A stretch of DNA of 64,000 nucleotides from Vibrio sp. YMD68 (GTDB taxonomy: Bacteria; Pseudomonadota; Gammaproteobacteria; Enterobacterales; Vibrionaceae), in the NCBI RefSeq assembly GCF_029958905.1, contig NZ_CP124614.1:930001-994000 (forward strand), given 5' to 3'. A model generated the notes under the pieces. The model was given only the letters and a program-made list of their open reading frames with translations. It made no database searches and was not told where the DNA came from. Made by a program: the position numbers and the translations under genes. Positions 1 to 64,000 of this stretch are shown piece after piece; within the stretch, counting starts at the first letter, position 1, and every line of letters begins with the position of its first letter.

Positions 1-275
1 TGCTGCACAATGAGAAGACGCTAGGCGAAGTGGTGGGGCAATTTACTGCGGATGTGACTAAAGGGGTAGTGGCTGGCGTGATCGCTCAAGGAGCTACTTG
101 GGTGTTAAGAGCGGGGTTAATTTGGGCTTTTTCCACACCACCAACAGCATTATTACTCGGATTCTTTGCAATAAGTGCATTCTACATTGGCAATAAAATA
201 TCTAATTTCGATAAGCAACATGAATACACTACCCCAATGAAGAAAGAAATTGAGAGATTAATTGATGAAGATTAG
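1..275 (+). CDS. C-terminal end of a larger protein with hydrophobic tail, possible membrane-acting toxin (partial)
   Basis: The reading frame is open from the first bases of the window to TAG at 273-275, so this is the 3' end of a gene that starts upstream. The visible 91 residues contain two hydrophobic, glycine/alanine-rich stretches (around VVAGVIAQGATWVLRAGLIW and ALLLGFFAISAFYI) and then a charged tail. Hydrophobic hairpins at the C-terminus occur in pore-forming colicins and in membrane-disrupting T6SS effectors. The next gene overlaps this stop by 11 bases and encodes a small multi-spanning membrane protein, an arrangement typical of toxin/immunity pairs. The toxin role is inferred from architecture only, because the N-terminal part is outside the window. 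Confidence 0.55.
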   Translation, partial: LHNEKTLGEVVGQFTADVTKGVVAGVIAQGATWVLRAGLIWAFSTPPTALLLGFFAISAFYIGNKISNFDKQHEYTTPMKKEIERLIDED

Positions 276-690
276 TCGCTCAAGATCCTTTGTTTTCTTA
301 TTAATTTTCGCCTCATTCTCCTTTTTATCAATCTATGATGTCATAGACATTTGGAATACCTATAAAGTATCTAGCAATAGAGTAGTCATAAGTGGAACAA
401 TCAACGATGCATCAACATTTGCTTTTGCTTGGTCAATGTTTGTTGTGTCTATATTGATGATGATCTGTTGTATCACGGGGAAAAAACTACTCTGGATACC
501 TAAAATATTTCTAATAATCCTAGGAGGGATAACAGTGTTGGCTTTCTTCTTGGGTTGGGGAGTGAATGTGGCATTAAAAGAAAAACTTTACGAGCAAGGC
601 TACATCGAATGCACATCAGAGCGAGAGCTTACGTTGAAACACTCAAGTAGAACGTATGCTTTAGACCCTAGTCTGTGCGAGGCTAAGTAA
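265..690 (+). CDS. Small multi-pass membrane protein, candidate immunity protein
   Basis: The ATG at 265 is preferred over the in-frame TTG at 262; either start lies inside the end of the upstream gene, so the two are translationally coupled. The product has 141 residues with about three membrane segments (roughly residues 8-28, 50-70 and 75-98) and a hydrophilic C-terminal tail of about 40 residues with two cysteines. I do not recognise a named family. Size, topology and tight overlap with a gene ending in a hydrophobic hairpin fit an immunity protein that guards the inner membrane, but an unrelated membrane protein is equally possible on sequence grounds. Confidence 0.6.
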   Translation: MKISRSRSFVFLLIFASFSFLSIYDVIDIWNTYKVSSNRVVISGTINDASTFAFAWSMFVVSILMMICCITGKKLLWIPKIFLIILGGITVLAFFLGWGVNVALKEKLYEQGYIECTSERELTLKHSSRTYALDPSLCEAK

Positions 691-728
691 TTACCTTACA
701 ACAGAGCCCCTTCTGCTTAACCAATTCT

Positions 729-755
729 AAGGTGTGTGCCACTGGCACACGCCTT
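729..755. repeat. Near-perfect 13-bp inverted repeat
   Basis: AAGGTGTGTGCCA at 729-741 faces TGGCACACGCCTT at 743-755. The arms pair along 13 positions with one G-T pair and almost no loop. No T-run follows, so it is not a classical terminator. It may be a bidirectional operator or a cruciform-forming element between the membrane-protein gene and the DUF3024 gene. Confidence 0.5.
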
Positions 756-856
756 CCTTCGCGCGACTCCCTCACCATGTTATCCCTGGCACTGTATCAT
801 TTGGGAATAGCAGTACAGTACAATGCGTGCCTATTTTAATAACATAGGGTTCTTAC

Positions 857-1195
857 ATGGCTTTTTCTGAATTTGAACACGCTCGGTACAGCAAGATATT
901 GAATGCCTTCATTGAAGAGCTCCGTCCACAAGCCAATATTCGACATGAATTAGATATAGAAGGCGAACTCACCAATCAAACTATCGAAATCAGAGAGAGC
1001 CTCGCTAGCTGGGACCGTTCGACAGAAAAGCAGTATAGGTCCGTCGCGAAAATAACCTACGTTCGTACACAGCAGAGCTGGCGCCTCTATTGGATGTGAG
1101 CCAGTGGCAAATGGGAGAAGTACGACGCGTTTTACCATTTAGAGCAAGCGCTAGAAGCTATAAGGAAAGACCAATATGGCTGCTTTTGGGGATAG
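857..1195 (+). pseudogene. DUF3024-family protein gene interrupted by one in-frame TGA
   Basis: The ATG at 857 opens 80 codons ending ...WRLYWM at a TGA (1097-1099). The same frame continues without another stop as ASGKWEKYD ... DQYGCFWG to TAG at 1193-1195. The full 112-codon frame matches, from memory, the small DUF3024 family of vibrios and other gamma-proteobacteria, whose members carry a 'tyrosine-tryptophan-met ... W..Y' core and end in YGCF. One base change (CGA to TGA) would explain the interruption. Function of the family is unknown. It could be a recent pseudogene, or a truncated protein could be made. The frame is otherwise well preserved, which argues for recent decay. Confidence 0.6.
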
Positions 1196-1275
1196 CATAA
1201 TCCTCTTGACCTATCTAGCTAAACTCAATCAGACAGCTCCCGCCTCCTTCCTACTTTTTGGCGAGCGATGGAAGG

Positions 1276-1593
1276 TTAGTGTTTACTTAGCCCAGAAGGG
1301 CTCTGGTCCTTACCGGTATTGACTCGTCTAGGGTAATGTTCTTCGGGAATGGTAATATTAATAAGAGACTCATCAATATTACTTAAACTAACAATCAATC
1401 TAACCTTATCAAATCCAATAACCACACTGACACAGTCAGTAGAGGTAGATAACCCATCTACTTTAAGATACACAGAGTGTTCACGCTCAAAGAGAGACCT
1501 TCCTTGTAAACGACTTAAATACAACCAAACGGTTAACTGACTCTTTCCTCGTGGATTGTTTTACTTGATAGGCAGTGTCATGTTTGAACTCAT
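1276..1593 (-). pseudogene. Small hypothetical protein gene, probably interrupted by TAA
   Basis: On the minus strand an ATG at 1593-1591 opens a short frame stopped by TAA (plus-strand TTA at 1561-1563). The frame then continues for about 95 codons to 1276 with plausible composition (PRGKSQLTVWLYLSRLQG and onward), but without an ATG; only a TTG at 1524 could restart it. This looks like one gene of about 105 codons with a CAA-to-TAA change. I do not recognise the family. Alternatively only the TTG-initiated 82-residue protein is made. Confidence 0.3.
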
Positions 1594-1940
1594 TCGATGG
1601 TGCTCAATGTGATAATCACCTAAAAAGATGAATGGGCTTATGCGAGCCCTCTTACTTGGATTGAAGTCTTCATGCCAAGCAGATATCAGCGGTGCCTAGT
1701 ATCGCTAAGTGATGTGTTAAATATCACACAGAAAGGCATCCACAGCACTTAAGTGGTATTGTTGAAGCGATGCGTTCTCTTACCGGTTGGTATTGCGATG
1801 AGATTTTGGAGACGATGAGACTTAGGGTTTAATCCTTTAATGTTTAACTTGTAACTGTAGGCTCTCTTTAGAGGTGAGACTGCGCTCGCTTATCTGAATC
1901 GTTGGATTGTTATCGTTCCCTAATTCGAAATCCATTAATC
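1594..1940. other. Intergenic stretch without a clear gene
   Basis: No convincing reading frame is seen on either strand. The stretch precedes the Gp2-A leader and carries an extra GAAATCCATTA copy at 1927-1937 that matches part of the leader loop, which may reflect duplication of that element. Confidence 0.4.
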
Positions 1941-1991
1941 AAATACAACCACCCTGCCTTATATGAAATCCATTATCGGCAGGGCCATATC
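1941..1991 (+). promoter_or_regulatory. Gp2 leader A: conserved box plus hairpin covering the ribosome-binding site
   Basis: AAATACAAC (1941-1949) is followed by a hairpin with perfect 7-bp arms, CCCTGCC (1952-1958) and GGCAGGG (1978-1984). The loop holds ATGAAATCCATT (1963-1974). The AGGG in the 3' arm is the only good Shine-Dalgarno sequence for the ATG at 1992, so folding would hide it. The AAATACAAC box and the loop recur upstream of Gp2 copies B and C, but the hairpin arms differ there, which suggests conserved structure. The loop ATG also opens a short overlapping frame beginning MKSI. Confidence 0.55.
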
Positions 1992-2639
1992 ATGCAATGC
2001 AAACACTTCTCTCTTCACACTGAATCGACATTTAAAGGTTATCCCGTTTACACAAAGAGAGGGCCATTAATCCAGCAATACCTAGAGCGCTCATTTGAGA
2101 CGGTATATTCCTCCTTACAACACTACCCAAGAACGTTTGCTATCAGAGTCGATTTACATTTACCTGATACACTAATCCAGTACAACAATCACGTTATCAA
2201 TCGATTCTTAACATCTCTTAAAGAGCAGATCGCCCACAACCGAAGACAAGCCACAAAGCGCAATCCATACGCTCACCAATCGTGTGTTCGCTATATCTGG
2301 TGTAAAGAGCAAGGTATAGGAAGTACACCGCACTACCATGTTGTACTGCTGTTTAACGCTGATGCCTTTGACACATTAGGACACCCAAAATCAACGAATG
2401 GCAACATGGCTGCTCGAATCAAAAAAGCGTGGTTAAGAGCACTGAATTATGATGCTGAAAAAGACATTCAAAATATGGGAACTCTAATCCATTTTTGTAC
2501 TAACGGAACTTACAAGCTCAATGCTCTCCATGACAATGGTGAAATCGCAGCCTTGCTGTATAGAGTCAGCTACTTGTGCAAAGCAGAGACAAAGCATTTT
2601 ACGCACCATCAACATCAATTTGGTCGCAGCAATCGCTAG
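1992..2639 (+). CDS. Gp2-family protein A (inovirus Gp2 / YagK-YfjJ C-terminal family)
   Basis: The 215-residue product carries the family signature YIWCKEQGIGSTPHYHVVLLF near residues 110-130. The W-C-K-E and H-Y-H elements sit on adjacent strands, as in Gp2/YagK/YfjJ proteins of inoviruses and P4-like elements, where a role in rolling-circle-type replication is assumed. I start at ATG 1992 rather than the upstream GTG-type start at 1902, because 1992 has an AGGG ribosome-binding site and aligns with copy C. The gene stands alone, downstream of a structured leader, with no filamentous-phage structural genes nearby. The biochemical role is therefore inferred from family membership only. Confidence 0.7.
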   Translation: MQCKHFSLHTESTFKGYPVYTKRGPLIQQYLERSFETVYSSLQHYPRTFAIRVDLHLPDTLIQYNNHVINRFLTSLKEQIAHNRRQATKRNPYAHQSCVRYIWCKEQGIGSTPHYHVVLLFNADAFDTLGHPKSTNGNMAARIKKAWLRALNYDAEKDIQNMGTLIHFCTNGTYKLNALHDNGEIAALLYRVSYLCKAETKHFTHHQHQFGRSNR

Positions 2640-2684
2640 CGTACGTCTTGTTTTCTCTCATTAGACAAAAACAAACATTAAAGT

Positions 2685-2708
2685 GAAGCCATGCTGGACA
2701 TGGGCTTC
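2685..2708 (+). terminator. Stem-loop after Gp2-A, possible weak terminator
   Basis: GAAGCCAT (2685-2692) can pair with ATGGGCTTC (2700-2708) with one bulged base, 45 bases after the Gp2-A stop. No strong T-run follows, so termination is only possible, not shown. Confidence 0.35.
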
Positions 2709-2731
2709 CTTAGTATTGGCGATATTAATTG

Positions 2732-2778
2732 AATACAACGATTGAGTTTGTTATGGCATCCATTCATAACGAGGCTTA
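2732..2778 (+). promoter_or_regulatory. Gp2 leader B
   Basis: This is nearly identical to leader C at 11372-11413: from AATACAACGATTGAG onward the 42-base core has only two mismatches. Hairpin arms GTTATG (2750-2755) and CATAAC (2765-2770) enclose GCATCCATT, and GAGG follows as ribosome-binding site for the ATG at 2779. Confidence 0.6.
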
Positions 2779-2826
2779 ATGATGACCAAACGCTATTCAA
2801 GATTCAATGACCCTACGTCCAAGTAA
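2779..2826 (+). pseudogene. Remnant of a Gp2-family gene (copy B)
   Basis: The frame MMTKRYSRFNDPTSK starts at the expected distance after leader B and resembles the first codons of Gp2-C (ATG, then similar ACC/TCC, AAA/CAA and TTCAAG positions), but it stops after 15 codons. No further Gp2-like sequence follows. It marks a former Gp2 gene whose body was lost, most simply when the alginate module or another insertion came in downstream. Confidence 0.45.
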
Positions 2827-2844
2827 GTTGGCTTATTGGACGTA
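2814..2844. repeat. Strong hairpin at the end of the Gp2-B remnant
   Basis: TACGTCCAA (2814-2822) and TTGGACGTA (2836-2844) are perfect inverted repeats. The interior adds TAAG/CTTA around a TTGG loop, giving about 13 pairs with one bulged G. There is no T-run. It may be the boundary structure of a single-strand-processed element or a bidirectional transcription stop. Confidence 0.5.
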
Positions 2845-3048
2845 ATTTGGACTTGCGCTCATATAAGTATCATCACTTAGTTGAAAATACTTTCATTAGA
2901 ATCAAGCATTACCTTACTACATCAAGTAGATATGACAAGATAGAAAGAAACTATGCCAGCATATTATCACTGACTTGTATTATGTTTTGGCTACCAATGT
3001 GAAAGATCAACAACCCCGAACCTAGAGTAATTAAAATTTTTGCTGCTT

Positions 3049-3966
3049 TTATTCATAGTTATCAAGTAATTTCTGAAGCTCAAAGCTCGTTTCGACAAGG
3101 TGTTCGACAAATTGGTTAATGACGTCATGCTTGTTTTCACGACGAAAATAGACATTGAGTGGGATATGGATGTTAAGTTGTTCAATAGGTACACAAACGA
3201 ACTTCATGCCCAAGATAAACTTGATGCATTGTGGTGCGATCGACAAGCTCAAGCCGGATGATATGGTAATGGCAAGATGCCGCATGTTCATTGGGTTTCC
3301 GATGACGTTTGGCGTGAAGCCATTGTCTCGGCAACAGCGGAGCACTTTCTCATACACTCCTAGCCACTCATTTCTATGGAACAGATGAAGTTCCTCACAT
3401 TCAAGTTCGCTAATATCAATTTGTTCATGTTCAGCCAATCGATGGTTACTGGGCAATACGGCAACCAGCCGATCAGAGTACACTTGATGAAGGGCAAAGT
3501 AGCCCGAATCTAAGTGAGGACATTCACGGCTCAAAATGACATCGACCTTGTTGTCAACCATCGCTTCGGTAAGTTCGGCGGGTGTCATCTCGTGCAATTT
3601 AAAATGCACATATTGATGTTGGCGACGAAACTCCTGAATGAGATCGGGAAGAAAAAATGCACACGCCGTTGCTAGATACCCAATCCTAATTTCTTGCTTC
3701 TCCTCATTTTCCCTCGACTTTATTAATGTTTTTACTCGTAAGTCATTAGCTAAAATGTTGAGTGCCTCTGGTAGGAGTCGTTCACCTTGGGGGGTAAGTT
3801 CAACTTGATGAGTGGTTCGGGCAAATAGTTTGGTTTGTAGCTCGTTTTCCAACTCAGAGATATGACGTGACACAGTTGGCTGTACAGTATGCAGCTCTCT
3901 CGCTGCAGCGGAAAAATTATTTAAACGTGCAACGGTGACAAACGTTGATAGGTTTTTTAACTCCAT
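3049..3966 (-). CDS. LysR-type transcriptional regulator
   Basis: This 305-residue protein has the LysR layout. Residues 1-60 form the winged helix-turn-helix (LSTFVTVARLNNFSAAARELHTVQPTVSRHI), followed by a linker helix and a periplasmic-binding-protein-like effector domain from about residue 95. It is divergent from the symporter gene, with about 175 bp between the two starts, the standard arrangement for a LysR protein controlling its neighbour. The intergenic stretch is AT-rich with an ATTGTTATACATTAAT region that could hold the binding site. The inducer is unknown; an alginate breakdown product is the natural guess from the downstream genes. Confidence 0.85.
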   Translation of the reverse strand: MELKNLSTFVTVARLNNFSAAARELHTVQPTVSRHISELENELQTKLFARTTHQVELTPQGERLLPEALNILANDLRVKTLIKSRENEEKQEIRIGYLATACAFFLPDLIQEFRRQHQYVHFKLHEMTPAELTEAMVDNKVDVILSRECPHLDSGYFALHQVYSDRLVAVLPSNHRLAEHEQIDISELECEELHLFHRNEWLGVYEKVLRCCRDNGFTPNVIGNPMNMRHLAITISSGLSLSIAPQCIKFILGMKFVCVPIEQLNIHIPLNVYFRRENKHDVINQFVEHLVETSFELQKLLDNYE

Positions 3967-4141
3967 GACGTGCTCATTTGTAATTTGTATTATTGTTATA
4001 CATTAATATCATTTCCAAAATTCTTTAAATCCGTTTAGTTTTGTTTATGGTGTAAGTCCCAAATATTACAGAAACTGCCATGAAGAGCATGTGAATGAGA
4101 TCGGCTTACGACCTATCCCTACACAAACAGGAAACAGAAAA

Positions 4142-5929
4142 ATGGACATCGATATAATCATAGTTTTAGTGTATTTCGCTTTTCTAATTGGTCTTGGCTG
4201 GGTATTTCGCTCAGCAGCTGCGAATACAAGCGAGTACTTTCGCGGGGGCGGCAAAATGCTCTGGTGGATGGTGGGATCCAGTGCGTTTATGATGGCGCTG
4301 AGTGCGATGACGTTTACGGGTCTTATGGGCAAAGCGCTAACAAGCGGTATGTCGGTCGCTGTGGTCTTCTTTGCTAATGCACTTGGCTACTTTATCAACT
4401 ACCTTTTCTTTGCTGCAAAAGCGCGACAAATGCGTGTCATCAGTCCAATCGAAGGCGTGCGTTTACGCTTAGGTCAAGTCAATGAACAAGTATTTACTTG
4501 GGCGAACGTTCCGCTCAGTGTGTTGCAAGCGGCAATTTGGCTCAATGGTCTTGCCGTATTTACCAGTGCGGTGATTGGGGTTCCACTTGAGCAAACCATC
4601 GTGGGTGCAGGTTTAGTGGTGCTTTTCATCTCTTTGGTCGGTGGCAGCTGGGCGGTGATTGCTTCGGATTTCATGCAGATGATCATCATCACAGTCATGA
4701 CGTTTATTGCTGCGCTCGTCGCGATTTGGAAATCGGGTGGTGTCGGTAACTTGTTGGAAGTGGGGCTGCCGACTCAGCAATTGATTGGTGAGGGATACAG
4801 TTACTCGTATTTATTCGTTGGTTGGTTTATCTGTATTTTCGTTAAGCAGTTTTTCAGTACCAACAACATGGTCGATTCTTACCGGTTTATTGCGTCAAAA
4901 GATACTAAAAATGCCCGAAAAGCAGCGTTGCTTGCGTGCAGTCTGATGATCATCGGCCCACTGATGTGGTTTTTACCTGCGTGGTTCGTGGCAGGGAATT
5001 ACCCAGATACAAGTGCATGGGGTCTCGAAGAGTTAGGCAATAAAGTCGCTGATGCCACTTACTACATGTTTGTTAAAAATGAAATGCCAGTGGGAATGGT
5101 GGGGTTGATGTTAGCGGCTATGTTTGCGGCCACCATGTCCTCAATGGATTCTGCTCTGAACCGTAATGCCGGCATCATCTTGAAAAGTGTCTATGAACCT
5201 TATCTTTGTAAAGAGATGACAGAGAAGAAGCTGATGAACGCGAGCCGTATTCTTACCGCGGCATTTGGCATCATTATCATCGTTGCTGCTTTGTTCCTAA
5301 CTTCATTGAAACAGTTTGGGCTATTTGACCTAATGATGCTGGTCGGAACGTTGGTTGGCTTCCCGGTTTTGATTCCATCTATCTTGTGCTTTTTCATCCG
5401 TAAAACGCCAGACTGGGCTGGGTGGGGCACGATTGTTGTGGGTATGTTCGTATCAGCGGTGATAGCGTTTGTCATCACACCAGAGATGATCCAGAGCCTA
5501 CTTGGCCTTGACGAGCCACTTTCGTCACGTGAATTTGCCGAAATGAAATCCGTTACCCTCGGGGTGATCGGGCATATGACGATTACACTGCCTTTCTTCG
5601 TCTTATCGCAACTCTTCTACAAGGGCCACTCTGCAAAACGCGAGTCAGAGGTAAACCAGTTCTTTACTAACATCGATACAGAAGTGGTAGTAGAGGAAAA
5701 TGCAACCAGTATTGCGATGGATAACAAGCAACGCGATATGCTAGGAAAAATGCTCCTTATTGCTGCTGTATTCCTGTCTTTGTTGGTACTGATTCCTAAC
5801 CCAATGTGGGGACGAATGCTGTTCGTTTTGGTTGCGCTCATCATCGGTGGTATTGGTGCGCTACTCCTGCATGCGGCAAAACGAGCTGGACGCCCAGTCT
5901 CACAATCTTCAGCAACTAATCACGTTTAA
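4142..5929 (+). CDS. Sodium:solute symporter (SSS family)
   Basis: The product has 595 residues with about 13-14 hydrophobic segments. The N-terminal DIIIVLVYFAFLIGLGWVFR, the following SEYFRGGG and the GSWAVIASDFMQMIII region are typical of the SSS family. Before the last helices there is a hydrophilic loop at about residues 510-545. ATG 4142 is chosen because AGGAAA precedes it by a normal distance; the in-frame GTG at 4091 lacks a site. SSS transporters next to alginate lyases in vibrios take up unsaturated uronates or oligoalginate, so that substrate is inferred from context. It is the first gene of a rightward run of four. Confidence 0.85.
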   Translation: MDIDIIIVLVYFAFLIGLGWVFRSAAANTSEYFRGGGKMLWWMVGSSAFMMALSAMTFTGLMGKALTSGMSVAVVFFANALGYFINYLFFAAKARQMRVISPIEGVRLRLGQVNEQVFTWANVPLSVLQAAIWLNGLAVFTSAVIGVPLEQTIVGAGLVVLFISLVGGSWAVIASDFMQMIIITVMTFIAALVAIWKSGGVGNLLEVGLPTQQLIGEGYSYSYLFVGWFICIFVKQFFSTNNMVDSYRFIASKDTKNARKAALLACSLMIIGPLMWFLPAWFVAGNYPDTSAWGLEELGNKVADATYYMFVKNEMPVGMVGLMLAAMFAATMSSMDSALNRNAGIILKSVYEPYLCKEMTEKKLMNASRILTAAFGIIIIVAALFLTSLKQFGLFDLMMLVGTLVGFPVLIPSILCFFIRKTPDWAGWGTIVVGMFVSAVIAFVITPEMIQSLLGLDEPLSSREFAEMKSVTLGVIGHMTITLPFFVLSQLFYKGHSAKRESEVNQFFTNIDTEVVVEENATSIAMDNKQRDMLGKMLLIAAVFLSLLVLIPNPMWGRMLFVLVALIIGGIGALLLHAAKRAGRPVSQSSATNHV

Positions 5930-5965
5930 TAAAAAGGGCTGGGTAAACCAGCCCAAGGATTCTAC

Positions 5966-6514
5966 ATGTCTGTACAACAAAAATTTGGTGGCGAACTCTC
6001 TGATGAAGAGTTTCGCAAGTTCACGTTATACACCTCTCAAAGTAATAACAAACATGATGATGAGGCGAGAGCAAAAATATTGGGCTTTACCAGCAGCAAT
6101 GTCCGCGTTGCGCCTGGAGCGATCATTCGCATTGGAGAGAACCAAATTGGCGCGCGCAGTTATGTTGGCCTTTACAGCTACATCAATGGAGATGTCGTGA
6201 TTCAAGAGGATGTATCGATTGGCCCTCACGTTTCCATTGTAGGTGGTAATCATGTCTTTGAGCCGGAGACTCAGTGCTTTAGTGGCCGCAGTAGTTGGCA
6301 AGAAGGGAAAGTCATTATCGAGCGAGGTGTTTGGTTGACAACGGGTGTTGTTATCACTCCGGGCACAACCGTAGGGGCATGCTCACTGGTTTGCGCTAAC
6401 TCTGTTGTGACTGGTGATATCGCTCCATATTCGATTGTGGCAGGGGCACCAGCTAAGCAAATTGGTACGATTGATCCAAAGTCGGGTCAATACCATTGGT
6501 TCAACAAGGAGTAG
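5966..6514 (+). CDS. Hexapeptide-repeat (left-handed beta-helix) acyltransferase
   Basis: This 182-residue protein has isoleucine/valine-patterned hexapeptide repeats from about residue 45 to 165 (for example ARSYVGLYSYINGDVVIQED). It ends with the family hallmark VVTGDIAPYSIVAGAPAKQIG, and a glycine-asparagine-histidine (GNH) turn near residue 93 fits the catalytic histidine of xenobiotic/maltose-type acetyltransferases. It starts 36 bases after the symporter stop and 7 bases before the lyase gene, so all are probably one operon. Its substrate is unknown. An O-acetyltransferase acting on sugars or uronates in an alginate pathway is unusual enough to note. Confidence 0.75.
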   Translation: MSVQQKFGGELSDEEFRKFTLYTSQSNNKHDDEARAKILGFTSSNVRVAPGAIIRIGENQIGARSYVGLYSYINGDVVIQEDVSIGPHVSIVGGNHVFEPETQCFSGRSSWQEGKVIIERGVWLTTGVVITPGTTVGACSLVCANSVVTGDIAPYSIVAGAPAKQIGTIDPKSGQYHWFNKE

Positions 6515-6521
6515 TGGTTCA

Positions 6522-8747
6522 ATGTTGTCTTTGTCTCGTAAGCACGATTTTCAATTATTTACCGCGCCAACGGAGCAATCTGCGGTGGTGAATCCCCCAA
6601 GTTTTAATTGGCCACAAACCCGATACGAAGGGGTGTACCACCTTGAACTTGAGTCACTAACTTCACAGAAGTCTTGGAGCTGGAGCGATGTGCAGTCTCC
6701 TTTGCAACTGGATTTCGCTCTAGCTAGCGGACAATATCGCTGGCGAGTGCGTTGTGTGGAAAGCCATGAGTCCTCGGATTGGATCCATTTCTCTATTGAT
6801 GAACATACGGAGGTGTACCTCGCGCCAACAGCGGCAGAGCTTTTCGAAGCATGTCGAGATAATGATCAGTTCTTGCTCTACTTCGATGCGGATATTGCTA
6901 CGGTGAACACCGCTTCACACGGCATTGAAGAGAAACTTCGCGCCAGCGTCACCGATTTGGATATTGAGTCAATTCAATACCCAAACCATTATCGACGAGG
7001 TCTTGAAGAAGGTAAGCGCACAGCGATTGCCAATGTTAGGAACTGGATCGATCGTGACTTAATGGCGCTAACGTTACTCTACCGAATTTGGGGAGATGAC
7101 AAATCTGGAAAGAGAGCGTGTCAAATACTGTTAAGATTGGCTGAGTGGAGTCCGGAAGGACCTGCGTCGCTCCTACGTCCTTGTACTTGGGGGGACGAGG
7201 TCGGTCTTTCATTATCTCGTAACCTCTACCTTGCTTATCACTGGTTGTCGCCTTTATTAAAAGAAGAAGAGCGAGGCTTTGTCCGCCCTTTACTGGTCAG
7301 GCTTGCATTTCAAATGGAAGAACGCTTAGAGCAAGACCAGTTTAAGCAGTTTCCGGGGCATTCTCATACCTCTCGACTGCCCGCATACTTGGGTATTGCT
7401 GCATTATGTCTGCACAAAGAGTTTGATCTTAAGACGTGCGAGCGTTGGCTCAGTTATGCATTGATGATCTATCGAGGGGTATTGCCTTTCTATGGCGGCA
7501 AGGATGGCAGTTGGGTAGAGGGCCCCTTTTACTCCTCTTCCTATACAAAGTGGCACCACCCATTTTTCCTTGCGGTTGAACGGTTGAGTGGTTTCTCTTT
7601 CTATCATCACCCGTTTTACAAAAATCACGTCAACTTCGCGATGGACTTTGTTGCCACTCAAGAACGTATTCACCCATTTGGTGATGGCTTTTGGTGCCAA
7701 CGTGATGGCAAAGAGTGGCCTGGATTCTTTGCTCAAAATCCGTTGCGTATTTACGCGCAACGCTTTGGGGATCATCGTGCGCAAGCGCGCTCTCGAGACC
7801 TCGAGTCTGAGATTGATGTTTATCAACTTCATTTACTGGATATTGTACCAACGTTACCTCAACTGGATTATCAGACGGCAAGTCAGAAAGGCAAAGTAAG
7901 CGCAATACCGAGCATTCCTCAGCATGTTTACTACACCTATGCGGGGCTAGGTAAAATCACTCATGACAGCACGTCACTTTACTATCGTGCTAGCCAATTT
8001 GGTAACAGCTCTCATCGACATGCCGATCAGGGAAACTTTGCGTATGTCGACCAAGGGCAAAATATCTTAACGCCAAGTGGTAGCTATGGTTACCGCTTTG
8101 GTAGCCAACATCACAGCCAATGGACTCGAACAACGCAAGCACATAACTTGCCGCTAATCGATGGAGTAGGACAAAAGCTCGATTGTCCATCGGGTGTCGC
8201 TCATCTTGTTGGTCACCGAGCGGTAGATGGTTTTGACATTGTCGTATTGGATTTAGCGGACGCTTATGTGGATTGTGAGCGCTACTATCGAACGTTTGTT
8301 TTCGTTAAGCAGTTGGGACTCATTGTCTTTGACCAAATACATCTTGAGACAGCTAAACCACTCCAATGGCGGTTACATACTCCTTGTGACGTCGCATTCA
8401 ACCCATCAGGCGTAACACTTGCTCTTGAGCAGCAAAGTTACCAAGTCAATGTCACTGGTCATCAATTACAGGCACCTGAACTAGTTGACGAAATTAATGA
8501 TGAAGATGTGTTTTGCACAAGTGTCGAATCCGACGCACAAAAAGATATACGACATATTGAATGGAGAATTGCTGCGCATAAACAACATAGAATTCTAATG
8601 CAATGCAGCCAGTCCAACGCGCTGCAATGTGCTTTGAAAGAAGATGAATGGATTGTTGAAGCTGAAGGCCAACGACTGATATTACCGAGCCTCAAAAGCG
8701 TGTCACCCAATGAATACTTAAACAACCTGGCTACAACGAACGGCTAG
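6522..8747 (+). CDS. Heparinase II/III-fold oligoalginate lyase, PL15-like
   Basis: The product has 741 residues. It begins with a DUF4962-type N-terminal domain (NPPSFNWP near residues 25-32), followed by an (alpha/alpha) toroid. That toroid contains GHSHTSRLP near residue 278 and EGPFYSSSYTKWHHPFF near 332, positions corresponding to the catalytic His and Tyr of PL15 exo-lyases such as Agrobacterium Atu3025. A C-terminal heparinase II/III beta-sandwich follows (SHRHADQGNF near 497). No signal peptide is seen, so it acts inside the cell on imported oligosaccharides, releasing unsaturated monomers. ATG 6522 has GGAG upstream; longer in-frame starts would overlap the acyltransferase. PL17 or another PL family cannot be fully excluded. 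Confidence 0.7.
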   Translation: MLSLSRKHDFQLFTAPTEQSAVVNPPSFNWPQTRYEGVYHLELESLTSQKSWSWSDVQSPLQLDFALASGQYRWRVRCVESHESSDWIHFSIDEHTEVYLAPTAAELFEACRDNDQFLLYFDADIATVNTASHGIEEKLRASVTDLDIESIQYPNHYRRGLEEGKRTAIANVRNWIDRDLMALTLLYRIWGDDKSGKRACQILLRLAEWSPEGPASLLRPCTWGDEVGLSLSRNLYLAYHWLSPLLKEEERGFVRPLLVRLAFQMEERLEQDQFKQFPGHSHTSRLPAYLGIAALCLHKEFDLKTCERWLSYALMIYRGVLPFYGGKDGSWVEGPFYSSSYTKWHHPFFLAVERLSGFSFYHHPFYKNHVNFAMDFVATQERIHPFGDGFWCQRDGKEWPGFFAQNPLRIYAQRFGDHRAQARSRDLESEIDVYQLHLLDIVPTLPQLDYQTASQKGKVSAIPSIPQHVYYTYAGLGKITHDSTSLYYRASQFGNSSHRHADQGNFAYVDQGQNILTPSGSYGYRFGSQHHSQWTRTTQAHNLPLIDGVGQKLDCPSGVAHLVGHRAVDGFDIVVLDLADAYVDCERYYRTFVFVKQLGLIVFDQIHLETAKPLQWRLHTPCDVAFNPSGVTLALEQQSYQVNVTGHQLQAPELVDEINDEDVFCTSVESDAQKDIRHIEWRIAAHKQHRILMQCSQSNALQCALKEDEWIVEAEGQRLILPSLKSVSPNEYLNNLATTNG

Positions 8748-8776
8748 TTTCTGAAAACAACAAAAGAGAAAAATAG

Positions 8777-9766
8777 ATGAATAATTACTCTAAAACCCTA
8801 TTGGCCCTTACCATTGCCGCGATGTCATCCAGTGCTGCTGCACAACTGGATCCAGCGAAATCACCATCGGAAAACTTTGATCTTTCAATGTGGAAAATCG
8901 TGATACCAATGGAAGACACAAAACCAGAGCGTCAAGGTAAGGTAATGGAATTATCTAAAGCTGAAGTGAATCAAGGCTACCAACACCCGCAATGGTTTTA
9001 TACCGACAAAAAGAGTGGTGCAATGGTCTTTGCTGCGCCAAACAAAGCGATGACAACGCCGAATTCGAGCAACGCGCGCTCTGAGCTGCATGCGTTAATC
9101 TCGGATAAGCATGATATTGGCCCTTACGAACCTGAAAACAACTTTGTACTCGCCTCACATCCCAAAGCAAGTGAGTTTGGAGCGATAGGTGGCAAAATGA
9201 GTGCAACGCTCGCTGTGGACCATGTGAGTCTAAGTGGTGACCATCGCCACAATGATTCGTTTTCCGTTGTGATTGGCCAAATTCATGCGGGCACTAACGA
9301 GCCACTAAAAATCTTCTATCGTAAGCTGCCTGATCAAGAATATGGTTCGGTGTATTGGAATTATGAGAACAATGCCTTGGGTGAAGATTACCACCGACGC
9401 CTAGACATTTCTCACAACGTTTTTGGTCAAGCCAAGCTGCGTTTTGGTCAACCTGAACCAACGGATGGCATCAAGCTAGGAGAGAAGTTCTCGTACGATG
9501 TTCAAGTGGATGGCGATGTGATGTATCTCGAATTTACTAAGAATTTAGAGAGTGAAGCGCCTATCTCTCGTCATTTTGCTATTGACTTAGCGAAGGGGCA
9601 ATATCTAGGCAACAAGTATGATGCGGGCTATAAAAATGAGTGGTTCTTTTTCAAAGCGGGCGCATACAACCAGTGCAACACAGGAGTTGTACGCTGTACA
9701 AACAACGGCATAGAGGCAGGAGACTATACTCAAGCGAGCTTCTATAAGCTGGAAATCAAACACTAG
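8777..9766 (+). CDS. Secreted alginate lyase, PL7 family
   Basis: This 329-residue protein has a cleavable signal peptide (about residues 1-22, ending SSSAAA). It carries the three PL7 motifs: RSELHAL at 101-107, GQIH at 167-170 and FFKAGAYNQ at 291-299, which line the catalytic groove. The isoleucine in QIH is associated in the family with activity on G-containing blocks, while QVH tends to prefer poly-M. There is no carbohydrate-binding module, only the single catalytic jellyroll. It starts 29 bases after the oligoalginate lyase gene. Together they give extracellular depolymerisation, uptake and intracellular exo-cleavage. Confidence 0.92.
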   Translation: MNNYSKTLLALTIAAMSSSAAAQLDPAKSPSENFDLSMWKIVIPMEDTKPERQGKVMELSKAEVNQGYQHPQWFYTDKKSGAMVFAAPNKAMTTPNSSNARSELHALISDKHDIGPYEPENNFVLASHPKASEFGAIGGKMSATLAVDHVSLSGDHRHNDSFSVVIGQIHAGTNEPLKIFYRKLPDQEYGSVYWNYENNALGEDYHRRLDISHNVFGQAKLRFGQPEPTDGIKLGEKFSYDVQVDGDVMYLEFTKNLESEAPISRHFAIDLAKGQYLGNKYDAGYKNEWFFFKAGAYNQCNTGVVRCTNNGIEAGDYTQASFYKLEIKH

Positions 9767-9981
9767 ACCTGGTGTGTTATGTGTTACTACTAATCAAAGT
9801 CCGCGTTACAAACATTGTATTTAACTTAGTGGAGCTGTCTTTGCGATTAACAATATAGAGAGCTTTTGATATTTTTACCGCCCTAGGCTGACTTGGTTTA
9901 GGGCACTTATCTAAAAAGTAGCTCCTGTAAATAATTCTGTGTAACTGCTCTCGGAAGCATCCATAATAGCCAGTATTTAAC
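9767..9981. other. Intergenic stretch with possible IS256-type end
   Basis: No gene is seen. GTAAATAATTCTGTGTAACT near 9927-9946 resembles, in reverse complement, the terminal sequence of IS256-family elements (ACACAGAATTATTTACA). It marks where the decayed insertion-sequence zone begins. GCCCTA (9880-9885) and TAGGGC (9899-9904) form a short inverted repeat after the lyase gene. Confidence 0.35.
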
Positions 9982-10260
9982 CTAAGATCGATTTAAGCAG
10001 TAAGCGATTAAGCCTCCTAGTAAGTTCAGTATGAACCCGTGTAAGCTACGATGAATTTGAAATATGTTCTTTAGTTGGTCATTTATCGTCTCGATAATGA
10101 GCCGCTTCGACAGCATCGCTCGATCCCAAGCTGCTGTGGCTTTTGGCTTCATATTTTTTCGATGCGTTGTTATTAGTGTAATCCCATCTTCCTTCAAATC
10201 TTCAGTGAGCACTTTACTGATATAGCCTTTGTCAGCTAAAGCTTGTTGAATAGCCCCTTT
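9982..10260 (-). pseudogene. IS982-family transposase, C-terminal remnant
   Basis: The minus-strand frame contains DKGYISKVLTEDLKEDGITL, then RKNMKPKATAAWDRAMLSKR and IIETINDQLKNIFQI, then a family-typical HRSLHGFILNLLGGLIAYCLN ending. These are the last third of an IS982 transposase, including the final acidic residue region. The N-terminal two thirds are absent, a few residues are missing before HRS, and the upstream side runs into IS21 sequence. It is a dead fragment. Confidence 0.75.
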
Positions 10261-10386
10261 GATAATTCACGAACAGGCTTCCTATCATCAGTATTTATAT
10301 GAGCGAATAGAGGCTGCTGCTCCTCAATGGATTCCAGCGAGTGTCTTGTTTTTAGAGGCTCAAGAAAGGGGATATGAAGGAGGGAT

Positions 10387-10952
<566 letters not shown>

Positions 10953-10974
10953 TACACTAAGGTAGATCAGTTTT

Positions 10975-11024
10975 TAATGATCGAAAATTCGAAAAGATGG
11001 ATCACTTTTAAATGATCGTTGACA
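10975..11024 (+). mobile_element. Right terminus of the decayed IS21-family element
   Basis: TTTTTAATGATCGAAAA is followed by GGATCACTTTTAAATGATCG and TTGACA at 11019-11024. This repeats a GATCA...TTTTAAATGATCG motif as in the multiple transposase-binding repeats of IS21 ends, which close with TGACA. It lies directly after the istB remnant. Confidence 0.55.
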
Positions 11025-11370
11025 GGTTGCGAGAATGCGGTGTGGTTTGGTTATGCGTTTATGGATAATGCTGTTGGCTCTATGGTGGATAATTAGGGCT
11101 GTTGTGCCTTGTGGAGCCATAGCGCGATGATTGTGTACAACTTAATGAATTGACAATTACATGAGCTCTATGGACCGTTAGGTACATTGAGAAGGAGGGT
11201 GGTAACTAGACGGATACCAGGGTTAATCGTATACGAATAATTTTCAACGCAGTCGTCTTAGTCGGTCTCGAAAAAATAATAACATCCGTGCTTTGATTCA
11301 CGGCCTTTTGCACTGAGATATCAACAACATCAAGGCTTTGCCACCTTGTGGTAGGTATTAAATACTGACC
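11025..11370. other. Intergenic stretch without a gene
   Basis: I see no supported reading frame, repeat or RNA gene between the IS21 end and the Gp2-C leader. Confidence 0.4.
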
Positions 11371-11421
11371 AAATACAACGATTGAGTTTGTTATGAAATC
11401 CATTCATAACGAGATTCAATC
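11371..11421 (+). promoter_or_regulatory. Gp2 leader C
   Basis: AAATACAAC (11371-11379) is followed by arms GTTATG (11390-11395) and CATAAC (11405-11410) around AAATCCATT, then GAG as ribosome-binding site and ATG at 11422. It matches leader B almost base for base, and matches leader A in the AAATACAAC box and the ATGAAATCCATT loop. An overlapping short frame MKSIHNEIQSC starts at 11393. Confidence 0.6.
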
Positions 11422-12006
11422 ATGTCCCAACACTCTTCAAGCCATCGCTATAATCTCAATCACATTCAAGACATCGAAAGCGTGCTGAGCCAAGCTTTAA
11501 ACCTATTTAAACGGGTGAGCGTGTTTCGGTTTGATGTGCATTACCCTAATTTTCATCCCGATGACCCGACCTCTTATCGTACACAGGAGTTTACTAAAAA
11601 ATTCCTAGGCTCACTCACCTCTAAGTCAGAGCACATGACCGGTCAGAAGGCGACGTTCTATTACCTTTGGTGCAAAGAGCACAACATTGAGAAAGGCCCC
11701 CCCCTGCCACACTACCACTTTGCATTGATTCTTAATGGTAATCAATTTCAAAGCTGGGGCCGTTATGATTACCAAGGGCCTTGTTTACGAATATGCATTG
11801 AACAAGCATGCTTAAGTGCGATGGGATTACCTTCAGAATATGAGCCTAGCGCCCTGCAATACGGTGGTATCAAAACCATCTGCACGTATGCAGGCAAAGA
11901 TTATCAAGCGCAATGGAATGAAGCGGTAAGGATGCTCAGCTACTTAGCCAAGAGAGAGGGCAAGATACCAGGACAACGCTGCTGGGGTAAAAGCGCTTTG
12001 TACTAA
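11422..12006 (+). CDS. Gp2-family protein C (inovirus Gp2 / YagK-YfjJ type)
   Basis: This 194-residue protein has FYYLWCKEHNIEKGPPLPHYHFALILN near residues 73-100, the same W-C-K-E and H-Y-H core as copy A, followed by a helical region ending in a CWGKSALY tail. It carries an F-R-F-D-V-H-Y strand near residue 35 that corresponds to the IRVDLH strand in copy A. Downstream lies RNase H and then copy D, all on the same strand. A DNA-processing or replication role is assumed from the family. The H-Y-H motif is intact, so the protein may be active. Confidence 0.7.
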   Translation: MSQHSSSHRYNLNHIQDIESVLSQALNLFKRVSVFRFDVHYPNFHPDDPTSYRTQEFTKKFLGSLTSKSEHMTGQKATFYYLWCKEHNIEKGPPLPHYHFALILNGNQFQSWGRYDYQGPCLRICIEQACLSAMGLPSEYEPSALQYGGIKTICTYAGKDYQAQWNEAVRMLSYLAKREGKIPGQRCWGKSALY

Positions 12007-12116
12007 GCGTTGTAACCTAACCATCCATTGACATCATTTTCAATACACATGCTGAGAAATTTCACTGCGCTCCATGTGTGTCTCATCTTAATCCAAACTT
12101 AAAGGAAATCATTATC

Positions 12117-12575
12117 ATGTCTTATACAAACACGATTACTCCATGCGCCATCTACGTTGACGGCGCTGCGCCCAATAATCAACACGGCTGCCTAAAAGGT
12201 GGGATTGGCATAGCGATTTACAACTCAGAGCAGCAATTGATTCATACCGACTCGACGACCATCAATAGACCTACTGATAACGCTGAATTAGAGCTTATCG
12301 CGCTGGTGGAAGGGTTAGAATTCGCTAATGATGGCGATACGGTCTATTCAGACAATGAGTATTGCGTAAAGGGTTACAATGAATGGCTGGACGGTTGGAA
12401 AGCCAAAGGCTGGCGTAAAGCCAATAATAAACCCATTGCCAATCGTGAGCTTTGGCAATTAGTGGATTCACTGCGTTCAATGAAATTTGTGCATGTCGTT
12501 AAAGTAAAAGCTCATGCGGGCATTGAAGGGAATGAAAAGGCCGACAAACTGGCGACACAAGCCGCAATACGCTGA
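12117..12575 (+). CDS. Ribonuclease HI-type protein
   Basis: The product has 152 residues. All four carboxylates of the RNase H active site are visible: D in IYVDGAA (near 14), E in DNAELELIAL (near 61), D in VYSDNEY (near 83) and the last D in EKADKLA (near 145), plus the loop histidine in KVKAHAG. ATG 12117 is used because AAGGAA lies just upstream; an in-frame ATG at 12078 has no site. It cleaves RNA in RNA:DNA hybrids. Between two Gp2-family genes it may remove replication primers or R-loops of the element rather than act as the housekeeping rnhA. Confidence 0.88.
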   Translation: MSYTNTITPCAIYVDGAAPNNQHGCLKGGIGIAIYNSEQQLIHTDSTTINRPTDNAELELIALVEGLEFANDGDTVYSDNEYCVKGYNEWLDGWKAKGWRKANNKPIANRELWQLVDSLRSMKFVHVVKVKAHAGIEGNEKADKLATQAAIR

Positions 12576-12607
12576 TATTTACCCCGCTCACAGAGCCTTA
12601 AAAATTA

Positions 12608-12635
12608 GACAAGGAGAGCCCCCCACGTCCTTGTC
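12608..12635 (+). repeat. Stem-loop between RNase H gene and Gp2-D
   Basis: GACAAGGA (12608-12615) pairs perfectly with TCCTTGTC (12628-12635) around a 12-base C-rich loop. It may attenuate transcription or stabilise the upstream message; no T-run is present. Confidence 0.45.
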
Positions 12636-12707
12636 TATCAACCGACACCATTATCGAACAAACAAGCCCACGTTTATGTTTACCACGCAACATGGAGCCT
12701 ATCTAAC

Positions 12708-13224
12708 ATGAGCCGATATCTTTACCCTACACCAGCCAACCTTCATCAAACACCGGACACCAAACACACCTTGTTGAATATTCAATCGGCACTCACCGAT
12801 GCCATGGGACGTTACCAGCAACTGGTTATCCTACCCGTTTCGTTAATCGTACCGGCAGGGCTTAACATCTACTGCAATGAAGACACCGGAGAGTCTCACC
12901 TACATCACTTAATGACTTCATTACAACAGCGCATTAACGATTCTGTTGACGGGTATCATGAAAAAGGACAAATCGCTGGCGTGTGGGAGGCCAATATCAC
13001 CACCAGGCCTGTCAGGTACAAGTTATGCTTACTTCTCAATCAGACCTGGATGCAATCTCATCCAGACAGCTATTCTTGTTTCAGAGCACGCATTCAAGAC
13101 AGCTGGCGGTCGACATTAGGCCTGTTACCTTCTCACGACAGCTACCCTGCCTCCAGCCTTGTATCCACACTCAAAGCCGAAGCGGTATCGATTAATCAAC
13201 GACAAGGGTTTCTACTGGTACAGA
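12708..13224 (+). pseudogene. Gp2-family gene D, 5' part, split by the prophage
   Basis: The frame aligns by eye with Gp2-C (LNIQSALTDAMGRYQQLVIL for the N-terminal helix and strand, then GVWEAN ... VRYKLCLLLN where C has LWCKEH ... HYHFALILN). The H-Y-H residues are replaced, so this copy was divergent before it was split. Its natural frame runs to 13224, where the prophage begins. The frame continues artificially into phage DNA to a stop at 13253. The true C-terminus is at 44879-44994. Joined, the gene has 210 codons. Confidence 0.75.
13220..13224. repeat. Target-site duplication, left copy (ACAGA)
   Basis: ACAGA directly precedes the prophage left end and is repeated at 44874-44878 directly after the right end. 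Five-base duplications are the hallmark of Mu-type transposition. Confidence 0.93.
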
Positions 13225-13343
13225 TGTGGGGTGACATTTATTATGAAAAATAAGAGAGGTATGAAAATTTAGGCTCAGACTAGAGTGGGTAAGGCTTAGA
13301 ACGGTTTAACAGTAGTTACTAATAGAACATTTAATTCTGGAAA
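13225..13343. repeat. Left-end transposase-binding sites (L1, L2)
   Basis: L1 ACATTTATTATGAAAA begins at 13234 and L2 ACATTTAATTCTGGAAA spans 13327-13343. Both fit the consensus ACAYTTA(N)TTNTGNRAA shared with three sites at the right end, in the outward-to-inward orientation expected of Mu-type ends. Confidence 0.7.
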
Positions 13344-13516
13344 TTTTTCCTTAAATTCAAAAATAATTTATCACTAAAAGCACCAAAATGATCTACTTTT
13401 CTCGCAATTAATTACTTCTTAAATCCCCATTTATCGATCGTTAAATCTGAATTTAATGTGGCTGGAGGGCGCTGAATTCCTCATCGTATTTCGCTGCTGC
13501 TAGGACAGGATAATAA

Positions 13517-13534
13517 GTTGGACAGCTTTCCAAC
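13517..13534 (-). terminator. Stem-loop after the MuF gene
   Basis: GTTGGA (13517-13522) and TCCAAC (13529-13534) form a perfect stem. Read on the minus strand it lies 20 bases after the MuF stop and is followed by TTATTAT. It probably ends the leftward phage operon. No gene lies between it and the prophage left end. Confidence 0.5.
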
Positions 13535-13553
13535 AATGTCAGCCACAACATGA

Positions 13554-14780
13554 TTATAAACTACCCTCAATCACTTCGTAAACTGATGAGTCCTGTAAAC
13601 TTAGTTTCGAGACAACACTTCCAGATACGACCCCGTTTCCCTTAAAGCCCGTCTTACTCTGATAATTGATATCCACTATCAGCTTTCCGTATTTATTCTT
13701 TTGACCTTCTAGTTTAATCACGTAAACCAAAGTTGTTCTTCCTTTTTGGACTTGGCGTTTATCCAGCAATATCGCAACGGCATTGTCTAGTGCTCCGGGA
13801 ATGTCTTGCAAGACTTCTTTAGGTAGGTCAATCGACTTGGCTCTCTTGAGCTCTCGACTCATTCGCTTTAAGCGCCAGTCATCAATAAAAATCGTGGCAG
13901 ACTTTGACTGTACTTTCTCAAACGCAGAGACACTCAATAACCCAACACTGGTGGCCTTACCGCGAGCTGTGCCATCAATGACTGGCGTCGACCAGGTGTT
14001 AAAGTACTTTGAAAGCTGGCTAATATACGCTTTATTTTGGGATAGAACCTCTTTGCGATACACCTCTGGCATTGACGCAATGTACTCACCGAGTGAATTA
14101 TCTGGCCCCAACCACACCTTACCTACATTATAGTCCCAACCAACACCAACACCTTCAGCAACTTCCCCATATAATTCCCCTGTACGAGTATTGATTCGCT
14201 CGCTAGTTTTTATTTCTGGAGAGTGGCTGATGGTTAGATTTTCACGGTTGATATCATCTTCGGACTTACTCAATACGTAGCACCGACATCCAAAGTCATT
14301 GGGAGGCATGTATGTATCCCAAAACGGATCATCAATGGGCAGTGTCAAATATCGCCATTTATCGTGTTCATCACGAACCCTATCATCACCGACAGTCATA
14401 TAAGTTAGATAAGGGCGATTTTTCTTCTGGCGCTCGAACTGTTGCCAGCGCCCAGCGCTATACGCACTATTTAAATTATTATTAAAAATCACCTTGGTGC
14501 GCCAGCCACGCTTTCCGTTATAAGTCCAACCATGAGACAGCACAGTTTCATCAAAAGCTTTTCTAAAATCAGTGATGGTTTTTCCCTGGCTCAGCGCCTC
14601 ATTCAATGCATCATGAAGGTCCTTTAATAAACTCATTTTTGTGGCTCCAGCAACTGCGAAGCCCCTTGCTCGAGGCGCACCCAACATGTCATCCCAATGT
14701 CGGGTAGGAATATTGAGTTTCTTGAGCATTACCTCAGTAGCTTCAACATGAGGCACACTCGCCACGTTAACGTCCGACAT
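13554..14780 (-). CDS. MuF-type head morphogenesis protein with C-terminal nuclease-like domain
   Basis: The product has 408 residues. The N-terminal half has the SPP1 gp7/Mu gpF core: NLNSAYSAGRWQQFE near 110-124, then a RPYLTYMTVGDDRVRDEHD and PPNDFGCRCYV motif with conserved cysteines. This minor head protein travels in the capsid. From about residue 290 the chain continues into a separate alpha+beta domain (KVQSKSATIFIDDWRLKRM ... PGALDNAVAILLDK ... TLVYVIKLEG) resembling the MuF C-terminal / barnase-EndoU-RelE-like nuclease group. Such fusions are the phage MuF polymorphic toxins. ATG 14780 is preferred to GTG 14783. It overlaps the portal gene end by 14 bases. No immunity gene is visible downstream. 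Confidence 0.75.
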   Translation of the reverse strand: MSDVNVASVPHVEATEVMLKKLNIPTRHWDDMLGAPRARGFAVAGATKMSLLKDLHDALNEALSQGKTITDFRKAFDETVLSHGWTYNGKRGWRTKVIFNNNLNSAYSAGRWQQFERQKKNRPYLTYMTVGDDRVRDEHDKWRYLTLPIDDPFWDTYMPPNDFGCRCYVLSKSEDDINRENLTISHSPEIKTSERINTRTGELYGEVAEGVGVGWDYNVGKVWLGPDNSLGEYIASMPEVYRKEVLSQNKAYISQLSKYFNTWSTPVIDGTARGKATSVGLLSVSAFEKVQSKSATIFIDDWRLKRMSRELKRAKSIDLPKEVLQDIPGALDNAVAILLDKRQVQKGRTTLVYVIKLEGQKNKYGKLIVDINYQSKTGFKGNGVVSGSVVSKLSLQDSSVYEVIEGSL

Positions 14781-16263
14781 CACTCATTCCTTGAGTAAAG
14801 TACCTTTCAAATACAGCACTGATAAGACTCTGAGTAGAATCATCGTCCAACTGAGCAAACAGTGTCGGTAAGTCATCCATAAAAGTCTTAAGAGTTTTCC
14901 CATCCTTTTCGTAACGAAGCAGCATTTGATAAAGCGGCTCGATATAATCCTCTTCTAGCGTATTATCAAGCTGGCTTGATGGTGTTTGACTCTCTTTTGA
15001 GGTCGGTGCACTGAACGCGCTGACTGTGGGTGTCACCATCGATGGCGTGTCCACTTGCAGCTTAACAGTATCTTCACCTTGGTTTGCCTGGCGAATACCG
15101 AGCTTGTCATGCACCTCAGAGACCGGGATTTTGTCAGACAGTTTCGCAGCCTGAGTAAGAATACTCGCCATATCGGATGTGGGTTTATGTCTTTTCACTA
15201 GCCGCATCGTAGGGGGGGGGACATCTGGACCAATGTTGAATTCGGTGATCCACGAAAACATTTGGTCGTAACTGGCTTCGATAATACGACGGTCTGATTC
15301 AGTCACCATCCCCTCGCGCTTTAAAGCCGTTTCTGAGGCCGCTCTAGAGCCATTCTGCGTTTGTTCTGTGGCTAAAGTCTGTGAAGTTAGTGCTTTCGAC
15401 ATCTCACGGTTACATACATCAATAATGACTTTTTGAGGTAACGTGCTACCCGATGCCGTCACTTCCAAAAGCTCAATCTTATCTCCGTCAGGTATAGCGG
15501 CTGCACCATCCTCTCGAAGGGTCAGCAGCGCATCAAGCAACTCTTGTTGCTCTTCAGGTAAGGTGCCTTGCGGATATTTACCGATTGGCCAAGGCATACC
15601 AAAGCGCTCACAGAACTTATAGAACATCCGAAAGCCACCATGCTTAAACGTATACGGCCAGAAGCAACTACTCAATAAGGCAACCCCATATGGATTATCG
15701 CTGTCGTGCATGTGGCGAGTGATCAAAAATCGCTTGTCCGGCACTTCTTCACCTTGATAAGGGTTAGCCCTAGTGAGTAATCTAAGCTCATTGTCGGCGG
15801 TATACACCAAGCGGCGATTAGGAACATCAATCACACGCTTAGGTAACAAGTAACCGTCCATGAGCATCCATTCCAACTCATGACCTCGCATACCTCGAAA
15901 GACCGCTTCACCCATATTCCAAGTCACATCATTCCATAGCTTGCCAGGAGCTGGGCGTTTTCTCATCCACATCTGGCACAGTTCAAAAGCTTGTTGCGCT
16001 TCTTTTGAGTCGTCACCAGGCTTTAGCTGTCTATCAAACCCGAGTAGGCCTGAGCGCACTGCTCGAATTTCACCTATAACATGACTATCAGCCATGATGG
16101 CATCGTAGGTTGCCTGTGCTTTGCCCAACATTCGTAATGTATAGTCAGGGTTTGGCATAACACTCAGTCCTGCATAAAAAGCCGGATCATTGCCTCTACC
16201 GGACAACAAACCTGCCGACATCACACTGCTCGCCAGTTTGCGTTTATCTTTATCTGAAATCAT
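14767..16263 (-). CDS. Portal protein, DUF935 / Mu gp29 family
   Basis: This 498-residue protein has the order typical of Mu-like portals. A variable start is followed by YTLRMLGKAQATYDAIMADSHVIGEIRAVRSGLLG, the aromatic FRMFYKFCERFGMPWPIGKYPQG segment near 200-225 and the SKALTSQTLATEQTQNGSRAA motif near 290. It forms the dodecameric DNA channel at the capsid vertex. The start ATG overlaps the terminase stop as ATGA, so the genes are translationally coupled. Length agrees with Mu gp29 (about 510). Confidence 0.9.
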   Translation of the reverse strand: MISDKDKRKLASSVMSAGLLSGRGNDPAFYAGLSVMPNPDYTLRMLGKAQATYDAIMADSHVIGEIRAVRSGLLGFDRQLKPGDDSKEAQQAFELCQMWMRKRPAPGKLWNDVTWNMGEAVFRGMRGHELEWMLMDGYLLPKRVIDVPNRRLVYTADNELRLLTRANPYQGEEVPDKRFLITRHMHDSDNPYGVALLSSCFWPYTFKHGGFRMFYKFCERFGMPWPIGKYPQGTLPEEQQELLDALLTLREDGAAAIPDGDKIELLEVTASGSTLPQKVIIDVCNREMSKALTSQTLATEQTQNGSRAASETALKREGMVTESDRRIIEASYDQMFSWITEFNIGPDVPPPTMRLVKRHKPTSDMASILTQAAKLSDKIPVSEVHDKLGIRQANQGEDTVKLQVDTPSMVTPTVSAFSAPTSKESQTPSSQLDNTLEEDYIEPLYQMLLRYEKDGKTLKTFMDDLPTLFAQLDDDSTQSLISAVFERYFTQGMSDVGR

Positions 16264-17912
16264 CTCGGCATCCTGTTATCAATCGTTAATCTTGAGCGAC
16301 CACCGCTTAACACTCTGGGAATACCTCTGGCTCCGCTCATTGCTAATGTCCATAACATGTGCAGGCAATCGGGCCCATCTTTGTATGTCGATTCTGGGTA
16401 ATAACGCATTTGTTCAGTCAATGTGGTTAAATTGCGATGCAGCAAGATAAGTCCATTTCGGACATGAGGCTCTAAGCTCATGATGCGTAAGTCTTTATCG
16501 GACATTGGTCCTGTTGGCATAACCGCACGCGCTGGGACAGGCACACGCATCTCTTGACCGAGTCCAATCAGTTCAGTGCGCATAAAGTCCTGAAATCCTA
16601 TCGATTCCACACCAAAAACCATGCAGTGGTACTCTTTTTGAAATTCGATGATTTTGTGCATGGTGACCGTGGGTGTCATTCGCGCTATATCAGCTTCAAT
16701 GACATTAAGCGTAGGACGCTTAGCGTTAAGGTTAATACCACCTACTAATACTGCCGCGGGGCAGGCTTTTTTGTTTTTTCCAAGTGCTGGGTCACATGCT
16801 CCATAAAAGACCCACTGCGGATCGGGATGAACCCAAAATCGAATCTCTTTAAACGGCTGGTCTTCAGCGTTACCTGGCGTGTTTTGAAATTCCGACTCAA
16901 AGGCTTCGTGATCTTCACTGCGTTCAAGCATAAGTTGGTAAAGTGAGCGCATCGCTGGCCAAGAAACAATCGCACCTTCATCCATTTCCTTTTTACGTTG
17001 GCAATAGAACATCCAAGCTTTGTCTTCACCATCGTCATCATTGAGTAGGATTTCCTCCCAGGCTTCCCATAGATCCATGCGTTTAGGCCATTCAATGATC
17101 GCTTTGAAAATCACAGCTCTTTTCTTCCAAGTCGGCTTTTTCATGAAACGATTGAGCACGCTATCATAGTGCAGAACGGTTCCCGCATAGAAAATGTCCA
17201 TAGAGCCATCGGGTGGACCATACTTGAATGCCGTTTTCTTCAGCCAATTCTCCAGCTTGTCTCGAAACTCTTTAGACTTAACGTTTTCATCATTTTCTAG
17301 ATCATCAAGAAGAAGTAAATCAGGTCTGTGATGGCCATGATTACGGCCACGTTTCATCTTAATACCACCGGCGACAATCTTGCGGTTGTTGGCGGTGATG
17401 ATCTCATTCATTGCCCATGTCGGACCTTGGCCAGTGGAATGAGGAAAGTCAGCACCCAGTCTCGGGTTAGCGATGAGCTCAGCTTTAATCTGAGCCAGTT
17501 TTTCAGCAGACTGCTCATTGGTCTCCATGATAATGATGGTATACCACTTGAGTTCAAGGAGGGTGCAATAGAGATTAAACAGCACTGTCACGTATGTCGA
17601 CTTTGCTTCCCCCCTCGGCGCTGCAAGACCCTGCTTTTGTCCTCCAGGGGTATAAACCACAGCGGGAAGGTGCTGAAAACACCACTCATGAAAAGCTGAG
17701 GGGTCTTTAGTCATGATGTGAGGAAAATAGGTCATACAGAAGAAACGGAATCCCGTCTCCACATCGTTGCATTGCAGAACGCGTTTTTTGCTCTCAGCCT
17801 TGTTGACCTTAAAACTTTTACACTCGGTTTCAATCAGCTGCAGATGAGCTTGGTACTGAGCTTCTAGCTCCTTTTCATACTCACGCTGACTAAGCTTTTT
17901 GTATCCCTTCAT
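16260..17912 (-). CDS. Terminase large subunit, Mu gp28 family
   Basis: This 550-residue packaging motor has an ATPase Walker A-like APRGEAKST near residue 100 and Walker B LLLLDDLEND near 210. A C-terminal RNase H-like nuclease domain follows, with YGACDPALGK near 395 and VFGVESIGFQDF near 452. ATG 17912 (MKGYKKLSQREYE) overlaps the preceding stop as ATGA and is chosen over a 22-codon longer start. Mu-type terminases package from the host-flanked left end by headful. Confidence 0.9.
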   Translation of the reverse strand: MKGYKKLSQREYEKELEAQYQAHLQLIETECKSFKVNKAESKKRVLQCNDVETGFRFFCMTYFPHIMTKDPSAFHEWCFQHLPAVVYTPGGQKQGLAAPRGEAKSTYVTVLFNLYCTLLELKWYTIIIMETNEQSAEKLAQIKAELIANPRLGADFPHSTGQGPTWAMNEIITANNRKIVAGGIKMKRGRNHGHHRPDLLLLDDLENDENVKSKEFRDKLENWLKKTAFKYGPPDGSMDIFYAGTVLHYDSVLNRFMKKPTWKKRAVIFKAIIEWPKRMDLWEAWEEILLNDDDGEDKAWMFYCQRKKEMDEGAIVSWPAMRSLYQLMLERSEDHEAFESEFQNTPGNAEDQPFKEIRFWVHPDPQWVFYGACDPALGKNKKACPAAVLVGGINLNAKRPTLNVIEADIARMTPTVTMHKIIEFQKEYHCMVFGVESIGFQDFMRTELIGLGQEMRVPVPARAVMPTGPMSDKDLRIMSLEPHVRNGLILLHRNLTTLTEQMRYYPESTYKDGPDCLHMLWTLAMSGARGIPRVLSGGRSRLTIDNRMPR

Positions 17913-18289
17913 CCGCCCGTTCCAATATAGCGCTCTGCTATCAGTGCAAACACAACCATCGCCGCTATGAGTTTCCATAGTGTTGGTCCATAGCGTACTA
18001 GCCAGGTTGACGTACTTTTCGCACCCTGCACATTGTCATGCCAGGTTTGCAGGGTACTGACTTGATTCGTGAGTTTTTCAACGGAATTCTGGCACCCTGT
18101 CACTTCACGAGCGAGCAGTTTCACTGAGGTATTTTGTTCATGTACTCCATAAATCAGCTCTGTCATACGATGTTCATTTTTCGCCAATCGTTCAATAATT
18201 TGCTCATGAACGGCTAACCTTTCACTTTGTCGCGCTAGGCTTTCATCTTGCTTTAGCTGATGTCGCCGTATGCTCTCGAGTTCACTCAT
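17909..18289 (-). CDS. Phage coiled-coil protein with C-terminal membrane segment
   Basis: The product has 126 residues. Residues 1-85 are charged and heptad-patterned (coiled coil), and residues about 100-120 form one membrane helix (LWKLIAAMVVFALIAERYI). Position before the terminase matches the DUF2730/gp25-26 slot of Mu-like phages. A spanin-like or holin-associated role is possible, but no family can be named with confidence. Confidence 0.6.
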   Translation of the reverse strand: MSELESIRRHQLKQDESLARQSERLAVHEQIIERLAKNEHRMTELIYGVHEQNTSVKLLAREVTGCQNSVEKLTNQVSTLQTWHDNVQGAKSTSTWLVRYGPTLWKLIAAMVVFALIAERYIGTGG

Positions 18290-18764
18290 AATGCTTTCTC
18301 ATCCTTTCGTACGACAATAAAACCGGACATAAAACCCCAACCAAAACGATGCCAGATCGTATTACGTCATCCATGTCTACCATTAACCATTTCAGAGCGA
18401 CAACGGTGGTAATAGATAGCAGGCTGGACTTAAGCATTTTCGAAGCAAGGCGACCACTCACAAGGTTAAATAAGGCATAATGCAAACTCAAAGCGTAACC
18501 CACAGTTGAAGCTAATGCGTTTCTATCATCAATGAATAATATTCCCATGACGGCCAAGCCAATCGGTAACATCAGTGCTTCATCAAGCAGATTACGCAAT
18601 AATCCCCACAGAACGAAGATAGCCCCAAGCATTAGAGCAAATACGAATGTCCATAAGGTGGGAGCTTGATAAAGGTGCCGCTCAGAAAATGCAACAACGA
18701 GCGTACACACGATCAATAGTGTTAAGCAGTTAGCGGTATGCAGTCCAAATGGTGCTCTTAACAT
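18282..18764 (-). CDS. Phage membrane protein, holin candidate
   Basis: This 160-residue, very hydrophobic protein has about five membrane segments and a short basic C-terminus (SYERMRKHYE). It overlaps the amidase-fold gene upstream by 7 bases and the coiled-coil gene downstream by 8. Location between a papain-like amidase gene and the packaging genes suits a lysis role, but the segment number is high for a classical holin. Confidence 0.5.
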   Translation of the reverse strand: MLRAPFGLHTANCLTLLIVCTLVVAFSERHLYQAPTLWTFVFALMLGAIFVLWGLLRNLLDEALMLPIGLAVMGILFIDDRNALASTVGYALSLHYALFNLVSGRLASKMLKSSLLSITTVVALKWLMVDMDDVIRSGIVLVGVLCPVLLSYERMRKHYE

Positions 18765-19390
18765 AATAAGATCCTCGGCCCTAGTTGAGCCTCGTTGAGA
18801 GTGAGTTGAGGGTCAGCAAAACATGCTGGGCTATACTCGTTACTCGGTGGCGTTCGGCAAAGTAATCCAAGCTCTTGGTATGCTTCTGCCACTAACTCAG
18901 AGCAAAACACGGAAGAGAGATCTTTTTTGTTGCGGCCGAAAGGGCCTTTATAGGCCGACTTGATCAGTTGCCAGGTGCTTTTCTCATAAGGTGCACCTTT
19001 TAGCTTTTCTCTTAGCCCACTTAAGGCAACGATTCTTTGTAACTCAGGGATATCGCTGGTCAATTGACGAATGCAAACCTCACCATCGTATGAAGCTATT
19101 CGTTCTGAGAGAGGGACAAGCTGCACGCCTTTATGTTGACGCCCTAGCTCAACACATCGAATGTTTGATAACGTGGTTGATTCCCATAGCATCACGGTGT
19201 CATACGCTGGTAATTTCAATACGATGCCGATGTGTGACCATTTCCAGTTTTTTTCGCCACGATTTCCCATGAAGCGTGCCAGCAGCGCCTGACCCCGTTT
19301 AATGCCTGTCGACACGATGCCCTTTCCTGAGAAAAGCACGATGTCCCCCGTGCGAAGGGTTGAACGGATATCTGAATATCTTGCTTTCAT
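18758..19390 (-). CDS. Permuted papain-like amidase (YiiX/YebB-type, NlpC/P60 superfamily)
   Basis: The product has 210 residues. The circularly permuted order is clear: TGDIVLFSGKG near 15-25, the histidine in WKWSHIGIVLKL near 50-60, and the cysteine in VFCSELVAEAYQELG near 165-180. These are the catalytic His and Cys of the C92/DUF830-type fold, which cleaves amide bonds in peptides or lipids. No signal peptide is present. It may serve as a second lysis enzyme or act on host cell-wall peptides during entry. Confidence 0.75.
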   Translation of the reverse strand: MKARYSDIRSTLRTGDIVLFSGKGIVSTGIKRGQALLARFMGNRGEKNWKWSHIGIVLKLPAYDTVMLWESTTLSNIRCVELGRQHKGVQLVPLSERIASYDGEVCIRQLTSDIPELQRIVALSGLREKLKGAPYEKSTWQLIKSAYKGPFGRNKKDLSSVFCSELVAEAYQELGLLCRTPPSNEYSPACFADPQLTLNEAQLGPRILLC

Positions 19391-19399
19391 GAGAGTCCC

Positions 19400-19903
19400 T
19401 TATTTGTTGCCATAGTGATTGCCTATTTCTTTACCAAAGTGGTGATGGATATTGAGAAACTCGGCATAGAACTCAGGATAATGGCTTTGGGCAAACTCAC
19501 CGTATTTGTGCATCACATCTAAAACTAAAGACAGCTCCCACGACGACGGGTCAACGCGCCCAGCAGCTTTAGAGACTTTTGCATAAGTATCCGATAGGGA
19601 AGAAAGCAACTTGACCTTATCTTCAGCACTAAACTTCGTACTGCGCTCGATGTCGTCTAACGTTTCCTGAAAGATGCGTAGAAACTGAGATAACGTCGAT
19701 TGAGCAATGCTGTTTTCAGCGGTGGAGCCCATTTGCTGGGCAGTGCGCAGCTTATCCCAATCATCACCAGACTGCTTGGCATCACGCTTCCAACGCTGTG
19801 CTGTTGGATAAGTCACAGAGTAGTAAGTGGCAGCGGCGGGCAACGATAGCCCGCCGATATACTTGGCTCGAAGTGCGTCTTTGACTTCTTGACGGTAAGC
19901 CAT
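19400..19903 (-). CDS. DUF1804 protein (Mu gp27-like, terminase-associated)
   Basis: The product has 167 residues. The N-terminal helix-turn-helix (KYIGGLSLPAAATYYSVTYPTAQRWKRDA) and helical remainder match DUF1804, found next to the terminase in Mu-like phages and thought to be the small-terminase-like DNA-recognition subunit. ATG 19903 has GAGG upstream at a good distance; the earlier in-frame ATG at 19918 lacks one. The terminase gene is separated from it by three genes here, an unusual spacing. Confidence 0.8.
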   Translation of the reverse strand: MAYRQEVKDALRAKYIGGLSLPAAATYYSVTYPTAQRWKRDAKQSGDDWDKLRTAQQMGSTAENSIAQSTLSQFLRIFQETLDDIERSTKFSAEDKVKLLSSLSDTYAKVSKAAGRVDPSSWELSLVLDVMHKYGEFAQSHYPEFYAEFLNIHHHFGKEIGNHYGNK

Positions 19904-19975
19904 TAAAACCTCGTTCATGCTTGTTTTAATGACTATTTTGGAGAGATTAAAGAGGGAATTCAGTACCCAACTAAT

Positions 19976-20359
19976 TTAGAAGAGAGTGTGTTGTGTGTCG
20001 TTATTGGAACGATGTTGGTAGTAAACCATCTCAACCCAGCTCTTGGTATAGTTCAAAGCTTTCGCGATTTTTGCAAAAGAGAGTCCGTCTCTATCGTGCA
20101 TTTTAATGATCAACAAGTGATTCAGTTTTGGGCATCGCGGTACATTCAACTTGGTGCCACCATATTGTGCCACCAATTTTTTTAGCGCGTCAACCGTTAC
20201 AATATCACACAGATGATGGGTATCATGCGCCTTACCAGGGATATACACGGGCAATCCACCAAACTCTTTGACCAAGGCAAGCGTATTACCTTCACCGATA
20301 AGTTCTATAAGCTCCAGCGCACCATTGGGTAGTAGGTCATTCAAAGTCGTCTCAGCCAT
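19976..20359 (-). CDS. mor: Mor-family transcription activator
   Basis: This 127-residue protein has the Mor/C pattern. A central beta-strand dimerisation element (GGLPVYIPGKAHD) leads into a C-terminal helix-turn-helix with LNHLLIIKMHDRDGLSFAKIAKALNYTKSWVEMVYY. Mor activates the middle promoter of Mu and is itself in the early operon, as here. ATG 20359 (MAETTLND) is preferred; it sits inside the end of gemA. No separate C gene was recognised, so Mor may drive late transcription directly. Confidence 0.85.
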   Translation of the reverse strand: MAETTLNDLLPNGALELIELIGEGNTLALVKEFGGLPVYIPGKAHDTHHLCDIVTVDALKKLVAQYGGTKLNVPRCPKLNHLLIIKMHDRDGLSFAKIAKALNYTKSWVEMVYYQHRSNNDTQHTLF

Positions 20360-20766
20360 TGTTTTAACCCCTCTATACATAGGTTCCACTCGTAAGACGT
20401 TGCCTCATCGAGTGAGGTTCGTTCTGATATGAGCCCTAAATGTTTTACGGCCCACGCTTCCATGGCTTGCCAGCGTTTGTTGTCCACGGCACCTTGCTGA
20501 TGAAGCTCGCACCATAAGGCGTAACACTTTTTGGCCTGACCAGAGTGACTCTGACGCTTTTTACCTTTCGACACGAACTTAATAAAACCCAGGCGCTTGC
20601 ACTCATGACAAGCCTGCATCAACTGAGCGAGGCTCATTGTGCTTGCAGAGACTCGCTCGCCTTTTTTTTTCGCCCCATAACGAGAGAGAAAAGCTCGATA
20701 CTCGTCATCATCGGAAAAAAACTTGCTGGCAATACCCAGTTGAACGTATGCAGTTTTGCGGTTCAT
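20341..20766 (-). CDS. gemA: GemA regulatory protein (DUF1018, Mu gp16 family)
   Basis: This 141-residue protein matches the Mu gp16/GemA family. It starts RKTAYVQLGIASKFFSDDDEYRAFL, has SLAQLMQACHECKRLGFIK in the middle and ends with a tryptophan-rich helical region. In Mu, GemA alters host gene expression and DNA supercoiling. It overlaps mor by 19 bases, keeping the early-operon order gemA-mor of Mu-like phages. Confidence 0.85.
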   Translation of the reverse strand: MNRKTAYVQLGIASKFFSDDDEYRAFLSRYGAKKKGERVSASTMSLAQLMQACHECKRLGFIKFVSKGKKRQSHSGQAKKCYALWCELHQQGAVDNKRWQAMEAWAVKHLGLISERTSLDEATSYEWNLCIEGLKQWLRRL

Positions 20767-20767
20767 A

Positions 20768-21469
20768 TTAGCCTCCGTTGTGTTCTAATTTGGTTTGCTC
20801 TTGACCATGCATCCCTTGATGAAGGTGCGCATCCTTACCTGATAGATACCCCGCCATTGCTGCTGCATCCTGTCCCCCTCGAAGGTGTTTATTGGATACT
20901 TCTCTTCCTTTCGTTGTGACTAAATCTGGGTGTTGCTCTTGACGATAGATTTCAATCTGGCGGCTTTCATCTTCGGTCAAGGCAAATGCGGTGACTTTGT
21001 CATGTACGGCATAAACCCAAGCGTTACAAAACACATCGGCTCTGGCGGTTTTAGTACTTTGCTTGTTGCGCTTGTTCAGTGTGGATAAAAACGCTTTTCG
21101 CGCTTTCATGAGCTGGCGTTCGAGCACATCATAGGTATAAGCCGCGAGTTCTGGGCGTTCATTATGGCCAGTAAACACCACATTGATCCGTCCAAGAGTT
21201 AAATGGCGGCTTATATGAGGATGACAACCAAACGCACTGGCAATCGTTGATATCAGCCCAACGATATAACTTGCTGGCGTTTTGGACTTAATGGCGCTAA
21301 ATATGCTTTCCTCTTGCACATCACTTAGCTGTGGGCTTTCGCTTGTCAACCCTAGCTCTTTCATCAAGGCTTGAGCACGCCCCAATGCGAGCGCGGCCTC
21401 ATGCTGATTCGATGACTCGGACAGTTTGAGTAGCTTTTTGATTTTCTCGATCTTTTTTTTCTTATCCAT
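20768..21469 (-). CDS. DUF2786 protein
   Basis: The product has 233 residues. The N-terminus MDKKKKIEKIKKLLKLSESSNQHEAALALGRAQALM is the DUF2786 domain, followed by a second domain (near 65-200) resembling the DUF7168-type partner seen with it. Its C-terminus is histidine/glutamine-rich and lacks hydrophobic segments. The gene lies one base before gemA. The family occurs in many phages and its function is unknown. Confidence 0.75.
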   Translation of the reverse strand: MDKKKKIEKIKKLLKLSESSNQHEAALALGRAQALMKELGLTSESPQLSDVQEESIFSAIKSKTPASYIVGLISTIASAFGCHPHISRHLTLGRINVVFTGHNERPELAAYTYDVLERQLMKARKAFLSTLNKRNKQSTKTARADVFCNAWVYAVHDKVTAFALTEDESRQIEIYRQEQHPDLVTTKGREVSNKHLRGGQDAAAMAGYLSGKDAHLHQGMHGQEQTKLEHNGG

Positions 21470-21493
21470 GATTTAAAAACCTCTTGTTGTGCG

Positions 21494-21826
21494 TCACTGT
21501 TTACCAATGTGTTGAGAGCTGACAGAAAGCGAAGCAACGTCAACGTAACGTTGATAAATTTGCTCATTTAACTGTCGAATGCTCGTTGCGATATGGCTAT
21601 GAGCAATGACGTGCTCACGCGCTTGACGCATTTCAGGCGTAAGGGATTTAGGCATGAAGGCAACGTGCTCGCCTAGTAACGCAAGACGACTCAAGAACTC
21701 TGCACGGTCATGCTCTGAGTGAAACGAGATATTTTTTAGTAGTTGGTCAAGGTTCATATTTGGCTCCAGATACATAGGTACAGCACTATGCTCTAGCATC
21801 AGTAATACGCGTTCAGTTCGAGTCAT
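21494..21826 (-). CDS. Hypothetical phage protein
   Basis: From ATG 21826 (MTRTERVLLMLEHSAV) this is a 110-residue, mostly helical protein with no recognisable motif. The start is chosen because it falls just after the SEC-C gene and gives an early-operon spacing of 13 bases; the longer frame to 21937 would overlap that gene completely. Confidence 0.55.
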   Translation of the reverse strand: MTRTERVLLMLEHSAVPMYLEPNMNLDQLLKNISFHSEHDRAEFLSRLALLGEHVAFMPKSLTPEMRQAREHVIAHSHIATSIRQLNEQIYQRYVDVASLSVSSQHIGKQ

Positions 21827-21839
21827 AGTGCCTCCGAAG

Positions 21840-22079
21840 TTAAAGGTATTTGGCCCAGCAACAATCTTTAAACTTATTGCCACTGCCACATGGACACGGT
21901 TTGTTTCGCATTCGTCCTTTGCGCTTGTATGGCTCAAGTGGCGCTAACTCAGTGGCTTGCTCTTCTGTGAGCTTTAATAGTGGACGTCGGTTTTGTTTTT
22001 CAAACTTGGCTTTAAGTTCAGTGATTTCTTTAGGGTTACCAATTAGTTCAATGAGTCGACCTGTGCTGCAATCCATCAT
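21840..22079 (-). CDS. SEC-C zinc-binding motif protein
   Basis: This 79-residue protein ends in RNKPCPCGSGNKFKDCCWAKYL-type sequence. That is the CPCGSG...CC zinc ligand pattern (CxCx8CC) of the SecA C-terminal motif. The N-terminal half is a charged helix. Small SEC-C proteins in phages may dock to ribosomal or SecB-like partners, which is inference. Confidence 0.75.
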   Translation of the reverse strand: MMDCSTGRLIELIGNPKEITELKAKFEKQNRRPLLKLTEEQATELAPLEPYKRKGRMRNKPCPCGSGNKFKDCCWAKYL

Positions 22080-22157
22080 GATGATTTTTCCTTTTGTTTT
22101 GGTAAAAGTGCCAGAGACGCTTAATTCTCTGGCGAGTCTTCGTGCGTTTCTTCATAG

Positions 22158-22793
22158 CTACAGCTTCGAAAAATTGAGGTGTACCTGCTGATAAGCGCCT
22201 TCTTCGTCACGTTCGTAAAAGTTGAAGTAACACTTACTGCCAATAACAAGCAGCGCATCCTTGGCTGCCTCCTGCGCTTTAAGCAGAAGGGGGTCTTGAA
22301 AACCCATGCCTATGAATTTGATGGTCTGAGCGACCGAGGCATCTTTAACAAAGAAGTCTTGGACCGCTAACAGCACATCATGAGGCAGGTCGTTTTTCTG
22401 TGAGTCGTAATAGTCACGAGCCAGTTGTCTGGCTGCATCGTGCTCTGGGCCTAATGACTTTAACTTATCGGTCTTGTACGTGATTTTATACTTACCATCA
22501 AAGCTGAATGCCGTGACATTCTCACCAGAGCCGCGAGAGTGAAGTTTCGTATCGTACTGCTCCAGCATCTCTTCTCTGAACGTTTCAAATGCTTTGATAA
22601 TGTCTTGTTTAAACACCTTTAGCTTGTTGCTGTGTTCTTTTACCTGTGCCACTAAACCTTTCACAAAAGCATCTTTGCGAAGCTCTGATGCAGGGATGTT
22701 TTTCATTGCAATCAGGTCACCGTCGGCGTTGTACACAAACCCTTCAGGTGCTTCTGGACGTTTTAATTTTTTTGTTTCGGTTTCTTTACTCAT
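22158..22793 (-). CDS. DUF3164 protein
   Basis: This 211-residue protein starts at ATG 22793 (MSKETETKKLKRPEAPEGFVYNADG), whose ATGA overlaps the previous stop. It shows the DUF3164 pattern of an N-terminal 'peG.v.da.G.lvp...i' segment and helical core. The family is typical of the early region of Mu-like phages downstream of B. Function is unknown, possibly linked to replication or host takeover. Confidence 0.8.
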   Translation of the reverse strand: MSKETETKKLKRPEAPEGFVYNADGDLIAMKNIPASELRKDAFVKGLVAQVKEHSNKLKVFKQDIIKAFETFREEMLEQYDTKLHSRGSGENVTAFSFDGKYKITYKTDKLKSLGPEHDAARQLARDYYDSQKNDLPHDVLLAVQDFFVKDASVAQTIKFIGMGFQDPLLLKAQEAAKDALLVIGSKCYFNFYERDEEGAYQQVHLNFSKL

Positions 22794-23059
22794 GAGGCTT
22801 TTCCTCGTTGTTGTTGATTGGAAGTACAACGCTCAAACCAACGGGCGCTGCATAGATAAAAAGAGACTTCATACCAGCGCACGACGGGTGTTTCGCGTAA
22901 AACCTGCGCTTGATTGATAAGCCATAAGTGGCTTGGCTTTTGGATGTACACCACAGGACACCGACCTCTAGCTGCGATACGAAAGCCAATGATGTGAGCA
23001 TTGAGCTTTCTCAGCTTTTGCAGGGCCTCGGATAATTGATGACTTTGCTTGATGCTCAT
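22790..23059 (-). CDS. Hypothetical early phage protein
   Basis: This 89-residue protein (MSIKQSHQLSEALQKLRKLNAH) is wedged between B and DUF3164 with overlaps at both ends (its start shares bases with the B stop, and its end is in an ATGA overlap). It is basic, with several cysteines and tryptophans, and has no known motif. The tight coupling supports it being real. Confidence 0.65.
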   Translation of the reverse strand: MSIKQSHQLSEALQKLRKLNAHIIGFRIAARGRCPVVYIQKPSHLWLINQAQVLRETPVVRWYEVSFYLCSARWFERCTSNQQQRGKAS

Positions 23060-24066
23060 TAGCGCACCTCCTGAACACTGCGGCGAACGCCACTGGCAGG
23101 GGCAAGGTTGAGTACCTGTTTGGCTATCTTGTGAATAAGCTCAGCGTTCAGCTCCTGCCCCTTACCGTGAGCAAATCGCTTCACATGGGGGATAATGGCT
23201 TTGGTTAACTGACGAATTGAGCCCGCGCTATAGGTCCACATTGCATCAAGAACCTCACTGTCTAACTCCCCTTTGAAACTGGCCAAGGCGACCTGGTCGG
23301 CATCGTTGCGAGTGATGCCGCGAATGGTTGCAGGCTTGAATGTGATACGAGAGCCGATTTGGTGGAAAATGGACGACTCTGGCATCACCTTCCCGAGTAG
23401 GTCTTCAGTCCCTGCCAGAACCACGCCCACACCAGTTTCATCATGTAAGGTGCGGATGTAGTGCAGTGCCATATCCGTGATGTTTTCTGCTTCATCCACT
23501 ATCAACAGTGAATCGGTCTCTGCCAGCGCATCGATGAGCGCATCAAACTTGTCATCAAGCTGTGCACCTTTGTCGATGTGTGTACCTGTTAACGAGATAA
23601 GGCGCTTGATAAGTGCGGGCGCATTGAGTCCACGGCGACCACGCAACATGTAGGTGTTCGGGTGGGTAGAGACATAATGCTTGAGCGCGAAAGTTTTTCC
23701 TGTACCAACAATGCCTGTAAACGCGCCCATAGTGCGGTCAGTACGAACAGCGTTGCAGCAGAGCTGGGCTAGCTTAAACACGGAGGTTTGGACGACAGGT
23801 ACACGTTCTTCGGTTTCTTCAAAGTGGGTGATAGTTTGGTGCATCTTTACGATGTGAGTGGTCGGTGAAGAGCCGCGCTCATTACCGTATTTGCCTTTGA
23901 GTACCTGGTTCACCAAAGAAGCACTCATTCGCGCACGCTTGGCTAGCCAGCTCTGGCTCTGCTCACGACTCTCAATCCAGCGTAAAATAGTTTCACACAT
24001 AGCCACATCGTCACTGTTGTAGTGCGTTGGCCAGTTAATATCGATTGGGTTTGATTCTAGGTTCAT
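23059..24066 (-). CDS. Transposition target-selection ATPase B (MuB-like)
   Basis: The product has 335 residues. An N-terminal helix-turn-helix (SQSWLAKRARMSASLVNQVLKGKYG, about 38-61) is followed by an AAA+ core with Walker A GIVGTGKT at 118-125 and Walker B LLIVDEAEN at 187-195. A C-terminal helical domain follows. It binds DNA as ATP-dependent filaments, gives target immunity and activates the transposase. It follows the transposase gene in the early operon, as in Mu (MuB 312 residues). Confidence 0.9.
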   Translation of the reverse strand: MNLESNPIDINWPTHYNSDDVAMCETILRWIESREQSQSWLAKRARMSASLVNQVLKGKYGNERGSSPTTHIVKMHQTITHFEETEERVPVVQTSVFKLAQLCCNAVRTDRTMGAFTGIVGTGKTFALKHYVSTHPNTYMLRGRRGLNAPALIKRLISLTGTHIDKGAQLDDKFDALIDALAETDSLLIVDEAENITDMALHYIRTLHDETGVGVVLAGTEDLLGKVMPESSIFHQIGSRITFKPATIRGITRNDADQVALASFKGELDSEVLDAMWTYSAGSIRQLTKAIIPHVKRFAHGKGQELNAELIHKIAKQVLNLAPASGVRRSVQEVR

Positions 24067-24141
24067 CTTTCATTATCCTTATACTTCTTACTTGGGGATG
24101 GTGTCGGGGGGGCGTCCCAAACTATCCTGTGGGTTGTGGAG

Positions 24142-24163
24142 GGGGCTTAGGCCCCTTTTTTTT
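24142..24163 (+). terminator. Rho-independent terminator on the + strand between A and B
   Basis: GGGGC (24142-24146), loop TTAG and GCCCC (24151-24155) are followed by eight T (24156-24163). The T-run lies on the plus strand, so it stops transcription coming from the left, antisense to the A-B operon. On the minus strand it is only a stem preceded by A. Confidence 0.6.
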
Positions 24164-25808
24164 ATTGCTCGTCCATCCAAAGTGCGAACAAGTCATCGTC
24201 ATCGCCTTGCACTTGGCTATCGTCTTCGATAAGTGTGTAGTCACCTTCAATGGTCAACTCATTAATATGATGAAGCTGCTCATCGTGAGTCAGCGCTTGA
24301 CGATTGCGCGCTTCTATCTCACCAAGTTTCACTTGTAGACGGCGCGTTTGACCGACTAACTGCTTGTCTTTGGCATCTTGCATAAAGGAGGTCGAGACAA
24401 CGGCAGCGCGTTCAATCAGTGGTGCATCACACACCAGTACTTGCTCTGAGGTGCGGATAGTCACTTGCTCATCGTTCCACCAATCAAAGGCCACAATCAC
24501 TTCCTGACCGTTGTGGGCTAAGAGTGCCTCATGGCGATAAACACGGTTGTGCAAACGCACCATGCCGCGTGCCACCTTACGCTTTTCCTGACGCTTCATG
24601 AGCTCGCATAAGTCCGTGTTAACGGGCGTGCGACGTAACGAGTCAAACATTGCAGCGGGCGTGGTGTGTTTCAGCTCTGGGTGTGGCCTGTTGTGATACT
24701 TGGTGAGCCAGTGCTCAAACTTCTCTCGCCACTCGAAGATGGTGGGCAGAGGCGATGGTTTACCTTGCTTGTTGGCACGCTTGACCTCCATCACCAATCG
24801 AGTGCGCACTTCATCGGCTTGGTCAGCGCCGCAATAAAAGCGAGGAAACTCCATTTTTGAGAAGTCCTCCTCCATAGTGCGAAACCAGCGTTCAATCTGG
24901 CCTTTGGCTTTTGCGTTGCCAGGGATAGCAAACAGCACAGACAAATCCATTCGAGCGTATAACCCTGCTGTAGCATCACACACAAGGCGGTTTTTATAGC
25001 CGCAGCCGTTATCGATATAAATCACTGCGGGCACATGGTCATGGTTGGTGAGAGTGCGCACCAATGAGTTGAAGGTATTCGCGGCACTTTCAAAGTCAGT
25101 CAGCTCCCAGCCCACAATGAAGCGGCTGCGCACGTCCATCCAGATAATCAGCTCAGCACGCCATAAGTCTCCAGTCTCAGGATGAGCGAGATACACATCC
25201 ATCGTGTGACCATCGGCCATGTAGATGTCACCCACCTCAATGCCGTTTGTGGTGCGGGGCTTATAGTGGGCATGACTGCCGTTATACAACTTGCGACCTA
25301 AGCGGTTTGGGTGTTGGTTAATGCTTGGCAAATTGTTTAAGTAATGACGCACTTGACGGTCAGTGCAGGTGAAATTTTCATCTTCACGAAGCTTACGAGC
25401 CACCGCTGCCATCGACGGCTTACTGGTTTGAAGATAAAGCTGCTGCGCGCGAAGTTCCCAACCTTGCGCCTTCTTACGGCGTCCGGTGTGTTTTGGTGCC
25501 AGTGCAGCGATGCCCCCCTCACGATAAGCCTTTACCCAGTTCGCCACGGTCGAGCTAGAAGGAAATGAGCCGTCACGGCCGAGTGCTTTCACCGCTTTAC
25601 GAACCGACTCCCCCAACGCACCGCTCATGATTTCACGACGCACAAAGTGATACGCTAATGCCTCGGTGAGTCCTTCCTTCATTTTGGTTTCAATTTTCGA
25701 TACCAGCGCGTAACGGTTTTGTGCGACTACCTTGCGCTCTGGCACAATGTTGTGCAGCTCACTGTTTACGCTTATCTCGGTGTTGGATGTTTGAATTAAT
25801 ACAGTCAT
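24162..25808 (-). CDS. Transposase A (MuA-like, DDE family)
   Basis: This 548-residue protein is shorter than MuA (663). N-terminal DNA-binding helices (about 30-160, including SSSTVANWVKAYREGGIAAL) precede the integrase core. The catalytic triad is visible as D199 (YMADGHTMD), D266 (YIDNGCG) and E306 (GQIERWFRT). A C-terminal barrel follows (NRVYRHEALLAHNGQEVIVAFD), and the extreme C-terminus is acidic, DDDDLFALWMDEQ, the part that contacts B and ClpX in Mu. It cuts both prophage ends and inserts into new targets with a 5-bp stagger. Confidence 0.92.
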   Translation of the reverse strand: MTVLIQTSNTEISVNSELHNIVPERKVVAQNRYALVSKIETKMKEGLTEALAYHFVRREIMSGALGESVRKAVKALGRDGSFPSSSTVANWVKAYREGGIAALAPKHTGRRKKAQGWELRAQQLYLQTSKPSMAAVARKLREDENFTCTDRQVRHYLNNLPSINQHPNRLGRKLYNGSHAHYKPRTTNGIEVGDIYMADGHTMDVYLAHPETGDLWRAELIIWMDVRSRFIVGWELTDFESAANTFNSLVRTLTNHDHVPAVIYIDNGCGYKNRLVCDATAGLYARMDLSVLFAIPGNAKAKGQIERWFRTMEEDFSKMEFPRFYCGADQADEVRTRLVMEVKRANKQGKPSPLPTIFEWREKFEHWLTKYHNRPHPELKHTTPAAMFDSLRRTPVNTDLCELMKRQEKRKVARGMVRLHNRVYRHEALLAHNGQEVIVAFDWWNDEQVTIRTSEQVLVCDAPLIERAAVVSTSFMQDAKDKQLVGQTRRLQVKLGEIEARNRQALTHDEQLHHINELTIEGDYTLIEDDSQVQGDDDDLFALWMDEQ

Positions 25809-25815
25809 AAAAACC

Positions 25816-26397
25816 TCACTTCACCATGCACATGCGCTGCATAAAAGAAAAAGTTTTAGGGAATGCTTTTGATCTGTGTTGTAAATCTCTTACTACAATC
25901 TGACCATGATTCTTTTTCGCTAACAGACCAATAGTTTCACCGCAACTCCGACAGCTTTCGTTACTTTCGATATCGACGTCATGAGAGTTTCGGTATGCTT
26001 TTAATTGGACTTGACAGCTGGGGCAACAGAACTCCGCAAAATCTACCCCTCTAATTTCATACACTTTTTGAGCGTGACCACTGACTAATAGAAGTGCTGC
26101 CTTTTCATATTCATTATTTTCTTTCCATCTGTGGATGCTTGATAAAGAAGGAAACTGACCTTTGCGTCCAATAGATAGAGCCATCAATTTCGTGTCCTTA
26201 CCATACTTTCCTGCTAGTACATCTCTTTTAACAACTTCATAAGAGGCACTAAACTTGCTGGGGATGCAGTCAAGAATAAGTTGAGTTAGCTGATGTCTTT
26301 TTTGAACAAGTAGACCGTACTCAGTCAGTACTGAATCTATGTAACTAGAAGGCATCTCGTTAGCTAAAAATAGTTCGCTGGTATCATTGGTGTGCAT
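25816..26397 (-). CDS. HTH and zinc-ribbon protein related to the transposase N-terminus
   Basis: The product has about 193 residues (ATG at 26397 or 26400). Residues 30-95 read LTQLILDCIPSKFSASYEVVKRDVLAGKYG then LSIGRKGQFPSLSSIHRWKE, which parallels the transposase segment from its LVSKIETKMKEGL to GRDGSFPSSSTVANWVKA. A C-terminal C-P-S-C ... C-R-S-C pair (about 128-155) forms a zinc ribbon. It overlaps the upstream gene and stops 7 bases before transposase A. It probably binds the same or similar sites as the transposase, perhaps as a regulator of transposition. Confidence 0.65.
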   Translation of the reverse strand: MHTNDTSELFLANEMPSSYIDSVLTEYGLLVQKRHQLTQLILDCIPSKFSASYEVVKRDVLAGKYGKDTKLMALSIGRKGQFPSLSSIHRWKENNEYEKAALLLVSGHAQKVYEIRGVDFAEFCCPSCQVQLKAYRNSHDVDIESNESCRSCGETIGLLAKKNHGQIVVRDLQHRSKAFPKTFSFMQRMCMVK

Positions 26398-27461
26398 CAT
26401 TCATCCTCAATCTCAGGTTGTGGTCCTGTTTGACCTTTTAGAATCTTCGCGTTGTCTGCTTTTAGTGCTGATTTAGCATTGTTTTGTAACACCCTGCGTA
26501 AGTCTCTCAGCCGAGCCTCTTCATCATCGGTGTACTTGAAAAGGGTCTCGCTTTGGTTAGCGAGCTCTATCCCTGGAATGCGCTGTGTTAAGTGACGAGA
26601 AAGCGAAGTGCATTCAGCCAACATAGTTTCAGCGATAAGAACAACGGCATCTAACCCAGCTTGATAATCATCAGAAGAGATGTCTTCTTGTGCTTGTAGA
26701 GCTTGAATGTCATTGACAAGTCCATACATTCCATGAAGAGCGATGCGACACTGCTCACTGGCGTAGGCAGATAAATAGCGAACGCGGGCAATGGCGGGAT
26801 GCCAGTCTTTACTGTATTTGTTTTCTTTATCTTTTTGAGCAATGCGAAACTTTGCATTCCACTTTGCAGTAAGGGCTTTTTCGTGTTCAATGCGCTGCTC
26901 CAAATCATTTTGAATCTGCTCACTGTTGTCCTTTTGCTCATCGAGCTGGCGTTGCAGTTCGGTGACGGTTTCTTCAAAAAGCTTTTTCACCTCGGTAGGC
27001 TTTTTACATTGCGCGACCTCTTCGCGGATGTGTTCTAGTTTCTCTGGTTCGAGTTTGCGTGCTAGGCGCAATATTGATATTCCAACACCTGCACTCTCAG
27101 TTGCTTCAATAAGAGCCTCACCAAAGATATTTAGATTTTGTATTTGCTCATTCACATAGCTTTTCGACTTTTTGAAAATGTGCTCGCAAACCAAGTCCCA
27201 GCTAGTTAAAATGACCGCACCGTGGTCAGTGTGAATTTTTTGGTTTTTCCAAATGCCTGATTCTTTTAGTTTTTTGTACGTAGAAATGACCGCCACGTGG
27301 CCAACTTGAGTCATAAAGTCCAAACCAGAGTGTCTACCTACGAGCGTGTAAAACTCTTGGACACTGTGATCATCGTGGTCATGTATTAATTCTTGATTGT
27401 CTGTACTCATCGTGAACTCTGCCTCTTCCGTGGTTTCCCACCATTGTTTTCTATTGCTCAT
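26397..27461 (-). CDS. Coiled-coil early phage protein
   Basis: The product has 354 residues. An N-terminal helix-turn-helix-like region (about 45-140) precedes a long charged coiled coil (about 140-215: KKLFEETVTELQRQLDEQKD and onward). A C-terminal helical domain follows. No family is recognised. It is coupled to the genes on both sides by overlaps of a few bases. A ParB-like or plasmid KfrA-like DNA-binding/structural role is possible. Confidence 0.55.
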   Translation of the reverse strand: MSNRKQWWETTEEAEFTMSTDNQELIHDHDDHSVQEFYTLVGRHSGLDFMTQVGHVAVISTYKKLKESGIWKNQKIHTDHGAVILTSWDLVCEHIFKKSKSYVNEQIQNLNIFGEALIEATESAGVGISILRLARKLEPEKLEHIREEVAQCKKPTEVKKLFEETVTELQRQLDEQKDNSEQIQNDLEQRIEHEKALTAKWNAKFRIAQKDKENKYSKDWHPAIARVRYLSAYASEQCRIALHGMYGLVNDIQALQAQEDISSDDYQAGLDAVVLIAETMLAECTSLSRHLTQRIPGIELANQSETLFKYTDDEEARLRDLRRVLQNNAKSALKADNAKILKGQTGPQPEIEDE

Positions 27462-27727
27462 ATCTCTAAGTCTTTTTCGCGGGTTTGCACGAAAACCACA
27501 AAGTCAGCTTTTTCCAAATGTTGACTCTTAGGTAAAGCAAAGCAGTATTTTATGTGCCCCTTTCCTAACTTTTTCGTGCCACCAAGCTTGCGGTAAGTGT
27601 CTTTCATCTGTTCGAGAACAAGGTGCAGACAAAGAGCATGGCGTTCATCGTGATCTAAGAGACTTAAAATCAAGTTAATTTTTTGCTCTGATACATTGAA
27701 TTTATGCTTGATGTACTTAGCGTTCAT
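27458..27727 (-). CDS. Hypothetical early phage protein
   Basis: This 89-residue basic protein (MNAKYIKHKFNVSEQKINLI) lies second in the early operon and overlaps the next start by ATGA-type sharing. It has no recognisable motif beyond a helical N-terminus and a C-terminal strand pair. Confidence 0.55.
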   Translation of the reverse strand: MNAKYIKHKFNVSEQKINLILSLLDHDERHALCLHLVLEQMKDTYRKLGGTKKLGKGHIKYCFALPKSQHLEKADFVVFVQTREKDLEI

Positions 27728-27747
27728 AGCTAGCTCCTAACGACACC

Positions 27748-27981
27748 TCATGCCGCTTCTGTATAAATGCGATCACCTGTGATCTCTTCAATGCGCTTAA
27801 ACAGCTTGCGTGTTTTGCCTCTAGGGTTGCCTGTGCGACCAAACCATTTATTGATGGCGTTATAGGCTTGAGTCGCGCTCATATCGACCTCATCAGCGAC
27901 GTCTTTTAACGTGAGTTCAGCGTCATAAATTTTTGATAGTGTCGTTTTAAATGTCCGGCTGGACTTTCTTTGTGATGTCAT
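27748..27981 (-). CDS. Small HTH protein in the Ner/Cro position
   Basis: This 77-residue protein starts at ATG 27981 with AGG upstream. It carries a helix-turn-helix, LTLKDVADEVDMSATQAYNAINKWFG, and a basic tail. It is the first gene of the leftward early operon and divergent from the repressor, the position of Ner in Mu, where it represses both early and repressor promoters. The sequence is not close to Ner by eye, so the call rests on position and motif. Confidence 0.65.
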   Translation of the reverse strand: MTSQRKSSRTFKTTLSKIYDAELTLKDVADEVDMSATQAYNAINKWFGRTGNPRGKTRKLFKRIEEITGDRIYTEAA

Positions 27982-28029
27982 TTCAGCCTCGCTTATGTTA
28001 TATGTGTGAATATTAGAGATTATTTGTAT

Positions 28030-28083
28030 GTTGACGGTAAAAGTATTGATCACATTTACGGGGTCGTCAACATCTAAATGTGA
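28030..28083. promoter_or_regulatory. Divergent operator/promoter region between Ner-like gene and repressor
   Basis: Two nested perfect inverted repeats are present: GTTGACG (28030-28036) with CGTCAAC (28065-28071), and TCACATTTA (28050-28058) with TAAATGTGA (28075-28083). Each TTGACG arm also reads as a -35 box, one on each strand pointing inward; the leftward one is followed after 18 bases by ATACTT. The layout fits overlapping, mutually exclusive early and lysogenic promoters controlled by dimeric repressors. Confidence 0.55.
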
Positions 28084-28097
28084 ATTTGTGAGGTTAT

Positions 28098-28997
<900 letters not shown>

Positions 28998-29202
28998 GCG
29001 TGTCAACCCTTCTTTGGTTCAATGTTAGAGAGGTTGAGGAAATCGACAACACTTGCGTGGGCTCTTTTGTGTAGGCGTCCAAATTAAGGCATTAAACGCC
29101 CATTTACGAGAAGAGATAGAAATGTTTTTGAGGCGTTGGAGCTAGGAAGGAAGAAAGCCGCTTAGAATCGCTTACAGCGCGTTTTTGTATTTTGAAGAAG
29201 TC

Positions 29203-29224
29203 AGCCAGGAGGCTGGCTTTTTTT
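29203..29224 (+). terminator. Rho-independent terminator after the repressor
   Basis: AGCCAG (29203-29208) and CTGGCT (29213-29218) form a perfect stem with a GAGG loop and are followed by seven T. It separates the repressor transcript from the late structural operon. Confidence 0.85.
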
Positions 29225-29249
29225 ATGTCTAGAAAGAGAGCACGGCTAG

Positions 29250-29343
29250 CACCCAATTATTAAAGCCTGAACTAATACTCACCGCCAATACAAAATAACA
29301 CCCAATTCGTTTCTATTCCACTTTAAAAAGCGATGGGTGTTAT
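29250..29343 (+). promoter_or_regulatory. Repeated CACCCAATT boxes and inverted repeat before the structural operon
   Basis: CACCCAATT occurs at 29250-29258 and 29299-29307. ATAACACCCA (29295-29304) and TGGGTGTTAT (29334-29343) are perfect 10-base inverted repeats, the right arm covering the start codon of the protease gene. This is the only long intergenic stretch upstream of the rightward arm, so the late promoter and a Mor-type binding site are expected here. Confidence 0.45.
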
Positions 29344-30493
29344 GCCAAAACCAACCGATAAATCTAAAGGCTTTGATAGCTGGATTGACCTGTTCAAATC
29401 CGGTAAGCAAACCGACTCTAAGGGTCGCACTCAAAACTTCACCCATGAAGATCTCGATTCAATCGTCTCAAACCATAACGCGCAAGACCCTGCGCCAATT
29501 GTCGTCGGACACCCTAAAGATTGCGCACCAGCGTTTGGCTGGACACACCAACTGCGCCGTCAAGGTGATGTCCTACAAGGCCGCTTTAAAGATGTGGTGT
29601 CTGAGTTCGAAAAAGCCGTTCAGGAAAAACGCTATCGTAAACGCTCTATCTCCATTGAGCCCGATGGAAAAGGCGGTTTCAAACTCAACCACGTTGGCTT
29701 TCTCGGTGCGATGGCCCCTGCCGTCTCTGGCCTAAAAGACATTGAGTTTTCAAGTGATGACAACGCAATGGCTTTTGAGCAAGGCATGGATACTTTCGAA
29801 TTCTCCCATAGCCACCGCTCTATCGGTTGGGCACTCAATGCCCTCGCGAATCTCTTCAGAGGCCAGAGAGAGCAAATCATTGAAGAAGACGGCATCGAAA
29901 AAGCCAATGAAGTCATGCCGTCTTACCAAATCGAAACCCTCTCTCGTGAAGCGGAAAAACTGTTAAGTGAACCGGAGTCAAGCTCGGCTTTCTCTTCCGG
30001 ACATAATGAAAATCACCAGGAGTCTGACATGACTAAAGAAGAGCAAGAGCGCCTTGAAAACGAAAATGCTCTATTAAAAGCGCAATTAAAAACCTCCAGC
30101 TTTCAACAGCGAGTCGCAGAGAGCCAAGTCGTGGTCGATGACGCGCTCAAACGTGGTGCGCTGACGCCAGCTCAGGCCAAAGGCATGGTGGAATTCATGT
30201 CGACCTTACCAGGGGATGAATCCAGTGTATTTGAGTTTTCCGTTGGTAATGCCGGTGAAACCAAAAAAGAAACCCCACGTGACTATCTCAAACGTTTGTT
30301 GATGAGCTTTGGCAAACAAGTCCCAATCGGTGAGTCAAACCATGAGTCACCACAAGGTCAACTTCAGTATCAATCGCCAACCGGTGAAGCGGTCGATCCA
30401 GACGATGCGAAGCTACACCAAAAAGCTTTGGAGTACCAAAAACAACATCCTGGCACATCGTACGTGAACGCTGTGTTAGCACTGGACGAATAA
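29342..30493 (+). CDS. Head maturation protease/scaffold (Mu gpI family)
   Basis: From ATG 29342 the product has 383 residues (ATG 29333 would add three). The first about 160 residues match Mu gpI: FTHEDLDSIVSNHN, PIVVGHPKDCAPAFGW and RKRSISIEPDGKGGFKLNHVGFLGAMAPAV. The rest is charged and helical (EEQERLENENALLKAQLK), the scaffold part. In Mu the scaffold gpZ is the internally started C-terminal portion; here MTKEEQERLENEN at 30030, preceded by CAGGAG, is a good candidate internal start. It processes the head before packaging. Confidence 0.85.
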   Translation: MPKPTDKSKGFDSWIDLFKSGKQTDSKGRTQNFTHEDLDSIVSNHNAQDPAPIVVGHPKDCAPAFGWTHQLRRQGDVLQGRFKDVVSEFEKAVQEKRYRKRSISIEPDGKGGFKLNHVGFLGAMAPAVSGLKDIEFSSDDNAMAFEQGMDTFEFSHSHRSIGWALNALANLFRGQREQIIEEDGIEKANEVMPSYQIETLSREAEKLLSEPESSSAFSSGHNENHQESDMTKEEQERLENENALLKAQLKTSSFQQRVAESQVVVDDALKRGALTPAQAKGMVEFMSTLPGDESSVFEFSVGNAGETKKETPRDYLKRLLMSFGKQVPIGESNHESPQGQLQYQSPTGEAVDPDDAKLHQKALEYQKQHPGTSYVNAVLALDE

Positions 30494-30503
30494 GGAGACC
30501 GTG

Positions 30504-30842
30504 ATGCCTGGATTAGAGCGAGCAGTAACAAATTTAACGTTTACCTGTATAGGTAAGGTGACCTCGGGTTATTTCATGAATGTCAATCGAACCCAAGCGG
30601 ATAGCGGGGATGACGTTTGGGGTGTTGTCCGAACAGATGGCACAGATGAGCCTGTTTCAGTGGCTATATCTGGTGATACGCAAGCGTATGCGTCGGGTGC
30701 TTTCTCTGAAGGAGATGAGTTGGAAGTGGGTGATGGTGGAACCGTTGTTAAGTTTTCCGGCGCTGGTAAAGCAGTCGGTCGTGCATTTGAAGATGCTGAG
30801 CCTGGCGACTGTCCACGTATCTTGGTTTATCAGACCAAGTAA
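30504..30842 (+). CDS. Small capsid-associated protein (decoration or stabilisation)
   Basis: This 112-residue protein has a strand-rich middle with short turns (GDTQAYASGAFSEGDELEVGDGGT), like DUF2190/lambda gpD-type capsid cement proteins. ATG 30504 has AAGGAG upstream. It lies between the protease and the major capsid genes, the usual decoration-protein position. Confidence 0.65.
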   Translation: MPGLERAVTNLTFTCIGKVTSGYFMNVNRTQADSGDDVWGVVRTDGTDEPVSVAISGDTQAYASGAFSEGDELEVGDGGTVVKFSGAGKAVGRAFEDAEPGDCPRILVYQTK

Positions 30843-30877
30843 CGGCCAAGAACGAATTTTGAAGTAAGGAGAAAAAC

Positions 30878-31819
30878 ATGCCTATGAATTCACAACAGGC
30901 CCGCGTCGTCGACCCGGTTCTGTCTAAAGTCGCGTTAGATTACGCCACACCAGGCTTTACCGGAAAAGTACTGTTTCCTATGGTGGAGTGTCCTAAACGG
31001 GGCGGTAAGGTCATTAAATTTGACAAGAGTAAACACGTCGATATCAAAGAGGCGACTCGTCGTGCTCCTGGAGCACAAATAGCCAGCATGCAGTATGGCT
31101 ACGCCTCTGAGCCAATCGCTTTATGGGACGACAAGCTCAATGGCAAAGTGCCGAAAGAGTGGATTGACGAAACCGACGCAATGCCTGGTAAGTCTCATGG
31201 CATCCGAGCGACTCATAATGTGATGTATCAGCTCGATCTCATTTTGGAGATCCAACAGGCTGAGCTGGCCATGAACCCTGCTAACTATGAGCCTGAGAAT
31301 CAGGTCACTCTGGCGCCAGGCAGTAAGTTCATTGACCCAGATGTCGATCCTAAAAAAGTGTTTGATGCCGGTAAAGAAGCGATCCGTCGTAAATGTGGTA
31401 TCGACGGAAACGTCGCGCATTTCTCTCCCGAAGACTGGTTGGCATTTTGTAACAACAATGTGGTGAAAAGCCAGTTTAAGTACACCAACGCTGACTCAAT
31501 CACCGAAGCGATGGCCGCGCGATACCTTCAACTCGATACCGTGGTCGTCGGTAAATCGGTTTACGCAGCCTCACACGATTCATCAGAGATGGCAGACGTT
31601 TGGGCTGGCGGTACTGTGTTGGCGTTTGTCCCTCAAGGCGAATCTGCGTTCATCGATAACCCATCGTATGGATATACCTACAACCGTAAAGGTCATCCAG
31701 TGGTTGAGCAGGCATGGTTCGATAAAAGTTGTGATGCCTGGTTGTATCCGACGGAAACGAGTCGTCGACCATACCTAACCTCGATGCAAGCGGGTTTTCT
31801 CATTATGGGAGCGAGCTAA
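30878..31819 (+). CDS. Major capsid protein
   Basis: The product has 313 residues. Position after protease and decoration genes and length near Mu gpT (305) support the call. The core includes DATPGFTGKVLFP-like N-terminal sequence, then GYASEPIALWDDKLNGKVP and AGGTVLAFVPQGESAFIDNPSYGYTY near 250, the typical phage capsid P-domain strands. There is no sign of a cleavable scaffold domain at the N-terminus. Confidence 0.8.
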   Translation: MPMNSQQARVVDPVLSKVALDYATPGFTGKVLFPMVECPKRGGKVIKFDKSKHVDIKEATRRAPGAQIASMQYGYASEPIALWDDKLNGKVPKEWIDETDAMPGKSHGIRATHNVMYQLDLILEIQQAELAMNPANYEPENQVTLAPGSKFIDPDVDPKKVFDAGKEAIRRKCGIDGNVAHFSPEDWLAFCNNNVVKSQFKYTNADSITEAMAARYLQLDTVVVGKSVYAASHDSSEMADVWAGGTVLAFVPQGESAFIDNPSYGYTYNRKGHPVVEQAWFDKSCDAWLYPTETSRRPYLTSMQAGFLIMGAS

Positions 31820-31854
31820 GGCTCCCCCTTCACCTTTGGTAATAGGAACACACT

Positions 31855-32238
31855 ATGAAAACCAAACCTTATAAAGTGATCGGTCAGATTTTTCGACGTG
31901 GCGGTATCGTCCGTGTGGGTGAGGTGATAGAGCTAACGGATGAAGAGGCACGCGGGATTTTAACCTCACGTCCACCGCTCATCATTCCGCATCTAGATGC
32001 TAAGGCTTCGCCTGAATCAGTCCATAACACTTCAACAGACACGGAAGAAAAGCTACCCCTAAGTGGTCCCGAGTTGACAGAGAAATTACACGAGGTGTTT
32101 GCGACCTTAGATAAAGACAACAAAGAGTTGTATATCAGCTCTGGGGCACCGAAGACCGAAGTTTTAGAAGGACTCATTGGTCAACCCATCTCGGCTGCTA
32201 ATCGTAACGAGGCTTGGGAAAGCTTCAACAAAGAGTAA
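31855..32238 (+). CDS. Phage head-tail region protein, FluMu gp35-like
   Basis: This 127-residue protein begins with a small SH3-like barrel, YKVIGQIFRRGGIVRVGEVIELTDEEARGIL, followed by an acidic linker and a C-terminal helical domain. The N-terminal motif is shared with short proteins placed after the capsid gene in Mu-like phages (FluMu gp35). The role in the head is not known. Confidence 0.6.
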   Translation: MKTKPYKVIGQIFRRGGIVRVGEVIELTDEEARGILTSRPPLIIPHLDAKASPESVHNTSTDTEEKLPLSGPELTEKLHEVFATLDKDNKELYISSGAPKTEVLEGLIGQPISAANRNEAWESFNKE

Positions 32239-32253
32239 ATCTGGAGAAAGTCT

Positions 32254-32799
32254 ATGTACTGCACAGGTGCACAAATGTGCGAGTTCTACGGTAGCGACCA
32301 CATGGCCGACATCACTGAGCCACGTGCACCTCATGATCCAGATTTAATTACGGGTGACTTGCTCTACTACGTTGCGCTCATTGACCAAGAGCCGCCTTCA
32401 ACTCATATCGAGCCAGAGTATAGCGATGAAGAGTTAGCTGCGGCTGAGTCAGCGTTAGACAACATCAAGGTGGCGATTAATGCTGCAAGCCGTGAAGCCG
32501 ATGGCTACTTGCTTAAGCAATATGGCCACCGCATGAAAGATGGCCAATTTGTAGCGGCACTTTTGAAAGAAACCACGCTGCCGGAAATGGTCGGTGACAT
32601 TGCCAGAGAGCGCATCGCAAGTCGTGCCTCGTTATCACAGGAGACCATTGAAGAGCGAGCAAAAGCCGCTCGTAAATGGCTCAGTGATGTGGCTGTCGGC
32701 AAGGTCGAGCTAGGCGTGCAAAGTGAAAAGGTGCGTTATCACAACCACAGGCGTGTCGCACATACAGCGAACAGCAGCATAGATTGGAGCTCGTACTGA
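32254..32799 (+). CDS. DUF1320 head completion protein (Mu gp36 family)
   Basis: The product has 181 residues. The helical core, with DNIKVAINAASREADGYLLKQYG and RKWLSDVAVGKVELG, matches DUF1320, the Mu gp36-type connector/completion protein. GGAG precedes ATG 32254. Its stop overlaps the next start as TGATG. Confidence 0.8.
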   Translation: MYCTGAQMCEFYGSDHMADITEPRAPHDPDLITGDLLYYVALIDQEPPSTHIEPEYSDEELAAAESALDNIKVAINAASREADGYLLKQYGHRMKDGQFVAALLKETTLPEMVGDIARERIASRASLSQETIEERAKAARKWLSDVAVGKVELGVQSEKVRYHNHRRVAHTANSSIDWSSY

Positions 32800-33248
32800 T
32801 GGCTGGCGTGCAACTGGTTTTGCAGGGCGATTTAAGTCCGATTGAACAGGCATTAAATGGACTGTTAATGCGCTTGGAGTCACCACAAGACATGCTTGAT
32901 GAAATGGGCGCGGCCATGGTGAACCAAACCATTTTGCGTTTTAACTCTGAGCGCGGCCCTGATGGTATCTCGTGGATACCCAGCATCAGAGCCATGCTTG
33001 AAGGCGGAAAGACACTGCAAGATAGCGGCAGGCTTCGTCATTCCATCACACATAACACGCTGCCTAGCAGTGTTGAATGGGGCAGCAATGTGGTTTATGC
33101 AGCGATACATCAACTCGGTGGTAAAGCAGGTCGACATCGCAGTGTCACCATTGATGCGCGTGAGTACCTGGGTTTAAACAAGAGTGATGAACAAATTCTC
33201 GGTGATATCGCATTGAGATACATGGTTGCAGGGTTTGGCAATGAATAA
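32799..33248 (+). CDS. Virion morphogenesis protein G
   Basis: This 149-residue protein matches the phage virion morphogenesis family (Mu gpG / P2 gpS). It has ILRFNSERGPDGISWIP, LQDSGRLRHSITHN and VVYAAIHQLGG in order, the three conserved blocks of the tail-completion fold. ATG 32799 shares a base with the preceding stop. Confidence 0.85.
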   Translation: MAGVQLVLQGDLSPIEQALNGLLMRLESPQDMLDEMGAAMVNQTILRFNSERGPDGISWIPSIRAMLEGGKTLQDSGRLRHSITHNTLPSSVEWGSNVVYAAIHQLGGKAGRHRSVTIDAREYLGLNKSDEQILGDIALRYMVAGFGNE

Positions 33249-33840
33249 CAAAGAGCTGATTGACGGCATTGTTGAGTGCATCAAGACTGAAATGCCGGAG
33301 CTGCGCACGGTTGAGCGTTACGCAGGTCAGTTTCAATCAGGCGCTGAAAAGCGCGTGTCGTTCACGTGCCCTGCGGTTTTTGTTGCGAGCCTTGCTAAGC
33401 GACCAAACAACAGTGACCAAGTCGATTTTGGTCAAGTGGCCGTATCGAGTCGCATTGTGTTTTTCTGCATCGCTGATGAAGGTCGACGTCAAAAACGAAC
33501 GGTGACGGCAGAAGATATCGCCGACCAGATCTCGGTATTAGGTCATGGTCACAACTGGAACATAGATGGGCTCGATGAGGTGCGGTTTGAAAGTTCTGAA
33601 AATGCCTTTAGCCCCGCCTTTGATAAACAAGGATTAGGCATTTGGACCGTGACGTTCAATCAGCCTGTTCAGCTTGGCGAGAGTGACTGGCCACCAGGAG
33701 AAGTGATTGCGGTTGAGGCGTTCTTACATGACGCGCCAGAGATTGGTGAAACCGCACCAGAGTATCGAGAAAGCTACGACTCGATTGGTGAGGGTCATGT
33801 GCGTATTGAAGTGGGTGATTTAGCCGATGGACGTGATTGA
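33241..33840 (+). CDS. DUF1834 protein (Mu gp37 family)
   Basis: This 199-residue protein has VERYAGQFQSGAEKRVSFTCPAVFVA, then a strand-rich middle, matching DUF1834/gp37, a tail-terminator-like protein between the head and tail genes of Mu-like phages. ATG 33241 lies in the last bases of the previous gene. Confidence 0.75.
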   Translation: MNNKELIDGIVECIKTEMPELRTVERYAGQFQSGAEKRVSFTCPAVFVASLAKRPNNSDQVDFGQVAVSSRIVFFCIADEGRRQKRTVTAEDIADQISVLGHGHNWNIDGLDEVRFESSENAFSPAFDKQGLGIWTVTFNQPVQLGESDWPPGEVIAVEAFLHDAPEIGETAPEYRESYDSIGEGHVRIEVGDLADGRD

Positions 33841-34510
33841 TAACCTATTAGAAAGGCTATCAAAGCTCGAGCAAATGATGCGTCAGGTATTCGTCCGTGG
33901 TCGAGTTCATGCCATCGCTCCCCAGAAGCCGGCTTTGATCGTGAATTACGGCTCAGATGAAAAGCCCATGCTCACGGAATGGCTGAGTCCTATCGGAATT
34001 CGAAATGGCAAACATGGAAAAACGTGGTGGTTTCCTGAGGTAGGTGAGCCTGTATGTGTCATTTCGAATGGCGATTTAACGATGGGAGTGGTCGTTCCCG
34101 CAACCTATTTTAAAGGTGGTGCCCCTTCTGTTGATCCAGAGTTGTGTTTCACGCAGTGGTCAGAAGGCGCGTTAATGAGTTACCACCGTCAAAGTAAAAA
34201 AATGACCTTAACACTGCCAGAAGGGGCAGTGGCAGAGATTACGATACCCGAAAGCGTCAACTTGACGACCACCACATTCAATATTGACGCGCAGGATTTG
34301 AACCTCACTGGGAATGTCTGGATTGGCGGTAGTGCAGAGATAGAAAGTGATGCATTTATCGGCGGGACGACGATGAGCATGGGCGCTCTATCGAGTGCAG
34401 CATCAATCAGCGATCCAACACGAACCATGTCAGAAGACCGTGAGATTTATAACACCCACGACCACAACAACGGCAATCCAGTAACAGGCCCAGCAAACCA
34501 GAAGCAGTAG
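33827..34510 (+). CDS. Baseplate assembly protein V (spike)
   Basis: The product has 227 residues. An OB-fold N-terminus (RGRVHAIAPQKPALIVNYGS) is followed by WLSPIGIRNGKHGKTWWFPEVGEPV and a repetitive beta-helix tip. The C-terminal HDHNNGN motif likely binds iron, as in P2 gpV spikes. This begins the P2-type tail module. Confidence 0.9.
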   Translation: MDVIDNLLERLSKLEQMMRQVFVRGRVHAIAPQKPALIVNYGSDEKPMLTEWLSPIGIRNGKHGKTWWFPEVGEPVCVISNGDLTMGVVVPATYFKGGAPSVDPELCFTQWSEGALMSYHRQSKKMTLTLPEGAVAEITIPESVNLTTTTFNIDAQDLNLTGNVWIGGSAEIESDAFIGGTTMSMGALSSAASISDPTRTMSEDREIYNTHDHNNGNPVTGPANQKQ

Positions 34511-34515
34511 ACGAT

Positions 34516-34857
34516 ATGAAAATAGGTATGCACAGAGACACAGGTGACATCATCACCGGATTACCCTATTTAAAGCAGCGCTTTGATGATGTGATGCGCA
34601 CGTATAAGGGTCAGGTGGTGTGCGCGCGAGGCTACGGAGGTAATTTGGTTGACGAGGTGGACAGAAATTCGGATCCAACGTGGTTTATGCGCGTTTATAT
34701 GATGGTAGCAGAAGCCGTTTCTAACGTCGGTCATGGTTTGGATGATTTTGAGTTATCCATCATACGAATCGTTACGATTGAAAATGATCGTGTTGAAATC
34801 GAATGCGATGGCACTTATTTAGGCACAGAACTCGTCACATTGGGGACAACGATATGA
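34516..34857 (+). CDS. Baseplate protein W (gp25-like)
   Basis: The product has 113 residues, starting MKIGMHRDTGDIITGLPYLKQRFDDVM and ending with LGTELVTLGTTI, the gp25/W family fold of baseplate wedge proteins. It also resembles the T6SS TssE group at fold level. It overlaps gene J by ATGA. Confidence 0.8.
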   Translation: MKIGMHRDTGDIITGLPYLKQRFDDVMRTYKGQVVCARGYGGNLVDEVDRNSDPTWFMRVYMMVAEAVSNVGHGLDDFELSIIRIVTIENDRVEIECDGTYLGTELVTLGTTI

Positions 34858-36005
34858 AAGATTTAATCGATTTGAGCCAATACCCTAGTCCCCCTTTTTT
34901 TAATACGTTGAGCTTAGACGAGATTAAAGCGCAACGTTATCAATATATTCAGCAAGAAGAAGGCATTGAACTGGATGAGTCGGACAGCAATCCTGCTAGT
35001 TGGGTGACGAATGCCGGTGCGTACCGCGAGCTTATCTTACGTGAGGATTTCGACCGCCAATCTGAAGAGTTGTTCATCACAAAAGCCAGTGGCGCGGCTT
35101 TGGATCTGATAGGCATCACGTACTACAAGGTATGGCGTTTAGAGTCAGAAGATGATGATCGCTATCGAGAGCGTCTACTGTTATCACCAGAAGGGTTTAG
35201 TACTGCAGGTCCAGAAGAAGCATATGTGTTTCATGCATTAAGTGCTGATGTGCGCGTAGCAAGTGCGTCCGCCTTTTCTCCTGAACCAGGAGTGGTGCAT
35301 GTCGCGATTCTATCGACAGAAGGCGATGGTATTCCCACGCAAGAGCTGCTTGATATTGTCTCAGACTACCTATCCGATAAAGAGCGTCGACCGTTGACCG
35401 ATAGCGTGTTTGCGGTTGCGGCTCAAATTGTAGACTACGCCGTGTTACTGGATTTAGAAGTGCAAAAAGGGGCATCGTTAGACATCGTGCGCGAAGCAGC
35501 GCTAAAGCGAGTTACTGACTATGTCGAGGAAACCGAATTATTTAATCAAATTGTTGCTCGATCTCAATTGGTAAAAGCCGCACATACGTCCGGCGTTGTA
35601 CGAGTAACCAGTGTCCTACCTGATATCGATATTGTGCCATCGGATGGCAAGATCCCAAGATGTGAATTGATAGCGATTGAAGTTAAGTACTATCAAGAAG
35701 GACAACCACCACCGGATAGTGAGTATGAGCGACGTGAAGTAAACAGCACACAATACACACTGGATAGAAGTGACGAACGCACTAATCTTGTGTTGGTTGA
35801 TGTCGGTAGTGCTGCGTCAATCGATATGTCAGGACACCAGTCGTGGTTACGACATGGTTTTTCAGTTCGCCTGTCTAATGAGAGTCAATTTGGTTGGCAG
35901 CTCGTTTCTACAGTTGGCAACATCCAAGCTTACTCTTTGTTGCCAAATCAATATGTATATCTTGTATACAACGGTGAGCAAAAACAATGGGAGCGATTGA
36001 CATGA
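34854..36005 (+). CDS. Baseplate assembly protein J
   Basis: The product has 383 residues. It contains YRERLLLSPEGFSTAGPEEAYVFHAL and PDIDIVPSDG(K)IPRC, the landmarks of the P2 gpJ wedge family. The start at 34854 (MKDLIDLSQYP) overlaps the W stop. It is somewhat longer than P2 gpJ (302) because of an extra C-terminal domain of about 90 residues with strand-rich sequence near residues 295-383. Confidence 0.85.
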   Translation: MKDLIDLSQYPSPPFFNTLSLDEIKAQRYQYIQQEEGIELDESDSNPASWVTNAGAYRELILREDFDRQSEELFITKASGAALDLIGITYYKVWRLESEDDDRYRERLLLSPEGFSTAGPEEAYVFHALSADVRVASASAFSPEPGVVHVAILSTEGDGIPTQELLDIVSDYLSDKERRPLTDSVFAVAAQIVDYAVLLDLEVQKGASLDIVREAALKRVTDYVEETELFNQIVARSQLVKAAHTSGVVRVTSVLPDIDIVPSDGKIPRCELIAIEVKYYQEGQPPPDSEYERREVNSTQYTLDRSDERTNLVLVDVGSAASIDMSGHQSWLRHGFSVRLSNESQFGWQLVSTVGNIQAYSLLPNQYVYLVYNGEQKQWERLT

Positions 36006-36625
36006 GCCGTCAAAGTCTGCTTCCCCCTCATGCAAGTCGTTTGCTTCACGCTTTAGATAAGGCGATGGCCGCGATTGAGGATGTCCCTATATCGGATGTG
36101 AAATCGCTTTGGGATCCATGGAATTGTCCCATTGATTGGCTGCCCTGGTTAGCGTGGGCGATGCGTGCGAGAGAGTGGGATGATGAGTGGAGTGAGTCAC
36201 AAAAACGTCAGTATGTCGCCTCGTTACCATGGATTAATCGAATTAAGGGAACGCGCGCAGCCTTGGAGTCAGCACTTCTAGCGGTTGATAGGCCTGTACA
36301 AATCATCGAATGGTGGGAGGAGGAGCCCAAAGGTCCCCCATTTACATTTCGAGCTGATGTCAACGTCACTGATGATACGCTAGATCAAGACACAAAGCAG
36401 CAGATCTATCGCCTCATCAACAACACAAAAAATCTACGCAGTCATATTGTGGCTTTGTCCTACGCTGTGCTAAGCCGTGGAAAAATTTCCTTAGGACTAT
36501 TAGCTCACCAAACCCGTGTATTAACGATTAAAGATGCTGCGTTAACTAACAAACCGAACGTGAGCGGCGAAATAAAAATTGCCGCCTTATTTGAAATGCG
36601 AAGAGTAATACAGGTAAGCGGATAA
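36002..36625 (+). CDS. Tail protein I
   Basis: The product has 207 residues. LLPPHASRLLHALDKAMAAI, then LPWLAWAMRAREWDDEWSESQKR and IKGTRAALESALLAV are the conserved blocks of P2 gpI, which completes the baseplate wedge and anchors the fibre. It overlaps J by ATGA and is followed directly by the fibre gene. Confidence 0.88.
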   Translation: MSRQSLLPPHASRLLHALDKAMAAIEDVPISDVKSLWDPWNCPIDWLPWLAWAMRAREWDDEWSESQKRQYVASLPWINRIKGTRAALESALLAVDRPVQIIEWWEEEPKGPPFTFRADVNVTDDTLDQDTKQQIYRLINNTKNLRSHIVALSYAVLSRGKISLGLLAHQTRVLTIKDAALTNKPNVSGEIKIAALFEMRRVIQVSG

Positions 36626-37416
36626 TGGCGACATTTTATTGCAAATTGACTGACGTTGGCGCAGCTAAACTGGCTGATGCCATCGCAAATCAGACCGTTA
36701 TAGAGCTAGTAGAAATGGCGGTTGGTGATGGTAATGGTGCTCATTATGAGCCGACAGGAGAAGAGACTGAGCTAAAAAATGAGTGTTACCGTGGCGTTAT
36801 CGAACATTTCGATGTTATCGGTGATGCAAACCATCAGGTTTTGATGCAGATGACGATTCCGATTGATAAGGGAGGGTTCTTTATCCGAGAAGGCGGCTTG
36901 TATGATATCGACGGTGATCTTTTTGCTATCGCTAAAATGCCACTGGCTTATAAGGCTGAGGTCTCAGAAGGCTCTCCAGATGAACTGACAGTGCGGTTTA
37001 TTAAAGCAGTAGAATCGGCGGACAATATCAGCATCATCATTGACGAGTCAACGGTCTATGCGACGATGGAGTATGTAAAAGAAAACACACCAGGAAAAAT
37101 GGAGTCTATAGGCAACATCCTTTATGGAACGCTTCAACCAGATGCTTCAATCAGCGGAGACCTACCCGTTGACTCTTATGCCACCTGTCTCTCGCTGGGT
37201 ATTTCTTTCTCAGCTTTACCCAATGAGTACATGCTCTTAACCTGTTTTGATGCTGACGGTGTATCGATTTGTAACTGGTACGCAAGAGATTCGCTACCTA
37301 TGTATATTTTACCAAGTAATGCAAGAAGCATCAGCGTATTAAACAAAACATCGAAGTTGATGAGCGTTAATTGCTCTCCTACTTTAACCCAAAAAAATTA
37401 TTGGAATTTGAAATGA
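36625..37416 (+). CDS. Tail fibre protein, short
   Basis: The product has 263 residues. The N-terminal 150 residues match the DUF3751/P2 gpH attachment domain (FYCKLTDVGAAKLADAIANQ, then GGFFIREGGLYDIDGDLFAIA). The C-terminal about 110 residues form a compact domain ending in YWNLK rather than a long beta-helical shaft, so the fibre is unusually short. The receptor-binding part is probably this small domain. Confidence 0.8.
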   Translation: MATFYCKLTDVGAAKLADAIANQTVIELVEMAVGDGNGAHYEPTGEETELKNECYRGVIEHFDVIGDANHQVLMQMTIPIDKGGFFIREGGLYDIDGDLFAIAKMPLAYKAEVSEGSPDELTVRFIKAVESADNISIIIDESTVYATMEYVKENTPGKMESIGNILYGTLQPDASISGDLPVDSYATCLSLGISFSALPNEYMLLTCFDADGVSICNWYARDSLPMYILPSNARSISVLNKTSKLMSVNCSPTLTQKNYWNLK

Positions 37417-37961
37417 TGAAAGTCCCGATTCAGATCCAGCAAATAGATAGTAAAACCCTACTTTGCCTATACAAAGACGGCTCTCAAGAGAATTTGCATA
37501 ACTCGCCAATGTTTAGCCAAAGTACAAAAGAAAAGTATGATTATTGCGTTGAAAATTATGGTCATCTAATTGAAGAATCCGTGCTCCCAACATTAGCTAT
37601 GGCTCAGAAAAACTGTATAGATGCGATGATTGCTGAAGTCGAAAGAGCTCTAGCACCACTGTCAGATCAATATCCTCGCTCAGAAATCGATTCATGGCCG
37701 GTACAGACTCAAGAAGCGAAAGCATACCTTTTGGATAAGGCTGCGCCTACACCGATGGTCGACACCATATTAGCTCAAGGCGAAAACAAACAACGATTTT
37801 GCGAAACACTTGTGGCAAAAGCCACCGCTTACAGTGAGCAAGTCGGTCCTGTCATTCGATGGCGCAGAGCCGTCTCTCAATTTATCGAATTCGCGTCAGC
37901 CGAAGAGCTGGCTCATTATACCCCTCAATTTCCGACAGTGCCTGGAGGCAATGATGACTGA
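37413..37961 (+). CDS. Probable tail fibre assembly protein
   Basis: The product has 182 residues. It starts in an ATGA overlap with the fibre gene and is followed closely by the sheath gene, the position of tail-fibre chaperones. YPRSEIDSWPVQTQEAKAYL near 95-115 is the sequence typical of the DUF4376/caudoviral fibre-assembly group. Function is inferred from this and position. Confidence 0.65.
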   Translation: MMKVPIQIQQIDSKTLLCLYKDGSQENLHNSPMFSQSTKEKYDYCVENYGHLIEESVLPTLAMAQKNCIDAMIAEVERALAPLSDQYPRSEIDSWPVQTQEAKAYLLDKAAPTPMVDTILAQGENKQRFCETLVAKATAYSEQVGPVIRWRRAVSQFIEFASAEELAHYTPQFPTVPGGNDD

Positions 37962-39438
37962 AGAATATTTACATGGGACGGAAACGGTCTACCTTGATGA
38001 CGGTGATGGACCGATTGAAGTCGTTAGAGCCTCTGTGGGAGCAATGATAGTCACTGCCCCTAATGCGCAAGCGGCAATGAAAGCTACGTTAGAGCTAGGC
38101 TCGGTTGCCAATAGCAACGACTTAAAGCTTGAGGCTATCGATGCCAATACCCAAGGCAACGGCATTAGCATGGAACTGCTCGCAGGAGGTGGTCCTTCGG
38201 TTACAACTGGTGTCAAAGTGATTGGTCAAGCGATTACCGTGACATTAGGAACGGATGCGAATGGTGATCTCAATGCCTCAGCATCGGATATCATTACCGC
38301 CTTGAGCACGGACGATGACGCGAGTGCTTTGCTTGTTGCAACCACCACCTCTAACGGCAGTGGTTTAATGCCAGTTGAGCCTCAAACTTACCTGTCGGGC
38401 GGCCAAGACGAGGCTTTTCCATTGGGTGAGCCTGTACTTGTCTATCAGAAAAAGCAAATCGCTATGGCAGGCGACGGCGGAACATTAAAAACCGCCTTGA
38501 CAGAAATGGCGCAGCAAAAAATGGGCATGGTTGTCGTGGTACGTGTTGAGGATAGTGAAGATCAGGCACAACTCATTAGCAACATCATTGGTACAGTGGA
38601 TGAGAACAATCAACACTCAGGCTTACAATCTCTTCTGCTTGCAGGCAGCAAAATTGGCATCAAACCCCGCCTTATTACGGTCCCAGAATACTCTTCACTG
38701 CCGGGCGTAGGTTGGGCGATGGAAGCGGTCGCGAGACGATTAAAAGCACACTGCATCATCGAAGGGTCAAAGCAATCGTTTGAGGATGTGGTTGCAGAAG
38801 GTCGAGCTTATACCAATAGCTACTATGTCCATCCAAAGGTGAAACTCATAGGGACTGACGGTATCACTCGCATTCGTCCCAACAGCGCCACGGTTCTTGG
38901 TCACATTTTGCGTTGTGATGCTGAGTATGGTTACTGGCAATCGCCGTCAAACCGCCAAATTTTCATCAATGGTATCACGCCAGAAGTCGATTGGATTAGC
39001 GGTGATCCCTTGTCAACGGCAAACCTTTACAACGAAAAAGACGTAACCGTTTTTAACGCCCGTGACGGTAAGCATTTCCTGTGGGGCAACCGCTTAACCA
39101 ATCACAAGTTCTTTAACCAAGAGCGCATACGATTTGTGGTCGGTGAAAGTATTGAGCTCGCTCACCTTGATTATGTCGACCGTAATATCACTAAGCCTTA
39201 TGTGGGTACCATCACAGACCGTATTGATGGGTTGATCCGCCGTCTGGTTAAGCGCGGTGTTCTGCGCGGAGGCAGAGTATGGTTAGACACAGAGCTTAAT
39301 GACGATGAAACCATTCGAAGCGGCAAAATCTATTGGAACTATGAACTGCAATTCTTCGGCGTTGCAGAGCGCTTAGTCTTCCGTCAACACATTAACCACA
39401 ACGGCTATAATGAAGTTCTAGCCGACTACGCAGCGTAA
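37951..39438 (+). CDS. Contractile tail sheath protein
   Basis: This 495-residue protein has GGAGG just before ATG 37951. It includes the sheath hallmarks KPRLITVPEYSSLPGVGWAMEAVA, HPKVKLIGTDGITRIRPNSATVLGHI and WISGDPLSTANLYNEKDV. The C-terminal FQHINH-like end anchors neighbouring subunits. An inserted domain near residues 60-160 makes it longer than P2 gpFI (396). Confidence 0.92.
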   Translation: MMTEEYLHGTETVYLDDGDGPIEVVRASVGAMIVTAPNAQAAMKATLELGSVANSNDLKLEAIDANTQGNGISMELLAGGGPSVTTGVKVIGQAITVTLGTDANGDLNASASDIITALSTDDDASALLVATTTSNGSGLMPVEPQTYLSGGQDEAFPLGEPVLVYQKKQIAMAGDGGTLKTALTEMAQQKMGMVVVVRVEDSEDQAQLISNIIGTVDENNQHSGLQSLLLAGSKIGIKPRLITVPEYSSLPGVGWAMEAVARRLKAHCIIEGSKQSFEDVVAEGRAYTNSYYVHPKVKLIGTDGITRIRPNSATVLGHILRCDAEYGYWQSPSNRQIFINGITPEVDWISGDPLSTANLYNEKDVTVFNARDGKHFLWGNRLTNHKFFNQERIRFVVGESIELAHLDYVDRNITKPYVGTITDRIDGLIRRLVKRGVLRGGRVWLDTELNDDETIRSGKIYWNYELQFFGVAERLVFRQHINHNGYNEVLADYAA

Positions 39439-39448
39439 GGGGCGTGTC

Positions 39449-39949
39449 ATGGCCAAAGTATTACGAGACATCAACGTATTTGCTGGAGAAACCTCTTTCT
39501 TTGGCAAGGCATCAGAAGTGACCCTGCCCAATATTGAGTGGGCAACCGAAACCTTCAACACCGCTGGTATGGCGATGGAAACCGAAGAGATTTTAAGACT
39601 TTTAGCGATGAACCTTGAAATGACCTTTCGTGACCCATGCCCAAAGATGGTCGGTTACGTGGGTAACCCTGCCGCGAGCGAGGAGCCTATCACCATTCGT
39701 GGTGCGGTGACAGAAAAAGGGACGACGCAAAAAATCGAAATTAAAGCCAACGGCACATGGAAGAGTATGGAGCCTTCCACTTTTACCGCCGGTGGCGCTG
39801 AATACACCAACAAATTTATCGTTAACCTGGATTTTTACGCCTACTACATTGACAACAAAGAAACGTTTTATGTCAGCAATGAAACGGGCGTAGTTCGATC
39901 TAACGGTGTCGATATCACAAAGTCAATTCGTGACGCATTAGGAGTTTAA
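39449..39949 (+). CDS. Tail tube protein
   Basis: The product has 166 residues. It begins VLRDINVFAGETSFFGKASEVTLPNIEWATE and continues with strand-rich sequence to the KFIVNLDFYAYYIDNKE region, matching P2 gpFII. It forms the inner tube within the sheath and lies immediately downstream, as usual. Confidence 0.9.
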   Translation: MAKVLRDINVFAGETSFFGKASEVTLPNIEWATETFNTAGMAMETEEILRLLAMNLEMTFRDPCPKMVGYVGNPAASEEPITIRGAVTEKGTTQKIEIKANGTWKSMEPSTFTAGGAEYTNKFIVNLDFYAYYIDNKETFYVSNETGVVRSNGVDITKSIRDALGV

Positions 39950-39951
39950 CT

Positions 39952-40263
39952 ATGCCACAACTAGAAAAACGCACCGTGCCGTTTACGTATCCGGTCAACG
40001 GCATGAAAGAAGTCACTTTACGCAAGCCATTAGGTGGGGATTATCGTGGTCTTTCTTTCAAGGCACTCGATAATTTAGATATGGATGAGGTGTTTGAACT
40101 ACTGACTCGCATCTCACCTCTAACGAAAGCCGAATTGGATGAAGTGCATCCCTGTGACATTCGTAAACTGTGCGAGGCGTTAACGCTTTTTTTCTCAGAG
40201 GACTTGCCACAAGTCTCAGCGTTTCTGATGGAAGAATCGACATCGTCACCCCAGAGCGAATAG
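39952..40263 (+). CDS. Tail assembly chaperone E
   Basis: The product has 103 residues. TVPFTYPVNGMKEVTLRKPLGGDYRGLS and the helical remainder match the P2 gpE family, which binds the tape measure during tail assembly. Within it, at 40188-40194, lies T TTT TTC in the correct phase for -1 slipping into the E' frame. Confidence 0.85.
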   Translation: MPQLEKRTVPFTYPVNGMKEVTLRKPLGGDYRGLSFKALDNLDMDEVFELLTRISPLTKAELDEVHPCDIRKLCEALTLFFSEDLPQVSAFLMEESTSSPQSE

Positions 40264-40403
40264 AAGAGTGGTACGCAGATATTGCCACGATTTTCCATTG
40301 GTCCCCTAGTGAAATGGACCGAATGTCACTAGGGGAAATTTACGATTGGCAGCAACGAGCGAAGGCTAGATATGAGCAACTTAACAGCGAGCATGGTGCT
40401 TAA
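40188..40403 (+). CDS. Tail assembly extension E' made by -1 frameshift
   Basis: In the -1 frame relative to E, the sequence after T TTT TTC (40188-40194) reads LRGLATSLSVSDGRIDIVTP, then RIEEWYADIATIFHWSPSEMDRMSLGEIYDWQQRAKARYE, ending at 40403. The second half is the GpE (E') family sequence and has no good start codon of its own. The frame and slippery heptamer reproduce the E/E+E' arrangement of P2. The E+E' fusion would have about 150 residues. Confidence 0.75.
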   Translation, partial: FFLRGLATSLSVSDGRIDIVTPERIEEWYADIATIFHWSPSEMDRMSLGEIYDWQQRAKARYEQLNSEHGA

Positions 40404-42273
40404 ACTCACAAACCAAGCGTCTACCCCACTGAAACAAGCTGCTAAAGACACCAACTCTTTCAATGTTCAAGTCTCCAGTACGAATAGCGCATTAACAAAA
40501 CTCAATGCCACATCAAGCAAGATGACGCTTTTTCAAGAGATGAAAAAGCGCTCTCTTGATACTAATCGAGCGATTGAATCTCAGCAGCAAACCCTTAACC
40601 GATTAGCAAAAGAAATCAAGTCAACAGACAAGCCAACCAAAGCACTGACCAAAAGCTTCGAAGTGGCACGCACGCGAATGGTGGCACTAAAGAAAGTCCA
40701 GCAAGAGCAACGCCAAAGCTTGCAACAAACTCGCTCAGAATTAGTGCGCTCAGGCATCGACACCAAAAAGCTCACAGCCGAACAAAAGCACCTACAGCGC
40801 CAGGCATCTACCGTAAACAGCACTCTCAAAGCCCAGCAATATCAACTTAAGCTCCAACAAGGTAGAGCCACGATTGCCGCAAAACAGCAAAAAGCTTATA
40901 ACCAGGCTTTGGGAGAAACAAAAGCTGGGTTAATGACAGTCCAAAAATGGGGTGTCAGAGCCGCAGGAGCGGCCTCCCTTGCCAGTGTCGGCGTGTTTAA
41001 ACTGACCAATAACTTAGCTTCTAGTCTCGACTCTGCTCAAAAGCACGCCGACAAACTTGGCTTATCGGTGACCGCAGTACAAGAACTTGACTACGCCGCA
41101 AAGCGCAGCGGCCTTTCGATTGAGCAGACACGCATGGCCATGCAGCGGTCAACACGTCGTATCTCGGAAGCGGCCAATGGTACAGGTGAAGCCGTTGCAG
41201 CGTTAAATGAGCTAGGGCTCAGTGCGACCTATCTAAATTCATTAAAGCCCGACGAACAACTCCACTCCATCGCTGATGCCATGGCCGGGGTTGAAAAACC
41301 TTCAGACAGAGTTCGCTTAGCCATGAAACTATTCGATTCTGAAGGGGTTGCCATGGTCAATATGCTCAAAGATGGTTCGAAAGGCTTACAACAACTACGA
41401 GAAGACGCCAAACGTACAGGTAATGTCTTTGACGAAAAGAGCGCAAGACAAGCCGAAGAATATAACGATCGCCTGTTAGACGTCACCACAACGTTTGCAG
41501 GCATGAAAAATCAATTGCTCATTCAATTACTGCCGACCTTTACGTCTGTATTTACTCGCGTTACAAGCTGGGTCTCTGAAAACCAAGCGACTATCACGCT
41601 ATGGGGAACCAGAGTTGCAGGAAGCATTGCCTGGGTAGCCGATAATGCAGACACTCTCGGCTATGTGATTGCTGGCCTTGGTGCAGTGAAAGTGGTCGGT
41701 GGCTTACTCACCTTAACCACAGGCGTGATACGTTTTGGTCAATCACTGATGACAGTGATCACCTTAGGCAAAGGACTGGCCGTGGGATTGACCGCCATTG
41801 CCGCTGCCAACCCGATTGGCTTGATGGTGGCCGGGGGCGCAGCACTGGTCACGTTGGGCGTGACCTTATACAAGAAGTGGGAGCCTGCACGAAAGCTATT
41901 TGATGCGATTGGAAGTACGGTGATGTCTTTACTTAAGGGCATCGCCAAGGTGTCTGGTTTGAGCTGGTTATGGAATAAAGTCACCGGTTCAAGCAGCGAG
42001 ACCAATACTCAGAAAAGCTCAGAAGTCGAGCCGTACAACTATCATATTGGTGGGCAAGCCCCCCAAACGAACACTTACACCTCTTATAAACCCGTAACCA
42101 GCAACCGCAAACACGTCGACATCAGCATCGATGTAGCTGCTCCTGTTATCCCTATCACGATAGAAAACGGGGATGAGCACGAAGTACGTAGAGTTGTAAG
42201 GCAAGAATTAGAGCGTTACAAGCGCGAGATGAACGACCAACTCACCTCACGCTTAGGAGACATTTCATTATGA
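40372..42273 (+). CDS. Tail tape measure protein
   Basis: This 633-residue protein has an N-terminal long coiled coil rich in Lys/Gln/Ser/Thr (about 1-180). The TMP core follows (GLSVTAVQELDYAAKRSGLSIEQTRMAMQR, about 225-255), then hydrophobic helices (about 385-500, for example VIAGLGAVKVVGGLLTL) and a charged C-terminus. It overlaps E' by 32 bases. Length suggests a tail of about 95 nm at the usual 0.15 nm per residue, which is an estimate. Confidence 0.88.
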   Translation: MSNLTASMVLKLTNQASTPLKQAAKDTNSFNVQVSSTNSALTKLNATSSKMTLFQEMKKRSLDTNRAIESQQQTLNRLAKEIKSTDKPTKALTKSFEVARTRMVALKKVQQEQRQSLQQTRSELVRSGIDTKKLTAEQKHLQRQASTVNSTLKAQQYQLKLQQGRATIAAKQQKAYNQALGETKAGLMTVQKWGVRAAGAASLASVGVFKLTNNLASSLDSAQKHADKLGLSVTAVQELDYAAKRSGLSIEQTRMAMQRSTRRISEAANGTGEAVAALNELGLSATYLNSLKPDEQLHSIADAMAGVEKPSDRVRLAMKLFDSEGVAMVNMLKDGSKGLQQLREDAKRTGNVFDEKSARQAEEYNDRLLDVTTTFAGMKNQLLIQLLPTFTSVFTRVTSWVSENQATITLWGTRVAGSIAWVADNADTLGYVIAGLGAVKVVGGLLTLTTGVIRFGQSLMTVITLGKGLAVGLTAIAAANPIGLMVAGGAALVTLGVTLYKKWEPARKLFDAIGSTVMSLLKGIAKVSGLSWLWNKVTGSSSETNTQKSSEVEPYNYHIGGQAPQTNTYTSYKPVTSNRKHVDISIDVAAPVIPITIENGDEHEVRRVVRQELERYKREMNDQLTSRLGDISL

Positions 42274-42668
42274 GCGATATTATGTTGCAACTGGGCGACT
42301 TTCCTTTTTCGGTGTCAACGGCTCAATATCAGCAACTCGTGAGACGTACACAGTTTCGCTGGGGTAAGCGCCAGCGTCATATGTTAAAGAGTACTGCGCA
42401 ATTTCTAGGAGCAGAAGCAGACAGTATCACGCTCAATGGTACGTTCTATCCCAAGGTAACGGCTGACTTGAATCTGATGCCAACACTGCGCGAGCAAGGC
42501 AAAGACGGCAAGCCTTTTCTGCTTGTCAGCGGCAATCAAAAGTATGGCCAGTTTCATGGCTCCTGGTTCCTGGAAACATTGGAAGAAACGAATACCTATT
42601 TTCTTCGTGATGGCACACCCAGAAAAATTGAGTTCAATCTCTCTATCTCGGAGCTGCCTGATGAATAA
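42270..42668 (+). CDS. Tail protein U
   Basis: The product has 132 residues. LGDFPFSVSTAQYQQLVRRTQFRWGKRQR and SGNQKYGQFHGSWFLETLEET match P2 gpU, a tail tip/assembly protein. It overlaps the tape measure by ATGA and gene X by 8 bases. Confidence 0.85.
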   Translation: MSDIMLQLGDFPFSVSTAQYQQLVRRTQFRWGKRQRHMLKSTAQFLGAEADSITLNGTFYPKVTADLNLMPTLREQGKDGKPFLLVSGNQKYGQFHGSWFLETLEETNTYFLRDGTPRKIEFNLSISELPDE

Positions 42669-42876
42669 CGTATATATCACCACTGAGGCCGTGTGTTTGG
42701 ATTGGATAGTGTACAAGCATTATGGCTATCGAGAGGGAGCACTGGAGACGGTACTGAAAGATGAACGTAATCGCCACTTAGCCGAGTACGGTCCAGTGTT
42801 ACCCGTTGACGTGAAGGTCTATCTTCCTGATATGCCAGCCTCATCCACCCATTCCACCGTACAGCTCTTAGGCTAA
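42661..42876 (+). CDS. Tail protein X (LysM-like)
   Basis: This 71-residue protein from ATG 42661 (MNNVYITTEAVCLDWIVYKHYG) is the P2 gpX family, a small LysM-type fold, and ends LPVDVKVYLPDM. Genes U, X and D follow the P2 order. Confidence 0.85.
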   Translation: MNNVYITTEAVCLDWIVYKHYGYREGALETVLKDERNRHLAEYGPVLPVDVKVYLPDMPASSTHSTVQLLG

Positions 42877-42879
42877 ATC

Positions 42880-43860
42880 ATGGAAAAAGCATTCTTTAGG
42901 ATCCTGCATCAAGGCAAGGACGTAACACCCAATTGGCAACCGTATTTAGTCTCGCTCACTATCACTGATGAACGTGGTCGCCACTCAGACAAATGCGTGC
43001 TCGTTCTCGATGACAGCAAACAAAACCTTGCACTCATTGACACCGGAAGTTGGCTTGATGTTTACCTTGGGTATGAGCATGATTTACGGCCTTTTGGCAC
43101 TTACCAATGCAATAAAATCGACCTAGACGAGTTAGCTGGCACGTACACTGTCACAGCGCAAGCGGCTGACTTTAAACAAAGTCTCATGGCCCCCAATGAT
43201 GCGACTTATGGCCCAACAACATTAGACGCTTTAACGCGCATTGTGGCAGAGCGTCATGGTTACATCGCTAAAGTGCACCCTGACCTAATCAACGCCTCTA
43301 TCCCTCACATTGACCAGGTGAGTGAGTCTGACATGGCAATGCTGATACGCGTAGCCAAAGAGCATGACGCACTTGTCAAGCCGCTGGCCGGTCACTTAAT
43401 CGTTAAGCCAGCCGCCATCGCTAAAACATTAAATAATAACGACACCTACCACCTAAAGTTAGATAGGCAATCAAAAAGCGACTTTACTTGTACCTTGAGT
43501 ATTCAAGAGCGTCAAAACTACAACAGCGTAGTCGCGCATTGGTATGACGAGACCACTCAAAGCAGGCAAAGCGTTCATGCTGGTAACGGTGAGCCGATTT
43601 ACACCCTTTCTGGCAACTTTGGTGATGAAGTTGCAGCGTTGAATCATGCCAAAGGAAAGCTTGCACAACTTGGCAGGCAAAAAGCCACATTGACGCTCAA
43701 CTTACCAGGAACGCCAGATCTCGTCTCAGAGAGCTCGGTTTCAATCAAGAATCATCGCGAGGGCTATAATGGCGATTGGGATGCAGAATCTGTCACTCAT
43801 CAGATTGGGGCTGAGAACGTATTCACTACTACTGCAACTGCAACCCCAAAGGAGAAATAA
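42880..43860 (+). CDS. Late control protein D (tail hub)
   Basis: The product has 326 residues. It contains WLDVYLGYEHDLRPFGTYQCNKID, LTRIVAERHGYIAKVHPDL and the C-terminal NHREGYNGDWDAESVTHQI, the landmarks of P2 gpD / hub proteins. In P2-like phages it forms the hub under the spike and can influence late gene expression. Confidence 0.9.
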   Translation: MEKAFFRILHQGKDVTPNWQPYLVSLTITDERGRHSDKCVLVLDDSKQNLALIDTGSWLDVYLGYEHDLRPFGTYQCNKIDLDELAGTYTVTAQAADFKQSLMAPNDATYGPTTLDALTRIVAERHGYIAKVHPDLINASIPHIDQVSESDMAMLIRVAKEHDALVKPLAGHLIVKPAAIAKTLNNNDTYHLKLDRQSKSDFTCTLSIQERQNYNSVVAHWYDETTQSRQSVHAGNGEPIYTLSGNFGDEVAALNHAKGKLAQLGRQKATLTLNLPGTPDLVSESSVSIKNHREGYNGDWDAESVTHQIGAENVFTTTATATPKEK

Positions 43861-43861
43861 C

Positions 43862-44692
43862 ATGCCTTGCCAATGCACCCCATTTTCAAAAAAAGCCTAT
43901 TTAAACCGCTGTGCTGCGCTTTTATTTAAAGGTAAGCTCAACAATACCCAACGCACGGCTTTGCTCCTATTTTCCGCTTTAGCGATGTTAAAACGAAATG
44001 TCTTAAGCGAGAATTTTCCTATCAGTTATTTGGCTTATGTCCTTGCCACGGTCTATCACGAAACGGCTTACACCATGAAACCTATCGAAGAGTACGGCAA
44101 GGGTAAAGGGCGACCTTACGGAGAGCCCAACCCAGAAACGGGACAGACGTATTATGGACGTGGCTACGTACAAATCACCTGGCTTGAGAATTACGCTAAA
44201 GCCATAGATGTCGTGCGAGATATGAATACCTTAGAGCGAGGCCACATTGACTTTGTTCAGGTTCCTGACTTAGCACTATCAGCCGCTAACAGCGCTCAAA
44301 TCACGATGAGTGGTATGATTGATGGATGGTTCACAGGACGCAAGATGAGTGATTATCTGGATTCACCTGAGCCAGATTACATTAACGCTAGACGCATCAT
44401 TAACGGAACAGACAAAGCCATTGAAATTGCCGCTCATAGCATGGCCTTTGAGCAAGCAATTCGATTAGCAACTGGAGAGTCTATAGAGCGTCGAACCATC
44501 CAGTACGGCATAAAAAACTGCAACGACACACGTGAGCTACAAATACTTCTAGGTGTAACCGTCGATGGTGCGTTTGGTAATAAGACAAAACAAGCACTGA
44601 TATCACTTCAACGAAGATTGCACTTAGTAGGTGATGGTATTTGTGGCTCAGCAACGTGGTCAACAATAGATCGAGAGATTTACAATAAGTAG
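43862..44692 (+). CDS. Endolysin, GH19-type catalytic domain with peptidoglycan-binding tail
   Basis: The product has 276 residues. LAYVLATVYHETAYTMKPIEEYGKG near 57-80 has the HE catalytic pair, and TGQTYYGRGYVQITWLENYAKA near 95-116 is the second GH19 signature. Residues 224-272 (LQILLGVTVDGAFGNKTKQAL) form a peptidoglycan-binding domain of PG_binding_1 type. AGGAG precedes ATG 43862. As the last gene of the right arm it probably lyses the host; a second enzyme candidate lies at 18758. Confidence 0.85.
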   Translation: MPCQCTPFSKKAYLNRCAALLFKGKLNNTQRTALLLFSALAMLKRNVLSENFPISYLAYVLATVYHETAYTMKPIEEYGKGKGRPYGEPNPETGQTYYGRGYVQITWLENYAKAIDVVRDMNTLERGHIDFVQVPDLALSAANSAQITMSGMIDGWFTGRKMSDYLDSPEPDYINARRIINGTDKAIEIAAHSMAFEQAIRLATGESIERRTIQYGIKNCNDTRELQILLGVTVDGAFGNKTKQALISLQRRLHLVGDGICGSATWSTIDREIYNK

Positions 44693-44741
44693 TCAACAGA
44701 CAATTTAAGTCAGTTTGAATGAGCATTAAACAGGTATTTAA

Positions 44742-44764
44742 AAGGAGGACAACGAGTCCTCCTT
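44742..44764 (+). terminator. Terminator of the rightward phage operon
   Basis: AAGGAGGAC (44742-44750) and GTCCTCCTT (44756-44764) form a perfect 9-bp stem with an AACGA loop, 50 bases after the endolysin stop. The following sequence, CTTTGTG, is only modestly T-rich. Confidence 0.75.
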
Positions 44765-44790
44765 CTTTGTGATAATTTCATTAAAAATAA

Positions 44791-44873
44791 TTCCCAGAAT
44801 TAAGTGTTAATTTAGGTGAAATTTTTTCTCAAAACTAAGTGTCAATCGTTCGCAAAATAAATGTCGCGCTACA
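44791..44873. repeat. Right-end transposase-binding sites (R3, R2, R1) and prophage terminus
   Basis: Read inward from the end at 44873, three copies of ACAYTTA(N)TTNTGNRAA occur: R1 at 44849-44864 (ACATTTATTTTGCGAA), R2 at 44826-44842 (ACACTTAGTTTTGAGAA) and R3 at 44791-44807 (ACACTTAATTCTGGGAA). The terminal bases are TGTAGCGCG in reverse complement, pairing with TGTGGGGTG at the left end. Confidence 0.75.
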
Positions 44874-44878
44874 ACAGA
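44874..44878. repeat. Target-site duplication, right copy (ACAGA)
   Basis: ACAGA directly follows the right terminus and matches 13220-13224. Confidence 0.93.
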
Positions 44879-44994
44879 AACAGTTAAACCATGTTTACAA
44901 ACAGATAATCAACCATTTGATGCTAGATAAACCTGTCGTCACTGGATACTCACTCGGCTGTGGCGTATTTAAACCTGAAGTCAAACCCTGCTAA
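44879..44994 (+). pseudogene. Gp2-family gene D, 3' part displaced by the prophage
   Basis: Continuing from 13224 in frame, the codons read KQLNHVYKQIINHLMLDK, then PVVTGYSLGCGVFKPEVKPC and TAA at 44992-44994. The tail matches the end of Gp2-C by eye (a helix, then a CWGKSA/CGVFKP segment). It has no start codon of its own and cannot be expressed as a separate gene. Confidence 0.75.
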
Positions 44995-45461
44995 TTACCC
45001 TGCTATTCACTTACATAAAAAGAATCCAGTTTATTCTGTTGAACGTCAGATAGCGTGATTTGATAACCGACATTCGCGTCAAACAAACAACATTTTTATC
45101 CAAGCCGTGGCATAGCGAAGATTCGTTTTATCATTATGTTGAATGAGATGGCTTACCGCGTTGGTGGAAGCCTTTTCTAAAGTCGACAGGTATCTTGTGT
45201 AGGTAGATGCCCGTCACTTCATATCCAACGCCCTTCCAACGCAACTCCCCACACATCAGCAATCAAAGTTTGCAATATTAGTTTTACTCAAGAAACAAGA
45301 ATTCACACACGACCTGCGTGGTATTCATTCAAAAAAACAATAATTCATACATGGATTGCGTGATATTCAGCCAATAAATCAAGATATGCAATTCATATGG
45401 TACGCAAGTTGATTTATAAAGCGGTCAATAATCAGTCTATTTAACACAGTGAGATTTTTAC
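44995..45461 (+). promoter_or_regulatory. tssB: Upstream region of the T6SS operon with direct repeats and a sigma-54-like site
   Basis: No gene is seen. AATTCACACACGACCTGCGT at 45300 and AATTCATACATGGATTGCGT at 45342 start two units of a 28-base direct repeat spaced by 42 bases. A partial third unit starts at 45390. ATGGTACGCAAGTTGATT at 45397-45414 has GG, ten bases, then GA, close to the sigma-54 -24/-12 pattern TGGCAC-N5-TTGCW with C-to-A at the conserved GC. The repeats lie where enhancer-binding sites would be expected. It could be the VasH-controlled promoter of the operon. Confidence 0.45.
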
Positions 45462-45959
45462 ATGTCCAAAGAAGGAAGCGTTGCACCAAAAGAACGGATC
45501 AATATTAAATATATTCCAGCTACGGGCGATGCCCAAGCTGAAGTTGAATTGCCGCTAAAAACCTTAGTCGTAGGTGACTTTAAAGGCTACACCGAAGATA
45601 CGCCCCTTGATGAACGCAGTACTGTTTCAGTTGACAAAAACAATTTTGAATCAGTGATGCGAGAAAGTGAACTTAGTCTGATTACTTCTGTTTCAAACAA
45701 GTTAAACGATGATAAAGATACTGAGCTTCCAGTAGAACTGAACTTTAAATCTCTTGCTGACTTCACACCAGACTCTATTGCTAACCAAATCCCTGAACTC
45801 AATAAATTAATTGAATTACGTGAAGCACTTGTTGCCCTGAAAGGGCCTTTAGGGAATATCCCGGCGTTTCGTGAACGTTTACAAGATCTACTGCACTCTC
45901 AAGAGTCTCGCGACAAATTACTTCAAGAGCTTAGTCTTGTTAGTGAAGAGCCAAAATAG
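45462..45959 (+). CDS. tssB: T6SS sheath small subunit TssB (VipA)
   Basis: This 165-residue protein has the ImpB/VipA pattern: NIKYIPATGDAQAEVELPLKTLVVGDF at the start, then PLDERSTVSVDKNNFESVM. A helical C-terminus follows, with LNKLIELREALVALKGPLG as the TssC-binding helix. With TssC it forms the contractile sheath. Length equals that of V. cholerae VipA within a few residues. First gene of the cluster. Confidence 0.95.
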   Translation: MSKEGSVAPKERINIKYIPATGDAQAEVELPLKTLVVGDFKGYTEDTPLDERSTVSVDKNNFESVMRESELSLITSVSNKLNDDKDTELPVELNFKSLADFTPDSIANQIPELNKLIELREALVALKGPLGNIPAFRERLQDLLHSQESRDKLLQELSLVSEEPK

Positions 45960-46010
45960 AATCTCAGATTAACAAACAACATTTGCATTTAATGGATTAG
46001 GAAATACCTG

Positions 46011-47483
46011 ATGTCGACAGAAACGGTACAAGAAAGACCTCAGCTAGCTGAAGGCGGCTTACTCGATGAAATCATGGCACAAACGAAAATTGCGCCCAAT
46101 GAAGAAGGCTATGACATTGCCAAAAAAGGCGTCGCTGCGTTTATTGAGAACCTCATCGGCTCACAACAAACAGATGAAGCTGTGAATAAATCTCTCGTCG
46201 ATCAAATGTTAGTGGAGCTAGATAAGAAAATCAGCGCTCAAATGGACGAGATTCTCCATGATGAAAAATTCCAAGAAATGGAGTCGTCATGGCGTGGACT
46301 AAAGCTATTGGTTGACCGCACCGATTTTGATGAGAACAATAAAATTGATCTTCTTCACGTAACCAAAGAAGAGCTACTCGAAGATTTTGAATTTGCGCCA
46401 GAAACAACGCAATCAGGTCTATATAAACATGTTTACTCGTCAGGTTACGGCCAATTTGGTGGTGAGCCAACCGGTGCTATCGTGGGTAACTTTAGCTTTA
46501 CACCATCAACACCTGACTTGAAGCTATTACAGTATATGGCTTCACTTGGTGCGATGGCTCATGCGCCCTTTATCTCAAGTGTTGGCCCAGAGTTTTTCAG
46601 TATTGATTCTTTTGAAGAGCTGCCCAACATTAAAGACGTGAAATCCATTTTTGAAAGCCCTAAATACACTAAATGGCGTTCACTTCGAGAGTCCGAAGAT
46701 GCCCGTTACCTTGGTTTGACGGCTCCACGCTTCCTATTACGTGTACCTTACGACCCAACAGAAAGTCCAATTAAATCATTTAACTACACCGAGAATGTCG
46801 CGAGTTCCCATGACCATTACCTTTGGGGTAATACGGCTTTCGCATTCGCAACTCGTTTGACGGATAGCTTTGCTAAGTACCGTTGGTGCCCAAACATCAT
46901 CGGCCCTCAAAGTGGTGGCGCAGTAGAAGATCTCCCTGTTCATGTCTTCGAATCAATGGGCGCGTTACAAGCAAAAATCCCAACAGAAGTACTTGTCACT
47001 GACCGTAAAGAGTTTGAATTAGCAGAAGAAGGCTTTATCGCTTTAACCATGCGAAAAGGAAGCGATAATGCTGCATTCTTCTCTGCGAACTCCATCCAAA
47101 AACCGAAGATTTTCCCGAACACCAAAGAAGGGAAAGAAGCAGAGACTAATTACAAATTGGCAACTCAACTTCCTTACATGATGATCATTAACCGTTTAGC
47201 TCACTACATTAAAGTACTGCAACGCGAACAAATTGGCTCATGGAAAGAACGTCAAGATTTAGAGCGTGAGTTGAATACTTGGATCAAGCAATTTGTTGCT
47301 GACCAAGAGAATCCACCGGCTGATGTTCGAAGTCGTCGTCCATTGCGAGCAGCAAAGGTTGAAGTGGCTGACGTTGAAGGTAACCCCGGTTGGTATCAAG
47401 TTGCTCTTTCTGTCCGCCCTCACTTCAAATACATGGGGGCAAACTTTGAATTATCACTGGTTGGTCGCTTAGATCAGGCTTAA
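46011..47483 (+). CDS. tssC: T6SS sheath large subunit TssC (VipB)
   Basis: This 490-residue protein has VipB landmarks: SWRGLKLLVDRTDFDENNKIDLLHV, the conserved FSFTPSTPDLKLLQYMASLGAMAHAPF and RFLLRVPYD, then LPYMMIINRLAHYIKVLQREQIGSW. AGGAAA precedes ATG. It carries the sheath handle recognised by ClpV through TssB. Neighbour spacing of 51 bases to tssB. Confidence 0.96.
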   Translation: MSTETVQERPQLAEGGLLDEIMAQTKIAPNEEGYDIAKKGVAAFIENLIGSQQTDEAVNKSLVDQMLVELDKKISAQMDEILHDEKFQEMESSWRGLKLLVDRTDFDENNKIDLLHVTKEELLEDFEFAPETTQSGLYKHVYSSGYGQFGGEPTGAIVGNFSFTPSTPDLKLLQYMASLGAMAHAPFISSVGPEFFSIDSFEELPNIKDVKSIFESPKYTKWRSLRESEDARYLGLTAPRFLLRVPYDPTESPIKSFNYTENVASSHDHYLWGNTAFAFATRLTDSFAKYRWCPNIIGPQSGGAVEDLPVHVFESMGALQAKIPTEVLVTDRKEFELAEEGFIALTMRKGSDNAAFFSANSIQKPKIFPNTKEGKEAETNYKLATQLPYMMIINRLAHYIKVLQREQIGSWKERQDLERELNTWIKQFVADQENPPADVRSRRPLRAAKVEVADVEGNPGWYQVALSVRPHFKYMGANFELSLVGRLDQA

Positions 47484-47489
47484 TTATTT

Positions 47490-47927
47490 ATGACGTACTT
47501 CGCTCCAGAAGAAAGTACATTTGGTGTTGGCTTCTTTGAGCGCTTAGAAGCTAACACCAAGAATGTGTCTTTAACTCAAGGTCCAGAATTCAAAGATGTC
47601 CTCAACTCAATTAAAGGCAATATTTCGAATATCTTAAACTCACGCACAGGTGGCTCACAAAGCGCTCCGAGCTTAGGGCTAATTGATTTCAACGATGCCA
47701 CGCTAGACACCTTAGATTTATCGCTAAAGATCAAGTTATCAATTCAAGACTGTTTACGCCATTTTGAGCCGAGACTCAAGGATATCAAAGTGATTGCTGA
47801 AACGGACAATCTCAGTCCATTCTCGCTGCAGTTTCGCATCACAGCACAAATAAATAGTGATGCCATTCACGATCAGGTTTACATCCGCTTACTTTTAGAT
47901 CAGAACAGACAATATCGAGTAATTTAG
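47490..47927 (+). CDS. tssE: T6SS baseplate protein TssE (gp25-like)
   Basis: This 145-residue protein contains FFERLEANTKN at the start and IKLSIQDCLRHFEPRLKDIKV in the middle, the core of the gp25/TssE fold that docks at the sheath base. It starts 6 bases after tssC. It is the T6SS counterpart of the phage baseplate W protein at 34516. Confidence 0.9.
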   Translation: MTYFAPEESTFGVGFFERLEANTKNVSLTQGPEFKDVLNSIKGNISNILNSRTGGSQSAPSLGLIDFNDATLDTLDLSLKIKLSIQDCLRHFEPRLKDIKVIAETDNLSPFSLQFRITAQINSDAIHDQVYIRLLLDQNRQYRVI

Positions 47928-47932
47928 GGATT

Positions 47933-49702
47933 ATGATTCAAGACAAGTATTTCAGAGAAGAGCTCGCATTTCTCAAAGAGCAAGGGCGTGAATTTACCGA
48001 GATTCACCCACAACTCTCACGTTTCTTGCACGGTAGAACAATGGACCCTGACGTTGAAAGACTACTTGAGGGTTTTGCATTTCTAACCGCACGCTTACGA
48101 GAAAAAGTCGAGGATGAATTCCCTGAGCTCACACACTCTATGATCAATATGCTCTGGCCCAATTACCTAAGGCCAATCCCAAGTATGACGATTTTGGCTT
48201 TTACGCCAAATAAAAGTGTGAGTGAAAAACAGATAATAAATAAAGGAACGCAAGTCGATAGTAAGTCGATTTTTGGTACAAAATGCCACTTTAGTACTTG
48301 CCGCAATGTTGACCTTTACCCGTTAATCTGCACGGATGTAAAAGCGCAACATACTCGCGAAGCGACAACGATAAACCTTTGCCTTAAAATGCTAGGTGAC
48401 ACAACGGTAGGCAATACGGGGCTTGATAGTCTTCGCTTTTATCTTGGTGGGGATAAATACAGTTCGCAGATGATTTATTTGTGGCTCAATCACTATCTAG
48501 ACAAGGTGACTGTTGACGTTAATAGCACTCAATTTCCACTTAATAAAGGCTGTTTTAAAACCGTTGGTTTTGACAGTGGTGACGCTCTACTCCCTTACCC
48601 AACCAACGTTTATGCAGGGTATCGTGTTTTACAGGAATACTTGTCCTTCCCTGAAGCGTTTCACTTTTTTGATTTGGCCGGTCTTGATAGGGTAATTCCG
48701 AAAAATGTCGCTGGGGAGCTTTCAATACAATTGCATTTTTCAAAGACACTACCAGCCGATGTTCGAGTTCAGAAAGATAACTTCCAGTTGTATTGCACAC
48801 CGATCATCAATTTATTTGAGCACGATGCGGACCCTATCGCGCTGTCTGGTCGCCAATCTGAATATCGTATTACTCCGTCGAGTCGTTACCCCTCTCATTA
48901 TGAAGTGTTCAAAATTGAGTCGGTAACGGGATGGCAAGCTTCAACAAATGAAGGTAAACGAGTTCGGGGCACTAAGCGTGTCTACTCATCATTTGAAAGC
49001 TTTCAGCACGAAGTTGAAAGAGCGCGTAATCGTAAGGCTCTTTACTATCGTTCTCGAGTTAGAGAAAGCATTCGTGATGATGGCTTTGATTCTTTTATTT
49101 CGTTCATCCGCAGTGATGAGACGGTCTCATTCGATGTAGATGAAGCCATTTCAATTAAGCTCAGTTGTACTAACCGTTTGTTGCCACTTGAACTTGGCGT
49201 TGGTGATATTTGTGAGCCTACCGATACATCTCCCCCGTTCGCCACCTTTTCCAACCTATCGATACCCTCACAATCGCTACGCCCAGTGTTAGATGGAAGT
49301 CTGTTGTGGACGTTGATTTCCAACTTGTCACTCAATTACTTGTCACTGCTATCGAAAGATGCACTCAGCAGTGTGCTGCGTGCTTACGACTTTCGAGCTC
49401 TGGTCGATCGCCAAGCCGAACGAATATCGAGGCAACGACTTGATGCGATACAAAAAATTGAATCCAAGCCAATTGATAAAATTCTACATGGACTTCCAGT
49501 CAGAGGGTTGCAATCTACCTTGCACATCGACCAATCAGGTTTTGGCTCAGAAGGTGACTTATACCTATTTGGTACAGTATTGAGTCATTTCTTTGCTTTA
49601 TACGCAAGTATTAACTCATTTCATGAACTTCATGTGTTCAACACGACGAATCAAGAGAGGTATACATGGAGCACTCAGACCGGGATGCAACCACTCATTT
49701 AG
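47933..49702 (+). CDS. tssF: T6SS baseplate protein TssF
   Basis: This 589-residue protein opens with YFREELAFLKEQGREFTEIHPQLSRFL and DPDVERLLEGFAFLTARLREKVEDEFPELTHSM, the family's N-terminal signature. It continues with the FRFYLGGD-like domain and a C-terminal VRGLQSTLHIDQSGFGSEGDLYLFG end. With TssG, TssE and TssK it builds the wedge. Confidence 0.95.
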   Translation: MIQDKYFREELAFLKEQGREFTEIHPQLSRFLHGRTMDPDVERLLEGFAFLTARLREKVEDEFPELTHSMINMLWPNYLRPIPSMTILAFTPNKSVSEKQIINKGTQVDSKSIFGTKCHFSTCRNVDLYPLICTDVKAQHTREATTINLCLKMLGDTTVGNTGLDSLRFYLGGDKYSSQMIYLWLNHYLDKVTVDVNSTQFPLNKGCFKTVGFDSGDALLPYPTNVYAGYRVLQEYLSFPEAFHFFDLAGLDRVIPKNVAGELSIQLHFSKTLPADVRVQKDNFQLYCTPIINLFEHDADPIALSGRQSEYRITPSSRYPSHYEVFKIESVTGWQASTNEGKRVRGTKRVYSSFESFQHEVERARNRKALYYRSRVRESIRDDGFDSFISFIRSDETVSFDVDEAISIKLSCTNRLLPLELGVGDICEPTDTSPPFATFSNLSIPSQSLRPVLDGSLLWTLISNLSLNYLSLLSKDALSSVLRAYDFRALVDRQAERISRQRLDAIQKIESKPIDKILHGLPVRGLQSTLHIDQSGFGSEGDLYLFGTVLSHFFALYASINSFHELHVFNTTNQERYTWSTQTGMQPLI

Positions 49703-50682
49703 CAAATAAGTTGGGTCAAACCGTTGAGGCTTCCATGTTGCCGCAAAACGTTTATGACTATAACTTCTATCAGCTTGTTGAGTTGTTGCTAAAGTTGTTC
49801 GAATTAAATCCAGAAGATGATGATTGGGAGCGCCAGTGCCAACTCGTTTTTAGTGGCAATACCAGTCTCGGTTTTTCGACGTCTGATGTCAGTCGCCTCG
49901 ACAAACATGATGAGCGCCTAGTGATGTTGACGAATTTTTTTGGTGTATCAGGTGCGCAGTCACCACTACCGGGATTTGTCGTTGAGCAATTACTTAATGA
50001 AGCTCCGGGGGGCTTTAAACAACCATTTTTCGATTTTTTTAATAATCGATTAATTAATCTGGTGTACCGAATTTGGCGCAAGTATCGCTACTTTGTGCGT
50101 TTTCAACCGGATGCACAAGATGACTTTTCCACTCAACTGTTGTCATTGGTTGGCCTCGGCTCTCCCGATTTACGCGGTGATACACCCATCAACTGGTGCA
50201 AAATGTTGGCTTATTCTGGCACCTTGGCAGGACGAAGTCGCTCTCCGCAAGTCGTCTCTGGGATCATCGCCCACTGTTTTGATTTGGATGACGTCGAAAT
50301 TCGCCAATGGACAAGGCGCAAAGTGTTGATTGACCCTACCCAACAAACCACCTTGGGCAAAGCGAATGCACAACTAGGGATGACCAGCATAGTGGGAGAA
50401 TCAGTTATTGACTGCAACGGGAAATTTACGATTTGTATTCGCCAATTATCACAAAAAAAATATTCTGATTTTTTACCATCAGGTCAAGAGTTTGAACCAC
50501 TGTGTAAGTTGGTTGAATTTATTTTACGTGAGCAAATAGCATACGACTTAGAACTAACGATGACTGACACCGAAGCGCTTAATGTCATATTGGGCGAACA
50601 ACCCGGGGTCGCGCTCGGTTGGACGTCTTTCCTTGGCAACAACTCACAAAACAAACGTGTATTAATACAAGTAAGGCCATAA
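49666..50682 (+). CDS. tssG: T6SS baseplate protein TssG
   Basis: This 338-residue protein overlaps tssF by 37 bases. The family landmarks are YNFYQLVELLLKLFE, SFFGVSGAQSPLP (here TNFFGVSGAQSPLP) and FFDFFNNRLINLVYRIWRKYRY. The C-terminus ends LGEQPGVALGWTSFLGN, typical of TssG. It links TssF to TssK. Confidence 0.95.
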   Translation: MEHSDRDATTHLANKLGQTVEASMLPQNVYDYNFYQLVELLLKLFELNPEDDDWERQCQLVFSGNTSLGFSTSDVSRLDKHDERLVMLTNFFGVSGAQSPLPGFVVEQLLNEAPGGFKQPFFDFFNNRLINLVYRIWRKYRYFVRFQPDAQDDFSTQLLSLVGLGSPDLRGDTPINWCKMLAYSGTLAGRSRSPQVVSGIIAHCFDLDDVEIRQWTRRKVLIDPTQQTTLGKANAQLGMTSIVGESVIDCNGKFTICIRQLSQKKYSDFLPSGQEFEPLCKLVEFILREQIAYDLELTMTDTEALNVILGEQPGVALGWTSFLGNNSQNKRVLIQVRP

Positions 50683-50684
50683 CA

Positions 50685-52151
50685 ATGAATACTTCGGCTC
50701 TACCGAATTTAACCCTGTTGGTCAGTAACGCACAGCGATTGGAATCGGGCCTTTCTGCGACGAAAAAGTGGGATACCTCCGGAGGTATCATCGGCTCAGG
50801 CTCACATTGTCAATGGCTTCTTAAAGACGCCTATGACCAAATTAAAAGCGAGCACTGTGAAGTCTTGGTGATTGATGGTGCTTTTTGTCTTCGAGATTTA
50901 AGTGGCGACACATTTATCAATGGAACCGACATGCCCGTTGGTAAAGGGGGAATGGTTAAACTCGTCCATAAAGACCACATCCATATCGGTCCTTATGATT
51001 TGCGAGTGGTGTTCGGTGATGATGAAGACAATACCACAGGGTCATTGACTCAATTATTTGCGCATATATCCCCAGATCTGCTTGCCGATAACATACACAA
51101 CGACGAACTAAAAGATGAGCAAGAGAGTGAAATGAGCACAGAGCCGTTAGCTGCTCTTGATGAATTGATACTCGATAATGAAAAAGAATCATTACTAGTT
51201 AGTGAGCCTGCCGCTATGAATAAAGAGGGTGAGAAATACTCTATTGTTCCGGGTGGCGATTTAACACTACAGACACCTAAGTCTACTGTTCAAACCGACA
51301 GTGAAAATGAAATGAGTTCATCAATGTCGCTGAAACGCATTCTAAACTTTGGCAAAAAAGTAATAAAGTCAAACAAAAAACCAGCACAACAACCCAATAT
51401 AAAACAAGATAAACAGCTTAAACGACAACAAATAACTCACGACAACGTTTCAGGGGGCCTCCAGATGGACGAGCAAACTTTAGATTTGCTAGAGGAAGAA
51501 GTAGCAAAAAGTATTCAACCAGAACAACGTGCAAACAGTAACCAAGCCACGACAGGGGGGCACCTCTTAACGGGTCCTATGCTCAATGGTTTAGGTGTAC
51601 AAGTCGACCAAACAGATGATATTGAACGAATGCATATGCTCTCTCACGAGATGGGAGAATCATTACAAGCGTGCATCAAAGGGTTACTCGATTTACATCA
51701 ACAGGCCTACAGTGGTCATTTTGATACTTTAAACCGTAACTTACAACCCATTGAAGATAACCCATTACGCCTAGGTCTGTCTTACCAAGAGACAATTAAA
51801 ACTTTATACGACGTAGAGAAGAGCTCGGTACATTTATCGGCACCTTCAGCCATTGCTGAAAGCTTACGTAATGTACAGGCGCATAATGAAGCGATGCAAC
51901 ACGCAACGGGTGAGGCGTTAAACCAGATCCTAGATGCCTTCTCACCACAAGTTCTGCAGCGTCGTTTCCAGAACTACAAACGCTCTCACCAAGAAAAAGT
52001 TCAAGATACTGATGCTTGGGCATGGAAGATGTACTGCAACTATTACCAAGAGCTGACCTCACACCGTCAAAAGGGCTTTGAAAAGTTGTTTTGGGAGGTT
52101 TTCGAACAATCATATGACAAAAAAATTCGCGAGAAGCAACGGGAGTTTTAA
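50685..52151 (+). CDS. tagH: T6SS-associated FHA-domain protein TagH
   Basis: The product has 488 residues from ATG 50685. The FHA domain spans about residues 10-110 with GGIIGSGSHCQW, SEHCEVLVIDGAFCLRDLSG and TFINGTDMPVGKG, the phosphothreonine-binding loops. A long Gln/Lys-rich linker (about 150-300) and a C-terminal TagH domain (EALNQILDAFSPQVLQRRF, WEVFEQSYDKKIRE) follow. It may be part of a phosphorylation circuit or a structural partner; no kinase or phosphatase gene is visible in this part of the cluster. Confidence 0.9.
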   Translation: MNTSALPNLTLLVSNAQRLESGLSATKKWDTSGGIIGSGSHCQWLLKDAYDQIKSEHCEVLVIDGAFCLRDLSGDTFINGTDMPVGKGGMVKLVHKDHIHIGPYDLRVVFGDDEDNTTGSLTQLFAHISPDLLADNIHNDELKDEQESEMSTEPLAALDELILDNEKESLLVSEPAAMNKEGEKYSIVPGGDLTLQTPKSTVQTDSENEMSSSMSLKRILNFGKKVIKSNKKPAQQPNIKQDKQLKRQQITHDNVSGGLQMDEQTLDLLEEEVAKSIQPEQRANSNQATTGGHLLTGPMLNGLGVQVDQTDDIERMHMLSHEMGESLQACIKGLLDLHQQAYSGHFDTLNRNLQPIEDNPLRLGLSYQETIKTLYDVEKSSVHLSAPSAIAESLRNVQAHNEAMQHATGEALNQILDAFSPQVLQRRFQNYKRSHQEKVQDTDAWAWKMYCNYYQELTSHRQKGFEKLFWEVFEQSYDKKIREKQREF

Positions 52152-52153
52152 TC

Positions 52154-52633
52154 GTGAGACATCGGTTATGGATGAGCTTTCTGACTTTACTCCTTAGTGC
52201 GTGTAGTAGTGAGCCTGAACGATACGATCCAACGTTATTACCCACCAAAGTGACATTCAGTATTGTCGCGCGTGATGAGGTCAACCCAAATATTGGGGGA
52301 CAGGCATCCCCTGTGGAAATACAAGTGTTTGAACTGGTGGATGATTCGATGTTTATGTCATCAAGTTATGACCAGTTAAAAACGGATGATAAGAAGGCTC
52401 TGAAAAGTAATTTTGTCAAAAACTATGACTACGTCTTAATGCCAGGGCAATTTAAATTCGTTAATCCAATAGAAATCAATACGGAAACGAACTACATCGG
52501 CATCATGGCACACTTTTCTGACATTGAGCTTAGTGAATGGAAAAAAGCAATCAAAGTACAGAACAAAGGCAGGGAGTATCACCTTTTGATACTTCTCGAT
52601 GAATATGACGTTACGTTGGATAAGGTGGAATAA
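52154..52633 (+). CDS. tssJ: T6SS outer-membrane lipoprotein TssJ
   Basis: This 159-residue protein starts with GTG, and its signal peptide MRHRLWMSFLTLLLSAC ends in a lipobox (LLSAC, C17). A beta-sandwich follows (SPVEIQVFELVDDSMFM, YVLMPGQFKFVNPIEI). It anchors TssM in the outer membrane. It starts 2 bases after the tagH stop. Confidence 0.92.
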   Translation: MRHRLWMSFLTLLLSACSSEPERYDPTLLPTKVTFSIVARDEVNPNIGGQASPVEIQVFELVDDSMFMSSSYDQLKTDDKKALKSNFVKNYDYVLMPGQFKFVNPIEINTETNYIGIMAHFSDIELSEWKKAIKVQNKGREYHLLILLDEYDVTLDKVE

Positions 52634-52638
52634 ACAAG

Positions 52639-53973
52639 ATGTTTTCACGCAATCGTGTTATTTGGAATGAAGGCTTATTCATTAAGCCGCAGCACTTCCA
52701 ACAACAGCAAAGATACACTGAATATTATATTGATGAGCGTATGAGCTCTGTTAGTCGTTATTTGTATGGTCTGTCCGAGTTTTCATTAAACCCTGAATAC
52801 CTCTCTTTCGGTCGTATAGCCATTGAACGGGCTGTTGGCATTATGCCTGACGGCACTGCGTTTCGTATTCCTCAAGAAGATATTTTGCCTGATGCACTGG
52901 AGATCAACGATGCGTCGCTTGCTAACCAATTAGTGTATCTAGCAATCCCGTTACGCAGCGAATCGTTAATGGAGGTGAACTGGCCAGAAACGCGTGGAAC
53001 AGGACGCTACGAAAGCCGTCGTCTTGAAGTTCGTGATGTGCATACTGTTCAAGGTGATATGAGCACTATTGATGTATCACCGATGCGTATTCAATTAATG
53101 TTAGAGAAAGAAGATCGTAGTGCATATGCCTCGATGGCTGTGGCCCGTATTTTAGAAAAGCGCCCTGACGGGAGCGTAGTCATGGAGCCCGATTTTATAC
53201 CGTGTCATCACAATGTTGTCGGTCATTTCGCTCTGCACCGTTGTGTGAGTGAAATTGCAGGCTTGATGCATGAACGTGCAAAGAACATTGCTCAACGTAT
53301 TAGCTCTCCTTCTCAAGGAGGGGTCGCTGATGTATCTGATTTTATGTTGCTGCAAGCATTAAACCGTTTACAACCACAGATGCAACATTTAGCTGAGCTA
53401 CGTAGCCTCCACCCTGAGCGCCTCTTTGAATGCCTATCAACGGTGGCCGGAGAATTGGCAACCTTTGCTGATGAAAGTCGTTTACCTCCAACAATAACCA
53501 GCTATAACCATGATAAACCGACAAGATCCTTCAAGCCTTTGCTTCGAAATATCCGTCAATATCTCAGTGTGGTACTGGAACCCAAAGCCGTGTCTATCCA
53601 GCTAGATAAACGTAAATACGGCTTGATGGTAGCACCAGTCCAAGACCCACAACTTATAGAAAGTGCTGAATTTATTATTGCAGTCAAAGCGCGCATGCCA
53701 ATGGACGAGTTGCGTCGCCTATTTACTCAACAAACTAAAGTATCGTCAGTTGAGAAAATCCGTGAGCTTATTTCTGTACAACTGCCTGGTATCCCCTTAA
53801 TTGCACTGCCAGTCGCCCCACGTCAGCTGCCTTATCACGCTGGCTATACGTATTACCAACTGGATAAAACCAGCAATGCGTGGAATACGCTTCAGCACTC
53901 GAGTGGTTTCGCTTTCCACATCGCAGCAGCATTTGAAGATCTCGACCTTCAATTTTGGGCCATCAGGAATTAA
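52639..53973 (+). CDS. tssK: T6SS baseplate protein TssK
   Basis: This 444-residue protein begins FSRNRVIWNEGLFIKPQHFQQQQRYTEYYID, the TssK N-terminal shoulder signature. The receptor-like C-terminal domain ends AFEDLDLQFWAIRN. Its trimers connect the baseplate to the TssL-TssM membrane complex. Typical length. Confidence 0.96.
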   Translation: MFSRNRVIWNEGLFIKPQHFQQQQRYTEYYIDERMSSVSRYLYGLSEFSLNPEYLSFGRIAIERAVGIMPDGTAFRIPQEDILPDALEINDASLANQLVYLAIPLRSESLMEVNWPETRGTGRYESRRLEVRDVHTVQGDMSTIDVSPMRIQLMLEKEDRSAYASMAVARILEKRPDGSVVMEPDFIPCHHNVVGHFALHRCVSEIAGLMHERAKNIAQRISSPSQGGVADVSDFMLLQALNRLQPQMQHLAELRSLHPERLFECLSTVAGELATFADESRLPPTITSYNHDKPTRSFKPLLRNIRQYLSVVLEPKAVSIQLDKRKYGLMVAPVQDPQLIESAEFIIAVKARMPMDELRRLFTQQTKVSSVEKIRELISVQLPGIPLIALPVAPRQLPYHAGYTYYQLDKTSNAWNTLQHSSGFAFHIAAAFEDLDLQFWAIRN

Positions 53974-53975
53974 CC

Positions 53976-54749
53976 ATGAATACAGTTAAAAAAACAGGTC
54001 AATACAGTCAGTTACTTTTTGATGATGTAGAAAGAATCAATCATGACCAAGATCACTGGTTTCAACTGCGTGGTAATTTACATAACCCATTAATTGATGC
54101 GGCGACCCCGTTACTTGGTTTGGCCTTACGCGCTCGTCAGTTAACAGAGTGTGACAACATAGAAGCGATCTACAAACAAACTATTGAAGAGATTAAGACC
54201 ATAGAACTCGAGCTCACGGAACTAGGTTATGAGCACGCGCTGTTAATGGCATACCGCTATATTTTGTGCGCTTTTTTGGATGAATCTATCATGGGGACAT
54301 CATGGGGGGCGTCAACAATGTGGGCTGAACACTCCATGTTATCGCGTTTTCACAATGAAACTTGGGGAGGTGAAAAGGTATTTACCATTCTTAAGCGTAT
54401 TGAAGGCGACCCTGAACATTACAAACCGTTGCTTGAATTCATATATCAATGTTTGGTACTTGGCTTTGAAGGCAAATACCGAGTGATTGAGTCAGGGACA
54501 CTTGATCGTGAAAAAATTATCAATCAATTGTACAAATTACTCAACAAAGACCATGAAAAAAACGACACTCACCTCACAAAAGTCATTGAGCATGTCGCTC
54601 ATTCGCAGTTCACATTGAGTAAACAGATCCCGTTGTGGTCGATATTTGCCAGCTTTATTGTGCTGTGGGTTGGCGTGTTTCTCGGTTACAGCTACTTACT
54701 CCACGTCAAAACTAATGACGTAATCGAACAACTTAATCAAATTTTATAA
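53976..54749 (+). CDS. tssL: T6SS inner-membrane protein TssL (DotU family)
   Basis: The product has 257 residues from ATG 53976 with AGGA upstream. A cytoplasmic helical DotU domain with YILCAFLDESIMGTSWG and FHNETWGGEKVFTILKRI is followed by one C-terminal membrane helix (about 225-245, IFASFIVLWVGVFLGYSYLL). There is no peptidoglycan-binding extension, as in the V. cholerae-type TssL. Confidence 0.95.
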   Translation: MNTVKKTGQYSQLLFDDVERINHDQDHWFQLRGNLHNPLIDAATPLLGLALRARQLTECDNIEAIYKQTIEEIKTIELELTELGYEHALLMAYRYILCAFLDESIMGTSWGASTMWAEHSMLSRFHNETWGGEKVFTILKRIEGDPEHYKPLLEFIYQCLVLGFEGKYRVIESGTLDREKIINQLYKLLNKDHEKNDTHLTKVIEHVAHSQFTLSKQIPLWSIFASFIVLWVGVFLGYSYLLHVKTNDVIEQLNQIL

Positions 54750-54770
54750 TCATTAAGCTAGGTGTTTACC

Positions 54771-57380
54771 GTGATACGTATTGAACTGCCCACTCTTATT
54801 GCTAAATTAAACCAACAGAGCAAACTTGCCCTTGAGCAAGCAGCGTCTGTTTGTATTGAACGCTTGCATAGTGAAATTACTTTTGAACACTACCTTAGTG
54901 TCTTGTTAGACAATCCACTTTCTGATGTGCGTACCATCTTTAAGCAATTCAACATCCCTGTCGATGAAGTTAAACAAACGATTGTAACCGGTTTTACTCG
55001 TGAACAAGGGCTTGATAGCTACCCAGCATTCTCACCGTTATTAGTCGAACTACTTCAAGAAGCATGGCTACTCTCGACGACAGAATGGGATCAAACTGAG
55101 CTACGCTCTGGGGTTATTCTATTCGCAGCACTAACTCGCTCCGATCGTTACATGGATCAAAAATTGGGGTGCGCTCTCGACAGGATTAATCGCGAAAGCT
55201 TAAAAAAACATTTTGACATGATTGTCGCAGGCTCATCAGAAACACAAGTTGAACAAACAGAACGGGGGGATAAAGCACTAACACGAGAAGATAATGATGT
55301 TTCCATCTTAGCTAAATTTTGCAACAACGTGACCGAGCAAGCTCGCCAAAAAGAACTCGACCCAGTGTTATGCCGTGAGAACGAAATCAACCTTATGATT
55401 GATATCTTGTGTCGTCGCCGCAAAAACAACCCGATCGTCGTCGGTGATGCAGGGGTTGGCAAAAGCGCGATGATTGAAGGATTAGCTCTGCGTGTGGTTG
55501 CTGGTACCGTACCATTACAACTTCAAGGGGTTGAGCTTTACTCACTCGATTTAGGGTTACTGCAAGCTGGTGCGTCCGTAAAAGGTGAATTCGAAAAACG
55601 ATTAAAAGGTGTTATTGATGCAATTAAGCACTCACCGAAGCCAATCATCTTGTTTATTGATGAAGCGCACACCTTAATTGGAGCAGGGAACCAAGAAGGA
55701 AACGGGGATGCGGCAAACTTGCTTAAACCTGCTCTGGCTCGAGGTGAATTAAGCACTATCGCCGCAACAACGTGGAAAGAATACAAAAAGTACTTTGAGA
55801 AAGATCCTGCATTAACACGTCGTTTTCAAGTGGTCAAACTCAATGAGCCAAGTGTCGAGCAAGCGATCGATATTTTGCGAGGATTGAACCCTGTCTATGA
55901 AAAGACTCACAATGTTTTAATCACCGATGATGCGTTGAAAGCGGCGGCTGAATTGTCAGTACGTTACCTCTCTGGCAGACAACTACCTGACAAGGCGATC
56001 GACGTACTCGACACGGCCTGTGCTCGTATTGCGATCAATTTGACCTCGCCCCCAAAACGTATAGCCTTAATTGAGACAGCGTGTCATCAACGTCAACTCG
56101 AAATCGATATGTTAGAGCGTGCTCAGTTGCTTGGTAAAAATGTTGACCATGAGCGTTTAGAAGTGCTTAAAGTTCAAGAAGCTGAAGATGAGCAAGAGCG
56201 TGTTCAATTGACTTCTAAATGGCAACAACAAAAAGAATGGGTTGAAGAAATTATAGAGCTTCGAGCCTCGCTTGCAAGCGAACAACCCGTACTAATACCA
56301 ATCAAACAACGCGAAGATATTGTGGCAGCGATCCGCCATAAATATCAACAACTCGAAGCGATCCCACACACTGAACGCCTTATCCATCCACAAGTCGACA
56401 CACAGCAAATTGCCGAGGTAATCGCTGATTGGACCGGTGTCCCCGTTGACCAAATGAACAATGACGAATTACATAAAATCACCCACCTAACGAGCATATT
56501 GGGTGAATCAATTAAGGGGCAAGGTATTGCGATTGAGCGTATCCATCGCCACCTTCTAACAGCACGTGCCGACTTACGCCGCCCAGGTAGGCCAAAAGGG
56601 GCTTTCTTGCTCGTTGGCCCGAGTGGTGTCGGAAAAACCGAAACAGTGGTTCAATTGGCTGAGCACTTGTATGGAGGTAAGCAGTTCCTAAGTACGATCA
56701 ACATGTCAGAGTATCAAGAGAAGCATACCGTTTCACGTTTAATCGGCTCTCCTCCAGGTTATGTTGGCTATGGAGAAGGCGGTATATTAACAGAGGCGAT
56801 TCGTAAAATGCCTTATTCAGTGGTGTTGCTTGATGAGGTTGAAAAAGCACATCCAGAGGTTCTAAATCTTTTCTATCAAGCCTTTGATAAAGGTGAACTT
56901 GCCGATGGCGAAGGGCGAATCATCGACTGTCAGAACATCGTATTTTTCCTGACCTCGAACTTAGGCTTTCAGACAATCGTCGATTACACAGATAAAGTAG
57001 ATCAGCTAGATGATGCGCTCTATCCCGAGTTGGCCGCTTTCTTCAAACCAGCGTTATTAGCAAGGATGGAGATCGTTCCGTATAAGCCATTAAACAAGGA
57101 AGTACTTGAGTCCATCGTCCGTTATAAGCTATCGCGCTTAGAGATACTCTTTAATGAGCGCTACGCGGCAGAAGTCGTCATTGAAGATTCATTGATTGAT
57201 GAAATTTTATCGCGTGCGACTCGCGCAGAAAATGGCGCTCGTATGTTAGAAGCGATTATTGAAGGTCAATTACTGCCGCCAATTTCTCTGGCTTTATTGA
57301 ATAAACTTTCTGAGCAGCAATCTGTGGCGCGCATCTATCTTGCAGCAGAAAATGGCCAGTTTATCGGTGAGGTTGAATAG
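54771..57380 (+). CDS. tssH: T6SS sheath-recycling ATPase TssH (ClpV)
   Basis: The product has 869 residues from GTG 54771 (MIRIELPTLIAKLN); an in-frame GTG at 54762 would add three. It has a double-Clp N-domain, AAA+ 1 with Walker A GDAGVGKS near 225 and Walker B ILFIDEAHTL, a middle coiled coil (about 410-510), and AAA+ 2 with GPSGVGKT near 620 and pore loop GYVGYGEGG. It disassembles contracted sheath by binding TssB/TssC. Confidence 0.96.
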   Translation: MIRIELPTLIAKLNQQSKLALEQAASVCIERLHSEITFEHYLSVLLDNPLSDVRTIFKQFNIPVDEVKQTIVTGFTREQGLDSYPAFSPLLVELLQEAWLLSTTEWDQTELRSGVILFAALTRSDRYMDQKLGCALDRINRESLKKHFDMIVAGSSETQVEQTERGDKALTREDNDVSILAKFCNNVTEQARQKELDPVLCRENEINLMIDILCRRRKNNPIVVGDAGVGKSAMIEGLALRVVAGTVPLQLQGVELYSLDLGLLQAGASVKGEFEKRLKGVIDAIKHSPKPIILFIDEAHTLIGAGNQEGNGDAANLLKPALARGELSTIAATTWKEYKKYFEKDPALTRRFQVVKLNEPSVEQAIDILRGLNPVYEKTHNVLITDDALKAAAELSVRYLSGRQLPDKAIDVLDTACARIAINLTSPPKRIALIETACHQRQLEIDMLERAQLLGKNVDHERLEVLKVQEAEDEQERVQLTSKWQQQKEWVEEIIELRASLASEQPVLIPIKQREDIVAAIRHKYQQLEAIPHTERLIHPQVDTQQIAEVIADWTGVPVDQMNNDELHKITHLTSILGESIKGQGIAIERIHRHLLTARADLRRPGRPKGAFLLVGPSGVGKTETVVQLAEHLYGGKQFLSTINMSEYQEKHTVSRLIGSPPGYVGYGEGGILTEAIRKMPYSVVLLDEVEKAHPEVLNLFYQAFDKGELADGEGRIIDCQNIVFFLTSNLGFQTIVDYTDKVDQLDDALYPELAAFFKPALLARMEIVPYKPLNKEVLESIVRYKLSRLEILFNERYAAEVVIEDSLIDEILSRATRAENGARMLEAIIEGQLLPPISLALLNKLSEQQSVARIYLAAENGQFIGEVE

Positions 57381-58963
57381 TGCGTTCTAACTGGTTAGCG
57401 CAAGTCACTGAGCTTATTGGCATTAAAAGTAAGAGTGAACTAATCGCTCGATTTGTCGATATTATTATCGAAGAGTTAAGCTTGTCGAACTGCATGATAT
57501 TAACACTAAACTCTGAGGGGCGTCGCCTCATCCCGCATGAGAAGAAGATTAACGTTTCATGGGGCGTTGATGATCTCAGCAACCCATTTTCTCATGTCTT
57601 GCAAAATGCAGTGCCAATGACTCTCTCTTCGGATGATCTCTTATTTTGGCAATCGGACCGCGATTTTACTGAGCTTGTATCTGATGTGGGGATGTTTGAA
57701 AGCGTAAGTATTCATCCATTACCGATGCATTCCAAACAAGTGGCGATGGTGTTGTATATGTTAGGCGATCACAATGCGCTCACCCAAGTTTTTTTAAGCC
57801 AAAATTGCATCAAGTTCGTTAATGTGTTCACCAAACAATGGCAACTGCTAGAAGAGATGGATCGTAAGCAGCATGATAAGAACGTGCTATCTGAATCACT
57901 CAATGAAATGCAACGCGATACCAAACTACGTAATATAGCCGACAAATTGTCTCAATCATTAGTTGGCGAAAGTAATGTAATGCAAAGGCTTCGCCAACAA
58001 ATTGTCAGTGCCGCTGAATCTCAACTATCGATCATGATACAAGGCGATACTGGCACAGGCAAAGAATTGGTAGCACAAGCCATTCACCGTATTTCTAGTG
58101 GCAATGAGAAACCATTAGTTGCTATTAACTGTGCAGCCATTCCAGAAAGCCTACTTGAAAGCGAGCTCTTTGGTTACTGCAAGGGCGCATTTTCTGGCGC
58201 AGAATCGAATCACAAAGGTCTGATTGCTCAAGCCGATGGGGGGACACTCTTCCTTGATGAGATTGGCGATATGCCGATTTCGCTACAAGCCAAACTCCTG
58301 CGCGTTCTCGAAACAAAGCAGTTTCGACCTATTGGTGCCAAAGAAGAGCTAAGCTCTGAGTTTCGCCTAGTCTCAGCAACACACGTCAACTTACTGGCAC
58401 AAGTTCGTAATAAACAATTTCGTCAGGATTTGTATTACCGCCTCCTCCAGTACCCGCTGACTCTACCACTCTTGTCTGAACGCCTTGAGGATATTGCGCC
58501 GTTAAGCCAGCACTTTGTTCATCAATTCAATCAACAACACGGGACTAACATTCGCGGTTTGCACTATCGCGCTTTGGATTGTTTAAAACAATACTCCTTC
58601 CCAGGTAATGTTCGTGAGTTAAAGTCTTTGGTGGAATTTGGCTGTGCTCAATGCCTTAATGCATCGGAAGTGGGTGAGGACTGTCTCACTCATCGTATAA
58701 CGGGCATGAATGTTGACCTACATGATCCAGCAATGCATCACTGCGCCCAGCCAACTCTTATCAGCGAGCCATCAACCACACTGGTTCATGAGAACATCTC
58801 GACTATCAATAATTTAAAACAAGCAATGAATGAATATGAAAAGCAGCTTATTTGTAAGCGACTGGAAACATTCTCCGGAGATCGGACTAAAGCTGCGAAA
58901 AGTTTAGGGATCCCTAAACGCACACTCGCCTATAAATGTCAAAAATTGGAGATAAAAACATGA
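57380..58963 (+). CDS. vasH: Sigma-54-dependent activator VasH
   Basis: This 527-residue protein has an N-terminal GAF-like sensory region (about 1-180), then the AAA+ domain with Walker A GDTGTGKE near 222, sigma-54-contacting loop GAFSGA near 270 and Walker B GGTLFLDEIGD near 290. A C-terminal Fis-type helix-turn-helix follows (TKAAKSLGIPKRTLAYKCQKL). The usual GAFTGA threonine is serine. It starts at GTG 57380, one base into the clpV stop. It probably activates Hcp and effector operons and perhaps this cluster. Confidence 0.93.
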   Translation: MRSNWLAQVTELIGIKSKSELIARFVDIIIEELSLSNCMILTLNSEGRRLIPHEKKINVSWGVDDLSNPFSHVLQNAVPMTLSSDDLLFWQSDRDFTELVSDVGMFESVSIHPLPMHSKQVAMVLYMLGDHNALTQVFLSQNCIKFVNVFTKQWQLLEEMDRKQHDKNVLSESLNEMQRDTKLRNIADKLSQSLVGESNVMQRLRQQIVSAAESQLSIMIQGDTGTGKELVAQAIHRISSGNEKPLVAINCAAIPESLLESELFGYCKGAFSGAESNHKGLIAQADGGTLFLDEIGDMPISLQAKLLRVLETKQFRPIGAKEELSSEFRLVSATHVNLLAQVRNKQFRQDLYYRLLQYPLTLPLLSERLEDIAPLSQHFVHQFNQQHGTNIRGLHYRALDCLKQYSFPGNVRELKSLVEFGCAQCLNASEVGEDCLTHRITGMNVDLHDPAMHHCAQPTLISEPSTTLVHENISTINNLKQAMNEYEKQLICKRLETFSGDRTKAAKSLGIPKRTLAYKCQKLEIKT

Positions 58964-59598
58964 AAAAAGTCTCTATTTACCTCCTAACACTCTGGCTAAA
59001 TGGTTGGCTATTTAGCCCCTTGGTAATTGCCAACGATTCAACACCATCGCAACTTGCTCTCGCTCAACAGTGCACAACCGTCAGTAAGCGATTAGAGCGA
59101 TTACGTTGTTTTGATCAAGCGATGGGCACACAGGTACAACAAACTACTCACTCTATGAATAGCGACAAACCACAAGCTTGGCGTACTGCGTTCACCAGTG
59201 CGCTAAAAGCTCAACCAATTAACGTTAATGAGAGACATAATGGTGATGCTTGGTTAACCTTATCAATGCCTCAAACATATGAGTCACCTTCCCCTGTACT
59301 GATGATGAGTTGCATAAATAAGATAAGTCGCATTGAACTTGCGCTTCCCATAGCACTGGAAGCAGCACGACTCGAGATGTCAGTCGCGTCTGGACCTAAA
59401 CAGTATTGGCGCAGTGATGATATTGGAGTGTTGTTCTCATCTGCACGAGGACTACCTGCAATTTCAATGATGAAAGCGATGCTTAAAAGTCCACGGTTGA
59501 CGCTGCGTTCTAACTCATCATTAGTTGACGGATTGCAGTTTGACGCAACTGACTTAGATAGCGCTCTTATCCCATTACGACAACAGTGTGGGTGGTAA
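58960..59598 (+). CDS. tagO: T6SS-associated protein TagO (VasI)
   Basis: This 212-residue protein has a cleavable signal peptide (MKKVSIYLLTLWLNGWLFSP ... VIA). CTTVSKRLERLRCFDQAMGTQ then forms the conserved VasI start with two cysteines. The C-terminal domain (SVASGPKQYWRSDDIGVLFSSARG) is typical of TagO. ATG 58960 overlaps the vasH stop as ATGA. Function within the apparatus is poorly defined; it acts in the periplasm. Confidence 0.9.
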   Translation: MKKVSIYLLTLWLNGWLFSPLVIANDSTPSQLALAQQCTTVSKRLERLRCFDQAMGTQVQQTTHSMNSDKPQAWRTAFTSALKAQPINVNERHNGDAWLTLSMPQTYESPSPVLMMSCINKISRIELALPIALEAARLEMSVASGPKQYWRSDDIGVLFSSARGLPAISMMKAMLKSPRLTLRSNSSLVDGLQFDATDLDSALIPLRQQCGW

Positions 59599-59600
59599 CG

Positions 59601-61010
59601 ATGGATATTACTCAATATCGAACCTGTATCATTCGTCCAATCAGCAAGGAATCGCCAGTTGGAGAACGGTTATTAGAAGATCCACTGTTTGATTTTGTAG
59701 AAGAGCAAATGATGAAAGTCGGCTCTTTATCTCACGCTCATGTGCAATGGGAAGAGGTTGAGCATAGCACTGTCACTTTACTTAATGATAAAAGTAAAGA
59801 CATTAAACTTCTGGTTTATCTTTTACAATGTCTTCACCATCAACTTTCTCCCAAACGCTTTATCACTTCTTTTGGTGTTATGAGCGATTTCATTGCCCAC
59901 TATTGGCAAGATTCTTTTCCCGCACCAGGAAAACGAGGCAACTTGCCGAGACGAAAATTCTTCAGTCAAATCGCTCAACGATTTGCCATGGCGGCAGAAA
60001 AGTTTGATTTCAACGCACTCGATAGCCTAGAGCAAAATGAGTTGCAACAAGCGGTACAAGAATGGCAATCGGTCATTGAAACGAACAAATTGTCATCAGA
60101 TGTCACAGAGTCGGTGGCAGTAACGATTATTAATCGACTAAAAAGCATTCAAGAGCGTCAAAACATTACGCAATCCAAACCGCAAGAGCGAACGGCTCCG
60201 ACAACAAGTACTTCAACACCATCCTCTTCATTGGTTATAGATAACTCGAGCGATAAAGCAGCAAAGCATACGTTACTGAACGTTGCAGAATACCTATCTG
60301 AACAAGAGTTCTCAGGTGCATTGGCGATTCGTGTGCGCCGTCATGCGTTGTGGGGGGGGATCACAACGCTTCCTGATCATGATCATCAAGGACAAACCTT
60401 ACTAAGAGGAATGCAACCTGAGCGAGTAAAAGAGTATCAAGACCAGTCATCACATCAACCTAACCTCGCATTATGGAGGCGTCTGGAGCAGAGTTTGACT
60501 ATCGCACCTTATTGGTTTGAAGGACAACTGATGAGTTACGGTATTGCAAAAACATTAGGTCTAGAAGATTGGTGCAAAGCGATTGTTGAGGAAACTCAGA
60601 GTTTTATTGAACGTTTCCCGACCGTAGTGGAACTTAAATTTAAAGGGGGAGCCCCCTTTATTAGTGATGCCGTTCGAGACTGGCTCACTACGGAACAAGG
60701 TTGTGTTGCGGGCGCAGCACCTGGCTCTGTGCACTGGCAAGAAAAGCGCACTGAAGCCTTTAGCTTAGCTAATGAGGGCGGCCTAGCGGTAGCTATGTCG
60801 ATGCTTAATGAAGGGTTAGTCGCTGCAATCGAGCCACGCGATCGTTTTTACTGGCGCTTATTAAGTGCTGACTTACTTAAACATCATCATTTAGAGGCTA
60901 TGGCTAAAGAGCAATATCAGACCTTAAAAAAAGAAATCACACAGACGAGCGTCACCGATTGGGAGCCGTCACTTGTCGAACAACTAGAACAAAATACAAC
61001 GTCAGATTAA
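59601..61010 (+). CDS. tssA: T6SS protein TssA (VasJ)
   Basis: This 469-residue protein has the ImpA N-terminal domain in the first about 120 residues (PISKESPVGERLLEDPLFDFVEEQMMKVG). A linker and a C-terminal VasJ-type domain follow (FSGALAIRVRRHALWGGI-like region, ending DWEPSLVEQL). TssA caps or primes sheath and tube growth. The start ATG 59601 has GGTGG upstream. Confidence 0.92.
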   Translation: MDITQYRTCIIRPISKESPVGERLLEDPLFDFVEEQMMKVGSLSHAHVQWEEVEHSTVTLLNDKSKDIKLLVYLLQCLHHQLSPKRFITSFGVMSDFIAHYWQDSFPAPGKRGNLPRRKFFSQIAQRFAMAAEKFDFNALDSLEQNELQQAVQEWQSVIETNKLSSDVTESVAVTIINRLKSIQERQNITQSKPQERTAPTTSTSTPSSSLVIDNSSDKAAKHTLLNVAEYLSEQEFSGALAIRVRRHALWGGITTLPDHDHQGQTLLRGMQPERVKEYQDQSSHQPNLALWRRLEQSLTIAPYWFEGQLMSYGIAKTLGLEDWCKAIVEETQSFIERFPTVVELKFKGGAPFISDAVRDWLTTEQGCVAGAAPGSVHWQEKRTEAFSLANEGGLAVAMSMLNEGLVAAIEPRDRFYWRLLSADLLKHHHLEAMAKEQYQTLKKEITQTSVTDWEPSLVEQLEQNTTSD

Positions 61011-61025
61011 GCAAAAGGACTGTCC

Positions 61026-64000
61026 ATGTGGAAAAGTATCATTGGTGTCGTTAAGACATTTAGGCCGGGGATTACAGCAGCGCTTCCAATTCTGTTGTTT
61101 ACATTATTTATTTTATTAAACGTCGCCATTTGGTGGTCAGGTCCTTGGTTAGATATTCAAGGCAGTAAACCATTAAAGTCGATATCTGCTCGTGGTGTAG
61201 CGAGTTTCATATTGATATTACTCTCTCTTTCCTGTTGGGGAGTGTGGCAATGGCGCAAACTGCAAGGTTTTAAAAACCAGCAACAGCGTGAAGATCAGCT
61301 AAAGCAAGACCCTATTCGATCCTATGAAGAGCGCCAAGAAGCAGAGCTTAATAACGTGATGAGAGAGATGAAACAAAGCCTCGATACTCGTCATTATCTT
61401 TACGCTTTACCTTGGTATCTCGTGCTTGGATTAGAAAACGCCGGCAAAACCAGTTTGATTCATCGCTCTGGACAAAATTTTGCGCTCTCCTCGACCATGC
61501 GAGCCTCTGGACAAAAAAGTGACAACCCATACTCATTCGACTGGTGGATTGGCGACGAATCAGTCTTGATTGATCCTGACGGCGAATTACTGACACAAGG
61601 CAACAACCGTGAAGAGCGTGATGGAGAGTTAGAGCGCCGCCTATGGCTACATTTTGTCAACTGGTTGGAAAAAACACGTCGCCGCCGACCACTTAACGGG
61701 ATCGTCTTGGCATTGGATGTGTCACACTTAGCCACAGCGAATGCGAGTGAGCGTAAAGCTTATGCCAATTTATTACGAGCCCGTATTCGTGAACTCATGG
61801 ATACATTAGCAACTCGTCTACCTGTATACATTACTTTAACGAAGCTCGATCTCCTTTATGGCTTTGAACCTTTCTTCAGACATTACTCTAAATCGCAACG
61901 AGAGGAAATATTAGGGTTTACCTTCTCACTTGAGTCCGTTGATAATTTTGACCGTTGGTTAGAAGAGTTCAGTCAGGACTATGATCAGTTTGTTGCCCGT
62001 ATCAATGAACTCTTCCCCCAAACGGTCGCGGAGCCGATTGAGCAAGAAGAGCGCGATGCAATTTATAGCTTTGCCCGTCAAATTTCCGGATTACAAAGTA
62101 TCTTAAAAACATTTTTCCAAGATGCACTCTCTAGCGATCAATTCTCGACCTCAGCTTTAGTGCGTGGCGCCTACTTTACCTCCGTATATCAACAGGGCGT
62201 ACCCATTAATGCCTTTGGCGACTCAGCATCACGCCGATACGGTTTGTCACACTCTGTAAATAAAGCGCAAAAAGCAAAGAACTCAACCACCTATTTTACA
62301 CAGCAACTGTTTAGTAATGTGATATATCCTGAAGCAGCTCTCGCTTCGGATAACGTTCGAGTCACTAAACAAAAGCGCCGCTTAATAAAACTGTCATTCG
62401 CCACTTGTTTCATTACATCTGTGTTATTAATGGGTAGCTGGCATCGTTATTATCAAATTAACATCCACCGCTCTGATGCCGTATTAAGTAAGGTAAACGA
62501 ATATAAAGATAGTTACCCTTCTCACATAGCGCTGGCGTCACAAAAAGATATTTTAGAGGCATTGAACTACATTCGTCACGCAACGTTAGAGTTTGGTTTT
62601 TTTCGTGATAAGCCACGTTATGTCTCTGACTTTGGTCTCTATCAAGGACACACAATCGGCCCAATGGTTGAAAATACCTACTTAAACTTATTGGAGACCC
62701 GCTTTTTACCTTTGCTAATGACTGAAGTGGTGGTCGAGCTAAAACAAGCGAAAACCGAAGAGGAAAAACTGGCCGCATTACGAGTTTATCGTATGATGAC
62801 AGATAAAAGTGGGCGTTATAAAGACTACGTCCTCAATTACTTCAGTCAGTATTGGCAACGCGCTTTTGCTGGACAAAAGAAAGTCCAAGCTGAGCTTAAT
62901 GAGCATTTAGACTATGCTATGCGTCAGACAGACTTAGCCAGTGCACGAGCTCAAGGAGAAATTTGGGCGGAGCAAGTGATGAGGCCATATGATTCTACCA
63001 TTGCTAAAATTCAATCCGAACTTAGTAGTATCCCCAACGATCAGCGTGTATACCGCAACCTTAAACTCAATGCACCAACCGCTCTTGGCCCTGCGATCAG
63101 TATTCGTAACTTAATCGGTCCGACTTTTGATATTGTATTTGAAGAGCGTATCGCTAACCGCAGCTTATATATCCCCCAAATGCTGACCAAAGAAGGTTTT
63201 GAAAATTACTTCATGCCTCGCTCTGAGTCGGTATCGGAGTTGACTCTGATTGACAGTTGGGTTCTCGGCCAATCTAAAGTGGCTCAGTTTAGTAAGGCTG
63301 ACAAACAAGTCTTGCGTAAAAAAATCCGTAATCTGTATATCGCGGATTACGTCAGTACTTGGCGAGCCGCACTGAATGATATTAACATTAAGTATTTTAG
63401 TGATATCAATGATGCCGTTCTGGTACTAGACAACCTCACCAGTAATCTCGAGCCGCTGCAGCGACTGCTACGCACACTAAAAAACAACACCCAAATAATT
63501 ATCGGTTTAGATCCAGACAATGACGCCTATGATGAACTACTGAAAAGTGCTCAATACAAAGTAGCGTCGAGCATTGAATCGCCATTCTCTGAATTAAACT
63601 CGATGCTTAAATCTGTCGGCGAGCAACCGGCTTACATTACTGAAGTATTAGCATCCGTTGAAGAGCTCAAGCTTTACCTCAGATCAATTCAAGAGTCCCC
63701 CGATATCGGTATGGCTGCATTAGAGGCAACAAAAGAACGGATTAAGTTGGTCAACTCTGATCCGATTTATACCTTGAAACGCATCTCGTCAGGCTTACCA
63801 AGCCCGCTAGAGAGTATGGTGGCAAAACTTGCTGATGAGAGTTGGTATGTCATCAAACAAGAAGCGATAAAGCACTTAGAAGTGCGTTGGTATGATGATG
63901 TTTATGAGCCTTATTACACCAAACTAGCCAGTCGTTACCCCTTTAATAATCAATCAAAAAAAGATGTGGCTTTACAAGACTTTGAAGCCTTTTTTGCACC
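61026..64000 (+). CDS. tssM: T6SS inner-membrane protein TssM (VasK/IcmF), 3' end beyond the window
   Basis: The frame is open from ATG 61026 to the last base of the window (991 codons) and is truncated there. Two N-terminal membrane helices (about 16-38 and 56-76) precede the cytoplasmic NTPase-like domain with Walker A GLENAGKTS near 135 and LALDVSHL near 220. A third membrane helix lies near 455-473 (KLSFATCFITSVLLMGSWH). The large periplasmic domain follows, with the YPFNNQSKKDVALQDFEAFF motif at the window end. It spans the inner membrane and contacts TssL and TssJ. Confidence 0.94.
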   Translation, partial: MWKSIIGVVKTFRPGITAALPILLFTLFILLNVAIWWSGPWLDIQGSKPLKSISARGVASFILILLSLSCWGVWQWRKLQGFKNQQQREDQLKQDPIRSYEERQEAELNNVMREMKQSLDTRHYLYALPWYLVLGLENAGKTSLIHRSGQNFALSSTMRASGQKSDNPYSFDWWIGDESVLIDPDGELLTQGNNREERDGELERRLWLHFVNWLEKTRRRRPLNGIVLALDVSHLATANASERKAYANLLRARIRELMDTLATRLPVYITLTKLDLLYGFEPFFRHYSKSQREEILGFTFSLESVDNFDRWLEEFSQDYDQFVARINELFPQTVAEPIEQEERDAIYSFARQISGLQSILKTFFQDALSSDQFSTSALVRGAYFTSVYQQGVPINAFGDSASRRYGLSHSVNKAQKAKNSTTYFTQQLFSNVIYPEAALASDNVRVTKQKRRLIKLSFATCFITSVLLMGSWHRYYQINIHRSDAVLSKVNEYKDSYPSHIALASQKDILEALNYIRHATLEFGFFRDKPRYVSDFGLYQGHTIGPMVENTYLNLLETRFLPLLMTEVVVELKQAKTEEEKLAALRVYRMMTDKSGRYKDYVLNYFSQYWQRAFAGQKKVQAELNEHLDYAMRQTDLASARAQGEIWAEQVMRPYDSTIAKIQSELSSIPNDQRVYRNLKLNAPTALGPAISIRNLIGPTFDIVFEERIANRSLYIPQMLTKEGFENYFMPRSESVSELTLIDSWVLGQSKVAQFSKADKQVLRKKIRNLYIADYVSTWRAALNDINIKYFSDINDAVLVLDNLTSNLEPLQRLLRTLKNNTQIIIGLDPDNDAYDELLKSAQYKVASSIESPFSELNSMLKSVGEQPAYITEVLASVEELKLYLRSIQESPDIGMAALEATKERIKLVNSDPIYTLKRISSGLPSPLESMVAKLADESWYVIKQEAIKHLEVRWYDDVYEPYYTKLASRYPFNNQSKKDVALQDFEAFFA

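Follow-up and report, generated by a model that had tools for sequence, protein, structure and literature searches.

The window (the whole stretch of DNA that was analysed, 64,000 nucleotides from Vibrio sp. YMD68) holds three Gp2-family genes and the remnant of a fourth, a dedicated RNase H gene, leader hairpins and two large interruptions, listed here (open reading frames, ORFs, come from a plain rule that takes the longest frame, and their clusters from single linkage):

1..275, plus strand: 3' end of the gene for a 390-aa protein with a PAAR domain (type VI secretion), whose start lies left of the window; module cargo
262..690, plus strand: small membrane-type protein by the PAAR gene (ORF; DUF1240 match sub-threshold only)
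857..1099, plus strand: DUF3024 gene, 80 aa here versus 112 aa in the second copy
1952..1984, plus strand: leader hairpin of A (CCCTGCC/GGCAGGG), ending 7 nt upstream of ATG 1992
1992..2639, plus strand: Gp2 gene A (PF11726, E=2.7e-46; longest ORF 1902-2639)
2732..2826, plus strand: Gp2 remnant B, a leader hairpin (2750-2770) and a 15-codon ORF (2779-2826) read by eye
2827..11371, no strand: region without counterpart in the second copy (alignment of the copies); up to 11070 also missing from V. qingdaonensis
3049-3966, minus strand: LysR gene (Pfam, as for the next four)
4091-5929, plus strand: symporter gene
5966-6514, plus strand: hexapeptide gene
6414-8747, plus strand: heparinase II/III-like gene
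8777-9766, plus strand: alginate lyase gene
11387..11413, plus strand: leader hairpin of C (hairpin search)
11422..12006, plus strand: Gp2 gene C (PF11726, E=3.3e-16; divergent branch)
12117..12575, plus strand: dedicated RNase H (PF00075, E=7.7e-30, 104.3 bits)
12708..13224, plus strand: native part of Gp2 gene D, diverged, HUH lost (ORF 12708-13253 ends in prophage DNA)
13225..44873, no strand: Mu-like prophage inside D, with a 5-bp target duplication
44874..44991, plus strand: 3' part of D, now displaced, together with the module's right flank, 98.3% identical to C2:3057855-3057972

With its start likely at ATG 1992, A scores 158 bits against PF11726 and C scores 60.1 bits (cut-off 25.8), and both keep the W-C-K-E and HYH core that an earlier note, made from the letters alone, had read in them, together with SYLCK in A and SYLAK in C. 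I take HYH (the histidine pair) and Y..K to be the catalytic motifs of HUH endonucleases; both are complete in A and C, which by motif (histidine pair; tyrosine with lysine) would qualify as such enzymes, whereas D, with RYK in place of HYH and its catalytic residues lost, would not. The ORF2-G2P model PF23343 also matches A, under that model's cut-off, and a Gp2 profile run against the sequences of solved structures gave two matches (E 0.037 and 0.25) that are not meaningful. C has a dN/dS of 0.11 against V. qingdaonensis. The earlier readings of B as a remnant and D as divergent are likewise confirmed: nothing of a gene remains in B beyond its leader hairpin and 15 codons, and D matches no Pfam family, is found at 30-31 bits by an HMM of 65 Gp2 proteins with D itself left out and by hhalign at a probability of 80% (E=1.4e-5), and has a predicted structure (pLDDT 67) judged too weak for a structure search. 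Between C and D, the RNase H does possess all five active-site residues (D10, E48, D70, H124 and D134), is an RNase HI by fold family and DEDHD residues, and scores 223.8 bits with NF006433 (PRK08719), an RNase HI subfamily. The absence of integrase, coat and pI families stated in the earlier note was also borne out in the neighbouring ORFs scanned with Pfam and PHROGs (several small ORFs lay outside the scan), and the locus differs from filamentous phages (inoviruses) in having no coat or pI (Zot) gene among them. Rfam gave no match in the window at the gathering threshold and none at E<=0.1 in 1700-2850, and four comparisons revealed no direct repeats of at least 11 bases shared by the left and right element ends.

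The earlier note had passed over two parts of this layout. An alginate-use cluster of ~3.0-9.8 kb separates B from C, in a region that also contains what look like putative transposon fragments, and the module extends leftward beyond the window through AlpA (L007:15932-16351 on the map of this locus; PF05930, E=1.3e-22), a DUF2787-type gene and the PAAR gene (L007:17104-18276), beside which ORF 262..690 may be a candidate immunity gene. On the right, the prophage junction falls at 13224/13225, with ACAGA duplicated at 13220-13224 and 44874-44878 (5 bp). The module is present twice in this genome, both times at a type VI secretion locus: the window copy lies before VipA/VipB/TssF/TssG, and the second copy adjoins Hcp and carries a PAAR homologue (L005:12739-13908; PF05488, E=1.4e-12) and a DUF3024 gene (L005:14541-14879; PF11225, E=8.4e-30).

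The neighbourhood survey of Gp2 genes proposed in the earlier note gave a recurrent pairing, since a dedicated RNase H lies downstream of Gp2 in 33 of 34 cases across 118 same-genus genomes, against 0.43 expected (the 34 omit two fragments of <100 bits, in G080 and G023), which rejects the RNase H as a chance neighbour; tandem Gp2 triads recur too. Order-wide, in 375 genomes counted from listings rather than by script, G236 was the one genome beyond the genus with an RNase H of at least 100 bits, which lies 3 kb downstream of Gp2, and a class-wide NF006433 search exceeded its cut-off in 1 of 369 genomes, namely this one. Eight of 41 named loci have no Gp2 in their flank (L117-L119, L126, L138, L143, L147 and L151, the upstream part being short in L126 and L151), and since the named loci overlap with the genome survey (e.g., V. 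pacinii, V. furnissii and V. neptunius), the two are not independent. A phage or plasmid module was considered and rejected: relatives of the RNase H among 546 phage and 46 plasmid records are all <60% identical, an IMG/VR scan returned two matches at 30%, and of 50,697 phage records only OR844780 is matched by A at E<=1e-5, and this record, with its transposase-like and other ORFs, resembles a contig from an island or a host.

The units of this module are a Gp2 triad, or a single Gp2 with RNase H, found also in Marinomonas, Psychromonas and Pseudoalteromonas, on islands that carry AlpA and often an integrase, RadC and DUF2787 (integrase in 20 and RadC in 23 of 43 mapped loci, which were picked for holding Gp2, RNase H or D, and of which L053, L054, L055 and L071 have broken genes). 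A regulator in the locus maps that I take to be WYL-type had no match in NCBIfam. The first Gp2 is catalytically complete (HUH and Y..K) in 11/11 full triads and the second and third in 0/22, while single Gp2 genes have both motifs in 20/22 cases; dN/dS of the triad genes comes from six loci. Similarly, the RNase H is intact in all ten triads judged and lacks catalytic residues, under purifying selection, in 14 of 16 single-Gp2 loci, although live versus dead RNase H against Gp2 number is at present one single split. As far as residues tell, the live first gene with dead partners and the live/dead RNase H split appear to be new here, and they give a genetic handle on replication start and dose control. 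They also matter for annotation, because NF006433, an NCBI model, covers non-catalytic relatives as well (178.6 and 244.6 bits), such that some Vibrio proteins named ribonuclease H are without catalytic residues, yet kept by selection.

The class of island is already known. In Escherichia coli, CP4-57 (intA-yfjH-alpA-yfjI-yfjJ-abpBA-rnlAB) has the same order of integrase, AlpA, Gp2-family gene (yfjJ, the name-giver of PF11726) and defence genes, but it differs in its DUF3987 gene yfjI, its one Gp2 and its lack of RNase H in the part to 2,770,000 (the island ends at 2,777,971). A CP4-57-like island with integrase, AlpA, DUF3987 and Gp2 is also held by the present genome (L008). The jumbo-phage-transduced I55-type islands of Pseudomonas, for which VPI-1 is a named relative, share tyrosine integrase, AlpA, RadC, an inovirus Gp2-like protein and defence systems, whereas the main text of that report, in the portion available, contains "RNase H" and "ribonuclease" 0 times and describes no tandem Gp2 (PMC12595487). 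PICMI satellites resemble the module in integrase, AlpA and Vibrio hosts, and their replication is called consistent with rolling circle, but their replication gene is a DUF3987-type primase, Gp2 is named 0 times in the available part of the text (PMC10803314), and Pfam found no such primase, the PICMI criterion, among the ORFs scanned at the window locus. One study groups PF11726 itself with inovirus/microvirus replication proteins (PMC7000223). The window copy has the AlpA and Gp2 that mark a CP4-57/I55-type island; however, no tyrosine integrase was detected in the window or second copy (clustering with island integrases; ORFs scanned), so it is termed a relic and not an island member, and RadC was absent from the maps of the two copies, which span 32 kb and 22 kb. 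The locus is very probably a decayed relic of a recurring Gp2/RNase H island module of marine Gammaproteobacteria; the interpretation in the earlier note, an undescribed mobile element or domesticated system, is supported in part. A literature search located no paper on a Gp2/RNase H module and no account of Gp2 function in such islands.

Strong hairpins are commoner before Gp2 starts than before control starts (the start codon was floated across the first 45 codons for both), and most triad genes, catalytically empty ones included, have one upstream. The 70-bp leader of B (2732-2801) is 86% identical to the leader of C (11372-11441), and their core hairpin has 2 matches in the window (<=3 mismatches) versus 0 expected from 100 shuffles. 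Dispersed REP-like elements moved by Gp2 were rejected, since the core has 3 matches in the whole genome, at B, at C and at one site with 2 mismatches.

The best explanation overall is probably that of an island Gp2/RNase H module acting through an HUH nickase in replication or processing, with a decayed copy in the window, although the role, taken alone, only leans towards replication/processing. Mechanistically, A (and C here; the first triad gene elsewhere) would recognise single-stranded hairpins before Gp2 genes and nick there, after which the excised island would be processed or would replicate in a rolling-circle manner. Nickase synthesis would be limited by this hairpin too, which often overlaps the ribosome-binding site; the catalytically empty paralogues (D; the second and third triad genes) may keep hairpin binding and, as competitors or partners, set the nickase dose. 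At the hairpin, RNA (primers or RNA:DNA hybrid) would be cleared by the RNase H to make nicking or copying possible, and in most single-Gp2 islands the enzyme's non-catalytic fold may retain the binding part only. This hairpin and RNA detail is, on its own, tentative. Equally speculative is a replication switch in which a live HUH nickase is kept either with two dead Gp2 proteins and a live RNase H or alone with a dead RNase H, initiation depending on competition for paired hairpins and RNA:DNA hybrids at Gp2 leaders; I know of no such replication control in any satellite, plasmid or filamentous phage. The window copy, without an integrase, with B lost and broken up by the alginate-use cluster and the Mu-like prophage, today flanks a type VI PAAR gene.

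A post-transcriptional regulator is an unlikely alternative reading of the same leaders, with Gp2 binding its own mRNA hairpin and stopping translation, RNase H or its inactive relatives tuning the RNA, and no DNA being nicked. In 24/27 Gp2 leaders versus 51/130 control leaders, the 3' arm of the hairpin lies on or next to a Shine-Dalgarno-like sequence (a loose pattern; controls had hairpin scores of at least 15 and the two sets were filtered differently), and hairpins before empty genes, like the empty Gp2 and RNase H folds themselves, suit a binding role; however, a pure RNA binder would have no need of the HUH and Y..K that first triad genes and most singles have kept. Similarly improbable is a locally domesticated helper that survives by mobilising or duplicating the PAAR effector/immunity pair between type VI loci of this genome, which would account for the location of both copies, for an A protein that is unchanged between them (dN 0, dS 0.006) despite 96.6% overall identity of the 2.1-kb block containing it, and for a VgrG-type cluster near the module in 5/43 mapped loci, but that cluster is at none of the triad loci and in the V. 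qingdaonensis copy the stretch from the DUF2787-type gene to DUF3024 contains no PAAR gene.

Finally, the "possibly defensive" role in the earlier note, with Gp2 and RNase H acting against invading DNA or competitors on an island that is a defence element, is very improbable and not supported: PADLOC identified two restriction-modification methylases and one MkoC-like (Mokosh) protein among eight related-island proteins, and abpBA and rnlAB lie near yfjJ in CP4-57, but it identified 0/5 of A, C, D, the RNase H and one inactive RNase H at E<=0.01, and the Gp2/RNase H pair stays constant amid varying neighbour genes, which fits a backbone role. Such islands carry defence genes and adjoin secretion effectors in marine bacteria.

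What is surprising in these loci is the pattern of live and dead enzymes, found in islands of an otherwise known class: CP4-57, an Escherichia coli cryptic prophage with a Gp2-family gene, belongs to that class, and islands with integrase, AlpA, RadC and a Gp2-like protein are described in PMC12595487. No published account of the Gp2/RNase H pairing was found, nor any paper in which AlpA, ribonuclease H and RadC are combined with genomic islands, in searches that had most subscription literature outside their reach. The earlier note had described four Gp2-family features around an RNase H, and all five lie at the places it gave.

Main features of the window
1902-2639 (likely start 1992), Gp2 A: above the PF11726 cut-off, HUH histidines and Y..K motif retained
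3049-9766, alginate-use cluster: LysR, SSF symporter, heparinase II/III-like, alginate lyase
11422-12006, Gp2 C: above the PF11726 cut-off, HUH histidines and Y..K motif retained
12117-12575, RNase H: all five catalytic residues present (D10, E48, D70, H124, D134; DEDHD)
12708-13253, Gp2 D: no Pfam family, diverged Gp2 by HMM and profile comparison
13225-44873, complete-looking Mu-like prophage: ends TGT..GACATTTATT, 5-bp target duplication ACAGA
14767-16263, minus strand, prophage portal (PHROGs)
45462-61010, type VI secretion cluster: VipA, VipB, gp25-like, TssF, TssG (Pfam, genes up to 50682)

The characters it gave them also hold, A and C keeping their motifs, the RNase H its whole active site, and B being a remnant made up of a leader hairpin and 15 codons. 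D is indeed divergent, linked to the family by the Gp2 HMM (30-31 bits) and profile comparison (probability 80%, E=1.4e-5); in place of HYH it has RYK, and it lacks the Y..K motif. Relatives of D are rare: a search of ~5.8 billion sequences gives three protein clusters at E<=0.001, and 3 of 118 genus genomes, its own among them, have one. Between the window and the second copy of the module in the same genome D shows no sign of constraint, dN and dS both being 0.038, and against V. qingdaonensis its dN/dS is 0.22-0.29. The A protein has no amino-acid differences from that of the second copy (L005:15599-16336; dS 0.006), though the surrounding 2.1-kb block is 96.6% identical overall, which suggests recent homogenisation or strong constraint.

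The neighbourhood survey that the earlier note proposed, for recurrent RNase H and tandem Gp2 paralogues, found both. Counting as dedicated any RNase H with at least 100 bits against that of the window, there are 34 genes in 23 of the 118 genus genomes (own one included); below these, the matches listed reach at most 72.2 bits and are mostly the host's own RNase HI. PF11726 genes lie within 8 kb of 33 of the 34, against 0.43 expected under uniform placement, the nearest always upstream, and in 32 of the 34 cases no such neighbour lies on the strand opposite to the RNase H; at least three Gp2 matches stand upstream in twelve loci. No genome of the 118 has the RNase H without Gp2, 24 have Gp2 without the RNase H and 71 have neither (Fisher p=9e-12, relatedness not corrected for). 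Among named loci, from genomes overlapping with the survey, 33 of 41 have Gp2 in the 6-kb flank, and in three Aliivibrio loci Gp2 lies 6-8 kb upstream, if the contigs matched by coordinates hold. Across 375 genomes of the order PF11726 is present in 88, and the single RNase H of at least 100 bits outside the genus is likewise downstream of Gp2. The genome of V. hangzhouensis, with an RNase H 45% identical, was searched and no PF11726 gene was found; this relative (L143:5965-6450) has an intact active site and adjoins an ORF read as integrase-like.

Two gene orders recur among 43 mapped loci of 11-32 kb each. Triad loci, with three Gp2 genes upstream of the dedicated RNase H, often run integrase, divergent gene, three Gp2, AlpA, RNase H and cargo, and in some the opposite strand has a regulator, a pair of DUF2787 genes and RadC; single-Gp2 loci often begin with integrase, AlpA, divergent gene and Gp2, followed by an opposite-strand regulator/DUF2787/RadC block surrounded by RNase H and AlpA, and then cargo. 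Genes for tRNA-Ser, tRNA-Val or tmRNA occur in 11/29 loci of one scan, and for tRNA-Trp or tmRNA in 2/14 of a further scan; scanning the ten triad loci L043-L052 and L053 found no tRNA or tmRNA gene. Of eight island proteins, PADLOC identifies two as clear restriction-modification methylases and a further one as MkoC-like (Mokosh); three more have hits to other candidate or GTPase models, and the last two have none. Transfer of the islands between genera follows from shared stretches of DNA: Marinomonas spartinae and V. cincinnatiensis have 5.1 kb in common at 93.7%, and Pseudoalteromonas luteoviolacea and V. intestinalis 3.5 kb at 90.9%. A third Gp2 gene of the Vibrio sp. YMD68 genome sits in a CP4-57-like island (L008:8595-14634; integrase, AlpA, DUF3987, Gp2, DUF2787-type gene), and the adjoining gene pair, presumably sthA-like/TetR-like, is found beside several of the Gp2/RNase H islands as well.

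Eleven loci have three full-length Gp2 genes each; there the first gene is always catalytically complete (HUH and Y..K motifs) and the second and third never are: the second has tyrosine replaced by arginine in all 11, and the third has the HUH pair broken, tyrosine changed to serine or arginine and lysine to glutamate in all 11. FastTree places second and third genes in groups of their own and first genes in several, and dN/dS is 0.13-0.26 for the second and 0.07-0.26 for the third (value-giving pairs, six loci). Other loci with one full-length Gp2 have it complete in 20/22, own and V. qingdaonensis loci counted apart. Among 34 RNase H proteins, 32 have enough sequence to be judged, and DEDHD is intact in 10/10 judged triads. 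In 14/16 loci with one full-length Gp2 the RNase H misses one or more of the four acidic residues, and in 12 of these 14 D10, D70, H124 and D134 are gone and E48 remains; an intact site is seen in the other two, the own second copy and V. qingdaonensis. Inactive forms make up one group, with L073 (DDTHN) as an intermediate, and their dN/dS of 0.06-0.21 in the 17 of 18 pairs that yielded a value shows that selection maintains them. The split has exceptions in Aliivibrio (RNase H intact, Gp2 far upstream), L056, L058 and L074. Two proteins (L060:7177-7614 and L061:8419-8952) exceed the cut-off of NF006433, the NCBIfam "ribonuclease H", with most catalytic residues absent, and such naming is likely an annotation error across single-Gp2 islands.

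A permissive search finds some hairpin near the start of 65/65 full-length Gp2 genes, and a score of at least 17 is reached by 69% of Gp2 against 14.6% of 507 other genes, or, after de-duplication, by 17/27 leaders against 63/433 controls. The arms vary in sequence and retain pairing, and a Shine-Dalgarno-like sequence lies in or adjoining the 3' arm in 24/27 leaders against 51/130 controls (score >=15). An AT-rich TAAAAATAACG-like motif, selected post hoc once the leaders had been inspected, is present in 13/27 against 25/433. The start of E. coli yfjJ, the CP4-57 Gp2-family gene, has a weak hairpin at most.

The 4.85-Mb genome, in three contigs, has the window at C2:930001-994000 and the second copy at C2:3051527-3057972, collinear with the window at 96-98% identity over -2102..257, 600..2681, 11864..13224 and 44874..44991, and this collinearity identifies two extra blocks in the window: DNA with the alginate-use cluster between B and C, having a Gp2 leader copy on either side and what look like transposon fragments at ~10-11 kb, and the Mu-like prophage inside D, with genes we take to be MuA-like (24162-25808, minus strand) and MuB-like (23059-24066, minus strand). 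In the second copy the front half of C is gone and D is longer (221 aa). The V. qingdaonensis RNase H is 99% identical to that of the window. Left of the window lie AlpA (PF05930), a gene clustering with DUF2787 proteins, itself without a Pfam match, and a PAAR protein (Pfam assignment made on its homologue). A left end of ~125 bp is common to both own copies and V. qingdaonensis, to which the own ones are 96% and 74% identical; it begins TGGCGGAG in 3/3 copies, preceded by unrelated DNA, and its reverse complement, with GGTTCG or GGTTTA and then terminal CTCCGCCA, resembles the 3' end of a tRNA-Ser gene, a likeness taken as a lead only.

In V. qingdaonensis an IS110-type transposase gene (L057:10981-12066) starts at the 3' end of D, near the site of the Mu-like prophage in the window's D. 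Directly right of the module, past the prophage, is the type VI secretion cluster; in further Vibrio genomes the single-Gp2 islands L058, L059, L068 and L080 adjoin VgrG-type type VI auxiliary genes, those of L058 also including Hcp and PAAR.
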